From Hyperoplus lanceolatus (Eukaryota > Chordata > Actinopteri > Uranoscopiformes > Ammodytidae): 64,000 bases of DNA. The DNA lies in contig CM049397.1 of the NCBI GenBank assembly GCA_026929865.2, forward strand, positions 496,001-560,000, in the 5' to 3' direction. The notes beneath the pieces were generated by a model that had not been told where the DNA came from, ran no database searches, and saw only the letters and a list, made by a program, of their open reading frames with translations. The translations under genes and the position numbers were made by a program. Positions 1 to 64,000 of the stretch are shown here, in pieces (within the stretch, counting starts at the first letter, position 1; each line of letters opens with the position of its first letter).

Positions 1-475
1 CGTGGTTTCAAGAGGCCTCCTGTGCCACCATTGTCCACCATTGCACACCGCAAAATCACAGAACTGATCATGGATGAGAGGTGGTCAAAGACAATTCCAA
101 AGTGTAGGTAATGAGTCAGCCTTCAATATTTCAATATAGCTTTTGTTTAGATGTGTTGTACTAGTAACATTTATTATTGTACAGTACATACAATAATGGC
201 CTTCTACAGAATGTCAAGAAATGCAGCTCATGTGTACTTTGGGATAATAGATTGCCATATAGTAATAATCATTTTTGTTGAAGTAATGTAACCAATCATA
301 TATTTAATTTTTCCTCCCTCTTTGATGCCAGGTCCACTGGTGCCCTGGAGTGTTTTCATGCACACATTCTGATGTACGCATCAAAACGAAACTCCTTCGT
401 ACCACCTGTGTATGCGGCCCGAACTTTTAGCTGCCCTCGACTACAATGAACATCGCAGGCAGATGGCAAATGCAG
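1..475 (+). pseudogene. Broken exons of a multi-copy teleost gene family of unknown function
   Basis: Two exon-like blocks with matching phases are visible. Bases 1-107 end at donor TGTAG|gtaatg and encode ...HRKITELIMDERWSKTIPKC. Bases 332-475 begin at acceptor gatgccag|GTCC, end at donor GCAG|gtatgt, and encode STGALECFHAHILMYASKRN then FVPPVYAAR. After this the frame is broken by an apparent 2-base deletion and resumes as AALDYNEHRRQMANA. From memory this resembles a repeated teleost family of uncharacterised proteins with a T..LE.FH..IL.YA.KR motif; its function is unknown to me. A Tc1 remnant follows directly. A further exon may begin after the acceptor near 1186, but its reading frame is poor. 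The fragment is likely dead. Confidence 0.5.
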
Positions 476-544
476 GTATGTTGATGTTTAAAACACAAAA
501 ATTCATAATTCTGACTCCCCCGTGAAGAGATAATCAGTAGATTT

Positions 545-1049
545 TGTGTGTAATTGGCCAGATCTACTATGGAATGGTTTAAATCAAAGCATAGTCTTGT
601 GTTAGAATGGTCCAGTCAAAGTCCAGACCTCAATACAATTGAGAATCTCTGGAAAGACTTGAAAATTCCAGTTGACAGATGCTCTCAATCCAATTTGATG
701 CTAAATCTGAAGCTATTATTTAAAGAAGAATGGACAAAAATGTCAGTCTGTAGATGGGCAAAGCTGGTAGAGACATACCCCAAATAGATTTGCAGCTGTA
801 ATTGCAGCGATAGGTGGTTCTACAAAGCATTGACTCGGGGGTGAATACTTATGCACGCCACACTTTTCAGTTTTTTATTTCTAAAAAAATGTAAAACCAT
901 ATTTCATTTTCATTCCACTTCACAATGATGCACCACTGTGTGTTGGTCTATCACATGAAATCCCAATAAAATAAATGTATGTGTGTGGTTTTAATGTGAC
1001 AAAATGTGGAAAATTCCAAGGGGTATGAATACTTTTGCAAGGCACTGTA
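545..1049 (+). mobile_element. 5'-truncated Tc1-like transposon, 3' end
   Basis: Bases 566-787 encode the C-terminal part of a Tc1-type transposase, recognisable from SSQSPDLNTIENLWKDLK (the region of the third catalytic acidic residue) and KLVETYPK. After the stop come the familiar non-coding end and the terminal sequence ACTTTTGCAAGGCACTGTA, with the TA target at 1048-1049. The DNA-binding domain and first two catalytic residues are missing, so the copy is inert. Confidence 0.85.
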
Positions 1050-3180
1050 TGTAACCTGTTAGATTATAAGTGTCCATAAACGCATTATCGGTAGAAGATA
1101 AAGTTAAATCTTTTTAGCTGGCTAGTAACCTGACTTTGCAATTTTGTCCAATGTTACATTTTGATTTTTATTACTCTCTGTCAAGGTGAACCACTCCCGC
1201 AAAAGTAGAAGACAACCTGCATCAACCAAGGCTTGTCCTGGCATCAAACCTGCCATCTTGTCTAGAAGGATTACCGGAGAACTCTGGATCTAAAGCAATA
1301 TTTTCAAAGTTTTGCCTTATGTCATTGGTTTCCATAATGTACGATATTTGTCTTTGGGATCACTGAATTCCCTCGGTAACATAAGAAAACATTAAAACAT
1401 TAAAATCAAATTGATTCTGAAGTTCATACAGAATATGTGGAGAAATTAAACTAAGGGGCATTCTGTAAGCATTCAGTTGAAATTCAAAGAATACACTTCC
1501 TGTGCTGGCATCAAGGGAAAATAAATATTATAATATTAAGATTTTCTGCACATCAGATGTAATGGTGGGAACGAAGCGCAGGAGCAGCAATAAGTCGTGT
1601 GTGATTTTCTGCATAGTGTAAACAAAGCATAAGAAAAACATATGATGTAAGTAAAGAAAATGGCAGTTTGGCATTTTTAAACTGTAGAAATTTCAAAGAT
1701 GTAAATCAACACAACAGAGTAAACACATATGTATTTTTAATTTAAAAATATGGGTCAATAACTATGACAAATATACAGTAATAAGACAGTACTATGTACA
1801 TAATTCACAGGGCAGGGTACACTGTTGGCCTGATGTATTTGGGTTTTTTTTTGCATTGTGGAAAACCACGGCCCCTGCCTTTCATTCCCCTGCCATGGCT
1901 TCCTCTGCCTCCACTTTCAATCCTTGCTTTCTTCCTCCTACTTGAGGTGCCTTTGCCTGGAGAATCATCATCATCTCAATATCATCATCTCCCTTCAAGG
2001 CTGTAGTCAGGATCTACTACACTGTCGTCCTAGAAGCACCAACATGTAAAAACAAAGACAGAAAATGTTTTACTTTATAAGAATATCAGGGTGAAGAGAG
2101 ACATAGGAACACTTTCTGAAAATACATGTTTTGCATATATTTATTTGTTTACTATAATTCATATCTCTGTGAAATTATGCTGATGAAGCTAAAATTCTAG
2201 ATCAAAAGCATAGCAAAATGTGTTTCCAATGGCTCTGCCAAGTTTGAATATTATGTAGCCTAGTGAGGCAGAGCAAAATCACAATAATTCATGTTATTCG
2301 CTGTATTTACCCAGAACACACTGTATTTATAGCTTTGTATTATTTGGCTGCTGGTTATATAGGTTTTTGTCATACGGGAATAATAGTGGTAGTGTTGGAT
2401 TCATCTGGAGCAAGCTTTATAAGGTATTCACCTTATCAGCATCAGAGCACTAGAAATGGAAATGTGTAGACTGGGTTGAGTTTCTGACGCTATTCAGATT
2501 TTGATATTTGATAATAATATGCTTGGTGTTGGAGTTGTGTTTGGTCTGTGCAGTATGACTTTTTCTACATAATTAGGGCAGTGTGTTATTACTCTTGTTG
2601 TGGAGAACTCCCCAGGGTCCCACATGTTGTACCAAAATGTCAATTTATTATAAAGTTCAAGCTTTCGACATTGAAGCATAATGTTTTGAACAGAGTGATA
2701 ACGTTAACCACGCGCTAGCCGTTAGCAGACAAAACCGTAAACCGACGTTAAACTGTAAACAGAACAGCTGAGACCGCTTATTAGATAACATTAGCGTGTT
2801 TGCAAAAAAAAATTAGCCTATGATAACTAAAACAATAAAGCAAGTAAATAGTGCACTGCATATAACAACCATTGAACTGAAAAATATATATGTGTAGGCT
2901 AATGTATAGCCTATAACTTACCGGTGCTTCTGAATCAGAATCCATTGCTTTGGTAAACAAAAGTCACGTGCTTGCTCGGGGGCAGTAGTTGTAAGCATAG
3001 ACATTATATAATGTCTATGGTTGTAAGTCTGCCTGTGTAAATAAAGTTTCTTCGAAACAACACCGGGGATGGGAATGACGTGGACCAATAGGGGAATGAG
3101 GGGGTGGGGCATTGGAGGAAGGCGGGATATTTTGAATGTGCTGTAATTCTCAAATGCAGGATCGGTAAGAGTTGCTTTAA
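1050..3180. other. Intronic sequence without recognisable genes
   Basis: AT-rich sequence with only short chance ORFs. A perfect 24-bp palindrome at 2996-3019 (centred on attatataat) is of a type often seen in fish repeats. Nothing else could be assigned. Confidence 0.5.
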
Positions 3181-3182
3181 GG

Positions 3183-4168
3183 GTGTATTCACACATGCCT
3201 TGTTTAGTTCGGTTGAAACAAACTCAGGTGCACTTCCACCTTCGGTGCGCATCTTTTAGCAATCGCACTCGGGGCGGACCAAACAAACGCTCCGAGACCC
3301 AGCTGAAGAGGTGGTCTCGATGCGCTTCAAAGCGCACTGTGCTGCAGTTCGTTTGTGGTGTGAATTCGGCCGGACTCGATCCGATCCAATTGCAGGAAGC
3401 ACTGTGCCTTTTCTTTCTTAACTTTTTTAATACATCGCCGTCAGCTTCACATTATGGGACAGTGTTGTTGTCGCCATTGTTAGGAAGATTAGTTATGGTT
3501 TGACCGGGAGCCCCGAGCGAATATATTACATTTGATAGTGACGTGTAAACATGCTGATGTGTTCAGTGATCAGATGAAGGAGAGGGGAGCGTCTCCCGTA
3601 CAGTGCCAACAGGTTCACGCTGCGCTTTGCATGAAGTGTGTGTTTTTATTTTGCTTCCCGGCCACCGTTTATACTATCCCCGTTTCAGTTTGGAGCTGAG
3701 CTGTGCCGAACTGACTGTACAGCTAAATCAGCTGTGTGTCTAGTCTTCATCTGTGTGTCTATTCTTATCGTGAGCCGCGCGTCCAGCAGCAAAAGTACAG
3801 TAAAAATTAAGTTTCACATGGTAGGCTACAAGCCACATAACGTGGCACTGACATAGGCCTACATCTTATAACCATATGAAACAACAATAATTTGGTGTTT
3901 TTCTTTTTTATTTATAGGCTAGATGCCTATTTATTTATTATTTTCAACCCTATATTATATCAATTATATATTTCGCAGTGTTCGTGCTTTTTGCTTCTCT
4001 CCACCCCAGAATGTCTGACCAATGAATGAATTACCTCATATCACGTGTGGTTCTGCTTCGTAATGCTGGTTCACTTGCAAAAGGGGCAATATGAAAGTGG
4101 ACCACACCAAACAAAAAAAATCTAATTTCTATTTGGTCTGGAGTGAACTAGCGGACTTTCCCTGTGTG
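3183..4168. repeat. Possible decayed DNA transposon with imperfect inverted ends
   Basis: The left end (gtattcacacatgccttg, with tagttcggttg) and the reverse complement of the right end (attcacacagggaaagtcc, with tagttcactcc) share ATTCACACA and a TAGTTC block. No transposase ORF is visible. The family cannot be named and the boundaries are approximate. Confidence 0.35.
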
Positions 4169-4174
4169 AATTTC

Positions 4175-4831
4175 ATTTCATTTCATTTTCATTTAACTTT
4201 TATTTATCCTCGAGAGACCAATTGAGGGGTGACCCTCATTTACAATGACGTCGAGTTCAAAAAATATTCTAAGGAAAAACAACAATACATACAAAATATT
4301 CAATTCAATTCAATACATCAAATACACAACAACAGGTGAAGAGAAAAAACAATTGAAAAATGTACACAGTGGTGAAGAGTGGCAGCAATTAAAATTAAAT
4401 GGGTGAAAGTACAATATAGCCTAATTAAAACAGTTACAGGTAGAGTTTGGCAGATTTAAGATAGTTTGTTTAAATTGGTTAAAGGATATGAAGGTATTTA
4501 GTTTGATTTGTTGCTGTAAGTTGTTCCAGGAGTCGGGGGCACTGAATTTAAAAGCTGTCTTTCCCAGCTCAGACCGGGCTTGTGGGACATAAAGCATAAG
4601 CATGTCAGTGGAGCGGGTCTGATAAAGCCCATCTGAAATTTGCAGCATTTCTGTTAAATAACGAGGAAGCTTCCCGGTCAAGGCTTTGTAAATAAAAATG
4701 TGCCAATGTGCGTCACGTCTCTCTTTAAGGGAGGACCACCCAACCTTTTCATATAAAAGACAATGGTGTGTGTTATAAGCATCTCCTGTGATGAACCTTA
4801 AAGCATACACCCTAAAACTCCAGCTTATCAT
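4175..4831 (-). mobile_element. LINE (L2/CR1/Rex-type) 3' fragment
   Basis: The minus strand encodes the extreme C-terminus of a LINE ORF2 (4421-4831): YEKVGWSSLKERRDAHWHIF, IYKALTGKLPRYLT and ARSELGKTAFKFSAPDSWN. This is the post-reverse-transcriptase domain seen in fish L2/CR1/Rex-type elements. The 3' UTR runs to about 4175 and ends in an ATTTC-like short repeat. It is 5'-truncated at about 4831, where gypsy sequence begins. Confidence 0.8.
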
Positions 4832-5774
4832 CCAGCCTCAAACGGATTGGCTGAAAGACTGGTCCATAGCTTTAAAAGGTCTTTAGCCAAGAACAGAGCA
4901 GTGGGTGGCATGACGTTGCAGCATTGTATCGCTAACTTCTTGTACGGCTACAGGAACATGCCACATACAACAACTAAAGAAAACACCAGCAGAGCTGTTT
5001 CTTAAAAGACAGGTCCGTACTAGACTTTCTGTAGTGAAACCAGAAGTGTCTCCATCGTTCCAGACAGGTAGTTTTCCAAAACAGTCAGAGATTAAGAAGA
5101 AAGTCAGATATTTCTCTATGGGTCAGGCTGTGCTTGTTAAAAACTACAGGGGAGGAGAGAAGTGGTTGGATGGTGTAATAACTGATGTTTTGGGTCCTGT
5201 AACTTACTTGGTGTCTGTAAATGGGACATGTGTAAAAAGACATGTAAATCAGATGCTGGATGCAAAGAAAAAGAATGGCATTCCAGAAAAGACTATGAGT
5301 AACACTGAAGGAAACTGGGATTACCACATTGATCCTGGAGATGACATGAGTGACATTGACACTGTTCCTGCTGTCTGTGAGCAGATGCATGAGAACCACC
5401 AGAGCTCAATGGAGACTGAATGAGCTCGCGAAAACACTTCAAGTTCAGGATGCACAGAGCGCCCGAAAAGGAATGTGCGGCCACCTCAGCGTTTGGACTT
5501 GTAAAAAGAAAGAGACTTTTAAAAGAAAATGTTATAGAAATGCACTATTATTTGTACACAGGGAAGTTGTTTTAAATACCTTGTAGGTGGGTACATTTAT
5601 TTTTTGGGGTATTTTTTTTGTACGAGAATCATTATTGTTCAGAAGAAAAAAAAAATAAGTTTAAAGCTACAGGGGAGGAGCTGTGGTGTTTGAATGGAAA
5701 ACATGTTATATCCGGTTATGCCTGCACGTTTCTATGCATATTCCTCACTGTCGTCTTTCATCATAAGTATCCAC
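4829..5774 (+). mobile_element. Ty3/gypsy retrotransposon 3' fragment (integrase C-terminus and start of 3' LTR)
   Basis: From 4829 the plus strand reads HPASNGLAERLVHSFKRSLA, then NFLYGYRNMPHTTT, the core-to-C-terminal part of a gypsy integrase. A one-base frameshift near 4985 is followed by the 5034-5423 frame (SMGQAVLVKNYRGGEKWLDG, VKRHVNQML), the integrase C-terminal GPF/Y-like module. A polypurine tract (AGGGGAGGAG) at 5671-5680 precedes TGTGGTG at 5682, taken as the 3' LTR start. The LTR is cut at about 5774 by a Tc1-like element. Upstream pol and gag are absent. Confidence 0.75.
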
Positions 5775-6920
5775 ACAGTCTGTAGAGACACAACAATAGC
5801 AGTGTGCATTTTTCTTTACAACTCAAACATTTACTGTATCAACTGAAAAATGCATTAAGATTTAGCTTTCCTATGAATCACTGAACTAATATTTAGTTGT
5901 ATAACCTCTGTTTCTGAGAACTGCTTCACATCTGTGTTGCATGGAGTCGACCAACTTATGGCACCTGTGAAAAGGTGTTTCAGCCCAGGACGATTGGACT
6001 ACATTCCACAATTCCTCTGCATTTCTTGGTTTTGCCTCAAAAACAGCATTTCTGAGGCAAAACATAGGTTTTCTATTGGATTACCGCGGCTTGAATTCAG
6101 TGTTTGGGGGTCGTCTGACAAACTGTCTGCGTCCCCTATTCAAGCCACGGTACACTTTGAAGACAGTGAAGCATGGTGGCACAGAGACCATGTTATGGGG
6201 ATGTTTCTCATACTATGGTGTCGGGTCTATTCATCGCATAACATGGATCATGAATCAGTTTGGATACATTAGAATACTTGAAGAGGTCATGTTGCCTTAT
6301 GCTGAAGAGGAAATTCCCTTGAAATGGGTGTTCCAACAAGTCAACGACCCCAAACACACCAGTAAGCGAACAAGATCTTCCAGACCAACAAGATTAACTT
6401 TATGGAGTGGCCAGCCCAATCCCTGGACCTTAATCCAATAGAAAACCTATGGTGGTGACATCAGAAATGCTGTTTTTGAGGCAAAACCAAGAAATGCAGA
6501 GGAATTGTGGAATGTAGTCCAATCGTCCTGGGCTGAAACACCTGTTCACAGGTGTCATAAATTGGTCGGCTTCCTGCAACACAGATGTGAAGCAGTTCTC
6601 AGAAACAGAGGTTATACAACTAAATATTAGTTCAGTGATTCATAGGAAAGCTAAATCTTCATGCATTTTTCAGTTGATACAGTAAATGTTTGAGTTGTAA
6701 AGAAAAATGCAGACACTGCTATTTTTGAACAGTCTAATATTCCTTTTTCTTCACTTTCTGTAAAGATATAGAAACATTTGACAAATGTTTCTTCATGTTT
6801 GGAATTGAATGTGCAATGTCCCCCAATGCATTTGCGTGTATGGAAATAAAAGCTATTATTAGGATTTTGATCTTTACTCAATTTTTTAAACACACTGCTA
6901 TTATTTTAAACACAACTGTA
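5775..6920 (+). mobile_element. Tc1-like transposon whose 3' transposase end is inverted-duplicated
   Basis: Terminal sequences around caatagcagtg (left) and cactgctattattt...acaactgta (right) are Tc1-type ends. The centre (about 6120-6440) encodes the DDE core: VKHGG.ETMLWGCFSYYGVG, GYIRILEEVMLPYAEEE and NDPKHTS. The residue where the second catalytic Asp normally stands (QDNDPKHT) is Val (QVNDPKHT). The transposase end (6405-6630, ENLW..., ending RNRGYTTKY) also exists in reverse orientation at about 5800-6083. The 5' half of a normal transposase is therefore replaced by an inverted copy of the 3' end. A stop and a frameshift also break the ORF. Confidence 0.85.
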
Positions 6921-6949
6921 GATGGTACACATGGTACACATAGGTATAC

Positions 6950-7200
6950 CTGATGTGGGAGCTGACACTGGTAGTCCACCATGGCCCTGTTCCAGCTGAC
7001 CCCCTGCTCCCCACGTCTCCTCCACAGCAGTGTGTCCCTGCCGTGGTCCAGCAGCAGGCTGAGGAGGCCGCTGCCTGAGCCGTACATGTGGTAGTAGAAG
7101 ACCACACACTGAGGGCTGGAGGAACCTCGCATGGAGGAGGTCAGCAGCCGCGCTTTGTGACCCGGACGCAGGAGTGACGCCTCCATGTACATGAAGTAAC
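6950..7200 (-). CDS. mamdc2: mamdc2 exon, middle of MAM domain 4
   Basis: Acceptor tttctccag|GTTAC and donor CATCAG|gtatac bound a 251-nt exon entering in phase 1 and leaving in phase 0. It encodes GYFMYMEASLLRPGHKARLL, FYYHMYGSGSGLLSL and LLWRRRGEQGVSW, the central strands of MAM4. It is GC-rich relative to the surrounding introns. The closing MAM4 exon and the acidic tail expected for MAMDC2 should lie left of position 6950, but no matching exon could be read in 1-6949, so they are probably outside the window. The donor site is only 30 bases from the end of a Tc1 element at 6920. Confidence 0.92.
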
Positions 7201-7604
7201 CTGGAGAAAGCACACAGGGGACAGGACCATGTGTAAGGCCCAGGCCACACATCCTGGGTCTACTGGCTTTTTTTGGCGACCTTGTTAACAGATTAGAGCA
7301 ACCACACATCATACTGCCCGTCTGCAGCGCATCAGCAGTGATGCTGCACTTCACCTCAGGAGTCTCGCCTATTTTTTTCGGCAAGACGCTCTTCTCTAGA
7401 GAAATAATCTGTAGACATCTGTATATCAACACGCAGCATTCATTATAGTTTAACCATTTCTGGTGTGTCCTTCGAAACAAAACCTCACACTACTTTTACT
7501 TTTTTAAAGGTGAAGTAAGCAGTTATTTATGTTAATATAAGTGTTAAATCGCTCTTTATTCATACAGTGATCACTTACATAATGTGCGCGTTTCATAAAG
7601 CCGA

Positions 7605-8992
7605 TCTCTCAGCAGTGGCGTGGCGTGGGGATTATTTTTGAGGAAGCCAAGTGAGACAACACCTTTAATCTACATGTTTATTGGAAGGTGGGGGAAAGAA
7701 AAGAGTAGGCTACGTCGCAGCTTGTATTTAATGTAACTACAAGAGCTATTATAGCGCCTGGTCATTTGCACACGCCTGTAATCTGTCCGACACCGCTCGT
7801 TCGCTCTCTCTCTCTCTCTCTCACTCACACACACACCTCCTTATCGTCTTATTAAATTATACATTTTATTATAAATGCACCCCTCACCCCGACCGGAATG
7901 TACAACTAGCCGCTTAATGCCCAATGCAATTCCCAATTCATTCACAATATAATTAGGGGACGTTTTAGGCTATTTTAAGTTTCACGTTCACGTGAGACAC
8001 GACTCACACAATCAGTTGTAGGTGCTTGAAATACACACATACTTTCTATACATCCTTTTCGTTTAAGAACTAGGCCAAATATTCATTACAACACTATAGC
8101 CTACTTAAGACAACCCAGAACAACTTCTGTGGATATACAGTAGGCCTACCAATGCAACTTAATCCAGGCAATCAAGGCACAATTAGCAATAAAATAACAC
8201 AAAACACAACACACATAGCTACACAGACAGTTAAGGGAACAGTTAACCCGCGCCGGGAGAAGGTGTGTATTTTACTCACTATTTGTAGAGGAAGGCCATT
8301 ATCTGAAGTTTGCCGCTACCAGCTAGCCACTCGGTGCAGACATAGTTCTCCTCACGGTAAGTGCGATAAACTTTCTTTCTCTCCACACGCATTGGCCTGC
8401 CGTCAGATTTGATTTTTAATGGCTTCTCAATTGGCAGTTTGGTAAAATAATTTTTTGCTAAATACTCAAAATCTCCACCCTCCATAACTGTTCTTGCTAA
8501 TATGATAACAATGCAAACATGCTAATCTCCCGCTATTGTTATTGTTGTTAAATTTCAGTGACGTTGATAATGATGCTTTGATTTGATTGGTGTGAAGCCA
8601 AAGGCCGAGTGGCTTCCCTTGGCACCCTCATGACACCCTCCTGACCAATCACAGGAGGGCAGTGTCAAGACAACAGCCTCACCTGATTGGTCAATCCTTC
8701 TTTCTTTTTTTCACTAAGGGATGCCAGCTCGGGCTGGCTTCCTCGTGGACATACAGTGTGCAGTGTCGTGTTTCGCCGCGTCTTCAGTATGTAACTTTAA
8801 AGGGGCGCTGTTTCGCGCATTGTGAAATGCTCAATGAGAGGAGAAAAATGGGGAAGAAATGACAGCAACACAGCACCAAAGAATTACCGAAACTGTTAAT
8901 ATAAATGTTTTTATTGGATGACAACTACAGCCTAAAAAACAGGGAAGCCTGGCTTCCCTTGGCCTCCGGGAAAAAACGCCACTGTCTCTCAG
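7605..8992. mobile_element. Non-autonomous hAT element with 8-bp TSD
   Basis: The element (7613-8984) starts CAGTGGCGTGGCG and ends AAACGCCACTG. It is flanked by identical 8-bp direct repeats TCTCTCAG at 7605-7612 and 8985-8992. Terminal CA...TG with an 8-bp TSD is diagnostic of hAT. The 1372-bp interior encodes no recognisable transposase. Motifs near each end (ggaagcca and tggcttcc) extend the inverted similarity. Confidence 0.88.
7801..7835. repeat. (CT)n/(CA)n microsatellite
   Basis: An uninterrupted CT run passes into CA repeats inside the hAT element. Confidence 0.9.
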
Positions 8993-9215
8993 TCAGCTAC
9001 TCTGCATGTAATCGGCAAATAAACTTTTTCGGGGGATCCTGAAATTAATATTCGATTTCGGCGGCGATTGGCACGAAACAGGGTGCAGCTGCGTTTGATC
9101 AGCGAGTAGCGATTGCTGAGTTCCATGCGTGTCTTTTGTTTTGTTTTCTCACCTTTTTCTTTTTTCTACTTTTTGTTTCTTTCATTAGGAATAGGGCTAG
9201 TAGGCCTATAGAGTT

Positions 9216-10002
9216 GTGTATGGGGTGTTTTCTGGCTTGTCGGAGAGGGACATCCTGGAGAATGTTAAGGGTGGTCAGGTAACGGTGGTGGTGAGGTTTA
9301 GGTGCAGGGAAGGAGCCGATGGGGATCCACCGGTTCTGCTAACATTCACGGATAGGGAGCTGCCACAAAGAGTGTTTTTAGGTAGTATGGCTTACCAGGT
9401 AAGAGTATATCAGGCCGCCGCTACGCTGCTATAATTGTCAGCGTTTTGGGCATGTGGCCGGGTCTTGTCGAGGGAAAAGAAGGTGTGCAAAATGTGGTGG
9501 GGATCATGCTATCCAAAATTGTGAGACAAATAATCCGAAGTGTCCTAATTGTGGTGGGAATCATGCAGCAGCATTCAGGGGGTGTGTGCATTCAGTTCAG
9601 GCTAGGTGGGTGCAGGCTGTGAGGGAAAAGGTTCAGCTGTCATATGCAGAGGCAGTGCAAAAAGTGGCGAGAGAACGCACAGTTTCCGGTGCTAGGGAAG
9701 TAGTGACTGGGAGCCAGCGAAATGTGTCAAATCTGTTGCCGGAATCTCTCTCTGGCATGCTGATATTTAATAAGGAGTCGTTCTTGTCTTTCATTGCTGA
9801 TGTGTTAGTGAGAGCTCAAAAGGCAGCCAACAGGTCAGACATCATCAAGCTAGTGGTGGGGGCAGCTGAAAGGTTTCTTGGTACAAAGCAGATGCCAGAA
9901 AGATTCCACCAATACATGACGGAGAATCGGGATATTAACACGTCACAGTTGTCAAGGGCCAGCAGTATGGAAGATATAAGCGATGGCTTTGTGGTTCCTT
10001 AA
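9216..10002 (+). pseudogene. LINE ORF1 (gag-like, CCHC zinc knuckles), frameshifted
   Basis: The frame from 9216 (SERDILENVKGGQVTVVVRF...) shifts by one base near 9420 into the 9454-10002 frame. Across the join it reads RCYNCQRFGHVAGSCRGKRR, then CAKCGGDHAIQNC and CPNCGGNHAAAFRGC. These are three successive CX2CX4HX4-5C-type zinc knuckles that bind the element's RNA. The C-terminal 130 residues have no known motif. It ends a few bases before the ORF2 frame begins, the usual arrangement for I-group elements. Confidence 0.8.
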
Positions 10003-10030
10003 CGTTTTAATGTTGTGTATTTTTCAGTGG

Positions 10031-13000
10031 AAGGCCCGGAGTTTGATCGCGAATGGCCAGGAGTTAAAGAAATGGGTGGGTGAACTTATAGAGCCACCAG
10101 AGTTAATATGTGTGCAAGAAACATGGCTAAAGCCCTGTCTGGATTTTGTCATCCCAGGATATGATTGCTTGAGATTAGATAGACCTGATAGATCAGGTGG
10201 GGGTTGTGCAACTTTTGTTAGGAGTGGAGTGCAATATAGAAAACTTGAGGTTTCTTCTTGTAGTGAATGCTTGGCTGTGGAAGTTTTGAGTCATCACAAT
10301 CCTATAACTGTGTTAAATTATTATAACCCCTGTAAACCTTTGTTAGTGTCAGACTTTGACGAAATAATTGATAAGAAGGTGTCCTGTTATATGGGTTGGA
10401 GATTTTAATGCACATAACCCATTATGGGGAAGTTATCATAGAGATAGTAATGGTGTGGTAGTAGAAGATTTTTTGGATAAGTATGGTTTGGTAGTACTAA
10501 ATGATGCAAGGCCAACTAGGTATGATGTTATGAGAAATAAATGTAGTCACATAGATTTATCAGTTGCCTCTTCAAGTTTAGCAAGAGTCGGTGAATGGGA
10601 TGTAATGGAAGGAAACACTCTGGGTAGTGATCATTACCCAATTACTTGTAGGTTTGGGAGCGATGTGAGGAGAGAAGTGGAGGTGAGGATTCCTAAATAT
10701 AGTTTCTGTAAAGCCAATTGGGGGAAATTCCAGGAGCGTGCTCGCAGCTTAATTGAAGAGGGTGATAGTGAGGGTTCTGTAGATGACTGGAATGCTGCCA
10801 TTAGCTCGACATTACATGAGGCTGCCCGTTACTCCATTCCTTTAAAGCAAGCACCTAGGCCCCATGTGCTGGTTCCATGGTGGAATAAAGAATGTGATGA
10901 AGCTGTCAGAAATAGGAATGTGGCATACAGAAGATTAAAAAAGTATCCAATAATGGTTAATGTAATAGAATATAAGAGACTAAGGGCAGTGGCAAGAAAA
11001 GTAATTAAAGAGGCAAAGAGATGTAGTTGAAGGAATTTCTGTGGTACTCTAGGGCCTGAAACCCCAGTAAAACAGCTATGGTCAGCGGTACGTAAAATGT
11101 CAGGGGTGTACAAAAGTAGGTCCATACCTGTGCTACAGCAAGGTGAGGCTGTTGCAATCTCCAGTAAAGATAAAGCTGACATGTTAGTGGAAAGTTTTCA
11201 AGAGGTGCACAGCTCAGGGAGCCTGGGAGTTGAAAGGTGTGAGAAAAGGACAGAATTGATGGCTGCTAATCAGGGGAAATTGATAGAGAGCTTAGATAAT
11301 GTAAATCCAATAAATCTGTTTTTCACCATTAAAGAGTTGAGGGAAGCAATTATGTCGGGGGCGAACACTACCCCAGGGAGGGATAGGCTGTCGTATGAGT
11401 TATTTAAACATCTGGATGACGTTGTCCTCGAGGATATTTTGGCTTTGTTTAACACTGTGTGGGCAGGGGGCTGTTTGCCAAAGGAGTGGAAACATGCGGT
11501 TGTGGTCCCTATCTTGAAGCCAGGCAAGGAGGCATCTGACCCTAGTTCATACCGTCCTATAGCACTTACAGCAGTGCTATGTAAAATTATGGAGAGAATT
11601 GTCACTAATAGATTAGTGTATTTTTTAGAGACCAAAGGACTCATTGTGAACTATCAAAGTGGTTTCCGAAATGGGAGGTCCACAATGGAGTCGGTTGCAG
11701 TTTTAGACCAGGATATTAAAAGGGCATTTAGCAATGGGGAAAGTGTAGATTGTGTATTTTTAGATATTGAGAAGGCATATGACTCTTTGTGGAGGAGGGT
11801 TTAATGATTAAAATGTTTGACTTAGGAGTGAGGGGGCGGATGTTCAATTGGATTAGGGACTTTTTAATGAACAGAACTATTCAAGTCATGGTGGGTGGCG
11901 TTAGCTCAAAGAGTGTAGAAATAGAGAATGGTACTCCACAGGGAAGCGTTATTAGTCCGGTTTTATTTAACATAATGATTAATGACATTTTCTGTAAAAT
12001 TGAGGGAGGGTTTGGGTTGTCCTTGTTTGCTGATGATGGGGCAATCTGGAAAAGAGGGCGAAATGTTGAGTTCATTTTAAAGCAGGCTCAGAGAGCGTTA
12101 GTGTCAGTAGAGGAATGGGGGAACACGTGGGGCTTCAAAATTTCTGCCTCTAAGTCTAAGTATATGGTATTTGGCTTTAAAAGGAAGTTGCCTAATATTG
12201 GGTTGCAAATGTATGGGTATTCATTGGAGAAGGTAAAGGTTTTCAAATTTTTGGGCATTTGGTTTGAAGAGCGGATGACTTGGGCTGTGCACATCAATAA
12301 AATTGTGTCGAAGTGCGGAAAAGTGGTGAATGTTATCAGAAGTCTAGCTGGGTGTGAGTGGGGCGCTGACAGGGAATCAATGCTTTTGATTTTCCAGGCC
12401 ATGATCAGATCTTCTCTTGACTATGGGTGTTTTGTGTATGGGTCTGCGTCTAAATCAGCTCTGTCAAGGTTAGATGTGCTGCAGGCCAGGGCTTTGTTGT
12501 GGGGCCTTTAGAACTTCCCCAGTCCCTGCCCTGCTTATTGAAATGGGAGAAATGCCTTTATGGTTAAGGCGTATTAAGTTAGGGTACAGTACTGGGTGAA
12601 ACTAAGTGGGTGTCATCAAACTTTTTCAGCAAGGCGTCTGTTACAAGAGTCTGATGGGGATAATAAGTATAAAACATTCTTTGCTAAAATAAATCAGTGG
12701 GCTAGGAGGCTGGGTATGGATCAGGGAAGTGTAGCGGAACATACAAGCTGTCTACCTATGCCATATTGGCTGCTGCCCGAGCTCAGTGTTGAACTTGGTT
12801 CTCTACAGGAAAAAGATAAGAAGCTGGCAACTCCAAAAATAACAAAATATTTAAAGTCAATTTGTGACAACATTTTGATTATTTTTACAGATGGATCAAA
12901 AGATCCAGTTAGTGGGAAAGCTGGGTTTGGAGTGCATGTGGAGCAGCTTGGAGTGAAGTTTGGTCGGCACATCTCTAATGGGAGCTCGGTTTTCACGTCA

Positions 13001-13600
13001 GAGTTAATGGCAATCTTATGGGCTTTATGGTGGGTTGAGGAAACCAGACCTAGAGAGGCTATCATCTGCTCTGACTCTGCAGCTGCTCTGGAAGCCTTAA
13101 GAGAGGGGAAATCTAAGGCTAGACCTGACATTATTAATGAGATTTTAACTGTGATCTTTAGAATTGGGTTTAGGTCAAACATCTCCTTTAGCTGGGTTCC
13201 TGGACATGCTGGGGTCGAGGGGAATGAGCAGGTGGATCAGATCGCAAAACAGAGTTTGGGTAGAGAAGTAGACATCAATATATCATGGGGGAGAGTGGAG
13301 CTGAGAGAAATAATTAAAGATGGTTTAATGAAGGAATAGCAGAGAGGGTGGGAAAAAGAAAGCAGGGGAAGACACTATTTCTCTTTACAATCCCAAGTTA
13401 AAAAAAGAGGTATCTGACCTTTTCATTCCAGAAGGGATTCAGTTAAATGGTGCAGATTAAGGCTGGGGCACTGTGGGTTAAATCACTTTTTGTTTATTGT
13501 TGGAAAACATGTGTCTGGGTTGTGTGAGTGTGGGACACCTGAAACAGTAAAGCATGTGTTGCTTGAGTGCAGAAAATATCGAGCAGAAAGACATTATTAT
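10031..13600 (+). pseudogene. LINE ORF2 polyprotein (endonuclease, reverse transcriptase, RNase H), multiple frameshifts
   Basis: Domains in order. Apurinic endonuclease 10031-10660: ICVQETWL, VGDFNAHNPLWGSY, GSDHYPITC, with a frameshift near 10375. Reverse transcriptase 11340-12330: SYRPIALTAVLCKIMERIV, VFLDIEKAYDSLW, GTPQGSVISPVLFN and the FADDGAIW active site. RNase H 12880-13250: IFTDGSKDP, TSELMAILWAL, CSDSAAALEAL, WVPGHAGVEGNEQVDQIA. A C-terminal cysteine motif lies at 13490-13575 (GLCECGTPETVKHVLLEC). Frame changes occur near 11029, 11800 and 12500 and stops follow 13339. All key active-site residues are still readable despite the breaks. Confidence 0.85.
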
Positions 13601-13819
13601 TTGATAGACTGTTAGGACTTGGAGTTGAGGTTTTTTCTATTTTTTGTTTATTTGGACACCATCAACTGAAGTCAAAAGCTATTCTGCAGTTCCTGCACAA
13701 CACAGGGCTGTATGTAAAAATTTAGGACAACGTCTGACCTGTGGAGGGCAGTAATACGCTAAATAGAGTCTAAATTGCCGGAATTCTATAAGAAGAAGAA
13801 GAAGAAGAAATTAATATTC

Positions 13820-14582
13820 ATTCACAAGAGAGAACGCTACAATCCGACACCCGTCTCACTCATGGTCTCACTGCCGGTGCACGCCAGAGCGACAGATGGG
13901 TGAATGTTTATGCGCCTACAATGGTGGAGCAGGTAAAAATCATTTCCAATGTCTGTTTTGATGGTTTTTATCATGTTTTATCACACTTATGGATCTGAGA
14001 TGATGCTAGATAACTCGCTGCTTGAAGACCGCAGTGCATTAACGTGGTGACAGAGGGACGAGCGAGGGGACTGCTAACTGCAGTAACTGACAGGAAGTTA
14101 GTGTAGTAGCCGAATGTTCCCCATGGCTTGACAAAGACAAGGGCGAGGCTGGACATCATCATTGTGTTTCAGAAAGGTTTATTTCAGGAGCATCCATCAG
14201 ACAATACAGAGGACCTGGTAGTAGCATTAAAGCAGCAGTGAGAGCCGCATGGCACCTCTCGATTAGTTTCAGAACAGTGTCTTATATCTCATATGTGGGG
14301 GGGTATCAAGTGTATAATTTTCTACAAATAGACAGATGGTCTCAAACACAAGTCCTTCTATGGGTGCTCGTTCTTCCCCAGTGACCCCAACCTTTAAGAC
14401 ATACACGCTCAGCAAACTCTGGTATCAACCAGGGCATTTAAATCCACTTCATTAGCTAAAAGAACCATTCCGCTTACAGCACCTTTAACATGAGGCACAC
14501 AGATCTCTGAATATTAATTACGTGTAAACATCATTAAACTTTGATAAAATATCATTAAACTTTGATAATTTTAATTCTAAAA
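13820..14582. other. Intronic sequence, possible old repeat flanks
   Basis: The sequence left of the Nimb LINE (8993-9040) and this segment were contiguous before insertion. A short tandem duplication (atcattaaactttgat, twice, 14532-14568) is present. No gene was seen. Confidence 0.45.
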
Positions 14583-14623
14583 GTTTTTTTTTTTAAACTT
14601 TTTTACATATGGACAAAAAAAAC

Positions 14624-16003
14624 AGAATAAGCAGCGGCGGCTCGCCCATAGAGGGCGATAGGGCGACGCCCTCCTTGAGCCATACCAACAAAAAACAAAA
14701 ATATAATAAGGATAATAATAATGATGAAAAATATATATATTTTTTTGTATTTATAATCATAATTTATTATTTCAATACAGTTTTTACCTGCATCTAAGTC
14801 TAAATATCATTGTACAATCAGCGTCTGTGCTCTGTACCGTCACTCTGGGGCGATTTCGGGCTGGTTGAAAATCGCCCTGAGCACTCTCATAGACTTCAAT
14901 GTAAAACTTTTTTTTTTCAAACTGCAGGCCTCGCAATGCAATCTCTATGGGTTCCGGGGGTGCTCGCCCTAACGTGTTTTCGTCATACGTGCAGTAAACA
15001 ATGAACCAATTACAGTGACAGATACAGTCACATGTCCGGTCTGCTACCCAAAGCAGTCATTTTCAAGACCAACATAACTAATATCAACTCAGGCTAGGCT
15101 GGCAAGCTACTTGATCATGTCATTAAAAGGACTAGGTCCTTTCCAGACAAAATGTAACCATCAAGCAAGTATCTACCAAGATGGATTGGTGGATCGTATA
15201 AACGCGGATTTTCACGGGGCTCGTTTGAATGGCTAACGAGGCTAGCAGGATACTAAGGAGCTGACGCTCTGTTCTGCTGCCGCTGCATGATGATTATGGA
15301 CTGTATACTGGCTTTTAATCCATCCTGATGGCAGCACAGACACCGCATGGATAACTTTGGGTGTCATCTCTATGCATCATCTCTCAGAAAAGGTAAAACA
15401 AACATTAAACATCAATCTGCATATGGACGAGCCAGCGCCGTTCAACAGCTGATCCATAGACTGTTTACTCTGACAGCTGCTGTCCGTCCGTGGCATAACC
15501 CCGCCTACCAAGTAACGGTGCTGTAGACAGCATGGACATATAAAGAAAGGTAGACAGTAATAATGCAAACCAATGTGTTGATTGCACATATGCTATGCCA
15601 GCATCCATTTTTGTTTAATCAGAACACAACTGTCAAGTCAATCAGACTATTGTGATTAATTGTAGAGCAGGTCTCTTAACTTTTAAAGGAAGCCTATATG
15701 AGGAGCACACTGGTAGATGACAAGTTATCTGTGATGGCCACAGCCGGATAATTAAATAATTTTAGAGCTAAAATAATTTTATTCAAGAAATTAACTAATT
15801 TAATGTCCGAAAATACTGTACAGTACAATGCTTGTCTAATGTTGCCAGAGTGGTGCCAGATGAACAGGAAAAACAAACTGTTAAATGCAATATGACATTG
15901 TCATATTAGCTATCTGATTTAGCTTAATTTTGGGTCATTTTACCCATCATGGCAACAATTGCCCCCCCTGAGATTATTGTCAGGAGCCGCCACTGAGAAT
16001 AAG
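14624..16003. mobile_element. Non-autonomous hAT element with 8-bp TSD, inside L1 3' UTR
   Basis: The element at 14632-15995 starts CAGCGGCGGCTCG and ends GGAGCCGCCACTG. The flanking AGAATAAG repeats at 14624-14631 and 15996-16003 are identical. No transposase ORF is present in the 1364-bp interior. Removing it restores a continuous T-rich plus-strand L1 3' UTR. Confidence 0.88.
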
Positions 16004-16187
16004 TTAACACATACAATACATACACAACAACCAACTCCCTCTCCCCTCCCCCTCACTCACATAAACAGACAAGGAATACAGAAAAAAAAGTTAAATAAAT
16101 AACTAAGACAAAATGATTTAAGAAAATAAGCTATAAATACACAAGAAACAAAACAAAGCTAAAACAAAAACAAAACTGGGGCAAACC

Positions 16188-16619
16188 TCACACCTTTTGG
16201 TTCCCTAAGTGCCGCAGCACTGGGCCCCATATAGCGGGGAATTTATGGGGGTGGCCTGACAGTTCATGTCGTAGCGTTTCCACATGTAGAATGCCCACCA
16301 TTTCTCTCAGCCAGGTGTCAAATTGGGGGGCCAAGTCGGACTTCCACAGCCTCAGGATACATCTTTTGGCAATAACCATGCCATACACCATGATTATGCG
16401 AGCATTGTGGTCCAATTTTTCCAGGGCTGTGGAATGTCCGAACAGGGCGGTTTCCGGATCAGGGGTTAAAGACACATTTAAAACATTAGAATACCATTGA
16501 AATACATTTGGACATTCCCAAAAGTGGTGAGCAAGTGTACCCTCGGCAATCCTACACCTGTTACATAAAGGCGAAAGATCTGGGAAAATGTTATGCAGTT
16601 TAACCTTAGAATAGTGCAA
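16188..16619 (-). pseudogene. L1 ORF2 C-terminus
   Basis: The minus strand encodes 143 residues ending at 16188: PLCNRCRIAEGTLAHHFWEC followed by PNVFQWYSNVL. This is the CX2CX7HX4C cysteine-histidine motif and downstream domain at the end of fish L1 ORF2. Upstream frames are broken. It is continuous with 17413-17893 once the MITE at 16983-17412 is removed. Confidence 0.8.
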
Positions 16620-16982
16620 TCTAGGTGTGACCTTAAATTGAATTAACTGAAGCCTCGAGTTTATAGAGCAGGATTTTATACTTTTTAGCGCTCCTCCCAG
16701 ACATCGTCAGCTATTCCAATGTTTAAGTATTTTTCCCAGGCTTGCTTTATTTTTAAAGTAGATTTGTCCTGCTAGTCTAAAAATATTCCCACAAAGATGA
16801 AATCAGGTTTTTAGCTTCTGGTGAACCCAGTAAAACTTTGGACAATTAATCATCTGCGGTTAGAGATTCAAAGGACGTTATATTCTGTCTGACATAATTC
16901 CTTAACTGTAGATACCTGAAGAATTGAGCTTTCGACAGTGAAAACTTTGATACATATAAAGGTCCTCAACTGTTACTATTCC

Positions 16983-17412
16983 CGCCGAGGCGTGAGATCC
17001 ACACGCATGGACCGGCGGCTCTATTACACGCCTTGCCTGACCAGGGCGTGTGAGTTACACGCGCACCTCCCGTTGTCAAGATGGCCGCCGCGGTCGCGCA
17101 CCTCCCGTTGTCAAGATGGCGGCCGCGGTTTTCCGTCAATGTTTTATCTATATTCTAACCTCTCCCTGTCCCCTTGCCCTAACCCTAACCACCCAGGGGG
17201 CTGCAGCTAGATAGTATTGAAATGCTGGGAGAGCATGTCGTGCTATTCCTGGGAGAACATGTCGGCCCCTGTTGTTGCTATTCCTCCGTTCATTTAGACT
17301 ATTCCTCCGTTCATTTAGACGGCGGGAGGTGCGCGTGTAACTCACACGCCCTGGTCAAGCAAGGCGTGTAATAGAGCCGCCGGTCCATGCGTGTGGATCT
17401 CACGCCTCGGCG
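16983..17412. mobile_element. MITE with about 90-bp terminal inverted repeats
   Basis: The left end CGCCGAGGCGTGAGATCCAC reads through cgcatggaccggcggctctattacacgcctt (given in part) and gaccagggcgtgtgagttacacg. The right end is its reverse complement, with only a few mismatches. The interior contains two direct copies of a CACCTCCCGTTGTCAAGATGG unit next to GC-rich runs. It is strongly GC-rich against the AT-rich L1 that it interrupts. The target-site duplication is not clear. Confidence 0.75.
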
Positions 17413-18229
17413 TGATACCGGGTTGGCTCGATAGTTCACAGGCCTTCCTAATTTGGTTCCAAATTCTCTGACCGTTGGACAAGGTAAAGTGGTCTCCTCT
17501 AAAGGAGGCAGGCGGTCTGGGAGAAGAGAAAGTAAGAGAGGTTTTTGGGGCCAAGCTTTTTTCAATTGCCAACCAGGGGGGCAGATCAGGTCTAATGCCT
17601 TTTTCATATGTAAATTGCCAATACACCATCACTCTAGCATTGGCAGCCCAGTAATAATGTAAAAAACATGGTAACCCCAGTCCACCATGCTCCCTGGGTT
17701 TCTGAAGATGGGCTTTTGAGATCCTATGTGCTTTATATCCCCAAATGAAAGGCATTATAATAGAATCAATTGACTTAAAGTAAGATTTAGGAATAAAATT
17801 GGCATATTCTGAAATAGATACAGAAATCTCAGCAGGGAGACCATCTTTACTGCATTCACACGGCCAATAAGGGAGATCGGTAATTTTCTCCATTTCTCTA
17901 TGTTCTCCTTTAGTTTGTTCAAACTTTCCGTAAAATTTTACTTAAAAAGTGTCTTTGGGTTTTTAGATCATTTAATGCCCAGGTACTTTATACTGACCAG
18001 ATTTGTTTTAAACTGCGTATTGGCTAGGAATGTTGGGTCCAGATCTGCTGTTAAAGACAAGAGTTCACTTTTTTGCTAGTTTATGGTGTAACCCGAGACG
18101 TCGCCAAAATAATTAATTAGCTGGAGTAGGTGGGGGATGGAATTCTCGGGGTCGGCTACAAAGAGGGCGATGTCATCTGCGTACAGAGAGATCTTATGGT
18201 CCATCCCACCTAGTGATATTGGCTTTATA
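17413..18229 (-). pseudogene. L1 ORF2, reverse transcriptase active site and downstream
   Basis: The minus strand encodes SLYADDIALFVADPENS (YADD active site, codons near 18172-18183), and further down RISKAHLQKPREHGGLGLPC and FLHYYWAANARVMVYW, typical of L1 ORF2 after the palm. The frame has in-frame stops and shifts. The Tc1 at 18230 sits just upstream of the active-site strand. Confidence 0.8.
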
Positions 18230-19806
18230 CACTGCGTTCCAAATTATTATGCAAATGATATTTTCTCAGATTTTCCTAAATAGTCGATGCAAATGACAGT
18301 CAGTATAATTTTCAAGTCATCAACCGTTAAAGTATGATTAAAATTTTATTGAACAAACCTCCAAATGATAACGGTATTTTTTTCAAAAATTAAAAACTCA
18401 AAATGCACCGTTCCAAATTATTATGCCAAACAGAGTTTCAAAACATTTAATAGGTTGTAAACAAATAAAAATGGTCATTTGTTGAATTTGCAGGATGTGA
18501 AGGTCATATTTAGTGAAGGTCATATTTAGTGAAATCAATAATATTTCAATAAAAAACATCTTAACAGGCCAAGTTACATGTTAACATAGGACCCCTTCTT
18601 TGATATCTCCTTCACAATTCTTGCATCCATTGAACTTGTGAGTTTTTGGAGAGTTTCTGCTTGAATATCTTTGCAGAATGCCAGAATAGCCTCCTATAGC
18701 TGCTGTTTTGATGTGAACTGCCTCCCAACCTCATAGATGTTTTGCTTGAGGGTGCTCCAAAGGTTCTCCAATAGGGTTGAGGTCAGGGGAAGATGGGGCC
18801 ACACCATGAGGTTCTCTCCTTTTATGCCCATGACACAGAGGTATTTTTGCAGCATGAGATGGTGCATTGTCATGCATGAAGATGATTTTACTACGGAAGG
18901 CACTGTACTTTTTTTTGTACCATGGAAGAAAGTGGTCAGTCAGAAACTCAACATATTTCGCAGAGGTCATTTTCACACCATCAGGGACCCAAAAGGGGCC
19001 TACCAGCTCTCTCCCCATTATTCCGGCCCAAAACATGACTCCGCTACCTCCTTGCTGACGTCGCAGCCTTGTTGGGACATGGTGGCCATTCACCAACCAT
19101 CCACTACTCCATCCATCTGGACCATCCAGGGTTGCACGGCACTCATCAGTAAACAAGACAAGTTTGAAAATTAGTCTTCATGTATTTCTGAGCCCACTGT
19201 AACCGTTTCTGCTTGTGAGCATCGTTTAGGGGTGGCCGAATAATAGGTTTATGCACAACTGCAAAGCTCTGGAGGATCCTACACCTTGAGGTTTGCGGGA
19301 CTCCAGAGGCACCAGCGGCTTAAAATACCTGTCTGCTGCTCTGTAACGGCATTTTAGCAGCTGCTCTCCTAATCCGATGAATTTGTCCGGAAGAAACCTT
19401 CCTCATTATGCCTTTATCTGCACCAACCCGTCTGTGCTCTAAATCAGCCACAAATCTCTTCACAGTACGATGATCACGCTTAAGTTTCAGTGAAATATCT
19501 AATGTTGTCATACCTTATCCAAGGTATTGCACTATTTGACGCTTTTCGGCAGCAGAGATATCCTTTTTCTTTCCCATATAGCTTGAAACGTGTGGCCATC
19601 TTAATAATGTGGAACGCCCTTCTTAAGTAGTTTTTCCTTTGATTGGGCTCACATGGCAAACTAATTATCACAGGTGTATGAGATTAATTTCAATGATCCA
19701 AGGCATCCTGAGACACAATATCATACATGAGTTTAATTGAAAAACAAAAAATTTAAAGTTTATGACACTTCAATCCAATTTGTATAATAATTTGGAACAC
19801 TGTGTA
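18228..19806 (-). mobile_element. Tc1-like transposon, near full length, decayed transposase
   Basis: The ends CACTGCGTTCCAAATTATTA (18230) and the reverse complement of TAATTTGGAACACTGTG (to 19804) are inverted, with TA duplications at 18228-18229 and 19805-19806. The minus strand carries transposase pieces in order. These are a basic N-terminus and paired-type HTH (19320-19671: TTLDISLKLKRDHRTVKRFV, RIRRAAAKMPLQSS) and the DDE core (18731-19156: FTDECRATLDGPDGW, GSGVMFWAGIMGRELVGPFW, FMHDNAPSHAAK, SPDLNPIG). Several frameshifts separate them. The element is 1575 bp and shows internal 18-bp direct repeats (aaggtcatatttagtgaa) near 18500. Confidence 0.88.
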
Positions 19807-20754
19807 ATGTCTCCAGCGAGGTGAGCTCCAAGTCAATATCTTTCAAACGTCTTTCTCTAGATTTCTTTAAAGACCCTTCATATGAAATGATATAACCTCT
19901 CATGACCACTTTAAAAGTTTCCCACAAGGTGGAGTCAGAGACATCCGAGGTATCGTTGGTCTCTAAATATTCTGTGATTTTTCCCGACATGTATTTACAA
20001 AAAATTCTGTCGTTGAGCAGAGAAGGGCGTAGACGCCAATTAGCTCACTGTTTGGATCTCACAAAGTCAAGAATAATTGCCGCTGGGGCATGATCCGAGA
20101 TCAGAATGTTGTGATATTTGGTGTCTATTACGTTGGGTATGAGTCTTGAGTCTAATAAAAAATAATCAATACGTGAATACGAATTGTGCATTTTGGAATA
20201 AAAGGAGTAGTCTCTGTCTGTGGGGTGCTGTATTCTCCAGATGTCAACTAAATTAGTAGTTGAAATCAAGTTTTTCAGAACTGTAGATGAGTTAGAAGGG
20301 TAGCTTGTTTTCTTTGATGACCTGTCCATATGCCAATCAAGGATTACATTGTGGTCCCCTGCAGCAATCACGTTTGTGCCCAAAAGGTCGGGTAACATAT
20401 CAAAGGTTTTACGGAAAAAGGCAGCGTCATCAATATTTGGACCATAAATGTTAAGAAGTGTTACATGAACAGAGCAAAGGTACCCAGTTGCTATAAGGAA
20501 ACGACCATTCGGGTCAGTTACTGTAGAGATATGTCTGAAATCTATGTTTTTCTTAATAATAATTGCCACACCGCGGGCTTTGCTCGAAAAAGTGGATTGA
20601 AATATCTGTCCTGCCCATCTGCAGCGCAGCCGGTTCCGCTCTGATGGTCTAATGTGAGTTTCTTGGAGGCACACAATATCGGCAGATACAGATGTAAGAA
20701 AACCTTTGCTTGTTTAATTGGATGGCCCATGCCTCGCACGTTCCAGCTCACCAT
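19807..20754 (-). pseudogene. L1 ORF2 endonuclease and post-endonuclease region
   Basis: From the start MVSWNVRGMGHPIKQAKVFL (20754) the minus strand encodes an apurinic/apyrimidinic endonuclease. It includes MCLQETHIR, NIYGPNIDDAAFF, AAGDHNVILDW, SRIDYFLLDSRL and ISDHAPAAIILDF. The frame shifts once near 20670. The D/N in AGDHNV stands where GDFN is usual. After 19990 comes the spacer typical of L1 (TLWETFKVVMRGYIISYEGS). Confidence 0.85.
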
Positions 20755-21336
20755 GGTAACCCCCCCCCCCTGCTTGTATCATCACCCCCGGGTATCATAC
20801 AAAGTTATACGCCAAAATACACATGCAGTGACACAATAGTTTGCCCCAAACAAAAAGACAGTTGAACCACTAGAACAAAAACACATACAGCCCTCCCACC
20901 CTCCCCACTTTCCCAAACAAAGCGAGGGAAAATACCCTAAGGATAGAATGTGCCCCCAAACCCAATGTCCTCATCCCCAAACGACGAAGACGGCAGGTTG
21001 GATGTAGATTTAAACTTCCGTTGCATCTTGACAGAAAAAGAAAACCCTATCCTCTCTTCATGCAGAGAGGCTCAGAGCGTTCAAACAGAACACCGTGGGT
21101 GCACATAAAACATAAATGAACACCACAATTGAGAAAAGTCACATATTTAGGCACCGAGAGCCCGACGAGAAAGAGAGGAAAAAATAAATAAAATAAAAAT
21201 GGGCATGGAACACACAGAGGATGAGTGCTCGGCCACCGGGCGATGACCAAAAACCTCAGCAGCCAGCAAAGGACACCTTGATCTGGATGTATATTAGTTT
21301 TAAAATAACTAGGCCTATATAATAAAATAAATTGAT

Positions 21337-22251
21337 TTAAAGCGGCTACGAGTAACATTTAAATATCTTTTAAACAGCCTCATGTTTCCTCTGATAATCA
21401 TAAATTTCCTTTAACAGCAAACGAGACCATCAGTGCAAAGAAATATGTTTTTATATAGTTTTTATTACTGCTTTTGGTCTGGTCGCACACCCAGTCCGAT
21501 TTTCGGTTCGCTCGTGCAGGCTCTATGGTCTCATATCCATATTGGTTGCAGATTTCAGTGTGGCGCTGCAACGTGATTTGAGAAGCCTATCCCTCCAGGT
21601 GAGGGAAGGGGAGCGGGAGCCTTGTTTCAGACAGTTATTTGTCGTCATAATGACTGATAATGGGGCTGAACCATCAAAGAAAAAAAAGAGAATGCAATGA
21701 AGAAAAGCTTAAAGGGAGAGTGATATAGGCTACGGGCGGGACGAGCACGTGTATACAATTTCACGAGAGCGAAACTAGACTGCAGTGTTAACTCCTAAAT
21801 GAATGAGCGGTTGGTACTAACACAAAGTTTGCTTTGCTTCACCATCATCAGATAACCATTATCTGAAATAGTCATTATTTACATCAACAACACAAACACA
21901 TTACCTCATCGTGATCCATACTAACTGCCGTCACTCGTTCATTCGCTTTCTGTGAGGACACAGCTCCGTGAAAGATAGTAGTTAGGTGACGCTGTTGCAT
22001 CAACTCATTGCAATCAGGTGTGTGTACTGACTAGCATTAGTTGATGCAGTGTCAAAACCACTCTCACGGAGCCGAAAAGAGTCCTCACACTTTCAACACA
22101 CGGACATACACTATATTGCGCCCTTCTCAGGTCACACTCGCACGCCTAGCACGAGCTAGAAAACAGCTTTGCGACAGCGGGCGTCGTAAAAATACTACCG
22201 CTTTTGTCCAAAGGGGACGCCAACGTGCCATGTTACTCGTAGTGGCTTTAA
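21337..22251. mobile_element. TTAA-flanked non-autonomous DNA transposon, copy 1
   Basis: TTAAAGCGGCTACGAGTAAC at the left and the reverse complement of GTTACTCGTAGTGGCTTTAA at the right give about 20-bp inverted ends bounded by TTAA, the target used by piggyBac and Kolobok elements. The 915-bp interior has no transposase. It closely matches the copies at 53920-54816 (inverted) and 55922-56829 (same orientation). Confidence 0.85.
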
Positions 22252-22453
22252 GCAAAATAAAACTTTGGGCGGCTGGATGGGGCCGGATAACAGTGATCAA
22301 CAAAACGATGTACAAGAAAAAAAAAACACATAGCTCAGCTGGGGAACCCCATCAACGTTCAACACCAAGAAGCAACAGGAGAGCAAAAAGCTGAAGCCGG
22401 CAGCAGCACCTTCACAGAGCTCAGCAGCGCGACAGACAAACGGAGACACACAT

Positions 22454-22508
<55 letters not shown>

Positions 22509-22690
22509 GAGAGACGCACACTCACACACACACACAAACGGAGACTGCCGTCTCCACACAGCTATCCGATAAATGCCAGATTATAAAACACGCATTTAAA
22601 AGGGGGGCTCGCTGTCAATGACAATGTGGGACAACGTCTCAATTTGCGGGACGTACAAAGCGGGACATCTGGTCACCCTAGATGGAGTAA
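22252..22690. repeat. Possible end of a second DNA transposon
   Basis: The segment ends with gcgggacatctggtcaccct at about 22657-22677, the reverse complement of a TAGGGTGACCAGATGTCCC start common among fish repeats. Its other end was not found. Confidence 0.35.
22455..22500. repeat. (CA)n microsatellite
   Basis: About 23 CA units. Runs of alternating V/C or S/H codons in several frames are artefacts of this repeat. Confidence 0.95.
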
Positions 22691-22799
22691 CCTAGATAAA
22701 TGTTTAAAAAACAAAAACAACAACAACACCCCACACACATCAGCTGGGAAAATATTCCTTAAGTGGCCAATATCTAGGGTAAAGTCTGTTTTTACCTTA

Positions 22800-23690
22800 C
22801 AGGATGAGAGAGTTCAGTAGTCTGAAAATCCTCAGCGAGCAGAAAAGTGCAAATTGTAAAAAGCCTGGGCCTCTTTGGGGCAGTCAAAGAATCTCCTCTC
22901 TCCGCCGTGCTCTACGCGCAGACGGGCAGGAAAAAGGAGGGAAAACCTGACTTTCTTCTCGTATGGGGCAGCGTTTCACACTGGCAAAGGATGCCCTCTT
23001 CTTAGCGATGTTGGCGGTCATGTCGGGGAAAAAGTAAACATTCTGTCCATGGTACCTGAGCTGCTGCTCTCTCGTCTCAGAACACGCTCCTTATCGCAGA
23101 AGTAGTGTAACCGGACGATAAAGGCTCTCGGTCTGGGTTCCCTGCCTTCCTCCACCGAGCGCGCTGGGCCAATGCGGTGAGCTCTATCCAGGGCCGGTGG
23201 GGAGAAAAAGAAGCCGTCGCCCAGGACCTCGTTGAAAAAGGTAGCCATGAACTTTACTGGGTCTGCGCCCTCGGTCTTCTCCGGGATTCCAATCACGCGT
23301 AGATTATTGTGCCGTGACCATGATTCCAAATCTTTGGTTTTAGCCATCAGCTGTGTATTCTCAGACTGCAAACGTGCACATGTCTGCTCAAGGGCGGTGA
23401 TCAGACAGTGCTGCCTCCATGGCGGTTATCTTCAGGTTGAGCGAGTCGGTGGTCGACTTGACGGCATCTAAGGCACCAGAAATGGGCCTCAGGGCTTCAC
23501 TCACCACCATTTTCATGGTTGTAGTGAGGGTTGTTGTTAGGTCGGATAGCAGCACGGTGCGTAGCTTTTCTAGATCAGGCGGCAGGGAGTCGACTCCGCC
23601 ATGACAGTCCGACCTCGTGGCTGCCTCTTTCACCGGCAAATTCTGCCCTTTTTCCTTCTGCTTGCTGCGGCCCATCATCACCAAACAATA
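22800..23690 (-). pseudogene. L1 ORF1
   Basis: The N-terminal part (23388-23684) contains an acidic/coiled-coil-like stretch (LSDLTTTLTTTMKMVVSEAL, SLNLKITAMEAALSDH). After a one-base shift, 23018-23371 reads AKTKDLESWSRHNNLRVIGI, PPALDRAHRIGPA and PRAFIVRLHYFCDKERVL, the coiled-coil end and RNA-recognition module of fish L1 ORF1 proteins. It binds the element RNA in active copies. Frameshifts make this one inactive. Confidence 0.82.
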
Positions 23691-23835
23691 ACAAAATCAA
23701 TAACCAAGCAAAAAAAACGGCCTTCAGGTAGTGTGTGGTGTTATGATATATAAAAAAGCATTGAACGCTTGGGAGCCTTGGCGCAACACGTTCTTCTTCT
23801 TCTTCACATGCTAAATCGGAAGTCTTTAATTCTAA

Positions 23836-26134
23836 AGGTTGTACAGAAACTTCAGGTAATCTCCCCTGACGCACCAAATCTCATCCTCGGTGACATGAAC
23901 CATGTCTCCCTGAAAAAGACTCTCAGAGACTTCCATCAATATGTCACTTGTCCGACCAGGTCTAATAAAACCTTAGACCTGTGCTACGGTAACGTCAAAG
24001 ACGCATACAAATCTGTACCCCTCCCGCCCCTGGGGTCCTCCGACCATAACTGTGTACATCTTTTTCCTGTTTACCGCACTGCACCCCTTAAAAGGGGCAA
24101 AGTGCAGAGCATGTGAGACTCTTCGGGGCCTTTTTGAGGCCACAGATTGGGACATGTTCTCTGAGTCTTCTGCCGACATCAATGAACTGACGGATGTTGT
24201 TACTAGCTGGTCTTTGTATTGTGAGAATATCGTTATCCCAGAGAAAACAATCAAAGTGTATCCTAACTGTAAACCGTGGGTATCTAGGTCCCTTAGACCT
24301 CTTCTTCATAAGAAGAACAAAGCCTTTAAAGAGGGAAACACAGTAGAACTGAGACGTCTGCAAAAAGAAATTAAAAGAGAGGTCTGGGTTGGCAAAAAGA
24401 CTGATAAGGAAAAAATTGAGAGCCAACTTAAAGAAAATAATCTGGGCTCTGCCTGGGACTGTATGAAAGCCATCACTGGACTGAAAGAAAATGGTAGAAA
24501 AAAGGTTTCACTTGTCAACTATAACTCTGACCAGCACCTCGCTCAGAGCCTCAACGATTTTTATCTCAGATTCGAAACACATGATTTTAGTGAGGAACAC
24601 TCTGTGATTAGAAACAGACTTCTGTCTGCCCCCCCTTCTAGTCCTTTTTTTAGAGAAAAGGATGTGACCAACTGTTTTAAAAAATGCAACCCTCTAAAAA
24701 GTCCAGGCCCCGATTACATCAGGGGCCGCTTACTAAACACCCGTGCAGATCAGTTAGGTCCCATTTTTTATTTGATTTTTAACAGGGAGGGAAGAGGCGT
24801 CCAGGACGCAACTGCCACTCTTCTCAATCTACTTTTTAAACATCTTGAGGGCAGTAAGAAGCATGCCATGCTACTTTTTGTCGATTTCTCCTCTGCTTTT
24901 AATACGATCCAGCCCCATGTTCTTGTCGAGAAACTTAATAACACCTTTAGCTTAGATCCATGTCCAGTGGGTTGGATACTTGACTTTTTAACTACAAAAA
25001 AAAACTTACTTTGTAAATATTACTGTGATGTCTTTTACTGTGACATCACAGTAATATTTACAAAGTACGTTTTTTTAACCCTATATTTCTATTTCTGTGA
25101 TGGCACGAGAAAGAGAAATATAGGGTTAAAAAAACACTCTTTCTGCCTTTTCTCAGGCTAGGATGAACCGATTTTAATTTTTTTTGCACATTTATACTAC
25201 ATAGGATCTCAGAATTCAATACACCTTCATATTCAAACCGGTGAAGTAGGCCTTTAAGGTGAATGCAACAATGTCTAGCCTTCTGTCCACCTCCACTGGT
25301 TCGCCACAGGGCTGTATTCTCTCTGCTCTTTTCTTTATTTTATACACTGACGACTGTCGCAGTAACCACGACAACCGTTTCATCCTCAAAAACGCTGCTG
25401 ACTCGATCATTGTCAGCCTACTCAATAATGATGAGACTGGGCATGGCCAGGTTACAGAGGACTTCCTGACCTGCTGCAACGATGCGTTCCTTGAACTTGA
25501 CATCTCCAAGACAAAAGAGCTCTGTAATGATTTCAGACATGGCCCCCATCCCACCGAGAACACTGTCATCTGTGGCCAGCCAGTGGAAATCGTCCCCAGA
25601 TATATCATTGATAATAACCTGAAATTTGATGTAAACACGGACATGCTGTGCAAGAAGGGCCAGCAACGCCTTTACTGCCTTAGGAAATTAGCTAGATTCA
25701 GTGTTGACAAAAGCCTGTTGAAACTGTTTTACTGTGCGTATATACATTCTGTCATCTCCTTCTCTGTCATCTGCTCGTACGGTAACCTCACTACCAAGGA
25801 TAAAAATTATCTTGGGAAAATTGTTAAAACTGCCTGTAAAATTACTGGCATCCAGTTAGAGAGCCTCGATCCCCTTTATAGCAGTCAGCTGCTCAAGAAA
25901 GCTTTGCCCATTCGACGAGACAGTGCCCATCCACTCAACTCAGAGTACATGTTGTTGCCATCTGGCCTTCGTCTGTGTGTCCCTTAGATCACCAAAAATA
26001 AATACAAGTATTCTTTTGTCCCTGCATCCATTCGGGCAATCAATGGGGCCAGCTGCAGGTTAATGCTGCCGATGCTGATTTGATTTTTGTGTTGTTATTG
26101 ATTTAGATTTTTTATTTAGTTTTTTATTTCTTGG
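23836..26134 (+). mobile_element. L2/CR1-type LINE, 5'-truncated, split from its 3' end
   Basis: The plus strand starts inside the endonuclease (SPDAPNLILGDMNHVSLKKT, GSSDHNCVHLFP), then a linker (KPWVSRSLRPLLHKKNKAFK, SAWDCMKAITGLKENGRKKV). The reverse transcriptase follows (MLLFVDFSSAFNTIQPHVLV, then TGSPQGCILSALFFILYTDD). The usual F-A-D-D box is damaged (KNAADSIIV). The C-terminal part ends at 25987. Between 24996 and 25255 an insertion with two hairpins interrupts the reverse transcriptase. A small deletion seems to remove part of the fingers after 24790. The 3' UTR is cut at 26134 by the gypsy LTR and appears to resume at 31295. Confidence 0.82.
24996..25255. repeat. Insertion with two adjacent perfect hairpins
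   Basis: Hairpin 1 pairs 25008-25031 with 25043-25066 (24-bp stem, 11-base loop). Hairpin 2 pairs 25071-25090 with 25114-25133 (20-bp stem, 23-base loop). The segment interrupts the L2-type reverse transcriptase between FLTTK and the NATMSS...TGSPQG block. The right end resembles a repeat tail (aggcctttaaggtg). Confidence 0.75.
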
Positions 26135-26572
26135 TGTTATGGCTGGACAGGGAGGACACAGGCGCGGAGACAGTACCAGTTTATGAAGGTTTATTTAACA
26201 AGAATCAGCTGGGGGTTCGGGCCGGGATCCGGGGGAAATCCAACTCTCCTGGGGGAGAGCAACGGAGAGTGTCCAGGGGATTGAGCGAGAGCAGGCGGGC
26301 AGAGAGGTCCAGGAGGAAGTGCTCTCTGGTGCAGGTTGGAGCCGGTGGTGGAGTCAGGCCGGAAGAGTGTGTGAAACTGAGACTACAATCTGGCAGTGTC
26401 TGGAAGGTCGGGCCGGGTATATGAAGAGCGGTTGATTGGTGATTGCTGGCAGCTGTGAGTGCTTCACCTGAGTCCAACGAACCTGACTCCAACCCTGCAA
26501 TATACCAGACAAGCACACGGGCAAAGGGCAAAAACAAAACAGAGGCCAAGAGGCCCAGGCAGGATCATGACA
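26135..26572 (-). repeat. Gypsy 3' LTR
   Basis: The plus-strand view starts TGTTATGG and ends ATCATGACA. On the minus strand it therefore runs TGTCATGATCC to CCATAACA, with the TG...CA ends of an LTR. A polypurine-rich tract (tgagggggaggt) lies just upstream on the minus strand. The length is 438 bp. No 5' LTR is present in the window. Confidence 0.8.
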
Positions 26573-26599
26573 GTACCTCCCCCTCAATGAGAGCCTACA

Positions 26600-27683
26600 G
26601 GCGAACCACCGGGTTTCCCTGGATAGTCCCGGTGAAAATCCCTAATGAGGGAGGGATCGAGGATGAGCTGGCGGGATATCCAGCTCCTCTCCTCAGGACC
26701 ATACCCCTCCCAGTCCACCAGGTACTGGAAACCATGGCCCGGCGGCGAATGTCCATTATCCGCCTGACCTGACCATCCCTCCAGACCTTCCGACAGCGTC
26801 GAAGGTGGGCCCGGACGGATGGCACCGCGATGTCGCCCTCCTGCACTGTGAACAGAGGGGGTTGATATCGAAGAGAACATTCGAATAGGGACATCCCAGT
26901 AGCTGCACTTGTCAGGGAATTGTGGGCGTATTCAACCCAAGGAAGGTGAGTGCTCCAGGATGACTGGTTCCTTGCCATGACACAGCGCAGCGCTGCTTCC
27001 AGATCCTGGTTGGCCCGCTCCGTTTGTCCGTTAGTCTGGGGATGGTAGCCTGAGGAGAGACTGATGCCCCTAATTCATGACAGAAAGCTCTCCATACCTG
27101 GGACACGAATTGTGGACCCCGATCGGAGACCACATCAGTCGGGATCCCGTGAAGGTGGACCACATGCTGAACCTGGAGGTCAGCAGTTTCAGATGCTGTG
27201 GGAAGCTTGGGCAGTGGCACAAAATGAACAGCCTTGGAAAATCTGTCAACAATGGTGAGTATGGTTGAATTACCTTCGGATAAAGGGAGACCCGTGACAA
27301 AGTCGAGATCGATGTGACTCCAGGGGCGGCCAGGCACAGGAAGGGGACGGAGCAAACCTGAGGCGGATTGATGCGAGGACTTACTGCGGGCGCAGACAGT
27401 GCAGGCGAGAACAAAGGCACGGGTGTCAGCCTCGATGGTGGGCCACCAGAAATGTCGCTTGGCCAGGGACAGGCTGCGGTTAACACCTGGGTGGCAGGAA
27501 AAGCGTGAATTATGCACCCACTGGAGGACCTTGGAGCGAACAGCACTTGGCACAAACAGACGGCCCTGCGGCCCGGTTCCTGGATCCGGTTCCTCCCTCA
27601 GCGCCTCACGGATCCGTGCCTCAATCTGCCACCTGACTGCCCCCAACACACAGCCAGGGGAGACGATGGTGTCGGGACTGGGG
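26600..27683 (-). pseudogene. Gypsy integrase and chromodomain
   Basis: An HHCC zinc module ([20 protein letters not shown], then ACTVCARSK), the catalytic core ([52 protein letters not shown]) and, after a frameshift near 27000, [15 protein letters not shown] are followed by the chromodomain. The chromodomain ([12 protein letters not shown]) probably directed insertion to marked chromatin in active copies. The part upstream of the zinc module joins the RNase H end only after removal of 27684-29050. Confidence 0.85.
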
Positions 27684-29050
27684 CAGGGTTTTTCCTGCAT
27701 TCAAAAAATTTTGGCGCCCGCCAAAGGAATTTTAGCGCCCCCCAAAGGAAAATTCTCAGCGCCAAAGTGTTTTTTTTTTTTTATATAGATAAATAAATAA
27801 AAATCTACTTAAAACGGCTCCAAATGTGTTTCCATTTCCGCGCCATTCCAGTCATATTACTTGCAATCTCAGTTGTAAAAAAAGAAATCAGGTCGGGGAT
27901 TATCGTTATTAAACTATCATTGTTCCGCTCGCCGGGGCATGCAGGCTTATAAATGCAGCAAACCCTTTCAGCCGTGAGCTCCGCTCGGCCCCTCCCTCAC
28001 CTGATAGTTTCGCTAACGGCTAGTCCAGAGAGTAGGCTACAAGGGAGATGTTGCGCATTGCCGGGTGTTTTGAAAAACTTCTAGATGACGAGAATAAAGG
28101 TAAAACTAATTGTGTTGTCTGAAAACACTTCAGACTCGCAACAAACTAAAAAAATTTGCAAGATTTGTCACGCGCGGACACGCGAGTAACATGACATACG
28201 CGACCGAGAGACAGAGAGAGAAAGAAAAGTGATATACGACCTGATCTGCACCTTTAAACATCCCGACCAATTTGTTTATTCACTTTAAGTCGAGTCATAG
28301 TTGTCTATGACCAAGCAATCAATGAATAAAAACACAGGAAGTTTAAAGCTCCTTAAGTCCTGCCACCACAACTGTCAACACTACAATGCAACTGCCTATC
28401 CAGCCAGCTCCATGACATAAATAAATCATGCCCTTACATTCAATGCTAGCAAAAGACGTGCCCTATCAACACCATTTACAACTGGTTATTTTTATTTTGA
28501 CATATTTTTATTAAATTATTAAAAATATGTTTCACTTATTTAGCCTATTTCTATTCTCCCTGTTTTCAGTTCAATTAGGCTTTTGTTTAAAGTCCAAAGT
28601 CATGGTGTTTTTAGAAAAAAACCTTGTTAAAAGTAAAATAAATGCATAATGTTCTTAAATCAATGATTAACTGTCTTTAATAATCGTGATTACACAATGC
28701 GATTACTCAAAATAATCATGATTATGATTTTTTCATAATCGAGCAGCCCTACCTTCTTCCATGGTTTAGATCAATTAAAGTATTAAATAGGTAGGCCTAG
28801 TCATTATTAGTATTTTGACTTCATATCTACAGGTTGTTTATTGTGATTTCATAAGTGTCAGTGAGCTCCATGGTAACGCAGTGATTGACAGGCTGACTGA
28901 AATGCTCTTGAGCTGGACAGAAACTCCCCTCTCCCAACCCAACACCCCTCTTAAAATACACAAACCGTTTGCCTTTACTGTCGCGACCCCAAAAAAAGTC
29001 GGTCGCGTACTGACCCCCCAAAGGCCCATTCTGAGCCAGGAAAAACCCTG
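27684..29050. mobile_element. hAT-like non-autonomous insertion within gypsy pol
   Basis: The left end CAGGGTTTTTCCTGCATTC and the reverse complement of the right end (CAGGGTTTTTCCTGGC) share a 14-bp inverted terminus. Removal brings gypsy RNase H (ending ...[11 protein letters not shown]) next to the integrase (PSPDTIVSP...). The 8-bp flanks (GACTGGGG and TGGGGGAG) do not match cleanly, so the TSD is unproven. The interior contains another fragment ending gagcagccct near 28750, the end of a common TAGGGCTGCTC fish repeat. Confidence 0.6.
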
Positions 29051-29976
29051 TGGGGGAGCCGTGGTCAATGGCAAACTCTCGGGACAGGGCATCCGGCTTC
29101 CCATTCTTGGACCCCGGCTGATATGTGAGCTGGAAGTTAAATCGGCCAAAGAATAATGCCCAGCGGGCTTGGCGGGAGTTACGGCGCTTGGCGGACTGAA
29201 TATAGGACAAGTTCTTGTGATCGGTCCAAATAACAAAAGGGATCTCCACCCCCTCCAACCAGTGCCTCCACTCCTCGAGCGCTAGCTTAACAGCTAGTAG
29301 TTCCCTGTTGCTGACGTCGTTGTTGTGCTCTGCTGGTGACAGGCGTCTGGAGAAGAAGGCACAGGGATGAAGCTTCCGATCCTCCGGGGAGTGTTGTGAG
29401 AGGACCACCCCTACCCCGGAGTCTGAAGCGTCGACCTCGACCACGAACTGCAGAGCCAGGTTGGGGTGAGTGAGAATGGGGGCTGAAGTGGACCGCTTCT
29501 TCATCTAAATGAACGCCGCTTCAGCCTCGGGGTTCCATGAGAAGGAAACAGCCGGGGAGGTGAGTCTAGTGAGACGAACCGCTACTCGACTATAATCCCT
29601 GACAAACCTTCGGTAGAAGTTGGCAAAGCCCAAAAAGCGCTGGAGCTGCTTTCGGGTGGAGGGTTGAGGCCACTGTGCCACCGCCTGTACCTTCTCGGGG
29701 TCGGCCCTCACCTGCCCTCGCTCTATGATGTACCCCAGGAAGTCCACGGAGTCCAAATGGAATTTGCACTTCTCTGCTTTAACATACAGTTTATTCTCCA
29801 GGAGTCACTGTAACACCTGCTTCACGTGCTGGAAATGTTCCTCCTGAGAACGAGAGAAGATAAGTATGTCGTCCAAGTACATAAACACAGTGCGATTTAA
29901 GAGGTCACGGAGCACGTCATTAACCATGGCTTGGAAGACAGTGGGGGCATAAGTGAGTCCAAAAGGCATTACCAGG

Positions 29977-31294
29977 TAGGGGAGAACGGGGTAAGTAGGC
30001 ACACTTTTTACTCTAGTGAGAATTGCTTATCACTTAAACATCTTTCAATAGTCATTCCTATATTAAATTGAAGCTTAAGGTGTTGGCTTGAAATGTGTAC
30101 CCCTCACTTTTTCTATCTTATTGTAATAAAGAAGAAATTAATCATCAAAGACACCCTTACACATTGTGACAACCAACCCCATCAAGGGGTTGGTTGTCAA
30201 ACACTATGGGGTTGTTTGTTACAATGTAATCTTGATGGGAATAATCTTAAAAAAAAGGCAAGAAAGTAGAACTAAATTTGAAAGTTTAATTGCATTGTCA
30301 AGTTGACAAATAGGCCTACATAACTTTATGCATCTTAACACAAAATGAGCAAGGAATAAACAAAAAGGAAATCCATATTAAGACCAACCTACTGTATGTA
30401 ACAACATAAAGAACAATACAAATAGGTCTAACAATAATAGCCTTCTCAACTAGGATATACACATTCACTATCTGAGTTACAGTGATGGAAAATGTAGGGT
30501 CTGCTCACTCTAACTAAGCAGAGATTGTGTGCACACTGGTTGCACCACTTCTCCCTTACCTCCCCTGAACGGGTGCTGGAGAACGTTTCCATACAAACCA
30601 AACACAAACTATCCTCTTCATCTGATGAAGATTCCTCCTCCTGTCTCTTTCTCTTCTGTTTCTTATTCCCCAGCTGGCGTGGAGTGCACTGGGGTGCAGT
30701 AGCCTTTGCAACTGGTATAGTTTGGGATGCACTGGGTCGTTTTGATTTTGTTGCCCTTTTTCTCTTTTGCACGCTAGCTGCCTTTCCTGCTCAATTCTCT
30801 CCTTCTCTGGGGTGTCAGTGAGGATACAGCTTGACATTTTCTGTTGTTGTTGGGTTCCTTTCCTGGCTGCACCCTTTGGATAACATGTGACAACCAACCC
30901 CCCAAAAAATGTGACGACCAACCCCAACTGGAATTTCTTGCTAGCATCAAGGCCAACAACCATCTGACAACTAATTAGCTTGCTAACCACAATCTAAACT
31001 ATAGCTTACCCTTCACACTTTTTTAGGGTAACAAGTGTTTTGTTATAAACCCATTGTGTAAAAGCCTAGAAGAAAAATACTGAGGAGCTAAATATTTTCA
31101 ATTTGACATGAAAAACACCAACAGTCCTCTCACCTCAAATGCAGCAGTCGAACTCCAAGGAAGACTATGTAGGTGACCTCTGATCCCAGTTGTGGATAAT
31201 TACATACCAAAATTTAACAGACAGCGCCTTCTGGTTCCGAGATATAACGATTGTGACAACCTACCTGTGTGACAAATTACCCCGTTCTCCCCTA
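29977..31294 (-). mobile_element. Pogo-like (Tc1/mariner superfamily) element with TA target
   Basis: The ends GGGGAGAACGGGGTAA and TTACCCCGTTCTCCCC form perfect 16-bp inverted termini with TA on each side (29977-29978, 31293-31294). The minus strand (30446-30772) encodes a lysine-rich, acidic tail followed by LCLVCMETFSSTRSGEVREK and CNQCAHNLC. This is a degraded PHD-like zinc finger of the kind at the C-terminus of fish pogo/CENP-B-type transposases. The DDE domain is absent. The motif caaccaacccc recurs several times in the interior. Confidence 0.72.
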
Positions 31295-31415
31295 CATACT
31301 GTTGTGTTTTGTGTCCATTGTTGTCTTGTATTGTTGTGTGTTTTATCCACTCCTATGCTGTAAACAAAATTGCCCTCGTGGGACAATAATAAAAAACTTG
31401 AACATTGAAACTTGA
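31295..31415 (+). mobile_element. LINE 3' UTR end, probably the detached tail of the 23.8-26.1 kb LINE
   Basis: The stretch aacaaaattgccctcgtggg acaataataaa... (split here for length) is the conserved 3' end of fish L2-type LINEs, finishing in a TTGAA-rich tail. Its orientation matches the LINE that stops at 26134, so the gypsy and pogo-like insertions most simply explain the gap. Confidence 0.6.
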
Positions 31416-31897
31416 ACCTAAACATTTTCCTATTAATGTGAATTATCAAAGGAAAACTCTATGAAGAAAGATGGCTTTTAGAAGCAGCGCTGCACCAGTC
31501 ACAGCATTTAGAGGGTCAGAGATAAACACACTGGATGTGTGGCCCGGGCATAACACCATTTACAGCATGCTCTTTTATTGATCTCAGTGGAAAGTTGTTT
31601 TTGCAGCTGTAAAAGCACAAAACACAAAGAAGAATAGAATACTGTGTAATGGAAATATGACAAACACATTTATATAACCCAACATCCAATATAAACAAGA
31701 TATACTCCAACATTTATTTTACATAGATATTTTAAGTGGAATTATGTCTGACTTCCTTAGATTAATATCTTAGAACAGTGGGATAAATGCATTATTAATG
31801 CTTTACGTTTCACATCACACAGTGAGTTCCATCCAGCCATCAGGGGGGTATGAGCTCTGAATGAATGAATAAATCCATTAATGATAAATGGACTCAC
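31416..31897. other. Intron flanking a mamdc2 exon
   Basis: Ordinary AT-rich intron; no repeat ends or ORFs of note. Confidence 0.5.
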
Positions 31898-32044
31898 CCA
31901 CCCCACTTGTGTGGTCTCCTCTGGGCCCTGTATAGGAGGTTGGGGTGTGTCCTCTGACGCGCAGCCAGTCAGCTTGGTCCTTTGTCTTATCCTGTATGTA
32001 GCCACAGATTCCTTTTTCAAAGTTACACTGGTCTGGAAGGGAAC
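31898..32044 (-). CDS. mamdc2: mamdc2 exon, start of MAM domain 4
   Basis: Acceptor catgctacag|GTTC and donor GGGGTGG|gtgagt bound a 147-nt phase 1-1 exon, the same length as the opening exon of MAM3. It encodes SLPDQCNFEKGICGYIQDKT, DQADWLRVRG and HTPTSYTGPRGDHTSGVG. The TPTSYTGP.GDHT.GVG stretch closely matches MAMDC2 MAM4. The exon is intact although pogo-like and LINE fragments lie only a few hundred bases away on each side. Confidence 0.92.
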
Positions 32045-32565
32045 CTGTAGCATGAGTGCATAAGGCGAAAAGGGATAGTTCAGTATTTTTGAAGTGGGGT
32101 TGTGTGAGGCATGTTACCTTTTGGCAGTGGTTCCCAAACTTTTCCAACAGGACCCCTTTTGGTAGATAAGAATATTTTGATCCCCCCAACACATGCCTAC
32201 ACATTTCAATGCACTCATTAATCCTCCTCCCCCAACACCACGGATAAACTAGACATGCCGCTAGCTTCTGCGTCGTTCTGTGAATTTGGCGGGATTGAGT
32301 TCGGAGTTATTTTGGTAGTTGTCTTGCATCCTAGAGTAAAACGTTCACACTGTTTAGTTGTTGAAGTGTCAGACATCTCACCACAGAAGTTGTTTTCAAA
32401 GGGTTAGCAGCACATTGTAGGGTTTTTAGGTTAAATCGTGCACTATTGAATGGAGCCTTCTTGCTAAGCTGCCACCTCCCCCCGAGTGCCTGTATTAGGA
32501 GCTGCAAGAATCGAAGTTGAATACAAAAGTATGATTAAAATGTTACCAGTGGTGGTTTCAATGGG
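32045..32565. repeat. MITE fragments in the intron upstream of MAM4
   Basis: gggatagttcagtatttttg at about 32071 and cagtggttcccaaacttttc at 32126 are typical starts of two fish MITE families (the second hAT/Charlie-like). Neither partner end was found. Confidence 0.4.
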
Positions 32566-32875
32566 CACACTTTTTACTCTAGTGTGAATTGCTCATCACC
32601 AAAACATCTTTCAATAGTCATTCCTACATTAAATTGAAGCTTAAGGTGTTGGTTTGAAAAGTGTATCCCTGTCAGTTTCCAACTTATTGTAATAAAGAAG
32701 ACTAGGCTACACACATTCACTATCTGAGTTACAGTGATGGCAAATGTAGGGTCTGCTCACTCCAACTAAGCAGAGCTTGTGTGCCCACTGGTTGCACATA
32801 CAACACTCCCCTACCTCCCCTGATCGGCTGTTGAGAATGTTTCCATACAACCCAAACACAATTGGGAATAGTCTC
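32566..32875 (-). mobile_element. Second, truncated copy of the pogo-like element
   Basis: The block from gggcacactttttactctag to caaacacaattgggaatag aligns base by base with 29997-30610, with a large internal deletion. It contains the same zinc-finger coding end, truncated on both sides. It abuts an L1 fragment at 32876. Confidence 0.7.
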
Positions 32876-33583
32876 TATTCTAATCGAATAGAGACTATAA
32901 AGATGATCATTTTGCCACGACTGTTGTTTCTTTTCCAATCCCTACCAGTACAGATACCGACTAAACAATTTACTGAATGGAATCGGATGATTTCTAGGTT
33001 CATATGGCAGTATGGCAGTATATGGAGTAATAAACCGAGAGTACGTTTTAAAACACTACAGTTATCCAAATAAAAGGGGGGTATGTCTCTACCATGTTTA
33101 GAAGACTATTATAAGGCAGCGCAATTACAATATTTAGTTTACTGGTGTATCAATGATTATGAAGCGAAATGGAAAGAACTAGAAATAAACCAACTTGATA
33201 TCCCACTTCAATCCCTGCTTGGTGATACAAAGTCTAAAACCATTTATTTAGAAAAATTAAGTTCATTTACAATGGTTCCTCTCAATATCTGGTTTAAAGA
33301 ATGTAAGAATCTAAAATTGGAGATAAAAGCACGAGTGCTGAGATGGGTTGAACATGATGATGATTTTAAACCAGCACAGCTGGACTTAAGGTTTAAACAA
33401 CTGACCAGGAAGGGCATCACATCATACTGCGTAATTTCAACCAATACAGGCTTAGAAAGCTGCCTAAACCTTCAAGAATCCCACAAATTAGACAAACAGG
33501 ATTTCTACAGATATTTACAGATTAGGCATCATTTTGACAGAAACATTAAAATTGATGATGAAGCTGATTTGGATATATATATA
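32876..33583 (+). mobile_element. L1-type LINE fragment (ORF2 downstream of reverse transcriptase)
   Basis: The plus strand reads IPTKQFTEWNRMISRFIWQY, KPRVRFKTLQLSK, a stop, then GGMSLPCLEDYYKAAQLQYL and VYWCINDYEAKWKELEINQL, the post-RT region of fish L1 ORF2. It is in the opposite orientation to the L1 at 14.6-23.8 kb and from a different lineage. It is truncated on both sides, and the foldback element begins at its right end. Confidence 0.82.
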
Positions 33584-34745
33584 CTTGAGGGCCCGTAACT
33601 TCGCATCGGCGGCGCCCCACCAGTCGGCTGGGCTCAAACGCATCTACGAACCACCTCTGTGCTCTTTCCAAACTCGAGTCCCAAGTTGTGGCCAATTGAC
33701 GGTTGCAATCGTGGCAAGTCTGCAAAAAAATGGCCGCTCTTTCAAAGACGTTTTTGTTAAGGGCGGGCATGTTTTTTGAGCTATCTCGCTAAAACCCCTA
33801 TGGTCCAAGAGCACATTATAGACATGTGCTTCTTGGTCCCCTGATGCTGTGTACACAATTTGGTGATGATAGGTTGGAAATCCACAAAGTACATGTCACT
33901 TGACAGTATTTCAGGTTATGCAAATTAGGAAAAAAAATCATGGCTGACCCATGGCTATCAAGTCAATCAGATTCAGTGGAAAGGGGCGTGGCCTGTCAAA
34001 CATTGCATTTTTGAATTATGGTTTTCGCATTTGTGGCGCATTTGTGTCTCGACAAGCCTCGCGCGACTTGCTGCCACATGTGTTCTGCACGGCCACCATT
34101 GACCAAAATGTTTACGCAGGGGCGGGGCTTATTAGCAAATCGGCTGTAACTCATTAATCATAGGTCCTATCATAAAACTTGCTGGATATGTGCAGAAGAC
34201 ATGTGGTAGCTTGTCCCTCAAAGCTTGCCGAGATTAACCCAAGGGAGCGCCACAAATGCGAAAAACACAATACAAAAATGCAATGTTTGACAGGCCACGC
34301 CCCTTTCCCCCTAACTCTGATAGACTTGAAATTTCTTACACATGTACAGTTTACGATGCTCTACAATAAAGCCTTTTGGACCTTAGGGGTCAGCTATGAT
34401 TTTTTTCTTCCCTAATTTACATGACCTGAAATACAGTCAAGTGACATTTACTTCGTGGATTTCCAACCTATCATCACCAAATTGTGTACACAGCATCAGG
34501 GGACCAACATACACGTGGGTATAAAGTTTTAGCGAGATAGCTCAACAAACATGGCCGCCCTTAGCGAAAACATCCTCGCAAGAGTGGCCATTTTTCTGCA
34601 GATTTGCCACAATTGGCCACAACTTGGGACTCGAGTTTGGAAAGCGTGCAGCGGCGGTTCGTAGAAGCGTTGGAGCCGGGCCGACGGGTGGGGCGCCACC
34701 AATGCGGGGCTGGCGGTCAGCGCCGGGTGGCCCGTAATTTCAAAA
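33584..34745. repeat. Foldback element with about 440-bp inverted arms
   Basis: The left arm (about 33608-34038) and right arm (about 34247-34702) are inverted copies. They can be followed through gcggcgccccacc, the CTCGAGTCCCAAGTTGTGGCC block, the ggatttccaacctatcatca block and GGGGCGTGGCCTGTCAAAC. The 208-bp centre holds a single copy of a unit that is tandemly duplicated in the related element at 59655-60770. The outer sequence gagggcccgtaac at the left matches the end motif of that element. Confidence 0.8.
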
Positions 34746-35040
34746 TCTCTGCGGGATTTTTTAGTTTATATTTTGATGTCCCTTCCAACTACTTTTCAGT
34801 CATTCTGTACAAATCTTCAGTTTACGCTTACTACTGCTTCTTTCTGTTTCCTAAAGCTGGCGCATCCAGGCGGAAGCTGTGCGGAGTTTCGAAGCAAAGC
34901 GTCTCGAGACCCGTGCAATGCATCCTGGTGCATGTAGGAGCTGTAAAAACAGCTGCGTCATCACGGCAAATCCGAAAAACCTGGTGTTCATTTCTGATAT
35001 TGTCAAATTGTTTCTGCCTTTTGAGGTGCATAAGATGTGT
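34746..35040. other. Spacer between two inverted-repeat elements
   Basis: No gene or known repeat recognised. Confidence 0.4.
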
Positions 35041-35519
35041 AATATTTCGGTAACACTTTATTTGAAGGCGTATACATAACGCTGTCATAAGACTGTCATA
35101 AGACTGTCATTACACTGTCATGACATATGTCATGAACATTATGAATGGTTATGAATGGTTATGACTGTTGTCATAAAGTGTCATTCGGTAAATTATGTCA
35201 CGTTTAATGACACATTGACATTGTATGAGATGTCTTTTTTATGACAACCTGACATAAGCTAAGACAAAATAACTTGTCCGTGTCTTTGTAATGACAACCT
35301 GACATTAATGAAGACAAAATATCTTGGTTATGTCGACTTGACATTAACCAATAACATGACCTGTCATAAACATGTAATAGTAGGCTTAATAATCAAATGT
35401 AAAAAAAACTGTTTTGATTTATGTTGTAAGATTACATTAAACTGTCATATGTGGAAGGTTTTGATATTGACTGTCATGAGACCTTTATTATACTGTCATG
35501 AATGTTTCTGTTGGCCTGA

Positions 35520-35900
35520 AGTAAAGTGAAACAATTTGGACAGTTCATTAACATGTCATGAAGCGTTATTACACTGTCTAATGCCTTTATAACAGGCTCA
35601 TGAATGATTCTGTAGGACCAAAGTAAAGTGAAACAATTTGGACATTTCATTAACATGTCATGAAGCGTTATTACACTGTCTAATGCCGTTATAATATGCT
35701 CATGAATGATTCTGTTGGCCTGAAGTAAAGTGAAACAATTTGGACAGTTCATTAACATGTCATGAAGCGTTATTACACTGTCTAATGCCTTTATAACATG
35801 CTCATGAATGATTATTTTGGCCTAAAGTAAAGTGAAACAATTTGGACAGTTCATTAACATGTCATTAAGTGTTATTACACTGTCTAATTTTGACATTGAC
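35520..35900. repeat. Tandem ~100-bp units, left arm of palindrome (about 4 copies)
   Basis: Each unit includes gtgaaacaatttggacagtt, cattaacatgtcatgaagcg and ttattacactgtctaatgcc. Four copies, each about 103 bp, are followed by a diverged partial. Confidence 0.85.
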
Positions 35901-38539
35901 TGTCATGAAACCTTTATTATACTGTCATGAAGTATTGACTTTACCTCAAAGTGAAACAATTTGGACTTTTCAGTAAATATTATTACACTTAATTATACAC
36001 ACAACAGTGTTAACTGCAGTAGTATCCCCTTTATAGATGTAACATGAAGCATATCAGTATTACATGTGGAAAATACCTTAACAAAAGCAATATAAGTCAA
36101 GACAGTCTGTTTTATTTGCATTGAGACACTTAACAAAAAATATATACATACACTTAAAACAGAAATAAGAACTACTACTTTAAAATCAAATGCACTTTCC
36201 AGTCCTTAAATTAACAATCCAGAGATTGTATGTTATATAATATATGTTATAATGGCTGCTAAAAATCACCAGGAAGAGATCAGCTTAAACACAAAAGGAG
36301 GGCAAATGGCACTCAGCCTTCAAACTTTGTAGGCATGTTAGCTTCAGCATATAACTAGTGCAAACTTGTAAGTGAATACGGTGCTTAAACAGGCAGATTG
36401 CAGATCAGCAAATCATAGAGCTATTAGCACACACAATAATAACAGAAATATACATTAGATCAGGTTGAAGTAAATAAAAGATACATAAAATAAAAGAGAC
36501 TGTGTAGGCCTACTGCCCTGGCAGTGCGTAGTATGGAGCATGACAGCCAGCTAACATTTAAAAGCCCAATAAAGAATAAAAGACACAATGCTTGACTTCT
36601 CTTGTTTCTTCGTGAACCTTGTATTGGTAGGTTTTTCTTTGTAAAACTGTAACATAGACATGAAAAAATAAATCAATACACACACAGTACCAGACCTATA
36701 CAGACAGTAGACAATACACAGTAAGTAGTATATGGTAAGTATACACACAGCTATGCTATTCCTATTTAAGTATTAAACAACACATGACTGTAAAAACACA
36801 GCTTTGCATGTATGACAAAGTATAGTGAGCTAGCAAACAATTAGCTTCTGTAGTAGTGTACCTGCTAGCTAACAGGGCCACATGTGCAATCAAATAAACA
36901 TACAAGTAGCTTACTTTACATTCTTACACCTGAAAGCTAATGTTAACATTGCACACTATCAACACTTACAGACAAATAGTCTCCAAGGCAAAGGCGTTAT
37001 AAAGAAATATCCTGCAGCATTTATCTGTAGGCTATGCTGGTCCTATAGTCTGCATACAACTGTGAACAAAATGTAGGCTACATCAAACACCGGTGATGTG
37101 GCGCTAGATCCTGTATGAAACACGTGAGGGCTCACTCTGACACTTTTTCCAAAAACCAAGATAAAATAAAAATATTAACACTTCATATTCACTTGGGAAA
37201 ACTGCTATACAACAATACTTGCAATTGCAATATGTCAAGACAGTCTGTGCTGCCTTAACTATAAGTCAGTAATTATTGTTGTATAGCAGTTTTTCAAAGT
37301 AAATATGACGTTTTAATATTTTCATTTTTGGAAAAAGCGTCAGAGTGAGCCCTCACGTGTTGCATACAGGATCTAGCGCCAAATCTCCGGTCGTTGCCTA
37401 GCTTACAATTTTTTTTCCCAGTTGTATGCAGTCTACCGGGACATCATAGCCTATACATGCTGCTGAGTATTTCTTTATAACGCCTTTGCCTTGGAGACTA
37501 TTTGTCTGTAAGTGTTGATAGTGTGCAATGTTAACATTAGCTTTCAGGTGTAAGAATGTAAAGTAAGATACTTGTATGTTTTTTGATTGCACATGTGGCC
37601 CTGTTAGCTAGCAGGTACACTACTACAGAAGCTAATTGTTTGCTAGCTCACTATACTTTGTCATACATGCTAAACTGTGTTTTTACAGTCATGTGTTGTT
37701 TAATACTTAAATAGGAATAGCATAGCTGTGTGTATACTTACCATATACTACTTAGTGTGTATTGTCTACTGTCTGTATAGGTCTGGTACTGTGTGTATAT
37801 TGATTTATTTTTTCATGTCTATTTTACAGTTCTACAAAGAAAAACCTACCAATACACATGGGCTTTTAAATGTTAGCTGGCTGTCATGCTCCATACTACG
37901 CACTGCCAGGGCAGTAGGCCTACACAGTCTCTTTTATTTTATGTATCTTTTACCTTTTATCTTTTACTTCAACCTGATCTAATGTATATTTCTGTTTTTA
38001 TTGTGTGTGCTAATAGCTCTATGATTTGCTGATCTGCAATCTGCCTGTTTAAGCACCGTATTCACTTACAAGTTTGCACTAGTTGTATGCTGAAGCTAAC
38101 ATGCCTACACAGTTTGAAGGCTGAGTGCCATTTGCCCTCCTTTTGTGTTTAAGCTGATCTCTTCCTGGTGATTTTTAGCAGCCATTATAACATATATTAT
38201 ATAACATACAATCTCTGGATTGTTAATTTAAGGACTGGAAAGTGCATTTGATTTTAAAGTAGTTCTTATATCTGTTTTAAGTGTATGTATATATTTTTTT
38301 GTTTAGTGTCTCAATGCAAATAAAACAGACTGTCTTGACTTATATTGCTTTTGTTAAGGTATTTTCCACATGTAATACTGATATGCTTCATGTTACATCT
38401 ATAAAGGGGATACTACTGCAGTTAACACTGTTGTGTGTATAATTAAGTGTAATAATATTTACTGAAAAGTCCAAATTGTTTCACTTTGAGGTAAAGTCAA
38501 TACTTCATGACAGTATAATAAAGGTTTCATGACAGTCAA

Positions 38540-39110
38540 TGTCAAAATTAGACAGTGTAATAACGCTTAATGACATGTTAATGAACTGTCCAAATTGTTT
38601 CACTTTACTTCAGGCCAAAATAATCATTCATGTGGCATTAGACAGTGTAATAACGCTTCATGACATGTTAATGAACTGTCCAAATTGTTTCACTTTACCT
38701 GAGGCCAAAATAATCATTCATGAGCCTGTTATAAAGGCATTAGACAGTGTAATAACGCTTCATGACATGTTAATGAACTGTCCAAATTGTTTCACTTTAC
38801 CTGAGGCCAAAATAATCATTCATGAGCCTGTTATAAAGGCATTAGACAGTGTAATAACGCTTCATGACATGTTAATGAACTGTCCAAATTGTTTCACTTT
38901 ACCTGAGGCCAAAATAATCATTCATGAGCATGTTATAACGGCATTAGACAGTGTAATAACGCTTCATGACATGTTAATGAAATGTCCAAATTGTTTCACT
39001 TTACTTTAGTCCTACAGAATCATTCATGAGCCTATTATAAAGGCATTAGACAGTGTAATAACGCTTCATGACATGTTAATGAACTGTCCAAATTGTTTCA
39101 CTTTACTTCA
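38540..39110. repeat. Tandem ~100-bp units, right arm of palindrome (about 6 copies)
   Basis: These are inverted counterparts of the left-arm units (caaattgtttcactttac...). Six copies, one shortened by about 15 bp. The open 156-codon frame here arises because the unit length leaves one frame free of stops; it is not a gene. Confidence 0.85.
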
Positions 39111-39299
39111 GGCCAACATAAACATTCATGACAGTATAATAAAGGTCTCATGACAGTCAATATCAAAACCTTCCACATATGACAGTTTAATGTAATCTTA
39201 CAACATAAATCAAAATAGTTTTTTTTACACTTGATTATTAAGCCTGCTATTACATGTTTATGACAGGTCATGTTATTGGTTAATGTCAAGTCGACATAA

Positions 39300-39515
39300 C
39301 CAAGATATTTTGTCTTCATTAATGTCAGGTTGTCATTACTAAGACACAGACAAGTTATTTTGTCTTAGCTTATGTTAGGTTGTCATTACCAAGTTATTTT
39401 GTCTTAGCTTATGTCAGGTTGTCATTACCAAGTTATTTTGTCTTAGCTTATGTCAGGTTGTCATTACCAAGACATCGACAAGTTATTTTGTCTTTGCTTA
39501 TGTCAGGTTGTCATA
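39300..39515. repeat. Tandem ~39-bp units at the right arm
   Basis: aagttattttgtcttagctt plus atgtcaggttgtcattacc is repeated four to five times. The left arm has about two counterparts (35240-35330). Confidence 0.8.
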
Positions 39516-39714
39516 AAAAAGACATCTCATACAATGTCAATGCGTCATTAAACGTGACATAATTTACCGAATGACACTTTATGACAACAGTCATAACCAT
39601 TCATAACCATTCATAATGTTCATGACATGTGTCATGACAGTGTAATGACAGTCTTATGACAGTCTTATGACAGCGTTATGTATACGCCTTCAAATAAAGT
39701 GTTACCAATATTTC

Positions 39715-40129
39715 CAATAATTTTAAAGGCTTGAAGTTGAGTCTAATCACTCTACTTCTTTTGTACTAATTCTTGTTTTTACGATGCATGCGGATGCCCC
39801 ATGTGAGACCTTATACATCATATTCACCACATATTGGGTTATCTGGGTGAGGATTTACATTGAGCAACATATGTTGGTGTCCTTTGGGACGTTAATTTAC
39901 ATAATTTTGTTTTCCCATACTTGAATGAATGTTTTTGGTGCAGATTCTATAAAGAGGAATAATTGCTACACAGCCAATTGCAAGATGACAAAACAACCTG
40001 TTGTCTGTTGACACTTTTTATATGCAGCTTTTGGTCATTGCTGTAACCACAGGAAGAAGACTGCAGGTATTTAGCAGTAATGCATTTTGCAGAATAATGT
40101 TTTTTCAATTACAATGGTGTTATTTTTAC
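39715..40129. other. Intron next to mamdc2 exon
   Basis: AT-rich intron; the polypyrimidine and branch regions of neighbouring exons lie elsewhere. No repeat recognised. Confidence 0.45.
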
Positions 40130-40226
40130 CTGCTGTGATTTGGCAGTCCCCCGGGCTTACGGTGATGTCATCGATGGCTACCAGGCCACATTCCCAGAAG
40201 TTCTTACATATGCTGACAAACACTAC
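40130..40226 (-). CDS. mamdc2: mamdc2 exon, end of MAM domain 3
   Basis: Acceptor cccctttaag|GTAG and donor CAGCAG|gtaaaa bound a 97-nt exon entering in phase 0 and leaving in phase 1. It encodes VVFVSICKNFWECGLVAIDD followed by ITVSPGDCQITA, the closing strands and last cysteine of MAM3. The CK.FW.CGLVA.DDIT wording is specific to MAMDC2 MAM3 among MAM proteins I know. It joins to the 31.9-kb exon through a split Gly codon. The 8.1-kb intron that follows contains the giant palindrome. Confidence 0.92.
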
Positions 40227-40367
40227 CTTAAAGGGGAAAACAAGAGAACCCTTTACTCAACCGTTTTTCAGTCTCATCCATCCATTCAAATTCCAGTCTT
40301 TCTATTCTTCCACTCAGATCATTAAAAAATATACTTCTTCATACATTACCCTTCTAGTTCTTCATAC

Positions 40368-40633
40368 CTTGGAAAGCATGGGCTTCATGTAGGTGATTTC
40401 CACAGCAGTCCATACAGCCATGGAGGTGTTAGGGAGGCCCCACACTTTCTCCTGGGCCACATTGTTTTCGTCATAAATGTAGATAACCAGAGCATTGTCT
40501 ACTTTCCTGAATCCATGAAGGAGGTAATAGAACCTGAGGCAATACTTGTGGTTCCCTGGTAAGAAGGGACCATGAAGCCGACCCATAAAACCAGGCCTCG
40601 AAGTGAAACCAGTTTTTGCCAAGAGAAAACTAC
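40368..40633 (-). CDS. mamdc2: mamdc2 exon, middle of MAM domain 3
   Basis: Acceptor attcttcctag|GTAG and donor TTTCCAAG|gtatga bound a 266-nt exon that enters in phase 1 and leaves in phase 0. It encodes SFLLAKTGFTSRPGFMGRLH, then the core KYCLRFYYLLHGF and DENNVAQEKVWG, ending VEITYMKPMLSK. These are the central strands of a MAM domain, close in wording to MAMDC2 MAM3 (as recalled: RLYGPSLPGN, YCLRFHY, ENHVVQEKIW). It is separated from the next exon by an intron of only 141 bp, in contrast to the multi-kilobase neighbours. Confidence 0.93.
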
Positions 40634-40739
40634 CTAGGAAGAATAAAACAATGAACATAATTAAGAAAAGATAGGTAATGCCAGTTGAACTACAATACAT
40701 TTAATTACAATGGTATTAGTTATTAATATATAGATACAT

Positions 40740-41998
40740 AGATCATTAAACTTCAGGGAAGAAATTGGCCCAGACATGCCAAAAGGGTGAGAAAATATCA
40801 GAGGATTTCAGGAATAGAGTTGTGATTTGACATTTGTCTAGGGAAAGCTATCAATTAATTTAAAAAAAGTTTGAGCTCAATCGGTCCACCGTGAGGCAAA
40901 TCATCTACAAATGAGAGAGCTTTAAGAGTGACTGAACATCTGCCTAGAAGTAGACTTCCTTCGAAATATCCACAAGCGCCACAAGAAAAGTGATTTTTCA
41001 GTTAAAAGCCAACCCAAACATTACATCTTGTGATTTGAATACCTCTTGAAGCATCTGGGACAGATGTGTATGGTTCCACAATAAGAAGAAAACTCAGTCA
41101 ACATAGGAGGGTTGCTGAAAAAGCCTCTGCTCTCAAAAAAGGAACCAAACTGCTCGTCACAACTTTGCCAGAGACCACCTGGAGATACCTGAAGTCTTCT
41201 GGAAGTCTCTTCTGTGGACAGATTAGTCCAAAATTTAACTGTTTGGTCATAACCAAAACTGCCATGTTAGGGCAAAAACGCAACTCTGCCTACCACCAAA
41301 AGAACCTTTTCCAAAGTGAAGAATGGTGGCGGCAGATGGTTTGCAAATCTCCAGATGTAATGTTTGGGTTGGCTTTTAACTGAAAAATCACTTTTCATGT
41401 GCCGCTTATGGATATTTTTGAAGGAAGTCCACTTCTAGGCAGATGTTCAGTCACTCTGAGAGCTCTCCATTTCTAGATTATTTGCCTCACGGTGGACCGA
41501 TGGAGCTCAAACTTTTTTTTAAATTAATTGATAGCTGTCCCCAGGCAAATGTGCAACATCATAACCCTATTCCTGAGATCCTCTGAGATTTTCTTTCCTC
41601 TTGGCGTGTCTGGCCTGTATGGGTTCACTTTGGTGGGCCTAAACTGACCTGGTTTGATCTCTGTTTTATCAAGTGCCACCCAATTTCTTCCCTAAAGATA
41701 TCTCATTACATTGGTCAATTTCATCACTCAATTCAGTCCACCTGATTGTGTTTACCTGCTTGATTTAAGCAATGCAGCTCAGGGTTCATAAACTTTAGCA
41801 AATACAAAAGTTGTCAAATCATTTGTTTTATCTGTTTCAACAAATGATTTTCGGAAAAGAAAGATTTTGAATTGATAAACAGACATCTGTTATTTCATAT
41901 AAAAATACTGGTATTGATAAAGATGAATTAATAATGGTTAAACTAAATACAATTCCAAAATGCTCAAGGGGTTCACATACTTTCAAGCAGCACTGTAT
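40740..41998 (+). mobile_element. Tc1-like transposon with inverted-duplicated 5' coding end
   Basis: The plus strand 40780-41140 carries decayed N-terminal transposase sequence (KISEDFRNRVVI, KKFELNRSTVRQIIYK, LKANPNITSCDLNTS, MYGSTIRRKLSQH), followed by parts of the catalytic region to about 41340. From about 41350 to 41715 the N-terminal coding sequence recurs in reverse orientation (ggctcacggtggaccg and matching blocks). The right terminus (gttcacatactttcaagcag then cactgta, near 41998) is Tc1-like; the left terminus is missing. The C-terminal half of the transposase was replaced by the inverted 5' copy. Confidence 0.78.
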
Positions 41999-42089
41999 GT
42001 TTTGTGCTTACTTAATAAAGACAATATAGATATTCTGATACGTTCCGCATACTCCTCCGGTATAGCCATTAGTCATAAATCCAGCATAC

Positions 42090-42500
42090 AGAAAATATAG
42101 AATTTTTCAGTGATAAACCTGTTAAAGGCCCTCTGAGGAACTCTGTTTCTGTGAATTCTAGCGGCCCCTTAGGACAAAAGCAGTAGTGTTTTTACGACGC
42201 CAGCTGTCGTAAAGGTCTTTTCTAGTACGTGCCAGCCTGTGCCTCCATCACGCGATTTGTAAGCAATATGTCCATGTTGGAAGCCAGTCAACGAGAGAAG
42301 GCACGATGGATCGCGATGAGGTACTGTGTTTATATGTGACTATTTCAGATTAATAATGCTAATTTGATGATGATTAAGCAGATTAAACTTTGATTTAGTA
42401 CCGTTCTTAAACCTAGGTTAAGACGACATAAGTTAACAACTAGCAGAGTTGGTTGTTTTGTCATTGTAGGCTGATGTATTTGGGGTTTGGGATCAACATT
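42090..42500. repeat. Repeat related to the TTAA-element family (older subfamily)
   Basis: The block containing gacgccagctgtcgtaaagg, ggaagccagtcaacgagaga and ggcacgatggatcgcgatga matches 54816-55240 in reverse complement. Shorter stretches match the TTAA elements at 21.3, 53.9 and 55.9 kb. Terminal TTAA sites were not resolved here. Confidence 0.65.
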
Positions 42501-42649
42501 CACTATTTAGCTTAGGTTATAATAATAAATAACTAGTTAATAAATAAAAACCAAACAACATTTATGCATGTTTGCTTAGCTGGCAGGTAAGCTTAGCTTC
42601 ATCCCGACTCCAGGAATGTATTATGCTTATATCTTCTGCTTCATTGAAT

Positions 42650-42880
42650 TAATTTATAAATGCTGTCTTACAGAGGTGTTTAATGTGGGTGTCAAAGTTG
42701 GTCTGAGGGTCCATTTTAACACAGAGGTTGGTGACGGATCTGGAAAGGGAGATGTTTTGGCCAGAGAAAGTTATATTGGTGATAGTGGGGGAGCGGAGCT
42801 GACGTGCCGTGCCAACAAGGATGGCTTCTGTTTTGGAGCTGTTGAGTTGAAGGAAGTTGAGCTTATCCACGCCTCTATCC
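42650..42880 (-). mobile_element. LINE (L2/Rex-type) reverse-transcriptase C-terminal fragment
   Basis: The minus strand reads KLNFLQLNSSKTEAILVGTA, RQLRSPTITNITFSGQNI and SVTNLCVKMDPQTNFDTHIK, the strand and thumb regions after the active site in L2-type LINEs. It is truncated at both ends. Sequence just right of it (cagtggcgactggtcatt at 42881) is the start of a common hAT family. Confidence 0.78.
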
Positions 42881-42964
42881 AGTGGCGACTGGTCATTAGG
42901 GGCACGTGGGGCGAAGCCCCACCTACAAGAAAGAAAAATAAATATATATATATATATATATATA

Positions 42965-43830
42965 TACACTCAACAAAAATATAAACGCAACACTTTTGTT
43001 TTTGCTCCCATTTTTCATGAGATGGACTTAAAGATCTAAATTTCATTCCAGATACACAATTGTACCATTTCTCTCAAACATTGTTCACAAATCTGTCTAA
43101 ATGTGTGATAGTGAGCACTTCTGCTTTGCTGAGATAATCCATCCCACCTCACAGGTGTGCCACATCAAGATGCTGATCTGACATCATGATTAGTGCACAG
43201 GTGTGCCTTAGACTGTCCACAATAAAAGGCCACCCTGAAATGTGCAGTTTTGTCTCACAGCAAAATGCCACAGATGCCACAAGCATTGAGGGAGCGTGCA
43301 ATTGGCATGCTGACAGCAGGAATGTCAACCAGATCTGTTGCTCGTGCATTGAATGTTCATTTCTCCACCATAAGCCGTCTCCAGCAACTTCGCACAGCCA
43401 TTGAAGAGGAGTGGAACAACATTCCACAGGCCACGATTGATAATCTGATAAACTCTATGCGAAGAAGATGTGTTGCACTGCATGAGGCAAATGGTGGTCA
43501 CACCAGATACTGACTGGTTCTGAGTCCCCAGACCCCCAATAAAGCAAAAAAATGCACATTTCAGAGTGGCCTTTTATTGTGGACAGTCTAAGGCACACCT
43601 GTGCACTAATCATGATGTCAGATCAGCATCTTGATGTGGCACACCTGTGAGGTGGGATGGATTATCTCAGCAAAGCAGAAGTGCTCACTATCACACATTT
43701 AGACAGATTTGTGAACAATGTTTGAGAGAAATGGTACAATTGTGTATCTGGAATGAATTTTAGATCTTTAAGTCCATCTCATGAAAAATGGGAGCAAAAA
43801 CAAAAGTGTTGCGTTTATATTTTTGTTGAG

Positions 43831-43832
<2 letters not shown>
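42965..43832 (+). mobile_element. Compact Tc1-like element with long inverted ends and an intact mini-ORF
   Basis: Inverted ends of about 210 bp (CACTCAACAAAAATATAAAC... at 42967; its reverse complement ending at 43832) lie inside a TA microsatellite that supplied the TA target. The interior is an internally deleted transposase gene whose remaining N- and C-terminal parts are in the same frame (43265-43513). The two inverted ends are almost identical, which suggests a young copy relative to its neighbours. Confidence 0.87.
43265..43513 (+). CDS. 82-residue Tc1 transposase deletion product: HTH domain joined to C-terminus
   Basis: The ORF begins with ATG at 43265. Residues 1-40 (MPQMPQALRERAIGMLTAGM, then STRSVARALNVHFSTISRLQ) are the first helix-turn-helix of the paired-like DNA-binding domain. 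Residues 41-82 (QLRTAIEEEWNNIPQATIDN, MRRRCVALHEANGGHTRY) are the transposase C-terminus. About 250 central residues, including the entire DDE catalytic core, are missing by an in-frame deletion, probably across a short CAGC repeat. It has no stop or frameshift. If expressed it could bind Tc1 ends but could not cut; this is inference. Chance preservation is also possible because the element is young. Confidence 0.65.
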   Translation: MPQMPQALRERAIGMLTAGMSTRSVARALNVHFSTISRLQQLRTAIEEEWNNIPQATIDNLINSMRRRCVALHEANGGHTRY

Positions 43833-43862
<30 letters not shown>

Positions 43863-43989
43863 CCACACCACCTGGTACAAAGCCATAATAATGCTATGTT
43901 ATCAGTCTGTCTCTCAAGGCCTAGGAAAAGGCTCGGAGAATATACCAGCGCTTAAGGGAATCATATAATCATGCAATGTGAAGCACAGA

Positions 43990-45160
43990 GAGTATTATAA
44001 CCATGTAACCTTATGCAAGCTAAAGCAAGAGATTAAAAATGTAATGAATTATCATATTGCCATGAAATGGTTGATTGAAGTATTATTGAGTGAAGTATTG
44101 TGTATTGTGTTGATTTAAGAAACAGTAAGTGTGTTAGAATATATTGAAAAAGTGTATAAGAATTAAGTTGACACACCCACACACACCCACAGGGATACGT
44201 CTGACCTATCAGAGCCCACAGAGACCTATCAGAGCCTTTTAGGGAAGTTTCCCAAAAAGGGGGAGTTGACAACAAAGAGTTAGAAAAAAACTGAGGGCTA
44301 TTGTGTATAAAAAGGCATGATTTTGCGGAGAAAAGTTTGTTAAGCCTCGTCGGACCTCGCGGACGGAAGCAAGCTGGACCCCTGATCGACCACCCCAGGA
44401 GAAGCAAGCTACGGACCGAAGAAAAAGACTTAGTCTCTGAAAAAGACTTGGTCTCTGAAAAAGACTTAGCCTCTGGAACGAGACAGAGAAAACAGAGCAA
44501 GCAAGACATCGCAGGACTTAGAGAAAACTCAACCTCCTTCTTCAGCTGATTCACAAGAGGACCGACCACAAGAGCGCTTAACCACGTTTCCCCAAAGCTG
44601 AAAAGGACATTTCGAGAGAACTATTTGTTTCAACGCTCACACTGTTGACTGGTGAATCAAGGTCGGCCAGCTGGAGGGATCGGAATGCTGAGTATGGCGA
44701 GATTCCCCCTCTCCAAGGTCGAACAGCTGGACGGAGCGGAATGGTGAGTCTGGTGAAGACTCACCCTCTCCTCTCCTCTCAGGAGAACTTTCTGAGACTT
44801 TGTACAAAGTTCGGGAGGATCTCCGCGCAGTTCCCTGATAACGGTGAAGGCGAGGTTGCTCGGCCAAGTGACTTCCCCTCTGCCTCTCCACATCAAAACG
44901 GACATTCATTATTCCCTGCTTCAGATCTTAATACATTGAAGGATAGAGATTAGACGATAGAGTAGGATGTTTTATGTGTAAAACCAATCAATGTAAGTAA
45001 TAATTTTTGAATCTGAATTGAGCTGTATGCCTGCCTTTGATAGCAATAAAAAGCATCATTTAATCTTACATTTAAGATTTCATTGTGGGCATTTGATCAT
45101 TTACCTTTTCAGAGGTTATAATGTACTAGGTAAAGTGTGTTCTTACATCTACAAATGGTT
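43990..45160 (+). repeat. Possible solo LTR
   Basis: A TATA-like tgtataaaaagg at 44311-44322 and a polyadenylation signal AATAAA at 45044 enclose a long leader-like stretch. The 18-bp unit gaaaaagacttagtctct occurs three times in tandem at 44421-44475. The layout fits a promoter-plus-polyA LTR, but the TG...CA ends, target-site duplication, primer-binding site and coding sequence were not found. Another DNA repeat with incidental signals is possible. Confidence 0.33.
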
Positions 45161-45539
45161 CTTATAGGTTACTTCTAGCCCTTTAAACTAAACATACCCT
45201 TATGGCCTGCTGTCCATTAAAACCCTATCCTAGCGACCATACCAAGAGCCTGGATCATTAAGAGGAGAGCTGCCGTTAACTGAGGCGACTGGTGTGGTAG
45301 TAGGACCCGAGGGCTATTCGGTCCTGCTGCTGGGCCAGTGTAAGCAGGGTAGACCTCAGGACGAAGGCAGTTAGAAAAAGCTAGGCGTGTCTCCTCGCCA
45401 CCAGCTTAATTATTCCTAGTTATTCTTGAACGGGTAATACCCTCAGGTTGATAGGAATCGGACCCTTTAAACGGAGAGCTGGTACCGGAACCTCCTGTAC
45501 AGGGGTAAATACCATCTAAAACTCCGGGATCTAAACAGT

Positions 45540-46348
45540 ATGGAGGCCATTCGCACAGAGCCAGGATGGGATGAGATCACCATAAGTGAGGCATACGGCC
45601 TGTCAAAGAAACTCCGGGACAGAGCTTTCTGCAGCTGCTGGAATTTTTTTCACTGATTATGCCAGAAGTGGATGTCTTATACAACACTCTGCAAAAACGT
45701 AGCATTGATGCCCCATGCATTAACAGCGCACTGGCACATTTCAAGGAAAATGTCCCAAAAATGAGGCAGCAAGCTGATAATTTGGCTGCCAACTCTCATG
45801 AGGGAACAGATGAGCCAGGCAGACGAGTTACCAACACAGCGCCGGTGATGAAGGAGGCCTGTGACACAGTCATCTCTCAGGTAGAACAGCGGTTTTCACA
45901 CAGTGACCACTTGATTGCTGCAAAGCTGGTTGACAGCTCATTCTTCCCCCAGTTTGTGCTGTCATTCCCTACATCAGAGCTGGATTGTGCTGTGAAACTC
46001 TGGCCTTTGGATAAGAAAGAAAAGTTGAAGTCCGAGCTGATCATGCTGTACCGCCACAGTGAGCTTCACACAGGTAAGACGGCCCTGTCACTGTTAAAAT
46101 CCATCTATGAGAACAACCTAGATGAGGTTTTTGCTGAGACCATTATTCTGCTGAAAATCATTGCAACAACACCAATGACGACAGCGGAGTCAGAGAGGAA
46201 TTTTTCCACGTTAAAGAGGATAAAAACCTTCAGCCGCAACACCATGGGACAGCCGAGGCTCAACGCATTGGCCATGCTCTCAATTGAAAGCCAGCTGATC
46301 CACCAGCTACATGACTTAATTCCCAAAGTCATCGAAAAGTTTTCCTAG
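45540..46348 (+). pseudogene. hAT-family transposase C-terminal fragment (ZMYM1-like hAT)
   Basis: The 45540 frame (EAIRTEPGWDEITISEAYGL, SKKLRDRAF) shifts by one base near 45645 into the 45659-46348 frame (MPEVDVLYNTLQKRSIDA..., ending PKVIEKFS). The latter has SSFFPQFVLSFPTSELD, LLKIIATTPMTTAESERNFS, TLKRIKTFSRNTMGQPRLNA and LAMLSIES. This is the hATC dimerisation domain of the fish transposase group related to ZMYM1/DUF4371 proteins. The catalytic DDE region and BED/TTF zinc fingers would be upstream but are absent. Confidence 0.8.
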
Positions 46349-46381
46349 AGGAAGGACCGCCGTGCCACCTTCGTCTTCAAA

Positions 46382-46547
46382 CAACTCCCAGGATGAAAGT
46401 GAATTTACAGCCTACTAGTACGGGGCGTGAGCATCTCACTAAGTATTCCACAGCCACACCAACTCAACTCCCAGGATGAAAGTGAACTTACAGCCTACTA
46501 TTACGGGGCGTGAGCGTCTCACTAAGCATTCCACAGCCACACCAACT
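46382..46547. repeat. Two tandem 83-bp units
   Basis: caactcccaggatgaaagtg is followed by cattccacagccacaccaac-type sequence in each unit (46382-46464, 46465-46547), with three or four differences. It lies just after the hAT transposase stop. Confidence 0.85.
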
Positions 46548-47529
46548 CTTAAGTACATAATATGCCACCTCCCGGGTTCACTTAAAGGGTTCTACATGTT
46601 AGCAAAAAAAAAACAAAAAAAAAAAATATATAAAAAAAAAATCACACAAAAAAATTATTTCCTGATGTCTGCATGATAATGTAATGTTGTAATGTTGCAT
46701 GATTTTTTCTAACATTTATTTCACTCTTATGGGCATGTCGTGAGCCTGGCGGGGTGAGAGGCAGCAGTTCAGCGAGGCAGTTGTCACACAGCAGACTGTC
46801 ACATGTAATGTGAACATACAATAGTTTAATTCATTGTGCATAGGTTCCTCAGCATGATAGAGCTAGTTCTACTCTCATGCCTGTTCACTCTGTTCATTTT
46901 GCTTCGCTCATTGGTTGTCTGTCTGTCCTCTTCCAGTTTTCCCTGGTGGTGCCGAGACGGTGTGGATCAGGTCACTCCTCTGGCTGCATCTGAAGCCCTC
47001 GTGCATCCATACTATTCACTATTTATATTATATTTAAGTTCTACCATGATGTAAACATTTAGTCATCAATGATTGTATTCCTTTATTTTTTTCTATTATT
47101 CTCATTACATGTGACATCTATTTCATGAAGTCCGTCCTCGGAGAGGATCCCTTCCTCTCTCACTACCTGATATTTCTCTCAATCTTTTCCCGTTAAAGGG
47201 TTTTTTACTGGGAGTTTTTTCTCAGTCGAGGTAAGGGTGTAAGGGCAGGGTGTCATACTGTATGGAATGTGAAGCCCACTGAGGCAAATGTCTATTTGCG
47301 ATATATCTCCATGCTTCAGTGTTTTGTCTGTTTGTTATGTCTTGTGCTTTTCAGTCTGTTTATGTTCCTGGCCTGCACCTTTCGTGGTGAGTGGGCTTTA
47401 AACCGAGACAGGCCAACATTCTGAATCTTTTCTTTCACAGCTATTATCTTTGATTTCTCCTCCAGGATGCTGCCTAGGCCTATGGGAGGAGGTGTACTCC
47501 ATGGTAAAATGATATTGGGTTCTTATAGT
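46548..47529. other. Repeat-derived intron
   Basis: It contains an A-rich stretch (46607-46650). The 47120-47290 block (cctcggagaggatcccttcc..., gtcatactgtatggaatgtg) is a sequence that I associate with the downstream part of common fish repeats. No ORF. Confidence 0.4.
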
Positions 47530-47921
47530 AGCTCTACCTAGCCTGGCTCCGCCCGCCCGCCTACTTCCGGCCAAATTTTATTTTCCCTTCAGTAGTCAGT
47601 CTGGGTGTACAGCCCATTTCCCAGTTTTGCTGGAGATTCGACAGCCGGTCCAATCAGCGAACAGAGCGAGTGGCTGAGAACGATGACGTCGAAGTCGCGC
47701 TCCAGTTTCAGTTGCCAGAAGCCGGCTCATGACACACGTGACGACCAAACGTTATGCGATTGGTTGGCTAATCCAGAGAGGCACTGGGCAGATCCAATAG
47801 TTTTAAACTTTAACAGACACCCGCCTCCATGAGTGAACGTTTGCCAATTAAAGCACTGCCAGACCTTCTGTACAAATGAAATGAAGTACGATGGTCTGGT
47901 AGCACCAGGCTAAGCTCTACC
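47530..47921. mobile_element. MITE with 9-bp TSD
   Basis: The element at 47539-47912 starts TAGCCTGGCTCC and ends CACCAGGCTA. The flanks AGCTCTACC at 47530-47538 and 47913-47921 are identical. A 9-bp duplication is typical of Mutator-like elements but the family is not proven. Confidence 0.82.
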
Positions 47922-49118
47922 AGCTGTTTGCACTATTATCATTTTATTCTGAAGTTATTGAAAACACTTTTAAAACCTATACAATCATCATTGCAATGTT
48001 TTGATGTCCTACTAATGGATGTAACCAAGCTGCACTAATGTACTTTATTAATTAAATATATATAATACATGGAGAGAACAGTCACTCTAAAACCAAAAAA
48101 ACAGCATACCGAATAGTGCTAAAGTATAATTTTATTTGTAATGGTTGTGATGGCCCAAGTACCTGCCTGCTGTCCTGGTTATCTTTCCACAGGTCCTTGT
48201 GGGTGGAGCTGAGGCCTGAATAGTGAATAGTTAACACCTAGCGAGGGCTACAAACAGCATGGGACACAAATACGTAGGAAAGATCAATGAAGGAAAGAGT
48301 TTGTACATGATGAAATATTTCTTGTCTGCTCTTTCATTACTTCACAAACAGCTCAATTTCTATTTTGAAATAAGTTTGCATTTTTATGCAAATGAGAGTG
48401 TGAGAATATATTGTACTACCCTCTAGCGCCCTCTGCTGGATCAGAAAATAAACTGCTTTGAATATGAATGAGACTGCATCAAACATATCGAATGTGAAAT
48501 TTTAACTTTTCACCCCACCTTTGAATAAAAAGTGATAGCCCTAGTGTATATAGGTTTTTCACGTGTTCTCACCCACTCTTTCCTCACAATAAGTTTGAAG
48601 TATGCAAGATAGAGAGGATTACAGGTCATTTCATATTCTATGAAAGATTAACTAAAGCCTACAAGCAGTACAGATGAATGGATTGATAGTGTTTAGAGGG
48701 ATGTCTATATCTATATGCATGCCTGTAAAACAAAGTCAATAGCAACACTTTTATAAAAGTGAAGGGGTCTACCATTTTTATTGTTGGGATTGAAGTTGGC
48801 ACCAGTGTTAGATGAAAAAGAGCAGATAAGTATACATTGGTTTAATGATGTGGCTCTTACATGTGGAATAGCAAACTGGTTCTTTAAAGGTGTTTTAGTT
48901 GAAAAACCTGCAAACCGGCGTCAGACCAGAACTACAACCATATTATTGTTGGTGGAAAATGTGTAACTGTGCCTACACTGGGAACATGTTTGAGTGTTTT
49001 ATCCCTTTTTGTTCCTACAACAGTCAAGCTCAACTCTTTTTCCTCAACATCATTTTATTATTGTTTTCTTTTTTTACAACATGGAAATTTCAGTAGGAGG
49101 CTCGTCAACTCTCGTGAC
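47922..49118. other. Intron without recognised features
   Basis: AT-rich with scattered repeat-like words (ctctagcgccctctgctgg at 48421). No gene. Confidence 0.4.
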
Positions 49119-49560
49119 TCCTTCAAGCTGTGGACAGGATTGGCCAAGGCAGTGGGGGTTCCAGCAGTCTAGCAGCGGCTCACCAGAGCTCCGAGGCTGG
49201 AGAAGAGGATGGCAAATAAAAGTAGAGTCACTCACTGACACTGAATCACACAGGCACCCACACAATGTTAACTCTTGAATGCTATCTTTTTGAATAAAGA
49301 CTAACAGATGGGAGTAGCAGAAAGCAGTTCAACACTGAATAAGGGACTGACCTGCACTGCAGCATGTCCTTCAAGCTGTGGACAGGATTGGCCAAGGCAG
49401 TGGGAGTTCCAGCAGTCTAACAGCGGCTCACCAGAGCTCTGAGGCTGAAGAAGAGGATGGCAAATAAAAGTAGAGTCACTCACTGACACTGAATCACACA
49501 GGCACCCACACAATGTTAACTCTTGATAAAGGACTCACCTGTTCTTCAAGCTGTGCCCAA
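49119..49560. repeat. Tandem duplication of a ~160-bp block plus partial third copy
   Basis: cttcaagctgtggacaggat begins copies at 49121 and 49369, each running to ccacacaatgttaactcttg. A third start at 49544 diverges after 12 bp. Copies differ at about six positions. The purine-rich run 49580-49690 follows. Confidence 0.85.
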
Positions 49561-49739
49561 CATGGGCCCAGGGAGCCGGGGGGTGGGGGGTGGAGAGCAA
49601 AAAAGGGGAAAGATTTAAAAGGAAAAAAAGAACGGAATAAAAGAAAAGATATAAAGGAAAAAGGGGAAAAGGAAGAGCAGCTTGTGAACCGTATTAGACC
49701 AAGAGATTAAACAAAAGCTCTATATTAGCCATGACACTC

Positions 49740-50329
49740 AGGACCGGAGACCACTTTCTTTTTACTTTCCCAATTACAGTGTTTGAAGGTGGTCCTTAAG
49801 GCATTTAAAAATATTATCTAAAAAAATGTCCGTACCCAATGAGACAAATGGACTCCATTGGCTAAAAAGAGTCCCGCAGTGTCATATCTAATACGATTAT
49901 GGGGAATAATTCCTCCACTGACTGCATTAACAAACTGGGCCATAAGACGGTTGACACACTTTCTGGCCCCGTCAATCCTGGCTGGAAACCTCTCAGCCCT
50001 CCAGCGGCATCTTGGGATGAGGGCCGAAAAGAATATCTTCATTGCCGGGTAAAATCCATGGAGAAAGAGCAGGTCCCTCTCCATTTCATTCACCAGACTG
50101 ATCCTCTTGACTGCCCCCAAGTCGTTGCCACCGCAGTGAATGACGAGTACATCAGGCACTACTCTTTCAACAAGGGTTTCAAGAAAGAGAGGAAGAAGCT
50201 TACCCCACCGCAGCCCACCCACGCCGAACCAGCAGACGGTAAGGTCCGGCGCCTCCATCTCCCTCCTCTGGGCTCCGCCCTGGGCAGCTCGCCGGACATA
50301 GCTGTCCCCAATCACCCAAACAAGCACTG
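49740..50329 (-). pseudogene. SGNH-hydrolase domain exon of retrotransposon type (DIRS/Ngaro-like)
   Basis: A likely acceptor (ttgtttccacag|TGCTTG, exon start 50329) opens VWVIGDSYVRRAAQGGAQRR..., with WFGVGGLRWGKLLP, VPDVLVIHCGGNDLG, KIFFSALIPRCRWR and NGVHLSH. Blocks GDS (Ser), GG (Gly), GGND (Asn) and VHLS (His) are those of SGNH hydrolases. This domain is carried by fish tyrosine-recombinase retroelements and related LOC genes. The usual catalytic Asp three residues before His is Asn here. A frameshift near 49845 precedes GTDIFLDNIFKCLKDHL, the expected tail. No recombinase or RT lies nearby, so this is a fragment or an exapted exon. Confidence 0.65.
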
Positions 50330-51256
50330 TGGAAACAAAGTAATGTTAGGTATATCATCAGGGATAGGGATAGGTATAGGTATATTACAAAATGCATTAT
50401 AAGCAGTGGCTGGGTTTCAATAATGTTATGATAGATACCATAGGTCATAAATATAATGTGTACATTCAAATAAAATACATACATGCATGATGTCAAGATA
50501 AAGATAAGTCTTACATTTATTTATACTTTGATTAAATACATGCATATGTTTTACATTGATGCTCAAGTCTTAAAGCAATGAAGTTTTTCTTACTCTTAGG
50601 CGGCATCTCGATTCAGTTCAGTGACACTAAAAAGAACAAAATGAAAAATTGAGTAAATATAAAAGTGCCTTTTTTATTAATACAACAGTGTGCAGAATAA
50701 TGAGGCTGATATTAATGTTGTCTGTAGGCTGTAGTAATGTCTTATTCAGCGGCAGCAATATCTACTGCTTTTCATGCTAAACGTTACAAATATAATTTTA
50801 ATAACATTAAATAACATTTAATAATAACATTGATTCGATTTCAAAACCTTAAAATATTTACACACAGTGTGGTTTGTCGATATAAGTGATCCGACACAAT
50901 TTTAGATTTTTATAATTTGACAAAACGTTAAGTTCTAAATTGGCAAAAAAAAGCATGGCCAATCACGATTATACTGCCGGGCTTTTGTTAGCTAGCAAAA
51001 ACCCGGCAGAGGGTTACTGAATAGCGCATATAATACACCTACAAAAATATTACACAACATAAAGGTATTATGTTCTTGTTGTTTTTCTGTTTTATACCCA
51101 TAATTTATTAATATTAACACATTTTTCATGTTTTGTTTTGTCGTCGAGATTAACTTACCAACTAACTACTTGACTCCAACAGTTCTCGAAGGGATCCAAC
51201 AATGGAAGACTGTGAAGAGGTCATCACAGTTCAGTGCAGCAGTATTAGTAGTAAGT
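50330..51256. other. Intron without recognised features
   Basis: AT-rich; includes short near-identical words (taacattaaataacattta). No gene or element ends found. Confidence 0.4.
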
Positions 51257-52045
51257 CATGGGCCATGTCCGAACTGCCATACTAGCGTCCTACATCCTAC
51301 ATACTCACCATCTATATACTGCATACTCTCTACTCAAAGATCGATTGTGTATGCGAGCTGCGTCGAAACGTTCTCAGTTGAAGTATACTCAAGCAATGAA
51401 GAATTTCTTCTTCTTCTTATAAGATTCAGGCAGTTTAGACACTGTTAAGCTTATAACCGCCCTCTACAGGTTAGATATTGAACTAGATTTTTACAGTCCT
51501 GTGTTCATCATCTGTGTTTTAGACCTCTTGTTTTATAATAATTATATTTTGAGGCGGAGGATCCCTCCGACGCTCTCTGTCCGGCTCATCAGCACTCAGC
51601 TGTCTGTGAGTTGAGCTGGACGAGCCGCGGTGTGTGGAACAGCGATCTGTTCTAATCTCCCTCCACTATCAGACTCACTTCACCCATTTCACTTAGTGAC
51701 TCTAATGTTGTTAGGTATTTATCTTCATCTCTTATCTATTGTAAGAGTTTATGAATGACTGCACGTACGTCTGTCAGATCGCGGAACCCCAAACAATGTT
51801 GTTGCCTAGCAACTTGCTCGAAAATATTTCATTTTCCTGGGCGGGTAGAATTGACCCAGTGCATTGTGGGGCGGTTGAGTAGGAAAAGTATACAATCGAT
51901 TCATACCCAAAATCTTCCCGGAAGTTAGTACTCATCCGGGAATTTCTCACATACCCAAACTCGCATACCCAACCGTCACATACTCAAATTGAAGTCAAAA
52001 TGAGTATGAGTAGGACGTTAGTATGGCAGTTCGGACACGGCCATG
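51257..52045. mobile_element. DNA transposon/MITE with ~25-bp inverted ends
   Basis: The left GGCCATGTCCGAACTGCCAT and the reverse complement of the right end (GGCCGTGTCCGAACTGCCAT) differ by one base and continue with further similarity (ACTA.CGTCCTAC). CATG on both sides is a possible 4-bp TSD. The interior (51402-51500) holds a LINE tail matching the Nimb 3' end. Confidence 0.72.
51402..51500 (-). mobile_element. 3' tail of I/Nimb-type LINE (copy inside MITE)
   Basis: The plus strand reads cttcttcttcttataagatt then caggcagtttagac and ccctctacaggttaga. This is the reverse complement of the LINE tail at 13730-13806. It is a heavily 5'-truncated insertion or a SINE sharing the LINE tail. Confidence 0.6.
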
Positions 52046-52057
52046 GAGCACGTGGTG

Positions 52058-52160
52058 CACTTCTTCTTCTTGTAATATTCCGGCAGTTTAGACGCTGTTT
52101 ACTGCCCTCTACAGGTCAGATGTTGAACTAGATTTCTACATGCAGTCGTGACTCGTGTGT
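52058..52160 (-). mobile_element. 3' tail of I/Nimb-type LINE
   Basis: Same tail as at 51402 (cttcttcttcttgtaatatt, ccggcagtttagacgctg, gccctctacaggtcagatgt), about 85% alike by eye, in the same orientation. The extra upstream match (ttgaactagattt) between these two copies supports a common short element. Confidence 0.65.
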
Positions 52161-52507
52161 TGTTGTTTTGTAGGATAGTCGGGAGCAGGAGGAGTCAACC
52201 TCTACCAAGATTGTTTGCTGCGAAAACCAACGGATGACGTCACGGACACTGGTACGTCTTTTTTTCATATTTCAGTGCCCACCCTCTTACTGACCTCTTA
52301 TCGCCACGACTGTGAAAACAAACGGGTGACGTCACGGACATTGGTAATTAAAAAAAAAAAATTAGCCTAGCCCCACCTGTTTTTTACGTGTAGAAACACC
52401 ACTGCCTCTATCTCCTCCAGGCAGGTGGTCAGTGTGGATGTTGGCAGAGGGGCATAAGAAGTGGGGGATGTCCTGATATAGAGCTGTGTGTCATCGGCAT
52501 AGCAGTG

Positions 52508-52850
52508 GTATGATAATAATGGATAGGATTTATATAGCGCTTTATTCTCTAAGGACTCAAAGCGCTTACAGGGTTCCAGGTTCCATTCATTCACACACAG
52601 TCATACCGGTGGTGGTAAACTACGATAGTAGTAAGCGTGGCTGCCATTCCGCGCCAACGGACCCTACGACCACTACATCAAACATACAGCAGTCATACAC
52701 ATTCACACCAGTCAAGGTGGGTGAAGTTTCTTGCCCAAGGACACAACAATCATGACACAGGTTGCCGGGCGGGGATCGAACACCTATTGTGTTTTCCTGA
52801 ACTGATCATTGGCCAACCTGCTCTACCAACTGAGCCAAGGTCGCCCCATA
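52508..52850 (-). mobile_element. tRNA-derived SINE
   Basis: Read on the minus strand from 52848, GGGGCGACCTTGGCTCAGTT then GGTAGAGCAGG form an A-box-like tRNA head. The B-box-like GTGTTCGATCCC is near 52770, followed by a body with CTTGGGCAAGAAACTTCACC and a tail ending agcgctttattctc/ctatataaatcc plus ATT repeats at 52508. It inserted into the LINE reverse transcriptase. Confidence 0.8.
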
Positions 52851-53245
52851 ACCCATGCCTGCTAATGACACCTGCTTACCTCCCCAATGCTGCTACCTTG
52901 CCATAGTGGGGAGGCTTGCGTGCCTCCGTGACTCTAAAGGCTAAACCGGCGGGGATTCATACCCCCTGTAGGTGCAACCATGCCGGGCAGGTTTTAGAGT
53001 AGAGGCCGGACGAAAAGCAGCACTTGGTCCTCCAGGTTGGGGGTTGGGCGGGGGCCAACAACCCCACCCTGTAAAACACTTAAAGTTACAGAAACGCCGA
53101 CAAGAGAACTAAGAGAGGACACGGCCCTGGGAGAGAGTAGTTCTTCAGCTAGAAGACAAATGGCACCTGGTTGCAGGCAGAAAAGTGACCGTGAACTCTG
53201 GAGGTCCCTTGTCCACAGCCTATACCCCAGTAGGGGTGTAAGGCG
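52851..53245 (+). repeat. Unclassified repeat adjoining the SINE
   Basis: It contains gaggcttgcgtgcctccgtg and gtagaggccggacgaaaagc, and an open 71-codon frame (53037-53252) rich in Arg and Ser. I recognise the wording as a dispersed repeat, possibly the 5' region of a retroelement, but cannot name it. Confidence 0.4.
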
Positions 53246-53324
53246 TAAGTAAGCTAATGACACTGCCCAGGGGGAGCATGTACAGTGAGAACAGGGTGGG
53301 GCCCAACACCGAGCCCTGGGGGCA

Positions 53325-53620
53325 GTGTTGTGCCTGAACGCGTTCAATGAACGATCGTTTATGAACTCGTTCATATTTGGGGCGAACGTGAACTGAACGT
53401 ATGTATTTCTGCCTGATGAACGTTATTGAGAAAGCGTTCATTCTGGCATTTGTAAACCGCGCTTTTACAGTCGTTCAATCGTTCATCGAGTGCCAGATTT
53501 CCATAGAAAACCCTGCTAAAAGACAGCGTAAACAGGCCTTAAATATGTAGCGGAAAAACACCCAATCTGGCAACACCTGCCACCACAGCGTCGCAACGCA
53601 TCAAAATGCGAATCACCGCG
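53325..53620. repeat. hAT-like repeat start
   Basis: CAGTGTTGTGCCTGAACGCG begins a segment with multiple gaacg/cgttc words, in the style of a dispersed fish hAT family. The right end is not identified. Confidence 0.4.
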
Positions 53621-53919
53621 GCAAAAAACAAAAACAAATGAATGCAGCAGCAATTACTCAGACCATGGACCTAGCCTCAGGCTCTACCTCTTCTTCATAT
53701 GATTGTTACCTACTGTATATACCTCAGATTGTGTTTGTGTTAATAATTATGTCAACACATCTTATTGACTTTGTTGTTAACAGTATACTGCAGTTTAAAA
53801 TGTTCTCCTTGAGGGTTTTACTATTTTAAGTTGTACAATTGGCTTATAATGTACCATTTTATCTTGGCTTCATCATGTTGTTCGCTTTTATTTATGAAAA
53901 CATAACATAGGCTAAATAA

Positions 53920-54816
53920 TTAAAGCTACTACGAGTAAGTCGGCACGTTGGCGACACCTTTGAACAAAAGCGGTAGTATTATTACGACGCCAGCTGTCGT
54001 GAAGCTGTTTTCTAGCTCGTGCAGGCGTGCAAGATTCAAATAATCAGGAAGCAATATGGTGCGTGTCCGTGTGTTGAAAGTGTGAGGGCACCGGACTCTT
54101 TTCGGCTCCGTGAGTCTATGGGTGACACAGCATCAACTAATGCCATTAAGTGCTAAACACACCTGATTGCAATGAGTTGATGCATTGTCACCTCTCACGG
54201 AGCTGAACGAGTCCCCGTGTCCTCACACAAAGCGAATGAACGAGAGATGGCAGTTAGTTAGTATGGATCACGATGAGGTAATGTGTTTATGTTGTAAATA
54301 ATGACTATTTCAGATGAATAATGGTCATCTGATGATGCTGGTGAGGCAAAGTAAACTTTGTTTTAGTAGGCTACCGCTCATTCATTTAGGAGTAAACACT
54401 GCAGTCTAGGTTCGCTGCGTGAAATTGTATATACGTTGCTTGGCAACGCCCTCCCGCCCGACTATCACTCTCCCTTTTAGCTTTTCTTCATTGCATTTTC
54501 TTTTTTTTCTTTTATGGTTCAGCCCCGTTATCAGTCATTATGACGACAAACAACTGTCTCAAACAAGGCTCCCGCTCCCCTTCCCTCACCTGGAGTGATA
54601 GGCTTCTCAAATCGCGTTCCTGCGCCACACTGAAATCTGTGACCAATACGGATATGTGACCATAGAGCATGCACGCGTGAACCGAGTAATAAAAACTAAT
54701 AAAAACGTCTTTCTTTGCACTGATGGTCTCGTTTGCTGTTAAAGGTAATTTATGATTATGAGAGGAAACATGAGGCTGTTTAAAAGATATTTAAAAGTTA
54801 CTCGTCGCCGCTTTAA
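53920..54816. mobile_element. TTAA-flanked non-autonomous DNA transposon, copy 2 (inverted)
   Basis: TTAAAGCTACTACGAGTAAG at the left and the reverse complement of CTCGTCGCCGCTTTAA at the right. It matches copy 1 (21337-22251) in the opposite orientation along its length, for example aaacatgaggctgtttaaaa and ggagccgggagccttgtt-type blocks. It ends exactly where the older relative at 54816-55240 begins. Confidence 0.82.
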
Positions 54817-55240
54817 TGTTGACAAATACATCAGCCTACAATGACAAAACAACCAACTCTGTTAGTTGTTAACTTATGTTGTCTTAACCTAGGTTTATGA
54901 ATGTTTCTAAATCAACGTTTAATTTGCTTAATCACTGTCAAATTACCATTATTAATCTGAAATAGTCACATATAAACACAGTACCTCATCGCGATCCATC
55001 GTGCCTTCTCTCGTTGACTGGCTTCCAACACGAATATATTGCTTCCAAATCGCGTGACGGAGGCACAGGCTGGCATTTGCTAGAAAACACCTTTACAAAA
55101 GTTGGCGTTGTAAAAACACTACTGCTTTTGTCCAAATGGGCCGCTAGAATTCACACAAACTGAAAGTTCCTTGGAGGGCATATAACATAAGTTGTACATT
55201 TATAACGGCAGAAATTCTATATTTTTGATTAAAATATTGA
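54816..55240. repeat. Older TTAA-family relative, reverse complement of 42090-42500
   Basis: Shared words include caaccaactctgttagttg, cctcatcgcgatccatcgtg and cctgcttttgtcc-type ends. The copy-2 element seems to have inserted into or beside it at a TTAA. Confidence 0.65.
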
Positions 55241-55443
55241 ATGTTGATCGTGTATTAGCTACCCCAGATGGATGATTTTAATGTGTATAAGGGAACTCAG
55301 GCACCCCTTAGCACCCCTCAGCTCCCATTGGCTCTCAAATAACTCAAACCCACACAACAGACATTTTAATATTACAGAGATCCATGTCAGTGTTGTGACT
55401 GAGCAGAATAAGGTTTTGGAGTATGTGGTGCTGTATGATTTAC

Positions 55444-55590
55444 CACTTCCTGTAGTGTGGTCTCCAGTGCTGTAGACATTAGGCTTGACTGAGATTCTGC
55501 TCCACACCTTGCTCTCTGCTCTCTCCTCATAGTATAGACACAGTCCATTTTCAAAGTCACAGTTTGCTATAGAGGGGTCAAAGGTCGGCT
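55444..55590 (-). CDS. mamdc2: mamdc2 exon, start of MAM domain 3
   Basis: Acceptor ttgtgttacag|AGCC and donor GGAAGTG|gtaaat bound a 147-nt phase 1-1 exon. It encodes 49 residues containing the MAM opening CDFENGLC and the GDHTTGSG turn that precedes the exon boundary in each MAM domain of this protein. It has no stop or frameshift. The intron that follows (14.8 kb) holds the dense transposon block 40.7-55.4 kb. Confidence 0.92.
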
Positions 55591-55921
55591 CTGTAACACA
55601 AAACACAGAATTATCAATATGAACCTGCCTGGTTAACAGAAGTCCGTGATATGAATGTGTTTGTGAAATTAACATTGTGCATCCTTGAAGTAAAATAGGA
55701 ACCTGGGGTTAGAATGAAGATGATGAATTTTAAGAGCACCATGGTAAAACATCCAGTGGTAGGAAAATTACAAAAATGCTTTACTTGATTTGCATTTTGC
55801 ATTTAGCATAGGGAGTGGTGTTACTGCTAGAGAACAGCAGTGGTTGAAAAATAATATGAGGGAATAAAAGATGAGTGTGAATGATGATGGTGATAGTGTC
55901 CATCGTGAGTGTGAGGAAAGC

Positions 55922-56829
55922 TTAAAGCGGCTACGAGGAACTTTTAAATATCTTTAAAACTCATTTCTCATTTTACCTCTGATGGTCACAAATTACCTTT
56001 AACAGCAAACGAGACCATCAGTGCAAAGAAAGCTGTTTTAATTAGTTTTTATTAATGCCTTTGGTCTGGTCGCACACCGATTGGTCGCAGATTTCAGTGT
56101 AGCGCAGCAATGCGATTTGAGAAGCATGTCCCTCCAGGTAGGGAAGGGGAGCCTTGTTTGAGACAGTTATTTGTTGTCATAATGGCTGATAACGGGGCTG
56201 AACCATAAAAGAAAAAAAGAAAATTCAATGAAGAACATTAAAAGCTAAAAGGGAGAGTGATAGACGAGCGGGAGGAGGGCGTTTCCAAGCAACGTGTAAA
56301 CAACTTAGCAGGATAAACTAGTTCTGCAGTGTTTACTCCTATTTAGCGGTACTAAAAAAAAGTTTACTTTGCTTCATCATAATCAGATGAATGTTGCATA
56401 TATCTGATTATGATGAAGCAAAGTAAACTTTTTTTTAAATAGTCACTATTTACAACAAAATAAACACATTACCTCATTGTGCTCCATCCTGTCGTCTCTC
56501 GTTCATTCGCTTTCTGTGAGGGCACAGAATCGTTCAGCTCTGTGAGAGTGGTTAGTGAACCTGCATCAACTCATTGCAATCAGGTGTGTGTGGCACTGAC
56601 TAGCATTAGTTGATACAGTGTCAGTAACCACTCTCACGGAGCCGAAAAGATTTTGTGCCCTCACACTTTCAACACAGACATGCACAGTCTATATTGAGTC
56701 CTAATCATTTGACACTCGCACAGCCGGCACGTGCTAGAAAACAGCTTTACAACAGCTGGAGTCGTAAAAATACTACCGCTTTTGTCCAAAGGGGCCACCA
56801 GCCACCAATGTTCCTCGTAGCCACTTTAA
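55922..56829. mobile_element. TTAA-flanked non-autonomous DNA transposon, copy 3
   Basis: TTAAAGCGGCTACGAGGAAC starts and CCTCGTAGCCACTTTAA ends the 908-bp element. It has the same orientation as copy 1. It carries an extra perfect inverted duplication absent from the others: agtttactttgcttcatcat at about 56360 and its reverse complement near 56410-56432. Confidence 0.83.
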
Positions 56830-57720
56830 GTCTGATCAACTTCTCTTTTAAAAAGCAGAGCAGAGTTAATAATTATATTTGCTCACATGATGTAACAGCT
56901 TTTTGCTCAATATTCACTTCATGCAGAATATGAATTAAAACTGAAAAGCTGAAACTTTAGGGAGAATGATGGTCTGATGTTTCTTTAGCTTTCATAAGTA
57001 TAACGATAAAAACAATAAAAGCCCATTTACATGTGTTACATGGTTTACTGGAAAAATGTGTATATGGAACCCTCAGAATTGACCGTTTTATAGGAATGAG
57101 AAATGTAAAAGGTGTGACCCACACAGAACGTCATCATGAATCTGAATAGAAAAGTGACTTTTGTGCATATTCAAACTCTTGACCAAAATTGCCATCCCTT
57201 TTAGATAACTAGATTGAATGCATAAATGTAGCATGAGCAGATTCCTATGAAATCTGCAGACGACATTTATTATTTCAAAAGGAAGTACCAGTTTTGAAAG
57301 TTCCCCTAGGCAGAAAGGATAACGACCGTCGGACTGTTTTTCTTCTCTTCTGAGTACTACCTAAACATAATAACTCAATTCTGATTCTTTCCATTGCCTC
57401 CCGCCTGTGTCCCCGTTTTCTCTTATGTTACATCCAAGGATCATGAGTGTAAGCACTGGCCTTTGCTTTGTCTTCAATCCCATGTTCAAACTGCAAGTTA
57501 ACGGATTTGATTATGGCTAGTATATTCTTCTATGAGTCCAACATATTGAAATTTGAGGTTTAATTAAAATTTCAGCCTTCGGTGGCCAAAAGTGGCACTT
57601 CAGACTTTGAGACAAGCATATTTAACAGCCAAGGTCGAGATACAGAACAGTTACAATACTCATAAACAGAATGATTTTGATCAGCTTTTGGCCCACTAAA
57701 ATCCAGATGTCTCCTCCCAC
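56830..57720. other. Intron 3' of the MAM2 exon
   Basis: No repeats or ORFs recognised; ordinary AT-rich intron. Confidence 0.5.
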
Positions 57721-57814
57721 CTGTGTCAGTGTGGCAGAATTCAGGGGAAAAGGAGATGTCATCTATGGCCACGTATCCACCTCTGGCACTGTTAAAAGCC
57801 ACCTCAAACACCAC
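57721..57814 (-). CDS. mamdc2: mamdc2 exon, end of MAM domain 2
   Basis: The acceptor is ...ttactag|GTGG and the donor ACAG|gtggga. The 94-nt exon starts in phase 0 and ends in phase 1. It encodes VVFEVAFNSARGGYVAIDDI followed by SFSPEFCHTDT, the closing beta strands of a MAM domain with its conserved (A/L)DDI motif and final cysteine. It joins in frame to the next exon through a split Glu codon. The preceding MAM2 exon was not found in the remaining 6 kb upstream. Confidence 0.9.
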
Positions 57815-58035
57815 CTAGTAACATAGTGAGAGATAAACAGCAACCATTGGCAGATGGGTAAAGAGTAATGTATGACTTAGACCTATGTATACTGCATATT
57901 TCTACAATGTTTATCACCAAAGTATGACTTAATAATATACAACCTATACACTTTTGTGTTAACACAGGCAGAGGGTCACTAACTGTGTGACTAGCCTGGA
58001 ACTCCAGAACCACATCGACAGTAGAACGGCGTAGG

Positions 58036-58616
58036 GTGTAGACCAGGGGGGGTGCTGATGAATATGTAAAAAAAAAAAAAAGTTTGTGTTTTTTATATTA
58101 AGATAATTGCATAGCTGGACAAGAGTTCTTATGCTTCGTTCCTCTCACTGCATTTAAATGCATTCATTATATTACAGAGAAATAGGTCTCGTTAAAGAAA
58201 AAGAGCACCAAGCCCAACCCATATTTATTTTAAATTAATATTTGTATGGAAAATCCATGTGTCTTTCTTCAATAGCTTTTAATTCATTAGACCCAGTGTC
58301 TCCAAATTATTTGTTCACACAAAATTCCTCATGTTTAGCCTATTAATTTTCCTCTCAAAGTGCACCAGATTCATGCATTTCACTTTAAAAAGGTGGAAAA
58401 AAAGCATACCCCCGGACCCTCCTAGGATGTTAGAATGTTTCTCCTTAGAATGTTTCAAAAATACGTTTAAATTTGAAAAATAATTAAAATATCTTTCAAA
58501 ACACACAGGGATTTAGATTATGATTTCTTTTTTTTGGGGGGGGGGGGGGCTCCGCTGAAATTTGTTCTCTGAGGGGGGGCTCACTCTCTCACACTTTGAA
58601 AACCTTTGGTGTAGAC
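58036..58616. mobile_element. Small hAT element with 8-bp TSD
   Basis: The element at 58044-58608 starts CAGGGGGGGTGCTG and ends CTTTGAAAACCTTTG (reverse complement CAAAGGTTTTCAAAG, a hAT/Charlie-like terminus). The flanks GTGTAGAC at 58036-58043 and 58609-58616 are identical. The interior contains homopolymer runs of A, T and G. No transposase. Confidence 0.75.
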
Positions 58617-58868
58617 TATCAACGTAAAGGTCTGTGTTGATAGAATAATGTTAGAAATAAAACCAACCTTGCATGGCATTGCATTTTGAGGGGCTTGCTG
58701 TGTCTCAGCAGCAGCGTTACACGTCCTGGTAGTAGGCTACGGCAGCAGCGGACTGATATTACCTAGATTACTGGCTCTATAATAGTTTGTTTACCTCCTG
58801 CTGTCATTGCTGCAGACGCAGAGTACAGTGCACGAAGGAATTGTATTAGCCTATTCAATAAACAAGAT

Positions 58869-59135
58869 ATGGCCAGATTTGGAGGACATACCGATGTGTC
58901 TGCTTTTGAACAGGATTATGAGAAATTTGTTGTATTTAACGAACCATACCTGTACGAGCCGGAATACACTGATGAAGAACTGAGAGGGATGGATGCTCAA
59001 AGGGCAAAAAAAGAAAGAGCGTCTGTAGAGACAGCCCCCACTGGAGCTGCAGTAGAGAACCGGGAAAGAACGTCGGGAGACTGGTGGTGCCAGTGCATAA
59101 AATGGGATCATCCCCATGTTCCCCGGGTCCTATAG
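58869..59135 (+). CDS. Protein with P2X7 C-terminal-like domain (N-terminal part), probably a gene fragment
   Basis: The ORF starts at ATG 58869: MARFGGHTDVSAFEQDYEKF, then FNEPYLYEPEYTDEELRGMD, AQRAKKERASVET and GDWWCQCIKW. The EPYLYEPEYTDEEL segment followed by the DWWCQC cysteine motif is how a large family of stand-alone teleost proteins related to the intracellular C-terminal domain of P2X7 begins; this is recalled, not searched. In that family the zinc-ligand cysteines continue (CGKC...CC..), but here the sequence departs after 59100 into a repeat containing gtcctatgttccccg twice. It is therefore most likely the first exon or a 5' fragment. A TATA-like site was not seen. Confidence 0.55.
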   Translation: MARFGGHTDVSAFEQDYEKFVVFNEPYLYEPEYTDEELRGMDAQRAKKERASVETAPTGAAVENRERTSGDWWCQCIKWDHPHVPRVL

Positions 59136-59654
59136 GCTATGTTCCCCGCTTTATGTTTTTTTCCAAAAAAGGGTCCTATGTTCCCCGGTCGCAATACATA
59201 GGCCTAAGCTAGCTACATGGTTCATGCGCCGTAGCTGGTGGCAGAGCCGCTCCAGCCCTACCCGACTCGCTGGCTGTGATGCCCGGCGCAGTCGCCCTCT
59301 TGATCGAGCGAATCTACGAGCGGCCGCCCCCCGCCAGATCTGCCTTTCCAGTCCAGAGATTTGACTATTCGGCGGCCGTGCGGGGCAATTTTAGCCAACT
59401 TATTCCTGTCGGGTTTTAATTAGAACACAGCGCTGTGTCGCCAGACTGACTGCGTGCCTATAGAGAAAATGTAGCCTTAATGTGAGGGGAGACGGCCGCT
59501 TCCCTCTGTGAGATTCTGTCTAGCAAACAAAGTTACAATGAATCAGTCACCACCGTCACATGGACAGTGTTTAAATAAAGCTTCTCTTTATTATTATCAA
59601 TAGAGCTATAAGCAAATGGTAAATATTAAGCCTGCAGAAGAAGAATAAAAAACT
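59136..59654. other. Unassigned sequence
   Basis: It begins with two near copies of a ccccgggtcctat/atgttccccg motif (59118-59190). A GC-rich 59220-59400 stretch has no convincing ORF. Confidence 0.35.
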
Positions 59655-60770
59655 AGAAAATCCCACGGAGATTTTGAAAGTACGGGCAGCCCTGCGCAGG
59701 CCGCCAATCCCCGCTTCGGCGACGCCCCAGCCCGTCGGCCGGGCCAGAACGCTTCTACGAACAAAAAAAAAACTAAAATACACCTGTGGGAGAAATTTCA
59801 AGTCAATCGGACTTACGGTGTGCGGGGCGTGGCCTCTCAAACTTTCTATAGTCGGGGCTTAATAACAGCGCCCCCTAGCGGAAATTCAAAAAAACTGTCC
59901 AAGAGGCTATATTGTAGAGCACCATGAGCTGTACAAGTATAATACAGGTCAAAAAAAGTCAGGGGGCACCCTATGGGTTAATCTCGATAAGCTTTGAGGG
60001 ACATGCTACCACATGACTTCTGCACATACCCAGCAAGTTTGATGATGATAGGACCTATGGTTAAGGAGTTATGGCCAATTTGTGGATAGGCCCCGCCCCT
60101 GTGGCGCCCCCTATGGGTTAATCGCGATAAGCTTAGAGGGACATGCTACCACATGACTTCTGCACATACCCAGCAAGTTTCATGATGATAGGACCTATGG
60201 TTAAGGAGTTATGGCCAACGTGTTATTAAGCCCCGCCCCTGCGTAAACGTTTTGGTCAATGGCAGCCATGTTTTTCAAGTTGTCCTACTAATCTTTTACG
60301 GGTATTTTTATTGTAGTCCCCCGGGGCTTCACGAGAAATTTGGTGTTGATACAGTAAAATTGCAGAAAGTTGTGGATAACACGCTGTTTTTCACTTTATG
60401 CTAATTAGCGGGAAATATTCCCTGAAGACTTTTTATGGTCCCAGAGGCTTTTTTGTAGAGCACCCTAACATACACCTGTGTGGGAAATTTCATGTCAATC
60501 GGACTTACGGTGTGCGGGGCGTGGCCTCTCAAACTTTCTTCAGTCGGAACATCATAACAGCGCCCCCTAGCGGAAATTCAAAAAACTGTATAATAGCACA
60601 CCATTTGGGGTAGGGACGGACGTTCTGTGAAATTTTTGCGTTTCTAAGTGAAACGGTGTGGGTGGAGTAGCAGTTTGAAATTTGAGGCAGAAGTAAGAAG
60701 AAGAAGCAGAAGAATAAGTATGGTGGAGAGTAATAATTACGGGTCCTCAATATATTGAGGGCCCGTACTT
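59655..60770. repeat. Element related to the 33.6-34.7 kb foldback, ending in a hairpin
   Basis: The left end (aaatcccacggagattttga) matches the right flank of the 33.6-34.7 kb foldback in reverse complement. The right end 60739-60768 is a 30-bp near-perfect hairpin (tacgggtcctcaatatattg...gggcccgta). Two tandem 140-bp units start at 59971 and 60111, and a 120-bp direct repeat occurs at 59781-59900 and 60473-60592. No transposase was seen. gcgccccctagcggaaattc occurs in both direct copies. Confidence 0.7.
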
Positions 60771-61509
60771 AATAACAATAAATGTGTCGATTCATGCATC
60801 TGACACGTCTACACTGATTACACCTCTCTCTCTCTCATCAGGGCCGGCGGTATCCAGGGGCAAGGGTGGGCCGTGCACACCCAAATGTGGGCTGTGCCCA
60901 CCCAATCAAAATAGATTTTTTTTTTTTTTTTAGGTGGAAGTCCAGACCCACTATCGGACAGAACTGTTCATTTGCTGTCCAAGAAAATGTCAAATAAAAT
61001 TCAGACAATTAATTAATACTAAAGAATATACCATTACCATGCATTGTTTCTAATTGCATTATTGGGTGGTCAAGACAGCCTGCCTCCAAGTTACCCACCC
61101 GCTTATAGTGGTCACTGGTCAGCAGAGCCGGCCCGAGGCATAAGCGAAATAAGCGGATGCTTAGGATCCAGACTGTTTTTTTTGTTTGTGTGTTTGATAT
61201 CAACATCATATTATGTAAATGTAAATTATCATACAATAAAAGGAATACAATGTTTTGGTAGATAGTTAATAGCTTAATAATTGAATCAGTTCATCTAGGA
61301 GGTAATCAGAGGTTAACTGATCACGTCGCGTTCACGTCCATGGCATGCACAGTGTGTATTGAGTTTATTTAAAAATTAGGGCTGTCAAGCGATTACATTC
61401 TTTTATCTAATTCATTACAGGCTTTGTGATTAATTAATCTAAATTAATCGCATGAGACATATATGACACTTGTATGCCTGTTTATAAACAACTGTATAGG
61501 CTACCGTTC

Positions 61510-61544
<35 letters not shown>

Positions 61545-61823
61545 CTACTAGCGCCGGAAAAAAAACCACAAAAAAACAAGCAGGCTAAATGACGACTGTC
61601 TATCTCCCACAACAGACAGCGCTGCACTGCCACACAGATGCCGACTCATTCAACATCGTCCTACTCATAGCCAAAAATATTGACACACACACACAAAAGA
61701 GGAAAAAAGACAGGCATATGCTAGGAAGAGTGAGAGGGGGCGGGTGTCCGTTTGCTGGAGACGATCGCAGCTAGCAAACAAAATTGAGACACGGAGGAAG
61801 ATTGAGAGTTGTTTTGAACCTAC
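60771..61823. other. Mixed fragments of dispersed repeats
   Basis: cagggccggcggtatccagg (60839) and cagagccggcccgaggcata (61122) resemble hAT starts. tagggctgtcaagcgattac (61377) resembles another. Partner ends were not resolved. A (TC)n microsatellite spans 61511-61540. Confidence 0.45.
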
Positions 61824-62326
61824 ATTGGCCGCGTTTCCCAGTTTCGTTAAGAGCCTCTTTGGGCTAAGTACTTCTTTGGAGCGCTGTTAAGAACGCTGTG
61901 AAAGAAGAATGCGTTTCCCAGATTCGTTCTTAGCGAAAGTAGCTCTTTCACTAAGATGGAACTGTAAGACGGAGCTGACCCACTCTTTTAACCTTCTTAG
62001 CGACCAAATCGTCAGTGATCATGCCACGCCAAGGAAATTTATTTCCTCCACTTTTCGAAATAATAAAACAATGCTCAATGCGGACCACTGGCGCAAGAAA
62101 CATAGACTAATAGTAGAGAAAACAAATGTTTTAATGAATTAGACGTTTACGTTTTCCACACACATGTGAGTTTATAGTACTACTACACATACAAAAAAAA
62201 ACATCAACAACCCTGTGGCATTTCACAGATATCAAAGAAACAGATTTAATTGAACTCAGCTGAACCTCATCCAGAGCGGCTCCACCTGCTAAAGGCGTTG
62301 CCAAAGTCCGTGCGTGTGAGAAACCA

Positions 62327-62560
62327 TGGCTGCAATACAACACCTTCTCGCTGCGAACCAACAGCCTCGCAGTGCGCGAAGCCAGACGGTTTACATAAAT
62401 GCATACGTGCTTTGGCACTTCTCTCCACTGGACGTGCTATCAGACCGGGCCGTCCAGGCAAAGTAGCCTACTGGCTGCCCCATGCGGAGATCCAACGGCT
62501 GATCACTCTGGTGTCTCCACTCATCCAGAGCAACCCGCTGCAATTCTGCCTTCAGCCCGG
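62327..62560 (+). pseudogene. Harbinger transposase N-terminal fragment
   Basis: From ATG 62327 the plus strand reads MAAIQHLLAANQQPRSARSQ and PLDVLSDRAVQAK, then a stop. After a one-base shift it continues YWLPHAEIQRLITLVSPLIQ. The PLD.LSD..(V/I)..KY.L pattern is the N-terminus of Harbinger DDE transposases. The catalytic part is absent. Confidence 0.5.
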
Positions 62561-62981
62561 TCCAACAACCCGCAGCCCCTACCTCTTCACCACCAGTCAC
62601 CAAGCACTAAACCATAAACCCACAACCACCACACATCACCCATATCAACTCTCAGGCCTGAAGGCTGAAATAAATAAACAGAACCTGCAGATGTAGGCTA
62701 CATGTAACGTCCTGCACACTATGATTATTGCTGCAGTGTCCGGGTGCTTTACCTGAAAGTCTGGCACTGGAATGCTGTTGAAAGGGCGCACAATACGCAC
62801 ACGTCATTAACCTACGCTTAGATACATTACAAATTGCCTGGGACTTTTTGTTGCTAGGTTTGACACCCTCATTTCAATGCAAAATTATCCACACAATACA
62901 TGGTTGAAAAGAAACCAAAATAGTTTATTGGAACCATATGGGGGAGGGGTTACTCCGCGCTGTCTTTACTGGATGTCTGCA

Positions 62982-63281
62982 TCACCTGCAATGAAGGGAG
63001 ATTGAAACCTTCTCACTCTTCCTTTTTGTTTGGTTCTGGAACTCCTGCCACTTCTTCCTCACAGCACGCCTGTCACGCAGGCCACATGGGCTGGAGGGGG
63101 ACATCTTTTCGGCTATGGCCTGCCTAACACGGTTCTTCACTGTGATGCTCTTTTTGCGCCTTGTTCCCCCGAATAAAACTCCCCAGCGCTGCCAGACCTT
63201 GTCCACTAAGACGCCCATCTCCTCCGCGGTAAACGACGGTGCCCGCTTGTTTCTTTTGCTGCCGCTTTCTTCCATTCTCAC
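62982..63281 (-). CDS. Harbinger Myb/SANT-like DNA-binding protein (N-terminal part)
   Basis: The frame reads RNKRAPSFTAEEMGVLVDKV, WQRWGVLFGG, VKNRVRQAIAEKM and RDRRAVRKKWQEFQNQTKRK. This is a trihelical Myb/SANT-like domain of the type encoded by the second gene of Harbinger transposons, which brings the transposase to the element ends and the nucleus. It is intact for 99 codons. The C-terminal part normally found downstream may be lost or lie in another exon: plus-strand ttacctgaaagt near 62750 and cacctgcaatgaagg at 62986 offer possible minus-strand splice sites. Confidence 0.7.
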   Translation of the reverse strand: MRMEESGSKRNKRAPSFTAEEMGVLVDKVWQRWGVLFGGTRRKKSITVKNRVRQAIAEKMSPSSPCGLRDRRAVRKKWQEFQNQTKRKSEKVSISLHCR

Positions 63282-63360
63282 ATCACATGTGTGTGCCTAT
63301 ATCCACGGGGTATATATGCGCTAATGGGCTTGATTACTACTTTGATACACTTGTTGCCAC

Positions 63361-63398
63361 ACACACCCCCCCCCCCCCCCCCCCCCACACACACACGA
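63361..63398. repeat. (C)n followed by (CA)n microsatellite
   Basis: A run of about 20 C followed by CA repeats inside the Harbinger element. Confidence 0.9.
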
Positions 63399-64000
63399 TA
63401 CATGCGTAGCCTAATTCCACCTGTGTGGGGGAGACCACGGGGCGCTGTGTGTGACTTATGCACTGATAAAGAGGTGGGTGATCGATTAGCCTGGCATCGA
63501 TTTATTCAGTTTCAGCACGACCGCGGTGGACAGCTCCCACTAAAGAGCTTCTTTCGATTCAACTTACGCGTTTTCCAAAGATGGCACTTAAGAAGCCATC
63601 TGGGAAACACCCGTATCTTAGCGCTCCGTCTTAGGCGAACCCTTCTTTCGACCCTTCTTTGGTCCCAAAGAACGATCGAATCTGGGAAACGCGGCCATTG
63701 TTAATTAGGCACCCACTAAATCAATGCACAGACACTGCATAGAAAGAGCGAGAGGCAGCTGTTCACTGCAGTTACACCGCCGCGCCACCCGGGGGCTCTG
63801 CAGCAGAGTTCTGGGCTGCAATACAGCTTCTCTACCCTCAATAGAAGAAGCCTCATCTGTTGCTCTAGCTGTCTAGCTCTGGTGCGCCATGACTACAATT
63901 AAAAAACCAACTCCGTGTCACGGTGGCAGAGCAGCTGGTATTAACGGTCAAAAATGTCATCGGGCAAAGGAAACTTGCTTGCTGCTTCAGCGTGCTGTTG

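Follow-up and report, generated by a model that had tools for sequence, protein, structure and literature searches.

A palindromic element with arms longer than 2 kb and a divergent centre: a probable foldback-type transposon in Hyperoplus lanceolatus

Introduction

A DNA element that is an inverted repeat over nearly its whole length and has the same 8 bp on both sides raises the question of whether the palindrome was inserted as a unit or was made in place after its insertion. Such an element, 4658 bp long, occupies positions 35049-39706 of the window, the 64-kb stretch of Hyperoplus lanceolatus DNA that was analysed; the span of 35041-39714 given in an earlier note on this DNA counts both copies of the target site as well.

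Two minus-strand open reading frames (ORFs), at 40365-40700 and 31881-32306, contain parts of a MAM domain and match Pfam PF00629 above the cut-off; the match of a third, at 55262-55708 (-), lies below the Pfam cut-off. A piece resembling a MAM C-terminus at about 40.18 kb is recognised by a motif match only. A motif scan reveals no further MAM-like piece within the interval of about 8 kb that holds the element, and small linking exons may lie there. Because minus-strand MAM ORFs flank the element on both sides, it is predicted from the sequence to sit in this ~8-kb interval between exons of a MAM-domain gene, putatively the mamdc2 of the earlier note.

Modular architecture of the arms

Global alignment of the left arm (2200 bp) with the reverse complement of the right arm (2458 bp) shows that 2061 of 2120 ungapped columns are identical (97.2%). 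Six indels of at least 5 bp distinguish the arms, the right arm carrying an extra 128, 192 and 10 bp and the left arm an extra 44, 5 and 11 bp, and there are shorter ones as well. The greater length of the right arm comes mainly from the 128 bp of short repeats in the flank domain and the 192 bp in the array of 102-bp units. The innermost good stem is formed by 37201-37217 with 37274-37290 and encloses a central loop of 56 bp, exactly as the earlier note had it. The inverted arms, which cover almost the entire 4658 bp, and the matched ends likewise bear out its view that this is a real palindromic element. Its description of the palindrome as near-perfect holds outside the core, where pairing reaches 98.4%, but not in the central ~460 bp (37010-37467), where only 86% of the sites pair.

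From the outside inward, each arm consists of a flank domain (about 450 bp on the left and 575 bp on the right), the 102-bp tandem array, some 1.1 kb of inner domain and its half of the core (Table 1). Tandem repeats of 102, 50, 39 and 11 bp are found in the element. The 102-bp array has 4 anchors in the left arm and 6 in the right. The right array has two neighbouring units, 3 and 4, with the same sequence, and one of its spacings is 12 bp short; a short variant is present in right units 3, 4 and 5 and in no left unit. Given this identity and the absence of the variant from the left arm, the right array has probably expanded on its own. The flank domain is rich in TGTCAT/ATGACA: counted on either strand, the outermost 450 bp of the left arm hold 14 copies (31 per kb). 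The background in the rest of the window is 0.88 per kb, and 100 dinucleotide shuffles of this 450-bp segment give 1.22 copies on average.

Table 1. Domains of the palindromic element and its target site duplication, in window coordinates
Feature	Position	Strand	Length	Description
Left target site duplication	35041..35048	.	8 bp	AATATTTC
Left flank domain	35049..35495	+		terminal GGTAACACTTTATTTGAAGG; short direct repeats of 10, 11, 22 and 50 bp
Left tandem array	35496..35888	+		102-bp unit, 3.9 copies
Left inner domain	35889..37009	+		little divergence from its mirror image
Central core	37010..37467	.		halves differ at about 13.7% of sites; 56-bp loop at 37218-37273
Right inner domain	37468..38546	-		mirrors the left inner domain
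Right tandem array	38547..39131	-		102-bp unit, 6 anchors
Right flank domain	39132..39706	-		short repeats 128 bp longer than on the left; ends ...GTGTTACC
Right target site duplication	39707..39714	.	8 bp	AATATTTC

Boundaries and target site duplication

The element ends read GGTAACAC...GTGTTACC, and the first 77 bases of the left and right arms are identical. The intact 8-bp target site duplication reported earlier is indeed present, AATATTTC standing at both edges of the element. With the ends fixed, 8 matching bases are expected by chance with a probability of about 1.9e-5 from the composition of the window and 1.8e-5 from that of the flanks. In a scan of the end pairs lying up to 40 bp to either side, in which at least 15 of the 20 terminal bases had to be shared, the top score falls on the annotated ends, with 20 of 20 terminal bases and 8 bp of flanking match. 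Six other inverted pairs of the window served as controls in the same scan, and the best three rows of each all score lower; among these rows, the closest control pair shares 19 of 20 terminal bases, and its 8-bp match is a TA microsatellite. When the joined flanks are compared with the window, the insertion site is not found a second time in uninterrupted form within it, and the 64-kb window holds no second copy of the element. Sequences that end in this way appear to be common among teleosts.

Coding capacity

ORFs of at least 60 amino acids overlap the region in 16 cases, 12 of them inside the element. The earlier statement that no transposase is present agrees with the internal ORFs, the longest of which has 158 amino acids and lies within the tandem array; for 10 of the 12 internal ORFs, none of the Pfam matches listed (25 of 33 families for one ORF) reaches the curated cut-off. 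At E values up to 1, four of the 10 scanned ORFs give matches. A THAP domain is not among the listed matches of these 10 of 12 ORFs, and a non-autonomous copy would lack it regardless. Among 7993 candidate proteins scored, no relative of the 158-amino-acid repeat ORF is found at E 0.001, and Rfam gives 0 matches at the gathering score over the whole window.

Two further candidates were rejected. In every row listed (25 of 33 for one repeat ORF, 21 of 21 for the second), the zinc-ribbon-like Pfam matches fall short of the cut-off; their apparent source is CPNC, which recurs in one reading frame of the 102-bp unit. A mirrored transcription unit in the inner domains would use the donor-like GTAAGT found at 37508 on the plus strand and 36969 on the minus strand, together with AATAAA at 38319 (+) and 36116 (-); by our own estimate such motifs are no more frequent than expected by chance.

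Uneven divergence between the arms

The two arms do not differ evenly along their length. The outer arms differ at 30 of 1908 sites (1.57%) and the core at 29 of 212, or approximately 13.7% because the core alignment is gapped and some of its sites may be mispaired; the difference is about 9-fold. A change-point scan places one sharp step at 37010 in the left arm and 37467 in the right arm with a log-likelihood gain of 30.5; the highest gain among 200 permutations is 8.9. A two-by-two test with an almost identical division of the sites (30 of 1907 versus 29 of 213) gives p = 8e-15, and sites are treated as independent in both tests. A second step within the outer arms is not found, the best candidate being equalled in a 0.555 share of 200 permutations. 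By domain, the outer differences amount to 7 of 450 sites in the flank domain, 11 of 390 in the array and 12 of 1067 in the inner domain, and the higher value of the array is perhaps due to alignment of units that do not correspond. The outer substitutions comprise 16 transitions and 14 transversions, 3 of them with a CpG nearby; thus, the strong transition bias expected of plain decay is missing. If the neutral rate lies between 3e-9 and 1e-8 per site per year, the outer difference corresponds to 0.8-2.7 Myr and that of the core to 7-23 Myr, the ratio of the two ages being firmer than the dates themselves.

The sharp step suggests that the palindrome itself is older than the present state of its outer arms. 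Hence, the palindrome probably predates this insertion. Whether the outer arms were made alike again after an earlier drift is, in our judgement, evenly balanced. The 1.6% difference between them may simply reflect mutation of arms that were identical at the time of insertion, and so does not prove conversion.

Origin of the palindrome

The element is very probably a foldback-type transposon that was inserted as a unit. A transposase made elsewhere in the genome would recognise the paired ends, possibly together with the motifs that recur in the flank domain, and the whole 4.66-kb palindrome would have moved and been joined to a staggered 8-bp target in an intron. The palindrome would already have existed before the insertion, the halves of its core having drifted apart by then. 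The outer 2 kb would have been re-equalised, before or after the insertion, by conversion between the arms or by gap repair that copies one arm, and the tandem arrays would have changed their copy numbers separately in each arm. The suggestion in the earlier note that the palindrome moved as a unit remains the simplest reading of an insertion that resembles a transposon and has kept its 8-bp duplication intact. The other possibility it raised, that the palindrome formed soon after the insertion, fares badly, since a single event in place predicts even divergence and a 9-fold step is seen at 37010/37467.

The strongest competitor is a variant of transposition as a unit and disputes only the re-equalisation step: the unequal core would be a trait of the family, inherited from a master copy with 2-kb TIRs around a roughly inverted inner segment, and the outer differences would have arisen after the insertion with no conversion at all. 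We regard this as quite plausible but somewhat short of an even chance. The absence of a second step within the outer 1.9 kb speaks for it, as does the outer difference, which translates into 0.8 to 2.7 Myr at the neutral rates given above. However, the halves of the core are still 86% alike, so they were probably once alike and the outer arms were equalised later, and the weak transition bias among the outer differences (16 to 14) also speaks against post-insertion mutation as their only source.

A more specific form of re-equalisation is that conversion between the arms keeps the outer 2 kb alike and fails within about 230 bp of the centre; we consider such a self-equalising palindrome rather unlikely. 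The reason for the failure would be that arms near the centre are too close together to pair as double helices, a suggestion of our own from helix geometry. If conversion did act in this way, the core would keep the true age of the palindrome, and its drift would give the centre an asymmetry that lets a long palindrome persist and transpose. The available parts of a study of Caenorhabditis palindromes describe inverted repeats stabilised by central asymmetry (PMC1803023), and according to those of a review, genome stability is at greater risk where the spacer is shorter or missing (PMC7999016).

Formation in place is highly improbable. It supposes that a single-armed element was inserted and then duplicated in inverted orientation by fold-back or template-switch repair, which would also leave two unique flanks and a duplication if the event was confined to the element. 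However, both outer termini and the duplication would have to survive the event, and terminal sequence is not found near the centre, exact matches to the 12-base end motif in the window being confined to 35049 and 39695. Because the divergence between the arms is uneven where this mechanism predicts it to be even, it is disfavoured.

A head-to-head insertion of two ~2.3-kb elements that now look like one would account for the similar lengths of the arms. Inner termini are missing, however: with up to one mismatch, the end motif occurs three times in the window, twice at the element ends and once outside the element. A single 8-bp duplication also frames both arms, so that this origin has very little to recommend it. 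Finally, an assembly fold-back is next to negligible even though palindromes are a classic assembly problem, because it predicts identical arms and is argued against by 59 substitutions and the six indels of at least 5 bp in both directions, by unequal array copy numbers, by unlike flanks and by a target duplication that bounds the element.

Relation to known transposons

The element consists for the most part of long TIRs with internal tandem repeats, which is the structure of the foldback class, and its 8-bp duplication lies within the 7-10 bp given for foldback elements in the available parts of the literature (7 for Galileo and 8-10 for Tetris). Tetris of Drosophila virilis is described in the accessible text of PMC4079207 as a foldback element in which each TIR is composed of a flank domain, tandem repeats of about 220 bp and an inner domain; that text gives TIRs of up to 1735 bp, no conserved ORFs, a target site duplication of 8-10 bp, an array length that differs between two allelic copies and an autonomous partner that is unknown. 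Thus, three-domain long TIRs, the absence of a transposase and a duplication of a length that includes 8 bp are shared with our element, and tandem copy number varies in both, there between alleles and here between arms. In contrast, the TIRs and the unit of Tetris (at most 1735 bp and ~220 bp) differ from the 2.2/2.46 kb and 102 bp seen here, the comparison being one of layout and not of sequence. The host of Tetris also belongs to another phylum than the fish.

Galileo, a member of the P superfamily, includes copies made of two TIRs (2T, 2RT), with a 7-bp duplication and TIRs of up to about 1.25 kb, and the longest TIRs are reported only in copies that lack the transposase ORF (PMC3573991, available portions). 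As in our element, some Galileo copies are nearly all long TIR, some with internal tandem repeats (PMC3573991, same portions), and for Galileo the recruitment of inner sequence into the TIR through inverted duplication is described. However, the 8 bp found here depart from the 7 bp of Galileo, and its TIRs are given as only ~1.25 kb in that text. The tandem repeats of Galileo bear transposase-binding sites according to the accessible part of PMC3688188, and by analogy the TGTCAT-rich flank domain may play their part here. The idea in the earlier note that kilobase-long arms set this element apart from known ones is not supported, since TIRs of transposase-less foldback elements reach 1735 bp in Tetris (PMC4079207) and ~1.25 kb in Galileo (PMC3573991) in the portions available. 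MITEs are usually shorter than 600 bp, as stated in the consulted part of PMC3573991, and at 4658 bp the element is rejected as a MITE by size.

Assignment to a superfamily was considered from the target site duplication. Excerpts of the respective papers give Mutator (MULE) elements long TIRs and duplications of 8-11 bp, a range that covers the 8 bp here and is not diagnostic (PMC6446971), and give Zisupton (KDZ) an 8-bp duplication, which is not diagnostic either (PMC12730594). P/THAP9 of zebrafish also has an 8-bp duplication and internally deleted copies, but its TIRs are of 13 bp with subterminal repeats of 12 bp, as the excerpted PMC7776569 has it; the 8 bp of the P superfamily are found here, a weak sign that is common to other superfamilies (PMC7776569, likewise in part). 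Because an 8-bp duplication fits P/THAP9, Mutator and Zisupton alike, the superfamily is not fixed by it. Elements of the hAT type have an 8-bp duplication and ends of the CA(G) type, and the ends of our element are unlike this motif.

Palindromic arms of similar length occur outside transposons. The Caenorhabditis pair F44E5.4/F44E5.5 has arms of 2207 bp that are 99.7% identical and lie on either side of a 126-bp spacer; gene conversion has been proposed for this locus, and at another one the spacer has changed far more rapidly than the arms (PMC1803023, in the part available). The likeness to our element lies in the ~2.2-kb palindromic arms; the difference is that F44E5.4/F44E5.5 is a gene pair and not a transposon.

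Searches for relatives of the termini were also made elsewhere. Two terminus patterns and a pattern for the 102-bp unit give 0 matches in viral contigs. A terminal pattern gives 10 matches in prokaryotic genome contigs, all in records titled as bacteria or archaea, a number close to the 7.5 expected by our own reckoning (18 fixed bases, 257 Gb and two strands). The 12-mer terminal motif has no match in the literature searched, and related strings bring up no fish transposon among the titles listed. For teleosts and zebrafish, the word foldback appears only in the reference list of the paper checked, and a fish element may be in print.

Other elements in the window

A second, older palindromic element lies at 33602-34706, about 340 bp to the left of the main element, with halves that are ~70% alike over a 1.2-kb alignment, and pieces related to it are present at 59650-60537. 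Shorter inverted arms are found at 42942-43857 (310 bp, 98.7% identical, with TA microsatellites on both sides), at 40770-41613 (about 280 bp, 89% identical, with end-flanking matches of only 2 bp among the rows listed) and at 5791-6727 (297 bp, 95% identical). The last surround a stretch with an ORF that by eye resembles a piece of a Tc1-type transposase; the ORF tested within 5791-6727 has no Pfam match at E 0.01. At 53949-56800, two inverted copies of about 870 bp share 77% identity and are also related to 21337-22252.

Remains of retrotransposons include a broken non-LTR element at 9403-13339, with a reverse transcriptase piece above the Pfam cut-off and zinc-knuckle, endonuclease and RNase H pieces recognised by eye, and Gypsy-type LTR-like remains at 26584-29504 (-), with H2C2 and rve integrase domains in 26915-27700 and the rest recognised by eye. 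A hAT transposase C-terminal dimerisation region is present at 45590-46348. Two ORFs resemble known families below the Pfam cut-off, a DDE_3 transposase at 18734-19177 (-) and a GDSL hydrolase at 49821-50345 (-), the latter perhaps derived from a retrotransposon.

Significance

The element is well preserved and apparently a recent foldback-type insertion. Its arms are longer than the lengths given for Tetris and Galileo in the available text of PMC4079207 and PMC3573991, and what looks new is a long-armed foldback example with a centre seemingly much older than its arms. The step in divergence raises the question of whether conversion maintains the likeness between the arms of foldback transposons and, if so, how near to the centre it reaches, which further copies would make testable. 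An intronic position would place a 2-kb hairpin in the pre-mRNA of the host gene, which may thereby become a source of double-stranded RNA.
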